From the IMG/VR virus record IMGVR_UViG_3300030106_001621, positions 1 through 35,457 of that record: a DNA stretch of 35,457 nucleotides. The stretch is one strand, 5' to 3'. The translations under genes were made by a program, and so were the position numbers. Source of the DNA: a virus. A model generated the notes under the pieces. That model saw only the letters and a list, made by a program, of their open reading frames with translations. It did no database searches and was not told the origin of the DNA. Within the stretch, counting starts at the first letter, position 1, and each line of letters begins with the position of its first letter. Shown here in pieces: positions 1 through 35,457 of the stretch.

Positions 1-1
1 A

Positions 2-133
2 GATGGCAGAGTTGCTAAAAAAGGTCTGTACTATTATATGAACAGAGCTAAAAAAAGAGGAACAAGTAAACCTGGAAAAGGTTCTGTTACCGATAAAGCT
101 TTAAAACAATCAGCAAAAACAGCTAAAAAATAA
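2..133 (+). CDS. Small basic conserved phage protein, 5' end missing
   Basis: The frame is open from base 2 to the TAA at 131-133, and the true start lies left of the window. The 43 visible residues are rich in Lys and Arg and contain a stretch like GLYYYMNRAKKRGTS, which I recall from short hypothetical proteins of marine phages. No catalytic motif, signal peptide or membrane segment is visible. Its stop codon shares base 133 with the ATG of the next gene, so the two are probably translationally coupled. A small basic protein could bind nucleic acid, but that is only a guess from composition. Confidence 0.6.
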   Translation, partial: DGRVAKKGLYYYMNRAKKRGTSKPGKGSVTDKALKQSAKTAKK

Positions 134-447
134 TGGGTATATTTGGTATAGCTAAAAGAGGTTTTGGCATGCTTGGTCGAAAAGGCAAAGTAGGTAAAAC
201 TATTACTGGCGTAAAACCTAAATCTACTGACATTGGCAAATATAAAGTTCGTAATCTTAAAGGCATGGGTAAAGCAAAAAGAATTCTTGCTGACACAGAA
301 GCTGGAGCTAAAAAAACAATAGCGCAGGCTAAAGATGCAGGTCGTAGAGATCTTGCGGTAGGTTCAGCAAAAGTATTAAGAAGGGCAAAACAAGCTGAAA
401 AAGACGCTGACGTGTTTACTAAAAGAATTTTAAAAACAGATAGATAA
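133..447 (+). CDS. Lys-rich small hypothetical protein
   Basis: This gene encodes 104 residues and starts in a TAATG overlap with the preceding gene. The N-terminal 45 residues are Gly/Lys-rich (GIFGIAKRGFGMLGRKG), and the rest is predicted helical with many Ala, Lys and Asp residues. I do not recognise the family. It lies among three other small genes just before the head module, where accessory head or DNA-contact proteins are often encoded; that role is inference. The opposite strand also has an open frame across this gene, but this strand keeps the operon spacing and coupled start, so it is preferred. Confidence 0.7.
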   Translation: MGIFGIAKRGFGMLGRKGKVGKTITGVKPKSTDIGKYKVRNLKGMGKAKRILADTEAGAKKTIAQAKDAGRRDLAVGSAKVLRRAKQAEKDADVFTKRILKTDR

Positions 448-642
448 ATGAAAGAAAAAATTAAATCAGTTTCTGCCAAACTTAAAAAAGCATCTAAAGC
501 TCACGCTAAACAAGCTAAAGTATTAGACGGAGTTGTGAATGCTGCCAACGGAGGATATATTGGTTCTTATATTTCTGGAGATCTTGCTGGTAAAAAAGTA
601 AGTAATCCAAGTTATAGAAAATATTATAAAGGTTTATTATAG
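448..642 (+). CDS. Lys-rich small hypothetical protein
   Basis: This 64-residue gene has its ATG directly after the TAA of the previous gene, with no intergenic base. The N-terminal 30 residues are a basic helix (KIKSVSAKLKKASKAHAK). The C-terminal half is Gly-, Ser- and Tyr-rich and contains NAANGGYIGSYISGDLAGKK. I do not recognise the family and see no enzymatic motif or membrane segment. Reading frame, spacing and AT-rich codon use match the neighbouring genes. No clear Shine-Dalgarno is present, so expression by re-initiation after the upstream gene is likely. Confidence 0.65.
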   Translation: MKEKIKSVSAKLKKASKAHAKQAKVLDGVVNAANGGYIGSYISGDLAGKKVSNPSYRKYYKGLL

Positions 643-651
643 AAAGTATTA

Positions 652-894
652 ATGGCTAGTTTAGAAAGTGTAATAGTAAAAATTAATAGATATATCTTAA
701 AAAGATTACAAGAATTATCCATAGTTGTTACGTCTGGGGGTATTGACAATATGGAAAAATACAACTATATAATAGGACAGATCAATGCCTATGAGGCATT
801 AAAACAGGAGCTCTCTAGCCTGCTTGAAGATAAGGAGCAAAATGACAATAAAGGAACCATCGTCGACATCAATAAACGAAATCCCAAAACGTAA
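652..894 (+). CDS. Helical hypothetical protein upstream of the co-chaperonin
   Basis: This gene encodes 80 residues, starting 9 nt after the previous stop with only a weak purine stretch before it. The sequence is mostly helical (IVKINRYILKRLQELS, then NYIIGQINAYEALKQELSSLLED) with a polar tail that resembles a short coiled coil. I do not recognise it by name. Its last 53 bases overlap the start of the GroES-like gene in another frame. A helical protein of this size next to the head genes could be a small morphogenesis factor, but nothing in the sequence proves that. Confidence 0.7.
   Translation: MASLESVIVKINRYILKRLQELSIVVTSGGIDNMEKYNYIIGQINAYEALKQELSSLLEDKEQNDNKGTIVDINKRNPKT
832..837 (+). 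promoter_or_regulatory. Shine-Dalgarno that fixes the co-chaperonin start
   Basis: AAGGAG stands 4 nt before ATG 842. It lies inside the coding sequence of the preceding gene and argues against the upstream TTG at 824. Confidence 0.75.
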
Positions 895-1285
895 ATTAGC
901 GTTAGAAGAAAAATATAATTCAGAACCTAAAAAAGAAATTACAAAAGATACTAATAAATTACCACAACCAACAGGTTGGAGAATTCTTGTTTTACCATTC
1001 AAAATGGATGAAAAAACAAAAGGAGGATTGTTAATAACTGAATCTGTTATAGAACGTCAACAAGTAGCGTCACAAACAGGATTAGTTTTGGCAATGGGCC
1101 CGCAATGTTATGCGGATAAAGAGAGATATCCAAGTGGCCCATGGTGCAAAAAAGGCGATTGGGTCGTTTTTGCAAGATACGCAGGATCGCGTATTCAAAT
1201 CGAAGGAGGAGAAGTTCGTCTTCTAAATGAAGATGAAGTTTTGGCAACCGTGAAGGATCCTAAAGATATCCTACACGCATATTAA
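842..1285 (+). CDS. groES: GroES-like (Cpn10) co-chaperonin
   Basis: This 147-residue protein has an N-terminal extension of about 45 polar residues and then a Cpn10 fold. The chaperonin signature runs as GWRILVLPF, a mobile-loop-like stretch KTKGGLLITESV, the strand GLVLAMGP, KKGDWVVFARYAGSRIQI and the closing DEVLATVKD. A Cys-containing insert (QCYADKERYPSGPWC) is larger than in bacterial GroES. I chose ATG 842 because AAGGAG lies at 832-837; the frame opens earlier at a TTG (824) without a ribosome site. Cpn10 caps GroEL, and T4 gp31 shows that a phage version can help capsid folding. The location directly before the head genes fits such a role. No GroEL is encoded here, so host GroEL would be the partner. 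Confidence 0.88.
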   Translation: MTIKEPSSTSINEIPKRKLALEEKYNSEPKKEITKDTNKLPQPTGWRILVLPFKMDEKTKGGLLITESVIERQQVASQTGLVLAMGPQCYADKERYPSGPWCKKGDWVVFARYAGSRIQIEGGEVRLLNEDEVLATVKDPKDILHAY

Positions 1286-1302
1286 TCATAGGAGGATAAA
1301 CT

Positions 1303-2274
1303 ATGCCTGACGAAGAAAAGAAAACCGTAGATATTGATACTTCTGGCCCAGGGGCCGAGGTTGATTTACCAGAAGAAAACGTCAAAGAGACTGAAGCAGA
1401 GTCCAAGCCGGAAGCTGCTCAAACCAAGACAGAAGAAACAAGAACCACGGAACAAGAAACACAAATAGATGTACAAGAAGAAAAAAAAGAACAACCAATA
1501 AAAGAAGATGACAAACTAGAAGAATATAGTAAAGGCGTTCAATCGAGGATTGCTAAACTTACACGTAAAATGCGTGAAGCGGAAAGACAAAGAGATGCCG
1601 CTACAGAATATGCAAGAGCGATTGAAGAACGAAGACAAGACGTAGAAAAACGTTTTGAAAAAACCGATGCAGACTATATTAAAAAGTTTGAATCAAGCAT
1701 TAAAGATGGAATGGATTCTGCTCAAAAAGATTTAGCAAAAGCCATTGAACTTGGAGATGCAAACGCTCAAGTAGAAGCTAATAAAAAGATCGCTAAACTA
1801 GCATTTGATAATGCTAAGTTAGAACAGAGTAAGGAAATTAGAGCAGCAAAAACACCTGCAAAACCTGCAGATGTTAGAGAACCAAGACAACCTGTTAATC
1901 AAATGCCTACTCAAGATCCTAAAGCTGAAGGTTGGGCATCAAAGAATACATGGTTTGGACAAGATAGAGCCATGACATTCACCGCGTTCGAGATTCATAA
2001 GGATTTAGTGGATAAAGAAGGTTTTGATCCACAGACTGATGAATACTATGCAGAAATTGATAAAAGAATCCGTGTTGACTTTCCGCATAAATTTGGTAAA
2101 ACTGATACCAAGCGTTCGACCGAGCCCGTTCAGACGGTGGCTTCAGCTTCAAGAAGCGTTAAACCCGGTCGCAAAACTGTGAAACTCACTTCTTCACAGG
2201 TAGCAATAGCTAATAAATTAGGAGTGCCACTCGAAGAGTACGCAAAACAACTAAAAAACACGGGAGGAGCGTAA
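1303..2274 (+). CDS. Probable capsid scaffolding protein
   Basis: This 323-residue protein begins 7 nt after AGGAGG (1290-1295). Residues 1-75 are very acidic (many Glu, plus Thr and Gln), residues 75-190 are a long charged coiled-coil-like helix (KMREAERQRDAATEYA), and the C-terminal third is Pro-rich and then basic, ending in KLTSSQVAIANKLGVP. A highly charged helical protein of this length just before the capsid gene, with a basic C-terminus that could contact the shell, is the usual profile of a scaffold. The assignment rests on composition and position because scaffolds are poorly conserved. Confidence 0.7.
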   Translation: MPDEEKKTVDIDTSGPGAEVDLPEENVKETEAESKPEAAQTKTEETRTTEQETQIDVQEEKKEQPIKEDDKLEEYSKGVQSRIAKLTRKMREAERQRDAATEYARAIEERRQDVEKRFEKTDADYIKKFESSIKDGMDSAQKDLAKAIELGDANAQVEANKKIAKLAFDNAKLEQSKEIRAAKTPAKPADVREPRQPVNQMPTQDPKAEGWASKNTWFGQDRAMTFTAFEIHKDLVDKEGFDPQTDEYYAEIDKRIRVDFPHKFGKTDTKRSTEPVQTVASASRSVKPGRKTVKLTSSQVAIANKLGVPLEEYAKQLKNTGGA

Positions 2275-2275
2275 T

Positions 2276-2734
2276 ATGACAAAAGAAAATAAATCTCGTG
2301 CGAGCCAAACACGGTCAAAGTCTGAAAGACCAAAAGTGTGGGTTCCACCATCTTCTCTAGATGCACCCCCTGCACCTGATGGATTCAGGTACAGATGGAT
2401 AAGAGCAGAGAGCGTAGGTTTTCAAGACATTAAAAACGTAACTGGAAGATTAAGAGAAGGTTATGAATTAGTAATGGCTGAAGAAATCGAAAATGCTACT
2501 GACTATCCAGTCATCGACTCAGGTCGATACAAGGGGGTAATTGGGGTAGGTGGCCTTCTACTTGCGAAGGTACCAATCGAGATCGCGCAGCAAAGACAAG
2601 ATCATATGACTAGACGTCATAAAGATCGAAGCGACGCCGTAGAAAACGATCTTATGAAGGAGCAGGATAAGAGAATGCCAATCAATGTTGAAAGGCAGTC
2701 TCGTGTAACCTTCGGTGGTACAAAGAAATCCTAA
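2276..2734 (+). CDS. Conserved hypothetical protein of the head module
   Basis: This gene encodes 152 residues. GGGAGGAG at 2262-2269 lies just before its start, and only one base separates it from the scaffold stop. The N-terminus is basic and Ser-rich (SRASQTRSKSERPK). The middle contains PPAPDGFRYRWIRAES, GYELVMAEEIE and a Gly-rich GVIGVGGLLLAKVP, and the C-terminal third is a charged helix. I recall similar proteins between scaffold and capsid genes of marine phages, without a known function. It may be a minor capsid or assembly protein. The middle segment could be a small beta domain. Confidence 0.7.
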   Translation: MTKENKSRASQTRSKSERPKVWVPPSSLDAPPAPDGFRYRWIRAESVGFQDIKNVTGRLREGYELVMAEEIENATDYPVIDSGRYKGVIGVGGLLLAKVPIEIAQQRQDHMTRRHKDRSDAVENDLMKEQDKRMPINVERQSRVTFGGTKKS

Positions 2735-2763
2735 TTAGGAATTCGTGGGTTAATCCCTATCAT

Positions 2764-2804
2764 CGATTTAACTAAATCGTCTATGAACAATTAAGTGCAT
2801 AGAC
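2764..2804 (+). promoter_or_regulatory. Tandem hairpins in the leader of the capsid genes
   Basis: Two adjacent inverted repeats fill the 86-nt gap between 2734 and 2821. One pairs CGATTTA (2764-2770) with TAAATCG (2773-2779). The other pairs GTCTATG (2779-2785) with CATAGAC (2798-2804). They share base 2779, so they may be alternatives. There is no following T-run, so a terminator is unlikely. An RNA-stability or processing element ahead of the abundant head proteins is possible. The ribosome site AAGGAG (2807-2812) directly follows. Confidence 0.45.
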
Positions 2805-2820
2805 AAAAGGAGTAATAACT

Positions 2821-3432
2821 ATGGCAAATAGTAACACGCAAGGTTTTGGTTTGATTCCTGCGGGTCAGTTAGGTGGAACACCTGCGACTCAAGGACAAGG
2901 CAAATACAAAATCGACGCTGGTTATGCCACTGCATTATATCAAGGGTCTGCGGTTCGTCTGGACAATCCAGGTGGAGCCAACACTAACCCTGGTTATATA
3001 ATCACGGCACAAGCGGCAATCACCAATGATACAATTGGTGTGTTAAATGGTGTGTTCTACAATGCGGCTACAACTTTGAAGCCAACATGGCAGAACTACT
3101 ACAACCAAGTTACTCCGGCAAACAGTGAAGATATAACAGCGTTCGTTGTTGATTCTCCATTCCAACTTTTCGTTGGTGCTGCAGACGCAGCTGTAACACA
3201 AGCAAACATCGGTAAATCCGTTGGTTTGACTGTAACAGCAGCTGGAAGCACAACAAGTGGTCAATCAAGTTCAACGCTAACTATCGGTACTATCGCTAAC
3301 ACCGCAAACCAATGGAGACTTTTAAGAGTTGCTGATGATCCTGACAATAAGGACATCACAGCTGCTTACGCGTCTTACGTGGTTGTAGCTCAACAGAGCG
3401 AGTGGTTTGGTGAAGGTACAGCTGGACAATAA
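2821..3432 (+). CDS. Probable head decoration or minor capsid protein
   Basis: This 203-residue beta-rich protein starts 8 nt after AAGGAG (2807-2812). It opens with NTQGFGLIPAGQLGGTPATQGQGKY, broken here only by its Ser/Asn start, and continues with Ala/Thr/Val-rich strands. It contains a loop rich in Ser and Thr near residues 138-150 and ends with WFGEGTAGQ. I recall this N-terminus from hypothetical structural proteins placed directly before the capsid gene in marine phages. The position is typical of decoration proteins, which stabilise the shell after expansion. No enzymatic motif is visible, and the exact role is inferred from context. Confidence 0.7.
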   Translation: MANSNTQGFGLIPAGQLGGTPATQGQGKYKIDAGYATALYQGSAVRLDNPGGANTNPGYIITAQAAITNDTIGVLNGVFYNAATTLKPTWQNYYNQVTPANSEDITAFVVDSPFQLFVGAADAAVTQANIGKSVGLTVTAAGSTTSGQSSSTLTIGTIANTANQWRLLRVADDPDNKDITAAYASYVVVAQQSEWFGEGTAGQ

Positions 3433-3448
3433 TAGGAGCATATAGACT

Positions 3449-4360
3449 ATGGCAATATCACGAGCACAGCTAGTTAAAGAACTAGAACCAGGTTTAAATG
3501 CACTATTTGGCCTGGAGTACAAACGTTACGAGAATCAGTCATCTGAAATCTACGTAACTGAATCAAGTGACAGAGCTTTCGAAGAGGAAGTAATGTTATC
3601 TGGATTCGCAAACGCACAAGTAAAAGCAGAAGGTGCCGGCGTATCTTATGACGACGCACAAGAAACTTTTACAGCACGTTACACAATGGAAACGATGGCG
3701 TTAGCCTTTGCAATCACGGAAGAAGCTATGGAGGACAACCTCTACGATAGAATTTCTTCTAGATATACAAAAGCGCTAGCAAGATCTATGGCAAATGCTA
3801 AACAAGTAAAAGCAGTTGAACCTTTAATAAATGGGCTACCTCAAACGGCTACATTTAATTCAGGCGACGGCGTTGCTTTATTTAGTACTGCCCACCCAAC
3901 AATTGCTGGGACTTTCCAAAACACTTTATCTACACAAGCAGACTTAAACGAAACATCGCTTGAACAAGCGATTATCGACATCAGTAACATGACTGATGAA
4001 AGAGGTCTAAAAGTGGCAGCTAAAGCTGTTAAAATGATCGTTCCTGCAAACAACCAGTTTAATGCTGACAGACTGATGAAGTCTCAAGGTAGAACTGGAA
4101 CTGCTGATAACGATATCAATGCTATCGTATCAATGGGAATGGTTCCTCAAGGTTATAGAGTGAACAATTACCTAACTGATACTGATTCTTGGTATTTAAT
4201 CACGGACGTTCCTAATGGAATGAAAATGTTCGAAAGAGCACCGTTAAAAACAGCAATGGAAGGTGATTTCGACACTGGTAACGTAAGATTCAAAGCTAGA
4301 GAAAGATACGTATTTGGCGTATCAGACCCTAGAGGAATCTTCGGCTGTCAGGGTGCGTAA
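3449..4360 (+). CDS. Major capsid protein (HK97 fold, Mu gpT-like)
   Basis: This gene encodes 303 residues behind TAGGAG (3433-3438). The N-terminal part has an extended segment and helix (LVKELEPGLNALFGLEYKRY), then a strand-rich E-loop-like region (YTMETMALAFAITEEAMEDN). The motif GVALFSTAHPTIAGTFQN near residues 145-162 is characteristic of Mu gpT-type major head subunits. The C-terminus (MKMFERAPLKTAM, then RERYVFGVSDPRGIFG) resembles the closing strands of that family. Length and position between a decoration-like gene and a strong terminator fit the main shell protein. No N-terminal protease-cleaved delta domain is obvious, consistent with a separate scaffold. Confidence 0.9.
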   Translation: MAISRAQLVKELEPGLNALFGLEYKRYENQSSEIYVTESSDRAFEEEVMLSGFANAQVKAEGAGVSYDDAQETFTARYTMETMALAFAITEEAMEDNLYDRISSRYTKALARSMANAKQVKAVEPLINGLPQTATFNSGDGVALFSTAHPTIAGTFQNTLSTQADLNETSLEQAIIDISNMTDERGLKVAAKAVKMIVPANNQFNADRLMKSQGRTGTADNDINAIVSMGMVPQGYRVNNYLTDTDSWYLITDVPNGMKMFERAPLKTAMEGDFDTGNVRFKARERYVFGVSDPRGIFGCQGA

Positions 4361-4373
4361 TAGCTAACTAATT

Positions 4374-4410
4374 AATGAGGCGGACCACAAATCCGCCTCA
4401 TTTTAATCTT
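4374..4410 (+). terminator. Rho-independent terminator after the capsid gene
   Basis: A perfect 11-bp stem pairs AATGAGGCGGA (4374-4384) with TCCGCCTCATT (4392-4402), with a 7-nt loop. It is followed by TTTTAATCTT. It lies 13 nt after the capsid stop and probably ends or attenuates the head transcript. Confidence 0.88.
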
Positions 4411-4426
4411 GAATTACAGGTGAGAT

Positions 4427-4681
4427 ATGTTAAAGGATTTCCGAATTATAATAATGGCTTATGGGTATAGAACAGAGTTCCAAGTAAAATGCGAGGATTC
4501 TCCAGAAGCTATAGAACAATCTATAGTTGACAAGTTAGGAGAAAAGAGTATAAAATGGGACACAACGGGATTTTATGATAAGTCCCGAAAATGGATAACC
4601 TATGAGGAGGTTATATATGATCCAAGACCTGTACAAACAGAAAAAATCCTTGGAGTTGAGTTGGGAACAAGAACACCTTAA
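4427..4681 (+). CDS. Small hypothetical protein
   Basis: This gene encodes 84 residues. The start at 4427 is preceded by AGGTGAG; an internal ATG at 4454 is a second possibility. The protein mixes beta and helical segments (GYRTEFQVKCEDSPEAIEQ, then KWITYEEVIYDPR). I see no known motif. Its last 65 bases overlap the next gene, whose ribosome site GAGGAGG lies inside this gene. It is the first gene after the capsid terminator, so it needs read-through or a promoter that I cannot identify with confidence. Confidence 0.65.
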   Translation: MLKDFRIIIMAYGYRTEFQVKCEDSPEAIEQSIVDKLGEKSIKWDTTGFYDKSRKWITYEEVIYDPRPVQTEKILGVELGTRTP

Positions 4682-4826
4682 CGAAGGTAGATATACTCTC
4701 AACATGGTCAGGATAGATGACAAGATCAGAGAAGTCATCACCGAGATCAAGCTGGAGGAAGCTAAAATTGCAAACAGAGAAAATGCAATTATAAATTCAG
4801 CTCCACAAGTATCAGTAGCCACTTAA
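4617..4826 (+). CDS. Small coiled-coil hypothetical protein
   Basis: This gene encodes 69 residues from ATG 4617, chosen because GAGGAGG sits at 4604-4610; the frame is open further upstream without a ribosome site. The protein is almost wholly helical and charged (DDKIREVITEIKLEEAKIA), with a short polar tail. That profile suits a small coiled-coil assembly factor. I do not recognise the family. It overlaps the preceding gene by 65 nt in a different frame, which is typical of the tight packing here. Confidence 0.7.
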   Translation: MIQDLYKQKKSLELSWEQEHLNEGRYTLNMVRIDDKIREVITEIKLEEAKIANRENAIINSAPQVSVAT

Positions 4827-4874
4827 TACAAAGAGCTACATTATTGGAAAAATCAAACCATCTAACAGGATCTC

Positions 4875-4903
4875 TTGCGCTCTAAACAAATTTAGCGTAT
4901 AAA
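4875..4903 (+). promoter_or_regulatory. Candidate sigma70-type promoter
   Basis: TTGCGC (4875-4880), a 17-nt spacer and TATAAA (4898-4903) lie in the 156-nt gap between 4826 and 4983, the longest gene-free stretch in the window. The -10 match is good and the -35 match is weak. It could restart transcription after the capsid terminator. The spacer holds a small inverted repeat, CTAAA-CAAA-TTTAG. Confidence 0.4.
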
Positions 4904-4982
4904 AGAATTACTAAGATATATAAATCATAAATTGGTTGTTCTTTTCTTAGTAAGGCAACTGGCGCGAGGAGGCGCTGATTAT

Positions 4983-5795
4983 ATGACAACACACTTTTCA
5001 ACTGGTGTAACTAACGTAAGAGGCAAACAAGGAAAAACTTCTTTATTTAGCGGAATGAAACAACCGCTTATTATAGGAGGTGACCCTGCTGCTGAATTCT
5101 GTTACCAAAATGACTTTCATCATTACAATGCAAGTGATTGGGATGTAACATCTGGCGGAGGTTCTGATTACCAACTAGCACAATATGCTCATGGATGGTT
5201 AAGATTAGGAGATGCAGCCCCAGCTGCTGGAGAAATAACTGGTGTATCTTCAAAAGAAGTATGGCAGTACAACTCTGGTAAAAAATGGTACTATGAAACA
5301 TCAATTGCACAAACTGATGTATCTGATGGTAACTGGTTTGTAGGATTTGCTGACAACGCATTTGTTGATCCAGCTACGGTTCCTACTGATTGTATTGGGT
5401 TTTCACATTTAGAAGACACAACTACTATTCAGTTTCTATCAAGAAAAAATGGAGCTGGAGTATCAAAAACTCTACCTACTGTAGCAACAGCTGGTAACGC
5501 AACTGAAACTAGCTTCACTTTAGAAGATTCTAGCGTACCAACTCAAACAGCTACTGTTTTGGCTCAACCTTCTAACTCTGTTAGATTGGGATTCTTATTC
5601 CAACCTGCAGGTTCAGAATTAGGTCAAACAGCTGTTCAATATAAGATCTTTTTAAATGGATCTATTGTTGCAACACAGGCAGCTTCAACTGTTCCTGATG
5701 ACATCGCATTAGAACTTAAAGTTTTCCTTGAAAACAAAGGTACAAATGCAAATGACATCTTTACTGATTACATACTTGCTTGTCAGGAGAGATAA
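4983..5795 (+). CDS. Probable beta-sandwich virion protein
   Basis: This gene encodes 270 residues from ATG 4983, which follows GAGGAGG (4966-4972) by 10 nt; the open frame to the left lacks a ribosome site. After a polar N-terminus the sequence is strand-rich, with aromatic-rich segments (HHYNASDWDVTSGGG, KKWYYETSIAQTDVSDGNWF, VGFADNAFVDP). These resemble the concanavalin/LamG-like or SPRY-like beta-sandwiches found in some phage surface proteins. A head fibre or carbohydrate-binding surface protein is plausible. The fold guess is low-confidence; the gene itself is well supported. A hairpin follows its stop. Confidence 0.75.
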   Translation: MTTHFSTGVTNVRGKQGKTSLFSGMKQPLIIGGDPAAEFCYQNDFHHYNASDWDVTSGGGSDYQLAQYAHGWLRLGDAAPAAGEITGVSSKEVWQYNSGKKWYYETSIAQTDVSDGNWFVGFADNAFVDPATVPTDCIGFSHLEDTTTIQFLSRKNGAGVSKTLPTVATAGNATETSFTLEDSSVPTQTATVLAQPSNSVRLGFLFQPAGSELGQTAVQYKIFLNGSIVATQAASTVPDDIALELKVFLENKGTNANDIFTDYILACQER

Positions 5796-5808
5796 TAATT
5801 AATTAGTG

Positions 5809-5828
5809 TGAGCTCCTTAGGGAGCTCA
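5809..5828. terminator. Hairpin between structural genes, possible weak terminator
   Basis: A perfect 8-bp stem pairs TGAGCTCC (5809-5816) with GGAGCTCA (5821-5828) across a TTAG loop. No T-run follows on the plus strand, so it may pause or process RNA rather than terminate. Confidence 0.4.
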
Positions 5829-5854
5829 TGCAATTAAAATAGGAGATAAAATAA

Positions 5855-6442
5855 ATGCCAAATGTAACAAATGTAAAAAGTAAACAAATACTTTTTGGAA
5901 CAGATACAGATGCTATTTCTGCAGCCGGTACAGCAACGACTTTAGTTTTACTTAACAGTGGACCTTGGGTTAATGCACAAACAGTTACTATAACTTCAAG
6001 CGCAGATAATTCTGGAATAACTTTTACGGTTGTAGGAAAAAATGCAGATGGAGATGCAGCAACAAGCGCAGCAACTACTGGACCAGATAGCACTACAGTT
6101 GATGTAGCTGGAACTTGGTCAGAAGTAACTAGCATCACAGCGAGCGGTTCAATAACTACTAACATTTCTGCTGGAGTAAAAGAAGGAGCTTCTACTGGAA
6201 CTATTTTTGCTGGAAGAACTAGAATTAGAGGAATGTATGGAGTAGCTGGCGGAGGCGCTGGACGTGTATTCATTAAAAACAGTTCTGCAACTACTGGTCC
6301 TAACAGATTAATTGTTGATGTAGATAGCGGAGAAGACATAGATCCATATATTCCAGATAATGGAATTTTATGTGAAGATGGAGCTTATTTTGCATATGAT
6401 GGAACTGCAGTAGTTGGATTATCTATACAGTTTGACGGATAG
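5855..6442 (+). CDS. Beta-rich structural hypothetical protein
   Basis: This gene encodes 195 residues and begins 9 nt after AGGAG (5841-5845). The sequence is rich in Thr, Ser, Val and Gly, with repeated strand-like segments (AQTVTITSSADNSGITFTV, then TSITASGSITTNI) and a Gly-rich turn (GVAGGGAGRVFIKN). It ends in a hydrophobic strand. Such composition is typical of phage decoration or fibre proteins. I do not recognise a named family. A long opposite-strand frame covers the same DNA, but the ribosome site and operon order favour this strand. Confidence 0.7.
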   Translation: MPNVTNVKSKQILFGTDTDAISAAGTATTLVLLNSGPWVNAQTVTITSSADNSGITFTVVGKNADGDAATSAATTGPDSTTVDVAGTWSEVTSITASGSITTNISAGVKEGASTGTIFAGRTRIRGMYGVAGGGAGRVFIKNSSATTGPNRLIVDVDSGEDIDPYIPDNGILCEDGAYFAYDGTAVVGLSIQFDG

Positions 6443-6452
6443 GAGGTAACGT

Positions 6453-7208
6453 ATGGCTAATACGACTTCCGGCACATATACTTTTGATAAGAATTTTGCA
6501 ATTGATGATTTAATTGAAGAAGCTTATGAAAGAATTGGTATGCAGGGAACTTCTGGATATCAATTAAAAAATGCTAGAAGATCTTTAAATCTTTTATTAT
6601 CTGAATGGGGTAATAGAGGAATTCACTATTGGGAAATAGGTGAAACAAATATTGATTTAATTCAAGGACAAACTGAATACAAATTTTATCGTACAGCAAC
6701 TGATGGGACGAGTGCTACGACTACACCCACAAATGGAATTTACGGAATAACTGATGTTTTAGAAGCTCAACTAAGAACTAATAGAACTCAAACCACTCAA
6801 TCAGATACACCCATGACAAAAGTTGACAGATCCACTTATGCAGGATTTTCAAATAAACTTTCTCAAGGAACACCAAATCAATATTGGGTTCAAAGATTTA
6901 TAGATCATGTAAGTATTAGTGTTTATCCAACAGCTGATGCTTCAAATGCAGCTAAAGACATGCACATTTATTATATTAAAAGAATACAAGATGTAGACGG
7001 AACTTACACAGATGCAACCGATGCACCTTTTAGATTTTTACCTTGTATGGTTACAGGTTTATCTTTTTATTTAGCACAAAAATATGCTCCAGATAGAATT
7101 CAAACTCAAAAATTATTATATGAAGATGAATTAGCAAGAGCATTAGCGGAGGATGGATCAGCGTCTAGTACATATATTACACCTAAGACGTATTATCCTA
7201 ATATTTAA
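6453..7208 (+). CDS. Head-to-tail adaptor, P22 gp4-like
   Basis: This 251-residue protein sits behind AGGAGG, which overlaps the previous stop. The N-terminal helical part (FAIDDLIEEAYERIGM, then KNARRSLNLLLSEWGNRG) and the following hydrophobic segment with IDLIQGQTEYKF are typical of the P22 tail accessory factor gp4 and related adaptors. Those proteins form the ring joining portal to tail in short-tailed phages. The C-terminal half has a strand ISVYPTADAS and helices (LAQKYAPDRI) like others in the family. Family placement is from my recollection of the pattern. It supports a podovirus-type tail. Confidence 0.72.
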   Translation: MANTTSGTYTFDKNFAIDDLIEEAYERIGMQGTSGYQLKNARRSLNLLLSEWGNRGIHYWEIGETNIDLIQGQTEYKFYRTATDGTSATTTPTNGIYGITDVLEAQLRTNRTQTTQSDTPMTKVDRSTYAGFSNKLSQGTPNQYWVQRFIDHVSISVYPTADASNAAKDMHIYYIKRIQDVDGTYTDATDAPFRFLPCMVTGLSFYLAQKYAPDRIQTQKLLYEDELARALAEDGSASSTYITPKTYYPNI

Positions 7209-7210
7209 TT

Positions 7211-7801
7211 ATGCCAAAATATGCATCAGGAAAAAGAGCGTTAGCAATTTCAGATAGATCTGGACTTCAATATCCATGGAGAGAAATGGTAACAGAATGG
7301 AATGGAGCTTTTGTTCATGTATCTGAATATGAACCTAAACAACCACAATTAGAACCTTTACCAATAAGTGCTGACGGTGTTGCTTTACCACAGGTTAGAC
7401 CGGCAAGAACTGCACCTGCAGTAGCAAGAATAATGCCAGACAATCCATTTAAAACATACGCAGCTGCCTCAGGTATTATTAATGTAACATTTCCAGGTCA
7501 TGGTTTAACTGATGGAGACACTTACAGATTTAGAGGTGCTTCTCAAGCAACAACAGCAAGTGGTGGAACTTTTCAATTTGCAAACCCACAAGGTTTTGAT
7601 GGTATTACAGGAGCTAAACTTGCTTTAGCTGCAGGCTATTCTATTACTACAGGTATATTTAGATCAGGAGCAAGAATTCAAACAGATTATGCTAAAGCTA
7701 ATTATTTTTATTTTACAGTGAATACTGATACTGCTACATTAGGTAATCAAAAAGGAGGAGGAGTTGGATGTTCTGTTGGACCTATAACTCTTGAAGCATA
7801 A
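7211..7801 (+). CDS. Conserved structural hypothetical protein
   Basis: This 196-residue protein starts 2 nt after the adaptor gene, without a ribosome site, so coupled translation is likely. The N-terminal 60 residues include ALAISDRSGLQYPWREMVTE and a Pro-rich EPKQPQLEPLPI; I recall this block from marine phages between two adaptor genes. The rest is a Gly/Thr-rich beta domain, with FPGHGLTDGDTYRF in the middle and GGGVGCSVGPITL at the end. A connector-associated virion protein is likely from context. No enzymatic residues are recognisable. Confidence 0.72.
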   Translation: MPKYASGKRALAISDRSGLQYPWREMVTEWNGAFVHVSEYEPKQPQLEPLPISADGVALPQVRPARTAPAVARIMPDNPFKTYAAASGIINVTFPGHGLTDGDTYRFRGASQATTASGGTFQFANPQGFDGITGAKLALAAGYSITTGIFRSGARIQTDYAKANYFYFTVNTDTATLGNQKGGGVGCSVGPITLEA

Positions 7802-8520
7802 TGGCAGGAATAAGTTATTCAGGATTAGTTACACAAATTAGAAATTACACTGAAACAGACGCAAATGTTTTAACAACTGATATTTTAGAAAATATTATTT
7901 TAAATGCTCAGTCTAGAATATCTCAAGATGTTCCAATTGATGCTGATAGACATATGCAAGAAGGTAATTTAGTTACAGATAAAAATAGTATTTTTGCTCC
8001 GGCTGGAGCAATATTTACTAGAGGTATAGAAGTATTTGACTCTACTACAGCTTCAACTGGCACTTTAAGATGGCTTATTAAAAAAGATGTAACTTGGTTA
8101 GCTGAGTACATTGAAGATCTAACTGGATCAGGAGGAGCTGATGTAACCGGCATGCCTAAATATTATGCAATGTTTGGAGGAGCAACGGGAGATGGCTCAT
8201 CAAATTCAGGAGGTTATATGTTAGCACCTACTCCAGACGCAAACTATTATTTTAGAGTTCATTACGATAAAAGACCAGCAACATTAGCATCTGATAACAC
8301 GACTAATTATATTAGTATGAACTACCCTCAATTGCTTTTATATGCCTGTTTAGTTGAAACTTATGGGTTTTTAAAAGGCCCTACGGATATGTTGACATTA
8401 TACGAGCAAAAGTATAAAGATAGTATACAAACGTTTGCTTCTCAACAAATTGGAAGAAGACGTAGAGACGATTACACGGACGGCACGGTTAGAATTAAAA
8501 TTGATTCACCGAGTCCTTAA
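7801..8520 (+). CDS. Phage adaptor-like protein
   Basis: This 239-residue protein starts in a TAATG overlap with the previous gene. Residues 1-60 are helical (YSGLVTQIRNYTETDANVL, then LENIILNAQSRISQDVP), followed by strands and a region YYFRVHYDKRPATL, then helices (QLLLYACLVETYGFLKG, YEQKYKDSIQTFASQQ). This helix-strand-helix order with YEQKYK near the end is typical of the gp6/SU10-type adaptor family that forms the head-to-tail ring below the portal. Together with the gp4-like gene it suggests two stacked connector rings. The family call is from the pattern only. Confidence 0.72.
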   Translation: MAGISYSGLVTQIRNYTETDANVLTTDILENIILNAQSRISQDVPIDADRHMQEGNLVTDKNSIFAPAGAIFTRGIEVFDSTTASTGTLRWLIKKDVTWLAEYIEDLTGSGGADVTGMPKYYAMFGGATGDGSSNSGGYMLAPTPDANYYFRVHYDKRPATLASDNTTNYISMNYPQLLLYACLVETYGFLKGPTDMLTLYEQKYKDSIQTFASQQIGRRRRDDYTDGTVRIKIDSPSP

Positions 8521-8534
8521 ATTAGGAGAAAAAT

Positions 8535-8987
8535 ATGGCTATTACATCAGCAGTTTGTTCAAGTTTTAAAAGTGAACTTTTAAGTGGTAAACACGACTTT
8601 GATTCTTCAGGTGGAGATACTTTTAAAATCGCAATGTTTACAAGTTCTGCTTCTCTAGGCGCGACCACAACTGATTATAGTACATCAAACGAAATTACAA
8701 ATTCTTCTGGAACTGCTTATACAGCAGGAGGAAAAGCTCTTACAAACCAAGGCGTAACTTTAGACAGCACAACTGCTTACACTGACTTCGCTGATGTGTC
8801 TTGGACTTCAGCTTCATTTACAGCAAATGGTGCAATGATTTACAACACAACAACTGATGGCGGATCAGGTACAACAGATGCTGTTTGTGTCATAGCATTT
8901 GGTGGAGATAAAACAGTTTCTTCTGGAACTTTTACAGTTCAATTTCCAGCAGCCGCAGCAACTACAGCTATCCTAAGATTAACATAA
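8535..8987 (+). CDS. Small beta-rich virion protein
   Basis: This gene encodes 150 residues and begins 6 nt after AGGAG (8524-8528). It contains FKSELLSGKHDFDSSGGDTFK and IAMFTSSASLG near the N-terminus, an AYTAGGKALTNQGVTLD segment and a Thr/Ser-rich C-terminal beta region. I recall proteins of this size and N-terminus as widespread hypothetical structural proteins in marine phages, often next to fibre genes. It probably forms part of the tail surface or a fibre. No active-site residues are visible. Confidence 0.75.
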   Translation: MAITSAVCSSFKSELLSGKHDFDSSGGDTFKIAMFTSSASLGATTTDYSTSNEITNSSGTAYTAGGKALTNQGVTLDSTTAYTDFADVSWTSASFTANGAMIYNTTTDGGSGTTDAVCVIAFGGDKTVSSGTFTVQFPAAAATTAILRLT

Positions 8988-9001
8988 GGAGGTAAATCCT
9001 T

Positions 9002-10405
9002 ATGGCCATTACCCGAACTTTCACAGTAACGGTTGTTGGTGGTAAATACGTCATTGATGGAGTATCACAAGCCACATTAACTTTAGCAGAAGGCGCTACT
9101 TATAAATTTGATCAATCCGATAGTACAAATGGCGGTCACCCTTTAAGATTTGCCACAGCTGAAGATGCTAGTGGAGGAACTCAATATACAACAGGAGTAA
9201 CTAGTAGTGGAACTCCTGGCAACTCAGGAGCTTACACTCAAATAACTGTAGCTGCTAGTGCACCAAATCTTTATTATTATTGTACAAGTCACTCAGGAAT
9301 GGGTGGACAAGCTAACACCGTAGATGCAGACACCTGGGGTGTTTTAACATGGGGTGCTAACTCATGGGCTTCAAATACGGTAACTCCATCTATTACAGGA
9401 AATGAAATAACTTCATCACAAGGAGACGTAGATGCTTTTCCCGAACAAGGATGGGGTTCAGATACTTGGGGCACAGAAAATTGGGGAGCATCTGGATTAG
9501 CTGTTGAAGTTTCAGGAGTTTCTTTTTCTACCGCTTTAAATGCGGACGGTGTAATATCATCACCTAATACAGGATGGGGTCGAGATTTATGGGGTGAAGC
9601 ACCTTGGGGTGAAAGCAGTGACCCCGTAATACCTGTTAGTGGTTATTCAGTTTCACTTGGTTTTAATTCATCAGTTACAGTTACAACAGAAGTAAATACA
9701 GGATGGGGTTCAGATACTTGGGGATCTGAAAACTGGGGATCATCTGGAATTACTGTAGAAATTAGTGGAGTAGAATTTTCATCTGTAATTGGAGAAAATG
9801 GTTGGGGCACTATTGCTTATGGTGAAGGTGCTTGGGGTGAATGGGTATTAATTCCTGCCGATGTTGTAGGATTAACTGGAGTATCTTTTGGAAGTGCTTT
9901 AGGAACTTCAAGCGTACAGGTTGATTACACTGATGCTCCAAGTGGATATGCAGTTGCTACAGAGCAAGGAACTGGTTGGACAATTAATACCGGTGCTGAT
10001 ATACTTGTTGGATTATCAAGTCAAACAATTGGTTCAGGAGTAGGAGCAATTACACCGGCCGATGTTGTAGGAATTACAGGTGTTGAATTTGCCTCTTCGG
10101 TAGGTTCAATTACTACCGGGTCTGTAGAAATAATTAGTGTTACAGGAGTATCTTTTGCAAGTAGTGTTGGATCATTTACCATAGCCGATATGGCTGTTGG
10201 TTTAACAGGTCAATCTTTTGCAGGTTCTGTAGGAACAATTACACCAGCTGATGTAGTAGGATTGACCGGAGTTGAATTTAGTGCTAATGTAGGGGAATTA
10301 TACCCGGTATATTATAAAAACGTTGATATTGAATCTTCAGCGGGTTATGAAGATGTTGACATTGAAAGTACAACAACGTATACAGATGTAAATATAGCGG
10401 CGTAA
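9002..10405 (+). CDS. Tail-surface protein with cupredoxin-like domain and Trp-Gly repeats
   Basis: This 467-residue protein follows a very strong ribosome site, AAGGAGGT (8986-8993). Residues 1-105 look like a cupredoxin fold, with candidate type-1 copper ligands His46 (GGHPLRF), Cys94, His97 and Met100 in YYYCTSHSGMGG. Residues 112-285 carry five Trp-Gly-rich blocks beginning near W112, W151, W192, W235 and W268 (GWGSDTWG-type), alternating with strands such as VSGVSFS. From about 285 to 440 a shorter repeat, VVGLTGVEFASSVGSIT-like, recurs at least five times. The tail (NVDIES, EDVDIES, TDVNIA) is a third small repeat. A fibre or tail-tip protein is likely. Copper binding is inferred from residues only. 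Confidence 0.82.
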   Translation: MAITRTFTVTVVGGKYVIDGVSQATLTLAEGATYKFDQSDSTNGGHPLRFATAEDASGGTQYTTGVTSSGTPGNSGAYTQITVAASAPNLYYYCTSHSGMGGQANTVDADTWGVLTWGANSWASNTVTPSITGNEITSSQGDVDAFPEQGWGSDTWGTENWGASGLAVEVSGVSFSTALNADGVISSPNTGWGRDLWGEAPWGESSDPVIPVSGYSVSLGFNSSVTVTTEVNTGWGSDTWGSENWGSSGITVEISGVEFSSVIGENGWGTIAYGEGAWGEWVLIPADVVGLTGVSFGSALGTSSVQVDYTDAPSGYAVATEQGTGWTINTGADILVGLSSQTIGSGVGAITPADVVGITGVEFASSVGSITTGSVEIISVTGVSFASSVGSFTIADMAVGLTGQSFAGSVGTITPADVVGLTGVEFSANVGELYPVYYKNVDIESSAGYEDVDIESTTTYTDVNIAA

Positions 10406-10421
10406 ATTAGGAGAACAAATT

Positions 10422-11639
10422 ATGGCATCAACATATACACCACTTGGTATAGAAAAAATGGCTACTGGCGAAAATGCCGGTACATGGGGAACAAAAACTA
10501 ACACAAACTTAGATATATTTGAACAAATTGTTGGTGGATTTACTGGTCAATCGATTGCAGGCGGTGCACAAACTACAGCTTTATCTGTTTCTGATGGATC
10601 AACTGGTGCAACTTTATCTCATAGAATGATTGAATTTACAGGTTCTATTACAGGAAACCAAATCGTAACTATTCCATTAGATGTTCAAACTTTTTATTAT
10701 TTAAGAAATTCAACATCTGGAGCTTACACAGTTCAATTTAAATATACATCAGGATCTGGTGATACATTTACTTTTTCAGCAACTGACAAAGGTGATGCTG
10801 TTGTATTTGCAACTGCAAACGATGGAACTAATCCAGATATTTACACTTTACCAGCTGGTGACGTAACTACTGGTGGAACACAAACTTTAACAAACAAAAC
10901 TTTAACGTCTCCTAAAATTGGAACTTCAATTTTAGATACTAACGGAAATGAACTAGCTTTATTAACAGCAACAAGTTCAGCTGTTAACGAAATTACATTA
11001 GCAAATGCTGCGACTGGAAATGGTCCAATTATTTCTTCAACAGGTGAAACAAACGTTGATTTAAATTTAAATCCTAAAGGATCAGGAGTTCTTAAATCAG
11101 CAACTGCAGCAATTAATATTTCAGGTAAACAATCTATTTGGGTTCCAGCTACAGCAATGTACGCTGCCTCATCTAATGGATGTGCAGACATTGCTCAAAC
11201 AGAATTAACAGCTCAAAGACCTGAAGTTAAATCTTTAGATTTTGATGCTTCTTCAGATGAGTATGCACAATTTTCAATTGCATTCCCTAAAGGTTGGAAT
11301 GAAGGAACAGTAACTTTCCAAAGTTTTTGGAGTGCTGGTTCAACTAATACAGGCACAGTATGTTTTGCATTACAAGGTGTAGCAGTTAGTAGTGACGATA
11401 CATTAGATGTTGCTATGGGAACAGCTGTACCTAATACAGCATTAGCTGCTTCCGGAACAGCAAACGATCTAATGGTAAACGTAGAAAGCGGAGCAGTAAC
11501 AATAGCAGGCTCTCCAGCAGTTGGCGATGATGTCTTCTTTAACATTTTTAGAGATGTTTCAGCAGATACTTACAATGCTGATGCAAGACTCATAGGAATA
11601 AAAATATTCTATACTACTGACGCAGCTAACGACGCATAA
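10422..11639 (+). CDS. Probable tail fibre protein
   Basis: This 405-residue protein starts 8 nt after AGGAG (10409-10413). The N-terminus STYTPLGIEKMATGENAGTW, followed by GTKTNTNLDIFEQIVGG, is one I recall from many marine phage fibres, where it probably attaches to the tail. Residues 150-225 carry the fibre-like GGTQTLTNKTLTSPKIG and DLNLNPKGSGVL motifs seen in trimeric fibre shafts. The C-terminal 160 residues form a compact beta domain (SLDFDASSDEYAQFSIAFP), probably the receptor-binding or surface-exposed head. Function is inferred from these motifs and the surrounding tail genes. Confidence 0.8.
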   Translation: MASTYTPLGIEKMATGENAGTWGTKTNTNLDIFEQIVGGFTGQSIAGGAQTTALSVSDGSTGATLSHRMIEFTGSITGNQIVTIPLDVQTFYYLRNSTSGAYTVQFKYTSGSGDTFTFSATDKGDAVVFATANDGTNPDIYTLPAGDVTTGGTQTLTNKTLTSPKIGTSILDTNGNELALLTATSSAVNEITLANAATGNGPIISSTGETNVDLNLNPKGSGVLKSATAAINISGKQSIWVPATAMYAASSNGCADIAQTELTAQRPEVKSLDFDASSDEYAQFSIAFPKGWNEGTVTFQSFWSAGSTNTGTVCFALQGVAVSSDDTLDVAMGTAVPNTALAASGTANDLMVNVESGAVTIAGSPAVGDDVFFNIFRDVSADTYNADARLIGIKIFYTTDAANDA

Positions 11640-11651
11640 GGGAAATAGAGT

Positions 11652-12572
11652 ATGGCACAATTTGGATACACAATACTTGGTTTTGGATCAGGTGGAGCTC
11701 CTAAAGTTGAAATTCAATTTTTAGTAGTAGCCGGAGGCGGTTGCGGAGGTAACTCTAATTATGGATTTATCAGTGGCGGCGGCGGTGGAGCCGGTGGATA
11801 CAGAACATCTACTCAAACAGCAAACATAGGACAAACAATTACAGTAACAGTCGGCGATGGTGCTACTGCTGCTGGAGGTAGCGGTCCCGATAACGGCGGA
11901 AGTTCATCAATCTCAGGATCAGCTGCAGGACTAACAACAATAACTTCTACAGGTGGTGGCGCTGCAGGTGCTTATCACTCACCAGCTAAAGATGGTGGTT
12001 CAGGTGGTGGTACAGGAAATGGAAACCCAGCAGGTGGATTATCTGGTGGTTCAGGAAACACACCAAGCGTATCTCCAAGTCAAGGAAATCCCGGCGGAAG
12101 TGGTTCTGGTGGCGGAGGTCAACAAACCAATCCTGGAGCTGGAGCAGGTGGTGGTGGCGCTGGTGCCTCTGGAACCGATGCATCAGGAACTACTGCAGGT
12201 AATGGTGGAAATGGCACAGCAAATTCAATCACAGGTTCTTCAGTAACTTATGCTGGGGGAGCCGGAGGTGGTTCTTGGAATGGTCCAAATGGATCAGGTG
12301 GAACCGGTGGCGGCGCAGCCGGAGTAAGCGCTGCTGGTCTTAACAATGGAACTCCTGGAACTGCGAACACTGGCGGTGGCGGTGGCGGTACAGCTTGGGG
12401 AACTCATGGCGTAGGCGGTGAATCAATGGGTGGTAATGGCGGAAAAGGCGTAGTAATTTTAAGTGTGCCTACTGCTAATTATTCATCAACTACATCAGGC
12501 TCACCAACAGTTACAACATCAGGTGCAAACACAATAATTAAATTTACAGGTTCAGGGAGCTACACAACATAA
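11652..12572 (+). CDS. Glycine-rich tail fibre tip or adhesin-like protein
   Basis: This gene encodes 306 residues with only a weak ribosome site. It opens with a short hydrophobic block and the strand VEIQFLVVAGGGCGG. From about residue 40 to 265 it is dominated by Gly with Ser, Ala, Thr and Asn, in runs such as GGGGGAGGYRT and GAGAGGGGAGASG. It ends with a short beta segment (GVVILSVPTANYS). Glycine-rich domains of this type form polyglycine-II helix bundles in some T-even adhesins, such as phage S16 gp38. A receptor-binding tip is a good guess given the fibre gene before it. Another plus-strand frame is open inside it, but that is a by-product of GGT/GGA-rich codons. Confidence 0.78.
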   Translation: MAQFGYTILGFGSGGAPKVEIQFLVVAGGGCGGNSNYGFISGGGGGAGGYRTSTQTANIGQTITVTVGDGATAAGGSGPDNGGSSSISGSAAGLTTITSTGGGAAGAYHSPAKDGGSGGGTGNGNPAGGLSGGSGNTPSVSPSQGNPGGSGSGGGGQQTNPGAGAGGGGAGASGTDASGTTAGNGGNGTANSITGSSVTYAGGAGGGSWNGPNGSGGTGGGAAGVSAAGLNNGTPGTANTGGGGGGTAWGTHGVGGESMGGNGGKGVVILSVPTANYSSTTSGSPTVTTSGANTIIKFTGSGSYTT

Positions 12573-12964
12573 TGGCTAGTTTTGCAAAAATAGGAGCAGG
12601 AAATATAGTTGAAAAAGTTGTTGTTGTTAATAATGATGTAATTACTGACAATGATGGTAACGAACAAGAACAATTAGGTGTAGATTTTTTAAATAATTTA
12701 TATGGAACAACAGATGTATGGAAACAAACATCCTATAATACTCTCGCTAATGTTCATAGGTTAGGAGGAACACCTTTTAGAAAAAATTTTGCTGGAACAG
12801 GATTTATTTATGATGAAAGCAGAGATGCTTTTATACCATCAAAACCTTTTGCTTCTTGGGTATTAAACGAGGATACTTGTCAATGGGAAGCTCCAGTATC
12901 TAAACCTGTCGATAAAGCATATATGTGGGATGAAGAAAATCAAAGTTGGGATGCAATAGAATAA
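12572..12964 (+). CDS. Conserved phage protein next to fibre genes
   Basis: This 130-residue protein starts in a TAATG overlap with the glycine-rich gene. It has an N-terminal strand region (MASFAKIGAGNIVEKVVVVNN, broken by variable residues in relatives), a middle GVDFLNNLYG and WKQTSYNT, and a C-terminal part WVLNEDTCQWEAP with MWDEENQSWDA. I recall relatives in cyanophages and other marine phages encoded beside fibres and hydroxylases, without proven function. A small fibre-associated or fibre-chaperone role is possible. A strong promoter for the following gene lies directly after its stop. Confidence 0.75.
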   Translation: MASFAKIGAGNIVEKVVVVNNDVITDNDGNEQEQLGVDFLNNLYGTTDVWKQTSYNTLANVHRLGGTPFRKNFAGTGFIYDESRDAFIPSKPFASWVLNEDTCQWEAPVSKPVDKAYMWDEENQSWDAIE

Positions 12965-12967
12965 TAC

Positions 12968-12996
12968 TTGAAATATAACAATATTTAGAATATAAT
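12968..12996 (+). promoter_or_regulatory. Strong sigma70-type promoter for the oxygenase gene
   Basis: TTGAAA (12968-12973), a 17-nt spacer and a perfect TATAAT (12991-12996) precede ATG 13005. Exactly 8 nt separate the -10 box from the ATG, and there is no Shine-Dalgarno. Transcription should start within about two bases of the ATG, giving a leaderless or near-leaderless mRNA. Confidence 0.75.
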
Positions 12997-13004
12997 AATA
13001 CTTA

Positions 13005-13598
13005 ATGAAAGAAAAAATTAAATCAGCTAATTCCTCTTGGAGTTTTAAATTAGATAATGTTCATCTTTATTCTTACTGGCATGGTGCTTTTACAAAAGAA
13101 GAATGTAAAAAGATAATTCAAATTGCTAAAAAGAACGGTATGATTAAAGGAACAACAATGAATAATAACAAATTAAATGTTAGAGAAAGTAAAATATCTT
13201 GGTTATATCCTTCTGATGATATGAATTGGGTATTTCGTAGAGTAACTGACATGGTATTAGATTTAAATCAAAGATTTTTTAATTTTGATATATTTGGTTT
13301 AAGTGAAGGTTTTCAATTTACTAATTATAAGGCACCGTCTAATAAATATGGAAAACACGTTGATAGAGCATCAGATTTTATTGTTAGAAAATTATCTATA
13401 TCAATTCAATTAACTGACCCAAAAGAATATGAAGGTGGAGAACTTTATCTTTATGAAGATGATGAAGGTATACTAATGGATAAAAAACAAGGGACATTAA
13501 TTATGTTTCCATCTTATATGTTACACGAAGTTAAGCCTGTAACAAAAGGTGAAAGAAATTCATTAGTAACTTGGGTAACAGGAAATCAATTTAAATAA
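13005..13598 (+). CDS. 2-oxoglutarate/Fe(II)-dependent oxygenase (prolyl hydroxylase-like)
   Basis: This 197-residue single-domain protein carries the iron-binding triad H118-x-D120 (GKHVDRA) and H174 (YMLHEV), with Arg184 (GERNSL) placed to hold 2-oxoglutarate. Strands SISIQLTDP and GGELYLYE between them fit the double-stranded beta-helix of PKHD/P4H-type hydroxylases. Such enzymes couple 2-oxoglutarate decarboxylation to hydroxylation of a protein or small molecule; the substrate cannot be read from sequence. It lies directly downstream of fibre genes but has its own strong promoter. The first 10 residues repeat the start of the 64-residue protein at 448 (MKEKIKS), probably by chance. Confidence 0.88.
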   Translation: MKEKIKSANSSWSFKLDNVHLYSYWHGAFTKEECKKIIQIAKKNGMIKGTTMNNNKLNVRESKISWLYPSDDMNWVFRRVTDMVLDLNQRFFNFDIFGLSEGFQFTNYKAPSNKYGKHVDRASDFIVRKLSISIQLTDPKEYEGGELYLYEDDEGILMDKKQGTLIMFPSYMLHEVKPVTKGERNSLVTWVTGNQFK

Positions 13599-13858
13599 TG
13601 GCAAGGAAACTATCAATAAAAGAAACAATAGATATGTTTTCAAATGAAAATGGTTTTGCTTGGGGTATAAATACTGTTATGAAAGCATTAGTACCAAAAG
13701 CTAGTTATGATCTTACTGCTGCTAATGAAACATTTATCATAGATAGATGGGACTCAATATATCCACAACCAACATCCCAAGAAATAAAAGAGGAATACGT
13801 AAGGCAACAAACAATAGCTGAATGTATTGAATACTTTAAAAATAACAAAAAAACATAG
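13598..13858 (+). CDS. Small helical hypothetical protein
   Basis: This 86-residue protein starts in a TAATG overlap with the oxygenase, so it is likely co-expressed from the promoter at 12968. It is mostly helical (LSIKETIDMFSNENGFAWG, then EIKEEYVRQQTIAECIEYF) and has no membrane segment or enzymatic motif. I do not recognise the family. The tight coupling suggests functional linkage with the oxygenase, but this is only a positional argument. An 80-nt gap with a second promoter follows. Confidence 0.7.
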   Translation: MARKLSIKETIDMFSNENGFAWGINTVMKALVPKASYDLTAANETFIIDRWDSIYPQPTSQEIKEEYVRQQTIAECIEYFKNNKKT

Positions 13859-13902
13859 TTTTTGATTATACAAGAGAGCCCTAGTAAAGCAGCAAGATTA
13901 GA

Positions 13903-13930
13903 TTGATCTCTTTTAAAAACTATATATAAT
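13903..13930 (+). promoter_or_regulatory. Sigma70-type promoter for the large tail gene
   Basis: TTGATC (13903-13908), a 16-nt spacer and a perfect TATAAT (13925-13930) stand before ATG 13939. The 8-nt distance from -10 to ATG is the same as at 13005, again with no Shine-Dalgarno. A weak AAGAGA/TCTCTT inverted repeat (about 13871-13912) surrounds the -35 region. Confidence 0.65.
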
Positions 13931-13938
13931 GGCTGTTT

Positions 13939-16095
13939 ATGTTACAGAAACTATTTTTTCGACCTGGAATTAACAAACAAATCACCCCAACCGCAGCTGA
14001 AAGTGAATGGGTGGATGGTGATAATATTAGATTTAGATATGGTGTACCTGAAAAAATAGGGGGTTGGGATCAACTAGGTGCTGATAAACTAACAGGAGCT
14101 GTTAGAGCTATTCATCATTTCTTAGATAGTAATGGAGTTAAATATGCTGCTCTTGGATCTAACAAAATTTTATATGTGTATTCTGGTGGAACTTATTATG
14201 ACATTCATCCAATAAAAAGCACATTTACTGAAACCAGTTGTTTTACTACAAGCTCATCATCTGCCACTGTAACAATAACTTTTTCTACTGGTCATTCTAT
14301 GCAACCTGGAGACATTATTAGAACTAGTAGTGTAACAATAAGCGGATCTACATTTACAAGTTCTGATTTTGATGACCAAAAATTTGAAGTTATAACGGTT
14401 CCTACTCCTACAACGATTACTATAACAATGGCAACGACAGAACAATCTGGTCCTATAACAACTTCGGGAAGCGCTACAATTCAACTTTATGAACCAGTTG
14501 GTCCATCTCAACAAGTTAGTGGAAGAGGTTGGGGAACAGGATTATATGGTGGAACAGTTTCTGGTCCGGCGACCACGACTCTTGCTTCTGGAATCAATGC
14601 ATCTACAACCGATATTCCTTTAACAAGTTCAGCTTCTTTTCCAACTTCTGGAGAAATTAGAATTGGTTCTGAAGATATTAGTTTTACTGCTAACGACACA
14701 TCTACCAACACGTTAAGTGGTGGAGCAAGAGAAGTTAATGGTACGACAGCTGCAACTCATAGCGGAGGAGCAACAGTCACTAATATTTCTAAATTCATGG
14801 CTTGGGGTGAGGCATCAAGTGAAGACTTTATCATTGATCCTGGTTTATGGATTTTTGATAATTACGGAACAAAATTAATAGCTTTAATTTATAATGGTAA
14901 ATGTTTTGAGTGGGATGCAGATGCGGGAAATGCTACTGGAACACGAGCCACGGTTATTTCAGGAGCACCGACAGCTTCAAGACACATGATTGTATCTACA
15001 CCAGATAGACACTTAGTATTCTTTGGAACAGAAACAACGATTGGAGATACATCTACACAAGATGATATGTTTATTAGGTTCTCGGACCAAGAAGACCTCA
15101 ACACGTACGCACCTAAAGCAACCAATACTGCTGGTACACAGAGACTGACTGGCGGATCACGGATCATGGGAGCAAGGCGTGGTAGAGATGCACTTTATAT
15201 TTGGACAGACACTGCTTTATTTTTAATGAGATTTGTAGGTCAACCTTTTACTTTTACTTTCTCACAGGTAGGAACTAACTGTGGTTTAATTGGTAAAAAC
15301 GCAAATACCGAAGTAGATGGAAATGCTTATTGGATGTCAGAAAATGGTTTCTTTAGATATACTGGTAAACTTGAATCACTATTATGTTTAGTAGAAGACC
15401 ATGTTTATGAAGATGTAAACACCAACGCTAGAGATTTAATTAATGCTGGTCTTAATAACTTGTTTGGAGAAGTATCTTGGTTTTATGGCACAAGTTCTTC
15501 TGACTCCATTAATAGAGTTGTAACAATTAATTATTTAGAATCTTCTGCACAACGTCCTGTGTGGACTATTGGTACTTTAGCAAGAACTGCTTGGGCTGAT
15601 TCAGCTGTATTTGATAAGCCACATGCTTGTTATTATGGGTCTTCTGATAACGCCTCTTTTGATGTACAAGGTAATACTAGTGGAAGCACAATTTATTATG
15701 AACACGAAACAGGTACCGATCAAGTTGTGTCTGGAGGCACAGTGACTGCTATCTTGGCCAACATTCAATCTGGAGACTATGATATTACACAAGATGCTAG
15801 AGAAGGAATTACATTTAGAGGTGATGGAGAATATCTAATGAAGATAAGAAGATTTATTCCTGATTTTGTTTCTCAAACAGGAAATACTCAAGTAACGTTA
15901 AATTTAAAAGATTACTCTAATAGTACTCAAGCAAGTTCTCCTTTAGGACCTTTTACAGTATCAAGTTCTACAACTAAAGTAGACACTAGAGCAAGAGCTA
16001 GAGCAGTGTCCTTAAAAATAGAAAATACAGGATCCTCACAAAATTGGAAACTAGGAACATTTAGATTAGATGTTCAAGCAGATGGAAGAAGATAA
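13939..16095 (+). CDS. Large tail protein, P22 gp10/nozzle-like
   Basis: This gene encodes 718 residues. The N-terminus (LQKLFFRPGINKQITPTAA, then NIRFRYGVPEKIGGWDQL) matches the pattern of packaged-DNA-stabilisation or tail nozzle proteins (P22 gp10 and T7 gp12-like groups), which plug the tail channel. Residues about 212-284 look like an inserted Ser/Thr-rich module (TTDIPLTSS, GEIRIGSEDISFTAND, ATHSGGATVTN). After it the core resumes with a propeller-like alternation of strands (HLVFFGTETTIGD, DALYIWTDTALFLMRF, AYWMSENGFFRYTG). Its N-terminal start is set by the promoter distance. An ATG at 13929 in another frame is open for only 14 codons. The family call is from pattern only. Confidence 0.75.
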   Translation: MLQKLFFRPGINKQITPTAAESEWVDGDNIRFRYGVPEKIGGWDQLGADKLTGAVRAIHHFLDSNGVKYAALGSNKILYVYSGGTYYDIHPIKSTFTETSCFTTSSSSATVTITFSTGHSMQPGDIIRTSSVTISGSTFTSSDFDDQKFEVITVPTPTTITITMATTEQSGPITTSGSATIQLYEPVGPSQQVSGRGWGTGLYGGTVSGPATTTLASGINASTTDIPLTSSASFPTSGEIRIGSEDISFTANDTSTNTLSGGAREVNGTTAATHSGGATVTNISKFMAWGEASSEDFIIDPGLWIFDNYGTKLIALIYNGKCFEWDADAGNATGTRATVISGAPTASRHMIVSTPDRHLVFFGTETTIGDTSTQDDMFIRFSDQEDLNTYAPKATNTAGTQRLTGGSRIMGARRGRDALYIWTDTALFLMRFVGQPFTFTFSQVGTNCGLIGKNANTEVDGNAYWMSENGFFRYTGKLESLLCLVEDHVYEDVNTNARDLINAGLNNLFGEVSWFYGTSSSDSINRVVTINYLESSAQRPVWTIGTLARTAWADSAVFDKPHACYYGSSDNASFDVQGNTSGSTIYYEHETGTDQVVSGGTVTAILANIQSGDYDITQDAREGITFRGDGEYLMKIRRFIPDFVSQTGNTQVTLNLKDYSNSTQASSPLGPFTVSSSTTKVDTRARARAVSLKIENTGSSQNWKLGTFRLDVQADGRR

Positions 16096-16259
16096 TGGCA
16101 AAAATAGTACAAGCACTTACCCGAGCTAGTAAAGAATATGACGAAGTTGTATTTCAATCTTTAATAAGAGATTTAGATGCTGTAATTGAAAAACTTAATT
16201 CTACATATCAAGCAGATGTTAAAGATGAAGTAAATGCGGAGGCATATTTTTTAAACTAA
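16095..16259 (+). CDS. Small helical protein of the tail module
   Basis: This gene encodes 54 residues, starting in TAATG with the large tail gene and ending in TAATG with the next. The protein is one long amphipathic helix region (KEYDEVVFQSLIRDLDAVIE) with a short tail ending in EAYFLN. I recall similarly small helical proteins after gp10-like genes in marine phages. Both junctions and the coding-like codon use support a real gene despite its length. Its function is unknown; a minor tail or assembly factor is possible. Confidence 0.75.
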   Translation: MAKIVQALTRASKEYDEVVFQSLIRDLDAVIEKLNSTYQADVKDEVNAEAYFLN

Positions 16260-16606
16260 TGGCTGTACAAGGTAATACATTTATAAACGCAAAAAAAGAT
16301 CTTACAGATACAAGTAATACTACTTTATATACTTGTCCCTCTGCTACAACAGCTGTTCTAAAATCTATTCTAGTCAATGATGACTCAGGATCAGGTGACA
16401 CTATTACAGTAACTTTAACTGCTGGATCTGATGTATTCAGTTTATTTAAAGTAAAAGCTGTTAGTGCCAATACTACAGTTGAATTACTTACAGCACCTTT
16501 GGTAGTTCAAGAAGATGAGATATTAAAGGTTCAAGCTGCTACAGGGGATAGGCTCCATGTTGTAGCTTCAATACTAGAAATTAAGCCTAGACAGGTAGTA
16601 ACATAA
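16259..16606 (+). CDS. Beta-rich small virion protein
   Basis: This 115-residue protein is linked by TAATG overlaps on both sides. It alternates strand-like segments (NTTLYTCPSATTAVLKSIL, DTITVTLTAGSDVFSLF, DRLHVVASILEI) and has one Cys. The pattern of short strands separated by Gly/Asp/Asn turns suggests a single beta-sandwich, as in phage decoration or fibre-joint proteins. I do not recognise a named family. Its place in the tail operon supports a structural role. Confidence 0.72.
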   Translation: MAVQGNTFINAKKDLTDTSNTTLYTCPSATTAVLKSILVNDDSGSGDTITVTLTAGSDVFSLFKVKAVSANTTVELLTAPLVVQEDEILKVQAATGDRLHVVASILEIKPRQVVT

Positions 16607-16806
16607 TGAAAACCATTAATATAAACGGGAAAGAAGTTCCTGTAATTGAGTCTACTAAAGTAGTAGAAACGTTTAAAAATAAGAAAACAGGGGAGATTTA
16701 TAAAAACAAAGAAGACTGGGTGTCCAAAAACATCCCTGCAAATGACATACGAAAAGATGTTATAGTGCACGCTCCAGGACTTGATTTGTTTCCAAAAACA
16801 AAGTAA
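16606..16806 (+). CDS. Small hypothetical protein of the tail operon
   Basis: This 66-residue protein starts in a TAATG overlap. It contains a beta-turn start (KTININGKEVPVIESTKVVE), a Lys-rich FKNKKTGEIYKNKEDW and an ending APGLDLFPKTK. The KTGEIYKNKEDW part looks like a small strand-turn-helix unit. No catalytic motif is visible and I do not recognise the family. It is the last gene of this coupled set; a 54-nt gap with a weak hairpin follows. Confidence 0.68.
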   Translation: MKTININGKEVPVIESTKVVETFKNKKTGEIYKNKEDWVSKNIPANDIRKDVIVHAPGLDLFPKTK

Positions 16807-16816
16807 TGTAAAAATT

Positions 16817-16838
16817 CAGGTGAAATCCCTGCCTTTTT
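16817..16838 (+). terminator. Weak hairpin with T-run, possible terminator
   Basis: CAGG (16817-16820) can pair with CCTG (16828-16831), followed by CC and TTTTT. The 4-bp stem is weak, so termination would be partial at best. It sits between the small tail genes and the ejection-protein genes. Confidence 0.3.
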
Positions 16839-16860
16839 AAAATTTAACTAATACAACTAT

Positions 16861-18924
16861 ATGGCTATAACAAGATTACAATTACCCCGAGAAATGTACG
16901 CTACTGGAGATATGGTAGAAATGACTGAAAGTTTAGAAGCTGGAGCACCCTCTATAAAATATGAAGGTGATAAAAGACCACAAACGCAAATGGAAGGAAT
17001 TGAAGGACAAATGGCTGGCCCCACTTGGTTTTTTAACAGAGTAGAAAATTTAGAATATTTAGGTTACTCTCCAGAAGAAGCAGCTGCCATAGCTTCGAAT
17101 GATGAAGCATATTTTGAAATTGTTGGTGATCCATTAGCTGATGGTGGTCAAGTAAGACAAAAATATGGTCTTGGAAGTTTCGTTAAAAAAATTGGAAGAG
17201 GTATTAAAAAAGTTGTAGACAACCCTATTGTTCAAACAGCTTTAATGATGAACCCTACTACAGCACCATACGCAGCTGCTTATTCAGGACTTAGAAGTCG
17301 TAATCCGGTTGCAGCACTGATGGCTGTGCAAGGAATGGGAAATCCTTATGTTGTTGGAGGTGGTATTGGTAATATGAATACTAATAATATGATTCTTCGA
17401 TCTGTACAAAATATGGGTAATATTAGAGGTGGTGGTGGATCAGGTGATGGATCAGGTGGAAGTTCTAATATTGATCAATATGATGATAATAGAGGATTTC
17501 TTCCACAAGATGGTGGTTCAGGTGGTGATAGTTTATTTGGAAAGGTAAGAGATGCTTTGTTTTATAAAAAAGGCACTCAAGAACTAGATCCCTTAAAACT
17601 AGCTTTAGGAGCCGGAGCAAGTTTATTAGGTATAAGTGCATTACAAAAAAGAGCCAATGAAAAACAACCTAAACTTGAAGACATGATTGGAGATAGAGGA
17701 AGTAAAATTGGTCTAGACGATATTCAAATGAAAGTTCAAGCTGCTATTGATAGTGGTGATAAAGCAACTTATGAAAATTTAAAAGTTACAGAGAACTTAG
17801 CATTCTTACCACCATGGGAATCTATTCAAAAAGCTGAAGGCGGAAGAATTGGTTATGCTTCTGGAGGAAAACCAAGCACTTCTATAATAGAAATCATGAG
17901 TGTAATTGAAACATTACCTTTTGACCAAAAACTACGGGCTTTGGAAATGTTACCGCCATCAGTAAGAGCAGAAGTAGAAGAAAGACTTGGAATGGCTGAA
18001 GGTGGTAGAATAGGTTATTCTTCTGGAGGAAAATCCTCTGCTGAGATGTTAGAAATTATTCAAAGGTTAAGAGCCGAAGGTAAAACTGAATTAGAAATTC
18101 AACAAATTTTACAACAAATGTTTTCAGTTTCAAGTTCAGGATCTTCAGGAATTATGAATGTTCCACAAAGACAAAGTATGTTAAATGAAATTATAAGACC
18201 AATTACTGAACAAACTTATATGCAATCAAAACCAGACGACTTACGTGCACGTATATCCCCAATAAGTTCAGAAACGTTAGATACTTCAGTTACAATGTTG
18301 CCTACAAAAGGCAGAATGCAAAGAAGTGACATGAGTGCTTTCTTTAAGGAACCAGTTGTGGCTCCTGAAATATTAAAAAGAATGCAAAGAAGTGACATGA
18401 GTAATTTCTTTAAGGAACCAGTTGTGGCTCCTGAAATATTAAAAAGAATGGAAAATATGCAGTTTCCTACTAGAACAATGGAAACTAATATGCCTCAAAT
18501 TGATGCTACAGGAGCAGCTCAAGGTGGAAGAATAAATAAGGCTAATGGTGGACTTACTACATATGAAATATCCAGCTTAAAAGGATTAGGTTACGACACT
18601 AAAGGGGGCACAGTTCTTAAACCTTTTGGTGGCCTCAAAGTATTAAGAGATATTTTAAAAGTAAATAACATGGCTCAAGGTGGAATAGCAACCATGGGTA
18701 ATGGTAGAATGATGAACATGGGTGGAATGGAAATGGATTTAAGAGGCGGTGGTTTTGTGCCAATCGGTAGAGCAGAAAAAGCTGATGATGTGCCAGCAAG
18801 ATTATCTAGAAATGAATTTGTAATGACAGCAGATGCTGTTAAAGCTGCAGGTGATGGAGACGTTGACCGAGGCGCAGATAAAATGTATGCAACAATGAAA
18901 CAATTAGAGGATAGAGTAGCATAA
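16861..18924 (+). CDS. Probable ejection/internal virion protein with GGRIGY repeats
   Basis: This 687-residue protein has no ribosome site before its ATG. The N-terminal 100 residues are charged, then residues 100-170 contain basic and hydrophobic helices (GSFVKKIGRGIKKVVDNP). A Gly/Ser linker spans about 190-220. Motif AEGGRIGY-SGGK occurs at residues 325 and 379, and a related AQGGRINKANGG at 553. Residues 485-506 are duplicated at 507-528 (RMQRSDMS, then FFKEPVVAPEILK). The C-terminus (DDVPARLSRNEFVMTADAVKAAG) is one I recall from internal virion proteins of marine phages. It starts a run of three large genes before the lysis pair, the usual place of ejection proteins in short-tailed phages. 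No lytic domain is visible. Confidence 0.75.
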   Translation: MAITRLQLPREMYATGDMVEMTESLEAGAPSIKYEGDKRPQTQMEGIEGQMAGPTWFFNRVENLEYLGYSPEEAAAIASNDEAYFEIVGDPLADGGQVRQKYGLGSFVKKIGRGIKKVVDNPIVQTALMMNPTTAPYAAAYSGLRSRNPVAALMAVQGMGNPYVVGGGIGNMNTNNMILRSVQNMGNIRGGGGSGDGSGGSSNIDQYDDNRGFLPQDGGSGGDSLFGKVRDALFYKKGTQELDPLKLALGAGASLLGISALQKRANEKQPKLEDMIGDRGSKIGLDDIQMKVQAAIDSGDKATYENLKVTENLAFLPPWESIQKAEGGRIGYASGGKPSTSIIEIMSVIETLPFDQKLRALEMLPPSVRAEVEERLGMAEGGRIGYSSGGKSSAEMLEIIQRLRAEGKTELEIQQILQQMFSVSSSGSSGIMNVPQRQSMLNEIIRPITEQTYMQSKPDDLRARISPISSETLDTSVTMLPTKGRMQRSDMSAFFKEPVVAPEILKRMQRSDMSNFFKEPVVAPEILKRMENMQFPTRTMETNMPQIDATGAAQGGRINKANGGLTTYEISSLKGLGYDTKGGTVLKPFGGLKVLRDILKVNNMAQGGIATMGNGRMMNMGGMEMDLRGGGFVPIGRAEKADDVPARLSRNEFVMTADAVKAAGDGDVDRGADKMYATMKQLEDRVA
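18313..18444 (+). repeat. 66-bp in-frame tandem duplication
   Basis: Units 18313-18378 and 18379-18444 are identical except for two adjacent bases (GCT versus AAT, Ala to Asn). Each encodes 22 residues beginning RMQRSDMS. A third partial start (RMENMQFP) follows. Confidence 0.95.
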
Positions 18925-19736
18925 TGGCAATACAACAACAGCAAACATTACCGGCACCTTTTATAGAAGAAGCAGGAAAAGATTATTTAGGTCAATTAAA
19001 AGGTTTAACATCAGTAGCTTTAGATACATCTAAATTTGCACCTACAGTTGCGGGTCAAGACGTATTACAAACTCAAGCTGCGACTTTAGCTGGAGATACT
19101 GGTGCAACAGGATTAGGTGGTTATCAACAATATTTAACAGCAGCACAAGGTTTAACAGGACCACAAGCTTACAAACCTTATATGACACCGTATCAAACAG
19201 ATGTTATTGATGCGACTCTTACTGAGTACGATAAGCAAACACAACTTCAAGAACAAGGTTTAAGAGATCAACAAGCTAAACTTGGAGTGCTAGGAGCAGG
19301 TAGAGCAGGAATACAGTTAGGAGAGTATGGTTCTCAAAGAGGATTAGATAGAGCTGCGCTGCAAGCAAGAATGTTACAAGATGCTTTTAGTCAAGCTCAA
19401 GGATTAGCACAAACAGATTTTAATCAACAAATGAATTTAGCACAGTTACAACCATCATTAGCAGCTGGAAGAATTGGTACTTTGGGTCAAGTGGGCGCAA
19501 GACAACAGGCTCAAGCACAAGCTCTATTAGATGCTACGAGAGAACAAAACAGAATGGCTGCTATGGAACCTTATGAAAGAATAGGAACTTATGGATCAGG
19601 AGTAGGTTCTATGATTTCAGGATATCCAGGAAGAAGTCAGTTTACTGCAACACCTAATCCAACTCCTTTACAAACGGCTCTTGGAATTGGATCATTCCTT
19701 GGTGGTGCATTTTTAGGGAGACCCCAAAGAGGATGA
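18924..19736 (+). CDS. Gln/Ala-rich probable ejection protein
   Basis: This 270-residue protein starts in TAATG with the preceding gene. It is very rich in Gln, Ala, Leu and Gly and largely helical (EYDKQTQLQEQGLRDQQAK, RMLQDAFSQAQGLAQ). The C-terminus has GLGxFxG-like small-residue stretches (GIGSFLGGAFLG) that could insert in a membrane. Helical, Gln/Ala-rich proteins of this kind in the order before a very large protein resemble the ejection sets of P22 (gp7/gp20/gp16) and T7 (gp14-gp16). Assignment is by composition and position. Confidence 0.7.
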   Translation: MAIQQQQTLPAPFIEEAGKDYLGQLKGLTSVALDTSKFAPTVAGQDVLQTQAATLAGDTGATGLGGYQQYLTAAQGLTGPQAYKPYMTPYQTDVIDATLTEYDKQTQLQEQGLRDQQAKLGVLGAGRAGIQLGEYGSQRGLDRAALQARMLQDAFSQAQGLAQTDFNQQMNLAQLQPSLAAGRIGTLGQVGARQQAQAQALLDATREQNRMAAMEPYERIGTYGSGVGSMISGYPGRSQFTATPNPTPLQTALGIGSFLGGAFLGRPQRG

Positions 19737-20791
19737 GTAGAGTATTAAACAGACCTTTATTTCGTAGAGGAGGATCTACAAGTGGAATTACTTCTGGATT
19801 AGACAAACCAAGACAAAATTATAAAATAGGTCGTAGAGTTGATTATCCAGCTATGTATGAACAAGCAGAAGAAATTACAGAAAAATTTTATCCTGAAAGA
19901 GATTCTAAAAGAGATTTTGGCAGGTACTTAATGGATTTTGGTATAGAATTAGCTAATACTGAACCACAAGGAAGTATTTTTGGAACAGCTTCTAGAGCTT
20001 TAAGAGGACCTACTCAAAGATTTTTAGCAAGAGGTGATGTTCAAGATAAAACTAGAACTGAAGCTAAGTCTGATATTTTTAAATCTTTAATAGAATCGGA
20101 AGCAGATATTTTAAGTGGTGAATCAAGTGGTAAACTTTACAAAGATCAAGTAATGTTGGGTCAATTATTAGATGCTACTGAAAAAAAACTTAAACTAACA
20201 AAAAAACAAAAAGAAGAAGGGTTAAGTCAACAAGAAGAAACAGAATTATTGTTGGCAAATACAACCATTAATCAATTGAGAAAAAGAGATCCATTAGTAG
20301 AACAATTCTTAGGATCTAAAGATGTTATTGGGTCATTAGTTAATAGTATTTTACCAAGTAAGAAAAGAGAAATGGTTACAAATGAAGCTGGTGAAAGAGT
20401 TTTAAAATATCCTAGTACTCCAGAAGGACAACAACAAATGATTCAAGATGCTATTATAGAGATTAGAGAAATTATTGTAAAAGGTGGAGAAACATCTTTA
20501 GCTAAAGGTGGTAGAGTTGGTTATCAACAAGGTTCATTAGTCGAAGATGTAAGTATGGAAGAAGAAACTATTGAAGAACCTATGGCAGAAATGCCTGAAG
20601 CTGACGCCATGGATATATCTTATGATGAATTAAGACAAAGATTACCTGAATCAATAAGTGATGATATTGTAACACTTCTTTCTCAAAGTGCAGAAGCTTT
20701 AGAAGATTTTGCAATGATACAAACTCAACAAGACGTAGACATATTTAATTCTAAATACAACGTAAACCTAGTCCTACCACAGGAGGTTTAA
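19733..20791 (+). CDS. Probable internal virion/ejection protein
   Basis: This 352-residue protein starts in a 4-nt ATGA overlap, with AAAGAGG just before it. The N-terminus is basic (MSRVLNRPLFRRGGS). Residues 45-210 are helical and charged. The motif LAKGGRVGYQQGS near residue 257 matches the GGRIGY motif of the 687-residue protein. The last 80 residues are acidic (SMEEETIEEPMAEMPEAD) and end in a helix. The shared motif and gene order suggest both proteins belong to the same virion assembly. No enzyme motif is visible. Confidence 0.7.
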   Translation: MSRVLNRPLFRRGGSTSGITSGLDKPRQNYKIGRRVDYPAMYEQAEEITEKFYPERDSKRDFGRYLMDFGIELANTEPQGSIFGTASRALRGPTQRFLARGDVQDKTRTEAKSDIFKSLIESEADILSGESSGKLYKDQVMLGQLLDATEKKLKLTKKQKEEGLSQQEETELLLANTTINQLRKRDPLVEQFLGSKDVIGSLVNSILPSKKREMVTNEAGERVLKYPSTPEGQQQMIQDAIIEIREIIVKGGETSLAKGGRVGYQQGSLVEDVSMEEETIEEPMAEMPEADAMDISYDELRQRLPESISDDIVTLLSQSAEALEDFAMIQTQQDVDIFNSKYNVNLVLPQEV

Positions 20792-23700
20792 TGGCCATAA
20801 AACCTTACGAGCGGTATAAAGTAGACGTTGCTCCAGAAAAAGAAAAGAAAAAACAATTAGAAAATTATAATGATTTTCAAAAAGCAGTTCTATCTGCGCT
20901 AGAAGAATATACTGAACCAAAAAAACCAGTTAAATATTTTTTTGGTTTAGATGATACCGCTAAACAAGTTGGTGTAACAACTCTCTCTAACATATTAAAC
21001 CCTACAAAATATCTTGCTCAAACTTTACTACCAGCAAAAGATTCTAGAACAGGTAAAGAAAAACCACCTTTTTATAATATTAACAAATTTATACGTGAGT
21101 CTAAAGGTATGAAAGAAAAAGACTATATAAGTGGTCTTGATGAAATTGCAAAAGGTTTAGAAACAGGAGTTTGGAAAACGACCGGAGCTCTTACTCCTTT
21201 AATCACAACTCCCATTGATTTTTCTTTAAACACAGATTTTACAAACGCTGTAGAAGAGGCATTAAATGATGAAAGAATTAAACCTGATGAACCAGAAACA
21301 TGGAGAGGTGAATTAACTTCTTTAGGGGTTCAATATGGTATACCAGGAACTGTAATTACTAAATTAATTATGAGAGCTAATGCTTTAGCTCCTGCTTATA
21401 AATTTTTAGGAATAAATAAATCTACTAAAACAAGTAAGATTGCAAGACGAGCTTTAGAGTGGGGAAGTGTTGGTGCTGTTACAGATTTTATTGCATCGGA
21501 ACCTGATAGAGGACCCATTACACCTATTCCTTTCACTCAACCTTCAGACACAAAAGGTTTGACTGGAAGAAAAAAAGCTGCGGCTGTTCTTAAAAATAAA
21601 GTTAAATATGGAGTTGAAGGAACTATAGTGGGTGGTGGTTTTCCACTTATGGGAAAAGGTTTACAACTTGGTTATAAGTATCTTGGTCCTAAATGGGCTT
21701 TAACTCAAACAGCTAGAATAGGTGCAAAAGGAATAGACTATGCTTTGTTTAAACCAGTTAGTTATGTTTTATCAAGAGATGCGGCAGCTCCTGCAGTTAA
21801 AGCTACATCAAACGTTATTCGAAATGCAACAGACTGGACACTTACTAAGTTGTTAGCTCCTACTATTAAAGGGCATTTTAAAAATAGAAAACAATTTCCT
21901 AAATTTGAAGAATGGAGATTAGGTTCAGCAACTAGTCCTTCTGTTATGAAAAGAGATGCTAAGAGTTTAGATAATTTTCTTTCTTGGTTTAGATCTTATG
22001 GTAGAAATCCTAAAACGATTGAAAGAGCAAATGAAGAAGTAAATCTGTATGCTAGAGGAACAGCTAGAAAATTTGATAGAGCTTTTGAATCTCTTGAAAG
22101 AAAAGTTTATGACATGGCTAAAAATTTTGAAGGAAGATATAAAGGAAATAAAACCTCTCCTGCTGGAGAAAAATATTTTTTTGATCAAGTTGATGAATTT
22201 GTTAAAGATCAAAGAACACTAGCAAGTTTACCAAAACCATTACAAAATGTTTCTGAACAAGTAAAAAAAGAACTAGTCAAAACTATGGATGCTTTTAGAA
22301 GAGCTTTACCTAAAGGTAAAAAAGGAGACGAAGTAACTAAGGATGTTGAATCTGTTTTAAGAGGAAAAACATCTGATTATATGGTTAGATCTTTTAAAAT
22401 TTTTACAAATGAAAATTATGTTCCTAATGAAAAGGTTGTTAATAGCGCAACTGAATGGCTTAAAAAAAATATAGTAATGAAGGACAAAGGCAAAAGAGAA
22501 CTGGCCAGAAAGTTTTATTTTAATATGAAACCAGATGCAGCTTATACTGCTTCAGCCAAAGAAATGGTAGATGAAATAATGCACACTGGTAGAGGAGATA
22601 ATGTAAATCCGTTAGAAACTTTAAAATTAATTTCTAAAAGAATACTACAGGATAAAAAATATAAATTTCTTAACACGGGAGAAGAACTTCCTACAGCAAT
22701 TAAAAATTTATTAGGGCAGGAAAGAAACCTTAAATTTTCTGTTCTTAACACAGCTACAAATGCTATGACTCAAACCATGGCTAAAAATGCTTCAGATTTT
22801 ATTGCAAGAACAGGTTTAAAAGAGGGTTGGTTATTTAAATCAAGAGATGCAGCTAGAAATGTTTACCGAGCTCCTCAAAGAATAAATAAAATTCCAAGAC
22901 TAGGTTTACTTAAAACTGATCTAGAGGGTCTTTACACTTCACCAGAGTTTGCTCAAATGTTTCAAGGATTAGGTGGAACTTTAAAATATTTTGTAGAAAA
23001 TGCTTTCTTTAGACACATGCTTCAAATGAAGACAGGGGTTCAAATAGGTAAAACTTTATATTCTCCTGTAACTCAAGTTCGTAATGTAACATCAGCTTCT
23101 ACATTTGCTCTTAACGCAGGTCACGTTGGAGGTAGAGCCAGTGTAACAGATGCAATGAGAATTGTAATGAACGATATTTTTAAAGCTGGTAAAGATAGAG
23201 TTGTATCTAATGCTAATGAAATTATTGCTCCTGAACAGTTTAATGATTTTGTTCAAAAACTTACAAGGCTAGGAGTGATAGATGAAAACATTGTAGCTAT
23301 GGAATTAAAAGGAGTATTAGACGATATTAAAGTAGGAAAAATTAATACTCTTGATGGATTGTTTGATCGATTAATTAAAATGACCCCTACCGATAAAGTT
23401 GCAAGAATCTATGCTGGTGGAGATAACCTTTGGAAAATATATGGTTGGAACTTTGATAAATCTCAATTACTTTCAGCTGGAATGAATAGTGTTGATGAAG
23501 TAGCTGATTTATTTAAACATATTGGACAACCTTTTAATAAAACAAATGTAGCAACAGGAGTTGCTAAAAATTTAGATGATGCTTTAGACGAATTTGCAGC
23601 TTATATGATAAGAAATTCTTATCCTACTTACAGTAAAGTTCCTCCTATAGTTCAAGCTTTAAGAAGATTACCCATTGGAAACTTTATATCTTTCCCTTCA

Positions 23701-25197
23701 GAAATTGTAAGAACTACTGCTACTAATATTGGACTTGGACTTAAACTTGCTTCTCATCCTAACTCAGCTATTCGTCAAATAGGAATAAGAAGAATAACAG
23801 GAAGTGCTTTAACATTATATGGAATAGGGAAAACTATGTCTGCACTTTCAGAATATTTAACTGGAACATCTGAATCTCAACAAGACGCATACAAAAGATC
23901 ATTTGCAGCTCCGTGGAATAGAGTTGCAAATTTAATTCCATTAAAAGGATGGAACAATGGTGAAAATTTAATGATTAATTTTACATACTTTATGCCATAC
24001 GATGTTATTCAAAGACCTTTAGAAGCAGCATTAAAACAAATGAAAGATCAAGATTTAAATCCTAATGAAGTAGATAATTTTCTGTTAAATGCATTATTTA
24101 AACCAGAAGGTCCTATTCAAGAATTTTTAGAACCTTTTGTTTCAGAACCTCTAGGTTTTGATAGATTGATAGATGTAACTGTGAGAGATGGTAGAAAACC
24201 TGGTGGTGGTAGAGTTTATACCAGAAATGATGATCTTGATGACAAAATTACAAAATCTTTTGCTTATGTTTTAGATGGAATTAAACCTGGTGTTGTTCTT
24301 ACTTCTGAAAAAATTGGAGCTGGTTTAAGACAAGATGTTTCTCGAGGCGGTAAACCTGTCAATACTTATGATGAGTTAATTGCTTTAATGACTGGAATAA
24401 GATTAATCAGAATAGATACTAAAAAAGATTTAGGATATTACGCTTCAGAATTTAATTCATTAAGCAGAGATATAGATGAAACAGATGGTTTTTATACACC
24501 AGAAAACTATACACAAAACACACCTAGTTTAATGGTTAAAAAATTTAGAGAAATGCAAGAAGATGATTTTAGATTGCAAAAAGACATGTACATGAGAATT
24601 CAAGACATGAAATTATTAGGTGTTGATGAGTTTACTATTAGACAAATTCTAACAAAGAAAAGAGTTAATGCTAATAAAATTAATAATCTAATGGCTGGTA
24701 TTTTTACACCAACTACTTATTCTAAACCAAGATTTGATAATAAAGTAAAAGCTATTGAGGAAAGATTAGAAAAAGACTCTGCTGCAAGTGAGGCATATGA
24801 ATATTTTGTTAATAGAGATTTTGTATTTCCTGAATTTGAATTAAACGATGTTATTCTTGAATATCAATTTAAAGAATTATTTCCTCAAGGTTATAATCCA
24901 GATAAAGAAACTTATCAAAAAAACAGCAAAGGACAAACATTGTTTGATGAAAATGGAAATCCTATTAAAGAAAAAGGATTTATAGAAAAACAAATGGATA
25001 AAATTGTGCCAAGTATTAAACAAATTATTACGCCAGGTAGTCCTATGAGTAAAAAAATTAATACACCACCTTTACCAAAAACAGAAATGCCAAAAGTAGC
25101 TACAATACCACAAGAAACCAACCCAATTTCCGGCTTGACAAGAACCCAGACAGCGTTATTGTCACCAGAGGAACAGGAGATTGCGAAAAAAATTTAA
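20791..25197 (+). CDS. Very large probable ejection/internal virion protein
   Basis: This 1468-residue protein is the longest gene here. It follows AGGAGG and shares one base with the previous stop. It is mainly helical and charged, with Lys/Arg-rich N-terminal and middle regions. Hydrophobic stretches near residues 270-330 and around 990 (RRITGSALTLYGIGKTMSAL) could interact with membranes. Aromatic patches such as GDNLWKIYGWNFDKSQ resemble large internal virion proteins I recall from marine podoviruses. Its size and position match T7 gp16 or P22 gp16-type DNA-ejection proteins, although no transglycosylase motif is apparent. The C-terminal 60 residues are Pro/Thr-rich and disordered. Confidence 0.72.
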   Translation: MAIKPYERYKVDVAPEKEKKKQLENYNDFQKAVLSALEEYTEPKKPVKYFFGLDDTAKQVGVTTLSNILNPTKYLAQTLLPAKDSRTGKEKPPFYNINKFIRESKGMKEKDYISGLDEIAKGLETGVWKTTGALTPLITTPIDFSLNTDFTNAVEEALNDERIKPDEPETWRGELTSLGVQYGIPGTVITKLIMRANALAPAYKFLGINKSTKTSKIARRALEWGSVGAVTDFIASEPDRGPITPIPFTQPSDTKGLTGRKKAAAVLKNKVKYGVEGTIVGGGFPLMGKGLQLGYKYLGPKWALTQTARIGAKGIDYALFKPVSYVLSRDAAAPAVKATSNVIRNATDWTLTKLLAPTIKGHFKNRKQFPKFEEWRLGSATSPSVMKRDAKSLDNFLSWFRSYGRNPKTIERANEEVNLYARGTARKFDRAFESLERKVYDMAKNFEGRYKGNKTSPAGEKYFFDQVDEFVKDQRTLASLPKPLQNVSEQVKKELVKTMDAFRRALPKGKKGDEVTKDVESVLRGKTSDYMVRSFKIFTNENYVPNEKVVNSATEWLKKNIVMKDKGKRELARKFYFNMKPDAAYTASAKEMVDEIMHTGRGDNVNPLETLKLISKRILQDKKYKFLNTGEELPTAIKNLLGQERNLKFSVLNTATNAMTQTMAKNASDFIARTGLKEGWLFKSRDAARNVYRAPQRINKIPRLGLLKTDLEGLYTSPEFAQMFQGLGGTLKYFVENAFFRHMLQMKTGVQIGKTLYSPVTQVRNVTSASTFALNAGHVGGRASVTDAMRIVMNDIFKAGKDRVVSNANEIIAPEQFNDFVQKLTRLGVIDENIVAMELKGVLDDIKVGKINTLDGLFDRLIKMTPTDKVARIYAGGDNLWKIYGWNFDKSQLLSAGMNSVDEVADLFKHIGQPFNKTNVATGVAKNLDDALDEFAAYMIRNSYPTYSKVPPIVQALRRLPIGNFISFPSEIVRTTATNIGLGLKLASHPNSAIRQIGIRRITGSALTLYGIGKTMSALSEYLTGTSESQQDAYKRSFAAPWNRVANLIPLKGWNNGENLMINFTYFMPYDVIQRPLEAALKQMKDQDLNPNEVDNFLLNALFKPEGPIQEFLEPFVSEPLGFDRLIDVTVRDGRKPGGGRVYTRNDDLDDKITKSFAYVLDGIKPGVVLTSEKIGAGLRQDVSRGGKPVNTYDELIALMTGIRLIRIDTKKDLGYYASEFNSLSRDIDETDGFYTPENYTQNTPSLMVKKFREMQEDDFRLQKDMYMRIQDMKLLGVDEFTIRQILTKKRVNANKINNLMAGIFTPTTYSKPRFDNKVKAIEERLEKDSAASEAYEYFVNRDFVFPEFELNDVILEYQFKELFPQGYNPDKETYQKNSKGQTLFDENGNPIKEKGFIEKQMDKIVPSIKQIITPGSPMSKKINTPPLPKTEMPKVATIPQETNPISGLTRTQTALLSPEEQEIAKKI

Positions 25198-25391
25198 TGG
25201 CTATAGAACCAAAAACTACAAGAGAACATATTGTATCCCTTTACGGACATATAAAGGGTGTTAAACGAGATATTGCACACATGCACAAAGGTATTCATGA
25301 TTTGGGTGGCAAGATAGATAAAATCTATTGGGTTCTTTTAGCTACGGTGGGGGCTGTAGCCTTACAATTATTTCAACATTTTTTAGGATGA
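25197..25391 (+). CDS. Holin-like small membrane protein
   Basis: This 64-residue protein starts in TAATG. Residues 1-42 are a polar helix with many His and Lys (EHIVSLYGHIKGVKRDIAHM). Residues 44-63 form one membrane segment (IYWVLLATVGAVALQLFQHF). A cytoplasmic helix followed by a single C-terminal membrane span resembles XhlA-type proteins and class III holins. The ATGA overlap with the endolysin gene downstream supports a lysis role. A true holin needs oligomerisation, which sequence cannot show. Confidence 0.65.
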   Translation: MAIEPKTTREHIVSLYGHIKGVKRDIAHMHKGIHDLGGKIDKIYWVLLATVGAVALQLFQHFLG

Positions 25392-25861
25392 AACTAACAG
25401 CCAATTTTACTTTAGACGAATTAATCAAAAGCCAAGTGGCCGAACGTAAGGGCATAAATAATAATCCGTCTCCAGAACAAATAGAAAATTTAAAAGCTCT
25501 TGCTGTAAACATATTACAACCAATACGTTCACACTATAATGAAGCATTACAGATCTCTAGCGGCTTTAGATGCGCAGAGTTATGTATAGCAATCGGTAGT
25601 TCGGTAAACTCACAACATGTGGCAGACGACAATGCAGCTGCAGCTGACTTTGAAATTTGGGGTAGAGATAATAAAGAGGTAGCTTCGTTTATCAAATCAG
25701 AGCTAGAATTTGACCAACTTATACTTGAGTTCTACAAAGAGGGTGAACCTAATTCTGGTTGGATTCACTGTAGTTACTCATCAAACCACAATAGAAACCA
25801 GTGTTTGTACGCCACTCGTGGAGAAGACGGTAAAACAAAATACACTCCTTGGTTAGAATAA
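25388..25861 (+). CDS. M15-family peptidase endolysin
   Basis: This 157-residue protein starts at ATG 25388, overlapping the holin-like stop (ATGA); an upstream in-frame ATG at 25328 lies deep inside the holin-like gene and is less likely. Zinc ligands can be placed at His77 (SSVNSQH), Asp87 (AAAADFEI) and His127 (GWIHCSY), with SSGFRC just before, as in Peptidase_M15 DD-carboxypeptidases and endopeptidases. The spacing His77 to Asp87 is 10 residues, against 7 in the usual SxHxxGxAxD motif. It should cleave peptidoglycan stem peptides. The lack of a signal peptide fits holin-dependent release. Confidence 0.85.
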   Translation: MKLTANFTLDELIKSQVAERKGINNNPSPEQIENLKALAVNILQPIRSHYNEALQISSGFRCAELCIAIGSSVNSQHVADDNAAAADFEIWGRDNKEVASFIKSELEFDQLILEFYKEGEPNSGWIHCSYSSNHNRNQCLYATRGEDGKTKYTPWLE

Positions 25862-25867
25862 AAATTC

Positions 25868-25884
25868 TGCGCGCCTCACGCGTA
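25868..25884. terminator. GC-rich hairpin between convergent genes
   Basis: TGCGCG (25868-25873) can pair with CGCGTA (25879-25884), with one G-U pair and a 5-nt loop. It sits in the 30-nt gap between the converging endolysin and helicase genes. There is no clear T-run, so this is only a candidate bidirectional terminator. Confidence 0.35.
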
Positions 25885-25891
25885 TATCCTA

Positions 25892-27322
25892 TTATATCCA
25901 GGATTTAAGTTCTTCTCCCATTACTTCAGATGCAATATTAATTTTTTTACGTAAAGATTTTACAATTTTATTATCTACTGTATCGTTTGCTATAATATCT
26001 ATGTAGGTTACTTTTCCTTTTTGTCCTATTCTATGTGCTCTATCTTCAGATTGCATTCTTTTCTCTAAATCATATCCGTTAGAATAATAAATAACCGTAT
26101 TAGCTGTGACTAAAGTTAATCCATAACCACCTGTCTGTGGTGTTCCTACAAAAAACCTACATTCTTCTTTTTCTTTAAAATTTTTAATAGCTTTGGTTCG
26201 TTGATCGGGTAGCGTTTTGCCATAATAATGAACCACGGACCCCGGACCATATTTTTTCTCTATTGCTTTTACTATAGTTTGTATGTCATGTTGATAATGA
26301 GCCCATATAATGGCTTTACCTTCTACTTCTTCTGTAATTTCTAATAGTTCTGATAACCTGTTGTTTTTAATATTTTGAATAGTTCCATCATCAGCAGAAA
26401 AATGTCCACATGTTATTTGATGTAGTCTCATTAGTTGTGTTAGGGCTGTCATAGTTGTAACAGTTTTACCATTTAAAGTTGCGAGTGCTTCTTGTTTCAT
26501 TTGTTTGTATAGTTTTTGTTGCTGTGGAGTTAGTTCTATTTCTCTTTTCATGTATATTTTATCCGGTAAATCTAAACAATCTTCTTTTAATACTCTATAT
26601 GAGAATGTTTGTAGTTGATCAGACAACTCACCTAAATTTTTAAAATGACTTACAACTTGTATGGATCTACCAGAAATATGTAATGTTTTCATTTCTGCAT
26701 ATCTATTTCTAAAAGAATAATAAGAAACACAATCTAAATGACTAGGATCTAAAAACTCGCATTGGCTATATAAATCTAACGGATTTTTAGTTACAGGAGA
26801 ACCTGTCATTATTCTTCTATACTTAGCAATATGTGAAAGACCTAAAATATTTTTTGTTCTTTTTGCTTTAGGGTTTTTAATAGTTGTGCTTTCATCAATG
26901 GCTACAAGAGCATTGTGTGCAATTAAAAAATCCATAGCAAAATTTTTACCTTTGTCTGTACTAAAAGCTTCTACATTCATGACTAATATTTGGAGTTCAT
27001 GACCTGGAGCCATGACACTTTTTAATTTTTCGAATTGTTTATTGTTTATGTTTGCTTGCCACATTACTGCCACTTTGTCTATGTGTTTTGGTAAATGTGT
27101 GGGTAGTTCTTGATTATACCACGTACCCATAACACCTTTAGGTGCAATAATAAGAGCGCCATCAATTTTACCTCTATCATATAGCATAGCCATATTATCA
27201 ATAAGAACTTTTGTTTTACCTGTACCCATCTCCATAAAATAGGCAAAAGTTTCTTTGTTCCATGACTTTTCTAAAGCAGTAAGCTGATGTTTATACGGCT
27301 TTGTCTTAAATTTATAATTCAT
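25892..27322 (-). CDS. SNF2-type superfamily 2 DNA helicase/ATPase
   Basis: This 476-residue protein is the only minus-strand gene found. Motif I is MGTGKT (residues 32-37), motif Ia LIIAPKGVMGTW, motif II DEST (143-146) with TIKNPKAKR as in SNF2 proteins, motif III MTGSPVTKN, motif V GYGLTLVTANTVI and motif VI RAHRIGQ (428-434). The short length lacks accessory domains. Phage relatives are usually called DNA helicases and may help replication, recombination or chromatin-like remodelling of phage DNA. Its ATG at 27322 has a weak GAAAG before it. A near-consensus promoter lies at 27342-27369 on this strand. Confidence 0.9.
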   Translation of the reverse strand: MNYKFKTKPYKHQLTALEKSWNKETFAYFMEMGTGKTKVLIDNMAMLYDRGKIDGALIIAPKGVMGTWYNQELPTHLPKHIDKVAVMWQANINNKQFEKLKSVMAPGHELQILVMNVEAFSTDKGKNFAMDFLIAHNALVAIDESTTIKNPKAKRTKNILGLSHIAKYRRIMTGSPVTKNPLDLYSQCEFLDPSHLDCVSYYSFRNRYAEMKTLHISGRSIQVVSHFKNLGELSDQLQTFSYRVLKEDCLDLPDKIYMKREIELTPQQQKLYKQMKQEALATLNGKTVTTMTALTQLMRLHQITCGHFSADDGTIQNIKNNRLSELLEITEEVEGKAIIWAHYQHDIQTIVKAIEKKYGPGSVVHYYGKTLPDQRTKAIKNFKEKEECRFFVGTPQTGGYGLTLVTANTVIYYSNGYDLEKRMQSEDRAHRIGQKGKVTYIDIIANDTVDNKIVKSLRKKINIASEVMGEELKSWI

Positions 27323-27334
27323 GTTTTCTTTCTA

Positions 27335-27363
27335 TTGACTTTTTATAACACATCCACTATATA
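27335..27363 (+). promoter_or_regulatory. Plus-strand sigma70-type promoter of the replication module
   Basis: TTGACT (27335-27340), a 17-nt spacer and TATATA (27358-27363) lie exactly 8 nt before ATG 27372. The distance equals that of the promoters before 13005 and 13939. No Shine-Dalgarno is present. It overlaps the opposing promoter of the SNF2 gene. Confidence 0.6.
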
Positions 27364-27369
27364 TGTCAA
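27342..27369 (-). promoter_or_regulatory. Minus-strand sigma70-type promoter of the SNF2 gene
   Basis: Read on the minus strand, a perfect TTGACA (27369-27364), a 16-nt spacer and TATAAA (27347-27342) point toward ATG 27322. The predicted leader is about 12 nt. The two opposing promoters occupy the same 35 bp, so polymerase can probably use only one at a time. Confidence 0.68.
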
Positions 27370-27371
27370 GT

Positions 27372-27770
27372 ATGAAAGCTCGGAAGAATGATTTACCATT
27401 TGAGGCTTGGAAATTACGCACACCAACAGTGTATGTGATTCAAGAAATCGCGGGAACTAGAGAGGGCAAACCTAAAATTAATATTATGGGTGCTGCCAAC
27501 TATGGCGATTTTAAATTTTTACTTCCCGAACTTTCTCAAATCATATTTTCTCCTGGCCCGTTAATATATAAATTGAGACAAGGATTGAAAGATTATTCTT
27601 CTCAAGATTATTTATTGTTAACGGGCGACCCAGCAATAATAGGTGTTGCTTGTTCTATCGTTTCTGATATTACAAATGGAAAATACAAATTATTAAAATG
27701 GGACAAACAAGAAAGAAAATATTATCCAATAGAAATAAATTTATTCGAGAAAGGAAAATTAGATGAATAG
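27372..27770 (+). CDS. Conserved hypothetical protein opening the replication module
   Basis: This gene encodes 132 residues from ATG 27372. An in-frame ATG at 27363 would add three residues but lies inside the -10 box. The protein contains TVYVIQEIAGTREGKPKIN, LPELSQIIFSPGPLIYKLR, DYLLLTGDPAIIGVACSI and KYKLLKWDKQERKYYPIEI. I recall this pattern from marine phage genomes beside replication genes, with no function assigned. The repeated hydrophobic strands and GDPAIIG turn suggest a compact alpha/beta fold. It ends 8 nt inside the next gene. Confidence 0.8.
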   Translation: MKARKNDLPFEAWKLRTPTVYVIQEIAGTREGKPKINIMGAANYGDFKFLLPELSQIIFSPGPLIYKLRQGLKDYSSQDYLLLTGDPAIIGVACSIVSDITNGKYKLLKWDKQERKYYPIEINLFEKGKLDE

Positions 27771-28317
27771 AATTAATTTTGAGCAAGATAAACAAGATGT
27801 TGTAGAAAAAACTTCTAACATTGATAAACTTGCAAATAAAATAAAAGAAATGCAATCAATACAAAAAGATATTGAAATAAAAGAAGAATACATAAAACAA
27901 AGAAAAAAAGATTTAGACCATGTTTCTGGAGAAGTTATTCCAACGATGTTGGCAGAAATGGGTTTATCTCATTTAAAACTTGCAGATGGATCATCTGTAG
28001 AAGTTAAAACGAATTACAGCGCCACTATTACTCAAGCAAATAAAGAGAAGGCGTTTAACTGGCTTCGTCAGAATGGATTGGGCGACATTATCAAGAATGA
28101 AATTGTCGTTTCTTTTGGACGTTCTGAGGATGACAAGGCAGCAGCATATGCTGAACTTGCGAAGGGTCAAGGGCATCAACCGACACAAAAGTTGAAGGTT
28201 GAGCCTATGACCCTGAAAGCGTTAGTCCGTGAACGAATCGAAGGCGGAAAAGAAATGCCGACGGAACTTTTCAATGTTTTCATTGGAAATAAAACAACAA
28301 TAAAAAGGAAACAATAA
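27763..28317 (+). CDS. Conserved hypothetical protein with coiled-coil N-terminus
   Basis: This 184-residue protein follows AAGGA (27751-27755) and overlaps the previous gene by 8 nt. Residues 15-55 form a coiled coil (LANKIKEMQSIQKDIEIKE). The centre has LKLADGSSVEVKTNYSATI and NWLRQNGLGDIIKNEIVVSFG, and the end has a polar LKALVRERIEGGKEMPTELFN block. I recall the family from many marine phages, where it precedes the 255-residue protein encoded next. The two may act together on DNA. A detailed function is not known to me. GC content rises in its second half. Confidence 0.75.
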   Translation: MNRINFEQDKQDVVEKTSNIDKLANKIKEMQSIQKDIEIKEEYIKQRKKDLDHVSGEVIPTMLAEMGLSHLKLADGSSVEVKTNYSATITQANKEKAFNWLRQNGLGDIIKNEIVVSFGRSEDDKAAAYAELAKGQGHQPTQKLKVEPMTLKALVRERIEGGKEMPTELFNVFIGNKTTIKRKQ

Positions 28318-28319
28318 TC

Positions 28320-29087
28320 ATGAATCAAGAAGTCGTGAAAAGACAACAAGCTGGAGCATTATCAAATGATATGTTTGAAGCTGATAAGCATCAGGATACT
28401 GGTGCTATGACACAAGAGGATCAAGCACTTCCGTTTTTGAAAATCTTGAGTCAACTATCTCCCGAGTGTAATAAGAGAGATGCAAAATATGTTAAGGGGG
28501 CAGAACCTGGCATGATCATCAACACTGTCACAAATGAAATATTTGATGGCGATAAGGGAATAGATGTTTTGCCTGTGTATTACAAAAGACAATACATAGA
28601 ATGGCGAGACAGAGGTGATAGCGGTGGAGCTCCGGTTAAAATATATGAAGCTGGAGATGATCTACCTCAAACAACAAGAGACAAGGGAAATAAAGATAGA
28701 TTAGCTAATGGTAATTATCTTGAAACAACTGCGTCTCATTATGTTATAAAATTGAATGGAGTTCCTCAAAGAGCTCTTCTTTCTATGAAAGCGACTCAAT
28801 TAAAAACAAGTCGTAAATGGAATTCAATGATGAATAACATTATTCTGAGGGGTAAGAACGGTTTATACCAACCGCCTTCATTTAGTCATATTTACAAGCT
28901 AAAAAGTGTGCAGCAGTCTAACGACAAGGGCACATGGTTTGGCTGGGATGTGTCTAAAGTTGGAGAAGTAAAGGATAGAGGATCATATGAAATGGCAAAA
29001 GCTTTTTCTGGACAAGTGTCTAAGGGAGATGTCGAAGCTAAACATAGTTCTGATTCCAACTCAACTACATCTAAAAACCACTTTTAA
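28320..29087 (+). CDS. Conserved replication-module protein, candidate ssDNA-binding protein
   Basis: This 255-residue protein starts 2 nt after the previous stop, with AAGGA at 28305-28309. It has DQALPFLKILSQLSPECN, KGIDVLPVYYKRQYIEWRD, TASHYVIKLNGVPQRALLS and a compact KLKSVQQSNDKGTWFGWDV. The last 40 residues are polar, low-complexity and Ser/Thr/Asp-rich, resembling the tails of ssDNA-binding proteins, though this one ends in a basic Asn-His-Phe rather than an acidic tip. The central beta-rich region could be an OB fold. Position before the primase fits ssDNA binding, but the assignment is inference. Confidence 0.65.
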   Translation: MNQEVVKRQQAGALSNDMFEADKHQDTGAMTQEDQALPFLKILSQLSPECNKRDAKYVKGAEPGMIINTVTNEIFDGDKGIDVLPVYYKRQYIEWRDRGDSGGAPVKIYEAGDDLPQTTRDKGNKDRLANGNYLETTASHYVIKLNGVPQRALLSMKATQLKTSRKWNSMMNNIILRGKNGLYQPPSFSHIYKLKSVQQSNDKGTWFGWDVSKVGEVKDRGSYEMAKAFSGQVSKGDVEAKHSSDSNSTTSKNHF

Positions 29088-29089
29088 TA

Positions 29090-29141
29090 ATTCACCACCG
29101 GTGAATAGGACGAGGCGGTTAAGCGAGAGTGTACCCGCCTC
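29090..29141 (+). promoter_or_regulatory. Two hairpins before the primase gene
   Basis: ATTCACC (29090-29096) pairs with GGTGAAT (29100-29106), and GAGGCGG (29112-29118) pairs with CCGCCTC (29135-29141) with a 16-nt loop. No T-run follows; the primase ribosome site AAGGAG (29149-29154) comes next. The second stem has the same core as the capsid terminator. Attenuation or RNA processing is possible. Confidence 0.45.
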
Positions 29142-29156
29142 TCCAAAAAAGGAGAT

Positions 29157-30656
29157 ATGAAAAATTTTATTGATTTATTTTCTGGATTAAAAAGAGCTCA
29201 TGGATGTACCTACGTTGAAAAGAAAAATGCAGATGGAACAAAAATTAAAGGTAAGTCTTTTGTAAAAAGAGAAGAAGTAACAGAAAAACATTGGCAAGAT
29301 CATTTAAACGGAATTGAACCTAGTCTAGGTATCATACCAATAGACGAAACTAACAAATGTAAATGGGGTTGTATTGATGTAGATAAATATAACTTAGATC
29401 ACAAAAAAATTATTAATCTTATAAATAATAATCATCTACCTTTAACTATGTGTCGTTCTAAAAGTGGAGGTGCACATATATTTTTGTTTACTACGGTTCC
29501 AGTTGATGCGTATTTAATGAGAGATAGATTAAGTTCTATAAGTGCTTTGTTAGGGTTTGGTAATGCAGAAGTGTTTCCAAAACAAGTTGAATTAAAATCG
29601 GAAGATGATACAGGAAACTTTCTTAATTTACCATATTTTAATTATAAACAAACTACAAGATATGCCTTTAATTTTAAAGGTGAAGCAATTACACTATCAC
29701 AATTTTTTTTAGCAATAAAAAGATTAACTCCTGAAGAATTAGAAAAATTAAAACTAACAAGACCAGAGTCAGAATTTAGTGATGGTCCCCCATGTATAGA
29801 ATCTATTACACAAAATAAATTAAATGATGGAAGAGATAGGGTTATTTATCAATACATACAATATGCAAAAAGAAAATGGCCAGAGGAATGGCAAAAACAT
29901 ATAAACGCTTTTAATTATAAATACTTTGACCCACCTTTAGATGACAAAACAATCCAAGACAAAATAAAATACCACGAGAAAAAAGAATTAGGTTTTAAAT
30001 GTAATGAAGATCCCATGTGTAATCATTGCGACAAAAAACTATGTTTAACAAGACCTTTTGGAATTAAAGGTCAGTCTTTATTTCCAGATCTTAATGATCT
30101 TCAAAAAGTAAATCTTGATGACCCATACTATTGGGTAAACGTTGATGGAGAAAGAGTAAGGTTAAAAGATACTTCTTATCTCCAAGAACAAAGATTGTTT
30201 CAAAGAGCTGTAATGGAACAGGTAAACAAAGTTCCTCCAACATTAAAGAAAAAAGAATTTGTTGATATGGTTAAATTGCTTTTTGCAAACATAGAAATTG
30301 TAGAACCACCAATAGGTTCTTCTAAAATAGAACAATTACTAGATCACTTAGAAGAATATTGCACCGATAGAACAGCAGCTGGAGTTAAAAAAGAAGATAT
30401 GATGTTTGGAAATGTATGGACAAATAAAGGAAAACACTATTTTATTTTTAGAGAATTTTTTAATAAATTTTTATTAAAAAGAAGATGGAACGAAAAATAC
30501 GATGAAACGTTAATAATATTACGTGATAAGTGTGGATGTGAAATTGTAAGAGAAACTATAGGTAAAAAGAAAATAACAGTAACAAGCGTTAATGAATTTA
30601 CTAAACAAGATAATGTTTACAGACCAAAACAATTTAAACCAAAGGATGTATTTTAA
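29157..30656 (+). CDS. Archaeo-eukaryotic-type primase (AEP superfamily)
   Basis: This 499-residue protein carries AEP motif I in WGCIDVDKY (Asp74, Asp76) and motif II in SKSGGAHIFLF (Ser103, His107). Downstream AEVFPKQVELK and NFLNLPYF resemble the FPKQ/NLP block of AEPs found in TOTE-type systems and phages. Cys282, Cys288, Cys291 and Cys296 could bind zinc. The C-terminal 180 residues are helical, as in PriCT-like regions. It should make primers for the family A polymerase encoded downstream. AAGGAG lies only 2 nt before the ATG, which is unusually close. I see no helicase domain in it. Confidence 0.85.
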   Translation: MKNFIDLFSGLKRAHGCTYVEKKNADGTKIKGKSFVKREEVTEKHWQDHLNGIEPSLGIIPIDETNKCKWGCIDVDKYNLDHKKIINLINNNHLPLTMCRSKSGGAHIFLFTTVPVDAYLMRDRLSSISALLGFGNAEVFPKQVELKSEDDTGNFLNLPYFNYKQTTRYAFNFKGEAITLSQFFLAIKRLTPEELEKLKLTRPESEFSDGPPCIESITQNKLNDGRDRVIYQYIQYAKRKWPEEWQKHINAFNYKYFDPPLDDKTIQDKIKYHEKKELGFKCNEDPMCNHCDKKLCLTRPFGIKGQSLFPDLNDLQKVNLDDPYYWVNVDGERVRLKDTSYLQEQRLFQRAVMEQVNKVPPTLKKKEFVDMVKLLFANIEIVEPPIGSSKIEQLLDHLEEYCTDRTAAGVKKEDMMFGNVWTNKGKHYFIFREFFNKFLLKRRWNEKYDETLIILRDKCGCEIVRETIGKKKITVTSVNEFTKQDNVYRPKQFKPKDVF

Positions 30657-30718
30657 TGAATGATGAATTGTTATTACTAGTTGTGGTAACAGCCGCATGG
30701 ATATTTATAACTTTATGA
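30656..30718 (+). CDS. 20-residue hydrophobic peptide
   Basis: The ATG shares a base with the primase stop (TAATG) and the TGA overlaps the helicase ATG (ATGA). The product MNDELLLLVVVTAAWIFITL is one hydrophobic stretch of about 16 residues after an acidic N-terminus, long enough to reach into a membrane. It may be a real membrane peptide, or a translated spacer that carries ribosomes from primase to helicase. Both junctions fit the coupling style of this genome. Confidence 0.5.
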   Translation: MNDELLLLVVVTAAWIFITL

Positions 30719-32205
30719 AGACAATTGTATTAGGACCGCCAGGAACAGGTAAGACCACTACACTATTAAATGAAATGGATAAGTGTTTAAAAAACACTGA
30801 CCCAGATAAAATTGGTTTTTTTTCTTTTACACAAAAAGCGGCTTATGAAGCCAGAGACAGAGCAATGAAAAAATTTAATTTTAGTGAAGATGATTTACCT
30901 TATTTTAGAACACTTCATTCCTTAGCTTTTAGACGCTTAGGATTAAAAAAAGAAAACGTTATGCAAAATAAACATTATCAAGATCTAGGAAGAAAAATGA
31001 ATGTTAGATTAGATTATCATGAGTATGATAACGAACATACCGGTATCTTTAGCACAAACAGTGATATACTCAGAATAATTCAATTATCTAAATTAAGAAA
31101 TATTACTCCTGAACAGCAATACAACTTACAAGAACACACACAAGATGTTTCATTAAGAGATTTGTTAATTTGTTATAATGAAATTAATGCATATAAAAAA
31201 GAATATAATTTAATTGATTTTACAGACATGATTGTTAATTTTGTTAAATCAGATGTATCACCAAAATTTGATGTTGTTTTTTTAGATGAAGCTCAAGATT
31301 TATCAAGTGTTCAATGGAATATGGCAAAATCTATTTGGGATAAAACACAAGACACATATATTGCAGGCGATGATGACCAAGCTATATTTAGATGGGCTGG
31401 TGCAGATGTAGATAGTTTTATTACACAAAAGGGAAAGATAATGCAGCTAACACAATCATATCGAGTCCCGCAGGTTGTGCATGATATTGCATCCAAGATA
31501 GTAACAAGAATACAAAACAGATTACCAAAAAAATGGAGACCAAAAACGCAAAGAGGTTTACTTTCATATTATCATGCCTTTCAAGATATTAACATGAGAG
31601 AAGGTAATTGGCTAGTGCTAGCTAGAACAAGATACATGTTGAATGATTTAGAAAATGTACTATACTCTAAGGGAATGTTCTACAGAAATAAATTTAAGAA
31701 AGCATATGAACAAGATTTATATGATGCTATATTTGATTGGGAAGAAGCTCGTAAAGGTAAACCAATAAATGCAGAACAGATAACTAGAATTGCTTCTTAC
31801 ATGTCTCCTAATCATTATCAAAAAGAAGAACTTCAACATTTAAACAAAGATTCATTTTATTCAATAGAAGAACTATTAAACAGTAAAGGTTTGCTTACAC
31901 AAAAAGTTTGGTATGAAGCATTTGATCAAGCGCCAGAGGAAAGGGTTAGGTATATAAGAAGAATGAGAGAGAATGGAGAACAATTAAATAAGAATGCTAG
32001 AATTACTTTGTCTACTATTCATGGAGCAAAAGGTGGAGAATCACAAAACGTTGTGTTGTTAACTGATTTAAGTAGAAATACACAAAGAAATTATGAAAGA
32101 AATCCTGATGATGAGAATAGATTATTTTATGTTGGTGCAACTAGAACCAAAGAACATTTACATATTATTAGACCACAAGATATATACAAGAGTTTTAGAA
32201 TATGA
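30715..32205 (+). CDS. UvrD/Rep-like superfamily 1 helicase
   Basis: This gene encodes 496 residues from ATG 30715; an in-frame ATG at 30697 would add six residues but lies inside the small peptide gene. Motif I is GPPGTGKT (7-14), motif Ia FFSFTQKAAYEAR, motif II LDEAQD (190-195), motif III GDDDQAIFRWAGA (218-230), motif IV QSYR (247-250), motif V TIHGAKGGE (434-442) and motif VI RLFYVGATR (469-477). All are as expected for a UvrD/PcrA-type 3'-5' translocase. It probably serves replication or recombination together with the primase and polymerase. Confidence 0.93.
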   Translation: MKTIVLGPPGTGKTTTLLNEMDKCLKNTDPDKIGFFSFTQKAAYEARDRAMKKFNFSEDDLPYFRTLHSLAFRRLGLKKENVMQNKHYQDLGRKMNVRLDYHEYDNEHTGIFSTNSDILRIIQLSKLRNITPEQQYNLQEHTQDVSLRDLLICYNEINAYKKEYNLIDFTDMIVNFVKSDVSPKFDVVFLDEAQDLSSVQWNMAKSIWDKTQDTYIAGDDDQAIFRWAGADVDSFITQKGKIMQLTQSYRVPQVVHDIASKIVTRIQNRLPKKWRPKTQRGLLSYYHAFQDINMREGNWLVLARTRYMLNDLENVLYSKGMFYRNKFKKAYEQDLYDAIFDWEEARKGKPINAEQITRIASYMSPNHYQKEELQHLNKDSFYSIEELLNSKGLLTQKVWYEAFDQAPEERVRYIRRMRENGEQLNKNARITLSTIHGAKGGESQNVVLLTDLSRNTQRNYERNPDDENRLFYVGATRTKEHLHIIRPQDIYKSFRI

Positions 32206-32426
32206 AAAGTAAAACATATAAAAAACAAGTTGGAGGATCTCACTATCAATCGATGATCATTCAGCCGAGCGAGTTTATAAATAAAAATAACATACCGTTT
32301 GCGGAAGGGAATGCTATTAAGTATTTGTGTAGGCACAAGCAAAAAAATAAAAAAGAGGATTTATTAAAGGCCATTCATTATTGTGAAATGGCAATAGAGA
32401 GGGACTATGGCGACGCCGATTTTTAA
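32202..32426 (+). CDS. DUF3310 family protein
   Basis: This 74-residue protein begins in ATGA with the helicase and overlaps the polymerase gene by 20 nt. GGSHYQSMIIQPSEFI, GNAIKYLCRHKQKN and KEDLLKAIHYCEMAIE match DUF3310, a small phage family sometimes described as nucleotide-kinase-like, although no kinase motif is visible here. The protein is probably a helical dimer like related small helical proteins. Position in the replication module suggests a role in nucleotide or DNA metabolism. Confidence 0.82.
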   Translation: MKSKTYKKQVGGSHYQSMIIQPSEFINKNNIPFAEGNAIKYLCRHKQKNKKEDLLKAIHYCEMAIERDYGDADF

Positions 32427-34260
32427 ACCACAAACAGAGTGGACGGCACCTACGGATTTTCCAGATCTTACAAAAGTAAGTGAAATAGCAATAGATTTAG
32501 AAACCAAAGATCCTAACTTAAACGAAAGAATGGGATCAGGATCTGTGTTAGGAATAGGAGATGTTGTAGGAATATCTTTAGCTACTTGTGATTGGTGTGC
32601 ATACTATCCTATCGCGCACGAAGGTGGCGGTAATATGGATCGTAGAATGGTTCTAAAGTGGCTACAAGATCAAATGAATACAGAGTCTACCAAAATATTT
32701 CATAATGCAATGTATGACGTGTGTTGGTTACGTAGATTAGGTATTAAAATTAATGGTAAGATTGTTGACACCATGATTGCTTCTGCTCTTATAAATGAAA
32801 ATAGATTACGTTATGACCTTAATGGAATTTGTAGAGATTACATTGGTAAAGGTAAAGATGAATCAGCTCTGTATGAGGCTGCAAAGTCTTGGGGTGTAGA
32901 TGCAAAAGCTGAAATGTATAAACTCCCAGCAATGTACGTTGGTGCTTACGCGGAGCGTGACGCTCAACTCACATATGAGTTGTGGCAGGAATGTAAGAAA
33001 GAAATATTACATCAGGATATTGAATCTATTTTTAATATGGAAACAGAGTTGTTTCCTGCTTTAGTTGATATGAGGTTTCTCGGTGTACGTGTAAATCAAG
33101 AACAAGCAGCGATCGAAAAGAAAACATTAATAGAACAAGAGAAAAAAATGTTAGGTGAAGTGTTAACAAGTACAGGTATAGATGTACAGATTTGGGCTGC
33201 AAGGTCCATAGCTAAAGTATTTGATAAGTTAGGATTACCATATGACAGGACAGAGAACACTGGAGCACCATCATTTACTAAGAATTTTTTATCAAATCAC
33301 CCACATAATGTGGTCAAATGTATAGCAAAAGCACGTGAGATTAATAAGGCTCACACGACATTTATAGATACCATTCTAAAGTATAGTTTAAACGGCCGTA
33401 TCCATGCGGAGATTAACCAATTGCGTGGAGATGGCGGTGGGACAGTCACCGGTAGATTTTCGATGAATAACCCCAATTTACAGCAGATTCCTGCTCGCAA
33501 CAAGGATCTCGGCCCACGGATCAGATCATTGTTCTTACCAGAAGAGGATCATACCTGGGGTTGTTTTGATTATAGTCAACAAGAACCACGTTTAGTTGTG
33601 CATTATGCATCTTTATTAAATCTTTATGGTGTTGATGATGTTGTGCATTCTTATATGCAAGGCGATGCAGACTTCCATCAAATTGTAGCTGATATGGCTG
33701 ACATTCCTAGATCACAAGCTAAAACAATTAATTTAGGATTATTTTATGGTATGGGTAAAAACAAATTACAAGCAGAGTTAGGTGTAAATAAGTTACAAGC
33801 TGATGAACTATTTAAACAATATCATACTAAAGTTCCATTTGTTAAAGCTCTTATGGGTGAAACAATGGAACGGGCTCAAGACACTGGTCAGATAAGAACG
33901 TTGCTAGGTCGACTGTGTAGGTTTCATCTATGGGAACCAAACCAGTTTGGCATTCACAAAGCATTACCTCACGAAAAAGCTATTAAAGAACATGGACCAG
34001 GAATTAAAAGAGCTTACACATACAAAGCTTTAAATAGATTAATACAAGGATCTGCAGCGGACATGACAAAAAAAGCAATGATTGAATTACACAAAGAAGG
34101 AATTGTTCCACATCTACAAGTTCATGATGAATTAGATATTTCTATTTCATCTGAAAAAGAAGTTCAAAAAATAAAAGACATAATGGAGACATCAGTTACA
34201 CTTGAAGTTCCTAACAAAGTAGATTATGAATTTGGTAAGAATTGGGGCGATATAAAATGA
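32407..34260 (+). CDS. polA: Family A DNA polymerase with 3'-5' exonuclease
   Basis: This 617-residue enzyme has a complete exonuclease site: Exo I Asp30 and Glu32 (AIDLETK), Exo II Asp104 (FHNAMYD) and Exo III Tyr181 and Asp185 (YAERD). Polymerase motif A is FDYSQQEPR (Asp388), motif B runs from Arg435 to Gly448 with Lys439 and Tyr447, and motif C is VHDEL (His573, Asp574). There is no 5'-3' nuclease domain, as in T7-type polymerases. The residue aligned with E. coli Pol I Phe762 is Leu443 (INLGLFYG). It is the replicative polymerase of the phage. Confidence 0.96.
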   Translation: MATPIFKPQTEWTAPTDFPDLTKVSEIAIDLETKDPNLNERMGSGSVLGIGDVVGISLATCDWCAYYPIAHEGGGNMDRRMVLKWLQDQMNTESTKIFHNAMYDVCWLRRLGIKINGKIVDTMIASALINENRLRYDLNGICRDYIGKGKDESALYEAAKSWGVDAKAEMYKLPAMYVGAYAERDAQLTYELWQECKKEILHQDIESIFNMETELFPALVDMRFLGVRVNQEQAAIEKKTLIEQEKKMLGEVLTSTGIDVQIWAARSIAKVFDKLGLPYDRTENTGAPSFTKNFLSNHPHNVVKCIAKAREINKAHTTFIDTILKYSLNGRIHAEINQLRGDGGGTVTGRFSMNNPNLQQIPARNKDLGPRIRSLFLPEEDHTWGCFDYSQQEPRLVVHYASLLNLYGVDDVVHSYMQGDADFHQIVADMADIPRSQAKTINLGLFYGMGKNKLQAELGVNKLQADELFKQYHTKVPFVKALMGETMERAQDTGQIRTLLGRLCRFHLWEPNQFGIHKALPHEKAIKEHGPGIKRAYTYKALNRLIQGSAADMTKKAMIELHKEGIVPHLQVHDELDISISSEKEVQKIKDIMETSVTLEVPNKVDYEFGKNWGDIK

Positions 34261-34269
34261 GGAATAATT

Positions 34270-34929
34270 ATGGCTTACTTAAATGCAAATATACCGGTGC
34301 AATATGCACAAATTAAAAGAGAATATTTATACGATCTTAAAAAACATCACGGCGAAGTTGAAGACTGTATTATTTTTGGTATTTCGAGTATTACGGGGCG
34401 TAGTATCCTTTTTCATTGTATTATGGAAAATGGAGCTATCTTCTATCGTCTCCCGATATCTGCATTCATTCAAAGAGGCTTTAAGCCAGAAGAAGTTCCC
34501 CAACGTAGATTGGATGAGCTACAGCTTTGGAATTGTTTCAGCTATTATCCTTCTGTACATACTTGGGATATTTTAGAAGGACAATCCGGAAAATACATCG
34601 GCAAAGATAAAAAATGGCACAAAGGTGCTTACCTATTTACGGTTGACTTTGCTCATCCTGAGAGTAATATACTTGACACCGACCATTCGGAAATTCCGCA
34701 CGAACACAAGTGCGCTCACATCATAGCTCTTAACGACGGGAACTATGCAGCACAACCCAACAACAGATGTATATGGGACATACCTTCTTTTACAGTTAAA
34801 GACGAAGTTCCTAAATGGAAAGTGCAAACTTCTGAATGGAATGTAGAAAATACAAGTAAATGGGTGACAGAAGACACCGATAACTTTTTCTACGAAATTG
34901 AGGAGAAAAAAAATGATGATAAAAATTAA
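34270..34929 (+). CDS. Conserved hypothetical protein following the polymerase
   Basis: This 219-residue protein has TGAGG 7 nt before its ATG. It contains AYLNANIPVQYAQIKREYL, GRSILFHCIMENGAIFYRLPISAF, LQLWNCFSYYPSVH, a KGAYLFTVDFAHPESN block and HEHKCAHIIALNDGNYAAQPNN, split by variable residues. I recall this family from many marine phages beside DNA polymerase genes, without known function. His and Cys residues (HEHKC) could bind metal, but no catalytic set is recognisable. A second plus-strand frame is open inside it with poor coding character. Confidence 0.82.
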   Translation: MAYLNANIPVQYAQIKREYLYDLKKHHGEVEDCIIFGISSITGRSILFHCIMENGAIFYRLPISAFIQRGFKPEEVPQRRLDELQLWNCFSYYPSVHTWDILEGQSGKYIGKDKKWHKGAYLFTVDFAHPESNILDTDHSEIPHEHKCAHIIALNDGNYAAQPNNRCIWDIPSFTVKDEVPKWKVQTSEWNVENTSKWVTEDTDNFFYEIEEKKNDDKN

Positions 34930-34990
34930 AAGATTCTTTAGAAAAATTTCTAGATGGATCGTAGCACAGTACAACGGATTTAATAAGTAA
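34913..34990 (+). CDS. 25-residue basic peptide
   Basis: AGGAG (34901-34905) lies 7 nt before ATG 34913. The product MMIKIKRFFRKISRWIVAQY plus five polar residues is strongly basic and amphipathic. It overlaps the end of the previous gene and shares a base with the next start (TAATG). The good ribosome site makes translation likely. Composition resembles membrane-active or nucleic-acid-binding peptides; no function is claimed. Confidence 0.55.
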   Translation: MMIKIKRFFRKISRWIVAQYNGFNK

Positions 34991-35112
34991 TGATGGAAAG
35001 TACGTGTAAAAAATGTGGACATTTATGTCATTGCGTAGAAGCAGATCATGAAGGTTGTAAATGCGAAGATTGTAGATGCAGTCCAGCGGAGATTAAAAAT
35101 GAAGAAAATTAA
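34990..35112 (+). CDS. 40-residue Cys-rich small protein, probable metal binder
   Basis: The start is in TAATG with the basic peptide; a second ATG follows at once. Eight Cys (6, 9, 13, 15, 23, 25, 28, 30) and three His (11, 14, 20) fall in two groups, CKKCGHLCHC and CKCEDCRC. That density in 40 residues suggests zinc or copper binding, either as a tiny double zinc site or a metallothionein-like cluster. I recall similarly short Cys-rich proteins in marine phages. Partner and function are unknown. Confidence 0.7.
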   Translation: MMESTCKKCGHLCHCVEADHEGCKCEDCRCSPAEIKNEEN

Positions 35113-35215
35113 ATCTATCTTAAAAAGATATTGGGGCGAAAATTTAAAAATGGACAATGGTCTTATAAAACAATGGGTCCTAAAAATTTTTAGAAAAGAT
35201 GAAAAAAAAACCTAA
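35099..35215 (+). CDS. 38-residue basic hypothetical peptide
   Basis: GGAG (35088-35091) lies 7 nt before ATG 35099, and the gene overlaps the Cys-rich gene by 14 nt. The product is Lys-rich and helical (KKIKSILKRYWGENLKMDN) with a hydrophobic patch (IKQWVLKIF). I do not recognise it. The good ribosome site and tight packing support translation. Confidence 0.5.
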   Translation: MKKIKSILKRYWGENLKMDNGLIKQWVLKIFRKDEKKT

Positions 35216-35457
35216 AAGCAAATTAGAATGGTTTAAAAAGAACATAGTAATTGTTCCGGTAATTGGTGCAATACTAGCCGGAACAATTACGTCTGTTCGT
35301 TATGTTTTTACCATGACAGATACTATTCAAGTTAATAAAGAAATATTAGAAACTGTAACACAAGATTTAGCACTTCAAAAAGAAATACTTGCTGATATTA
35401 AAAATAGATTAGCAAGAGCAGAAGCAACATGGGATATGGCAGAAAATATATTTCAAC
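35199..35457 (+). CDS. Membrane-anchored coiled-coil protein, 3' end missing
   Basis: The frame is open from ATG 35199 to the window edge (86 codons). After a basic N-terminus (KKKPKSKLEWFKKN) there is one membrane segment at about residues 15-37 (IVIVPVIGAILAGTITSV) and then a helical, heptad-like region (NKEILETVTQDLALQKEIL). Topology by the positive-inside rule would put the coiled coil in the periplasm. This resembles i-spanins and some phage membrane-anchored proteins. The C-terminus is outside the window, so a firm name is not possible. Confidence 0.7.
   Translation, partial: MKKKPKSKLEWFKKNIVIVPVIGAILAGTITSVRYVFTMTDTIQVNKEILETVTQDLALQKEILADIKNRLARAEATWDMAENIFQ

Follow-up and report, generated by a model that had tools for sequence, protein, structure and literature searches.

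Superposed, opposed promoter-like elements and predicted leaderless gene starts in relatives of HTVC023P-type pelagiphages

Leaderless mRNAs in phages, leaderless pairs of divergent genes and divergent promoters that overlap are all known already, as several reports attest. In the bidirectional promoters of E. coli and Salmonella, polymerase binds pseudo-symmetric DNA either way and transcribes divergently, from starts that usually lie 18 bp apart and are defined as lying 7-25 bp apart (PMC12825309, PMC10268837). There, however, the symmetry resides within the -10 element, whereas the phage element described here has separate -10 boxes, each abutting the opposite -35 box, and its predicted starts, ~35-37 bp apart, would place it outside that definition. 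In the telomere phage PY54, the divergent cI and cro mRNAs both begin at the AUG, as mapped by RACE, but the region holds several promoters and a separate Cro operator, and no superposed pair was found described in the available part of that report (PMC4488713). The EcoRV (and CfrBI) restriction-modification systems have overlapping divergent core promoters that polymerase cannot use simultaneously, yet in EcoRV the overlap is partial, the C transcript is not leaderless and regulation is by the C protein (PMC5333194). Finally, bacterial leaderless (TA-led) genes carry a -10-like box just before the start codon and no leader, but are described in cellular genomes (PMC3160421, PMC4117421, PMC12340547); alpha-proteobacterial genomes scored with TA-led genes are reported as 2/117 (PMC3160421), and Caulobacter is reported to have 375 leaderless mRNAs (PMC4117421). 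We found no description of the combination of these features in the present geometry in the accessible portions of the open-licence literature, and the main text of the HTVC023P-type genome paper (PMC9599517) contains none of the terms promoter, intergenic, palindrom- and leaderless.

The window, i.e., the whole stretch of DNA analysed here, is an AT-rich virus record of 35,457 bases that encodes head, structural and replication proteins. By protein comparison, the pelagiphages HTVC027P and HTVC023P, together with 023Pt_psg01, are among its closest named relatives, and since these include pelagiphages, SAR11 is the likely host of the window's phage. HTVC027P infects a cultured SAR11 strain, is reported to lack an RNA polymerase of its own and to depend on that of the host, and has published infection RNA-seq data (PMC12753301); for 'Cand. 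P. ubique', a median intergenic length of 3 nt is reported (PMC2704228).

A sequence-only reading of this DNA had proposed that at three genes a sigma70-like promoter ends exactly 8 nt before the ATG and that none of the three has a Shine-Dalgarno motif. All three arrangements are present as claimed, their coordinates and letters being read directly from the sequence (Table 1). The -35/-10 spacers of sites 1-3 (17, 16 and 17 nt) and that of the leftward pair at site 3 (16 nt) lie within the 16-18 nt range of the sigma70 type, and the three sites may be taken as putative promoters of this type. AGGA, GGAG and GAGG are indeed absent from the 17 nt upstream of 13005, 13939 and 27372. The contrast drawn with the ribosome sites of other genes is weaker than claimed: uncoupled starts such as 16861 and 30697 are also motif-less, and starts without a Shine-Dalgarno are not rare in this genome. 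Nor are promoter-like sites in excess in the window (56 found versus 61.6 expected in 1-20000, and 49 versus 68.2 in 20001-35457), by a scan whose criteria site 3 fails. When 41 starts were tested at gaps of 3-12 nt, exactly three sites were recovered, every one at a gap of 8. With box criteria that were fixed post hoc, once the three sites were known, 2000 approximately dinucleotide-preserving shuffles gave a mean of 0.22 sites at gaps of 5-9, three or more sites in 4/2000 and three at one gap in 1/2000; under these post-hoc criteria, three gap-8 sites among 41 starts are unlikely to have arisen by chance.

Table 1. Features of the window at the three sites (positions within the 35,457-base stretch).
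Feature	Coordinates	Strand	Details
Site 1, promoter-like boxes	12968-12996	+	TTGAAA 12968-12973, 17 nt, TATAAT 12991-12996, 8 nt, ATG 13005
2OG-Fe(II) oxygenase gene	13005-13598	+	Pfam PF13640
Site 2, putative promoter	13903-13930	+	TTGATC 13903-13908, 16 nt, TATAAT 13925-13930, 8 nt, ATG 13939
Virion structural protein gene	13939-16095	+	phrog_3287; predicted near-leaderless in the window and close relatives
SNF2-type helicase gene	25892-27322	-	Pfam PF00176/PF00271; divergent partner, predicted short leader
Site 3, putative superposed divergent promoter	27335-27369	.	TTGAC...GTCAA arms, inner length 25, both -10 boxes inside
Site 3, putative rightward promoter		+	TTGACT 27335-27340, 17 nt, TATATA 27358-27363, 8 nt, ATG 27372
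Site 3, putative leftward -10 box	27342-27347	-	TATAAA; 16-nt spacer; 19 nt before helicase ATG
Site 3, putative leftward -35 box	27364-27369	-	TTGACA (TGTCAA on +); abuts rightward -10
Pam3_gp32-like gene	27372-27770	+	Pfam PF23992; predicted leaderless or near-leaderless start 27372, not 27363

At site 3, between the helicase gene and the Pam3_gp32-like gene, TTGAC-N23..28-GTCAA arms were found in 72 of the 76 usable records, the window included (65 distinct cores; inner lengths 23, 24, 25, 27 and 28), five rows with too short an upstream sequence having been dropped (L228, L231, L232, L238 and L242). The exceptions are four records without the arms (L199, L210-L212) and one, L182, that has the arms and no ATG-ORF nearby. 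In the window, ATG 27372 adjoins the edge of the arms, and within the core itself only 7 of 17 positions are palindromic. The program's longest open reading frame starts further upstream, at an in-frame ATG (27363) overlapping the -10 box; 27372 is nonetheless the likely start, because a GTCAA-(1-3 nt)-ATGAAAG junction recurs in many homologues (54 of the 80 loci were taken in), in keeping with the earlier choice of this ATG.

In 63 of the 65 distinct cores, the best -10 box at spacers of 15-19 nt lies 5-10 nt before the next ATG, most often 7, and it is such a short distance (8 nt in the window), combined with the lack of a Shine-Dalgarno, that characterises TA-led genes. Against a plain shuffle of the interiors with a padded end, real interiors matched the -10 consensus at 4.65 versus 3.82 of 6 positions rightward and 4.40 versus 3.79 leftward, values that 0/500 shuffles reached in either case. 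The most persuasive test of the promoter reading at this site is spacing compensation. As the arms widen, the ATG shifts inward and, having typically stood 2 nt outside the arm, comes to overlap it, at a -10-to-ATG distance that remains ~7 nt. Of the 66 cores that have an ATG-ORF, five whose ATG lies 22-28 nt from the -10 were excluded, and across the other 61 the box-to-ATG distance correlated with inner length at r = -0.81, versus r = 0.16 for the -10-to-ATG distance, and their spreads were 1.47 and 0.92 (sd), respectively. These core counts overstate independence, since the cores share descent. Among the named relatives, 023Pt_psg01 has both TTGAC and GTCAA at its helicase locus, while no element was found at this locus in HTVC023P or in HTVC027P; in the latter, assuming contiguous record ends, the annotated ATG of gp01 follows TATAAT at a distance of 20 nt, and gp01 would be leadered.

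Elements of this kind are also found elsewhere in related phages. In 20 records, the arm pattern matched 20 times forward and 11 times as a reversed control, an only ~2-fold difference; an ATG-ORF begins near one or both ends at 15 of these 20 sites, several of which occupy all of the space separating two divergent ORFs, and one genome alone, G006, has three such elements. The pattern CATN-TTGAC-N24-GTCAA-NATG, which itself fixes the arms and their one-nt flanks but not the preference for a spacing of 24, occurs in at least 120 stretches of viral_contigs, compared with 9 and 5 for the same arms at N19 and N29 and 4 for other arms at N24. In genome_contigs (84,980 species), searched without a control pattern, it occurs in 67 stretches, none of them titled Pelagibacter or SAR11. 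Of the 46 N24-pattern matches listed, nine are flanked on one side by an ORF of <40 aa, and some of these nine resemble chance matches.

In the commonest class of element, a 34-bp version plus one nt on each side lies between the gene for the terminase small subunit (TerS) and a divergent gene, with a TerS-type start on one side of 35 distinct elements among the matches listed; TerS is identified here by its homology with the protein annotated as TerS in HTVC027P, the match to Pfam Terminase_2 being below its cut-off. Where the promoter criteria were met, the gap was 6 nt at 30/30 TerS starts and at 59/60 starts of the partner family, the remaining one being 8. Predicted transcript starts throughout follow the usual distance of the start point from the -10 box, and a 6-nt gap therefore puts the predicted start on the A of the ATG. 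Both genes would be leaderless, because the 34-bp element fills the gap between them. The middle of the terminase element (GTTACC) is conserved, more so than two promoters require. Neither the window nor G001 yielded a TerS homologue. HTVC027P carries a TTGAT...ATCAA version between gp30 and gp31; gp30, whose Pfam match in our analysis falls below the curated cut-off, is reported as ArfA and placed in a separate expression cluster, high at 3 h and 12-15 h, in the transcriptome study (PMC12753301), and a cluster of its own fits an independent promoter but is no proof of one.

The reading we favour, with a probability of roughly 0.7, is that the ~35 bp of site 3 constitute two opposed sigma70-type promoters for the host RNA polymerase, the rightward one leaderless or near-leaderless, and that the terminase analogues are doubly leaderless. 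From the observed sequences, their conservation, spacing behaviour and enrichment, we infer promoter activity, start points, mutual exclusion and leaderless translation. The arms would serve as the -35 boxes of two divergent promoters sharing the same DNA: rightward, TTGAC would be the -35 box, with its -10 box at ~17 nt, and leftward, GTCAA would be the -35 box, followed by the other -10 box. Polymerase could occupy only one orientation at a time, because each -35 box sits just downstream of the opposite promoter's -10 box. The rightward transcript would begin at ATG 27372 or within about 2 nt of it, giving a leaderless or near-leaderless mRNA, and the leftward one ~13 nt before the helicase ATG, giving a short leader; the 34-bp version between TerS and its divergent neighbour in related phages would yield two leaderless transcripts. 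Sites 1 and 2 would be one-way promoters near an ATG, site 2 near-leaderless in its clade and site 1 possibly inactive.

The odds seem to us about even that HTVC023P-type pelagiphages and their relatives have a distinct class of element, in which superposed host-type promoters fill a whole ~36-bp gap, both transcripts start on the ATG, the two genes are mutually exclusive at polymerase binding and both depend on leaderless translation, possibly in a favoured ATGAAAG context. If so, a group of ocean phages, whose hosts have streamlined genomes, would be using a divergent gene start about as short as is possible with two complete promoters, one that ties two genes by polymerase exclusion and commits them to leaderless translation. 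The phages concerned are relatives of viruses of the ocean's most abundant bacteria, and such predicted leaderless starts become apparent from sequence comparison.

The two other sites in the window fared differently. At site 1, the promoter-like boxes are retained in a 99%-identical record (L083), but in records at 87-89% protein identity (L084-L086) TTGGAA and TAAATT replace TTGAAA and TATAAT, with the start retained, and AAGGA-type ribosome sites occur in many of the more distant homologues (48 of 80 loci were taken in); this promoter may be young or inactive. At site 2, we scored 50 distinct upstream regions, 6 from the window and relatives at >=92% and 44 from farther away, rows being dropped where the match did not start at residue 1 (L012, L013 and L070) or the upstream sequence was short (L049 and L067). 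Four of the six close regions (the window, L004, L005 and L009) keep the promoter and its 8-nt gap, close relatives doing so although the sequence farther upstream diverges; no qualifying promoter is present in the other two (L006 and L008), whose last 40 nt are nearly identical. None of the 44 farther regions has a full promoter with an 8-nt gap: a TTG promoter lies 20-24 nt from the ATG in 12, a weak one at 31 nt in nine and at 5 nt in one (L062), and a promoter at other distances in ten, leaving 12 with none. By these distances, a TTGAT-type promoter recurs beyond the close clade, and the full promoter with an 8-nt gap does not. Another group (e.g., L025 and L034) has TATAAT 8 nt from the ATG, with GGAG or GAGG between the two, and lacks a qualifying -35 box to go with it; readable either way, it was counted neither for nor against. 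A one-way promoter close to the ATG, near-leaderless in the window's clade, is moderately supported at site 2.

Aligning the upstream regions of orthologous genes, as the sequence-only reading had suggested, thus showed the boxes and short gap to be kept in most records at site 3, kept only among close relatives at site 2 and lost in the nearest divergent relatives at site 1. Comparison accordingly lends its prediction of leaderless mRNAs good support at 27372, moderate support at 13939 and none at 13005. The fixed 8-nt gap is not the rule, given the range at the site-3 locus, the 6 nt at the terminase element and the promoters 20-24 nt away at the 13939 locus. Nor are the three sites alike in kind: palindromic at 27372, clade-limited at 13939 and decaying in relatives at 13005.

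We also surveyed 767 unique starts in 21 genomes or large genome parts that were not chosen by promoter. Strong promoters lay within 45 nt of a start in 40 cases, 18 of them at gaps of 5-9, and the latter belonged to 17/391 starts without a Shine-Dalgarno-like motif versus 1/376 with one (Fisher p = 1.3e-4), counts that include many homologous palindromic sites. With palindromes removed and sites collapsed to families, 12 over the 5 positions of gaps 5-9 compared with 83 over the 36 positions of gaps 10-45, i.e., no excess, and the motif-less starts still leaned to the short gaps (10 versus 38, against 2 versus 49 for starts with a motif; Fisher p = 0.013). A general leaderless mode outside the palindromes has little support, and leaderless-type promoters in related phages are mostly the palindromic elements. 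A wider set gave 168 matches at gaps of 5-9 over 3101 starts and 9 over 12278 internal ATGs; these counts were set aside because some loci in that set had been retrieved with the pattern of the element itself.

Several other explanations bear on these observations. It is possible but unlikely that the arms serve as an operator for a dimeric regulator encoded by the phage, their -35 likeness being secondary and the -10 boxes and short gap incidental, an explanation that is compatible with promoters and fits the inverted orientation of the arms, the conserved middle of the terminase element and the presence of several elements per genome, as in a regulon. Such an operator would not lead one to expect -10-like hexamers that exceed shuffles at promoter spacing in both directions, a -10-to-ATG distance that is held while arm spacing changes or an inner length that ranges from 23 to 28 at the helicase locus. 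We similarly consider it unlikely that the three genes have ordinary leadered expression, mainly from upstream promoters, with AU-rich motif-less starts and with near-ATG promoters arising by chance in AT-rich DNA. The lack of excess promoter-like sites in the window, the commonness of motif-less starts, the unconserved boxes of site 1 and the lack of an overall excess at gaps 5-9 among non-palindromic families are all as this would predict, but the conservation and spacing compensation at site 3, the four site-2 regions that keep 8 nt and the lean of motif-less starts to short gaps are not.

Two further possibilities concern the element as a DNA site. In loxP, two arms flank an asymmetric middle over a total of 34 bp, and lox-like sites have a fixed arm spacing. 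The terminase element, at 34 bp and with a conserved asymmetric middle, resembles it in size and layout; a site-specific recombination site is nevertheless very improbable, as both the arm spacing and the middle vary at the helicase locus, and tyrosine recombinase PF00589 matched 0/19 records (many of them fragments) but all 14 control genomes. A packaging (pac/cos) site, for which the position beside TerS in the commonest class would be apt, is if anything more improbable still, the same kind of element being found at the helicase locus and elsewhere within one genome.

Two smaller candidates were rejected. ATCCTATA, a motif that several leaderless-type promoters contain, shows no enrichment in the 21 genomes (39 occurrences versus a mean of 49.5 for words of the same composition, 117 of 199 control words reaching its count), and in L022 the fold of a putative attenuator hairpin lying between the promoter and the gene does not surpass that of shuffles (z 0.14). 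As to start context, ATGAAAG begins 72 of 2052 starts overall, compared with 6 of 14 family representatives at leaderless-type starts and 41 of 58 matches, the last figure being inflated by homologous sites.

A palindrome of the terminase type (the 34-bp form known from beside the terminase small subunit gene, TerS) in the related phage genome G007 has, as its neighbour on the right, a gene with a more distant AAGGAG ribosome site; it looks as though a leaderless side had been lost there. In the pelagiphage HTVC027P, a TTGAT...ATCAA version of the element adjoins gp30, which overlaps TerS and is described in one report (PMC12753301) as the ribosome-rescue factor ArfA.

Coordinates and locations of the features
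Feature	Record	Position
Terminase-type palindrome	G007	3555-3588
gp30	HTVC027P (L284)	15768-15944
GACCC-to-GGGTC stretch or near match	L021-L023, L056, L058, L059	upstream of 13939 homologue
Exact 23-bp repeat, two copies	window	447-469; 13004-13026

At the tabulated homologues of the virion structural protein gene starting at 13939, a stretch of ~37 nt whose ends read GACCC and GGGTC, or nearly so, separates promoter from gene; as RNA, this region of L022 folded no better than shuffles. Both copies of the 23-bp repeat span a gene start, ATGAAAGAAAAAATTAAATCAG, and the two genes differ; a shorter string of the repeat, ATGAAAGAAAAAATTAAAT, is present also in G001, G003 and G004.
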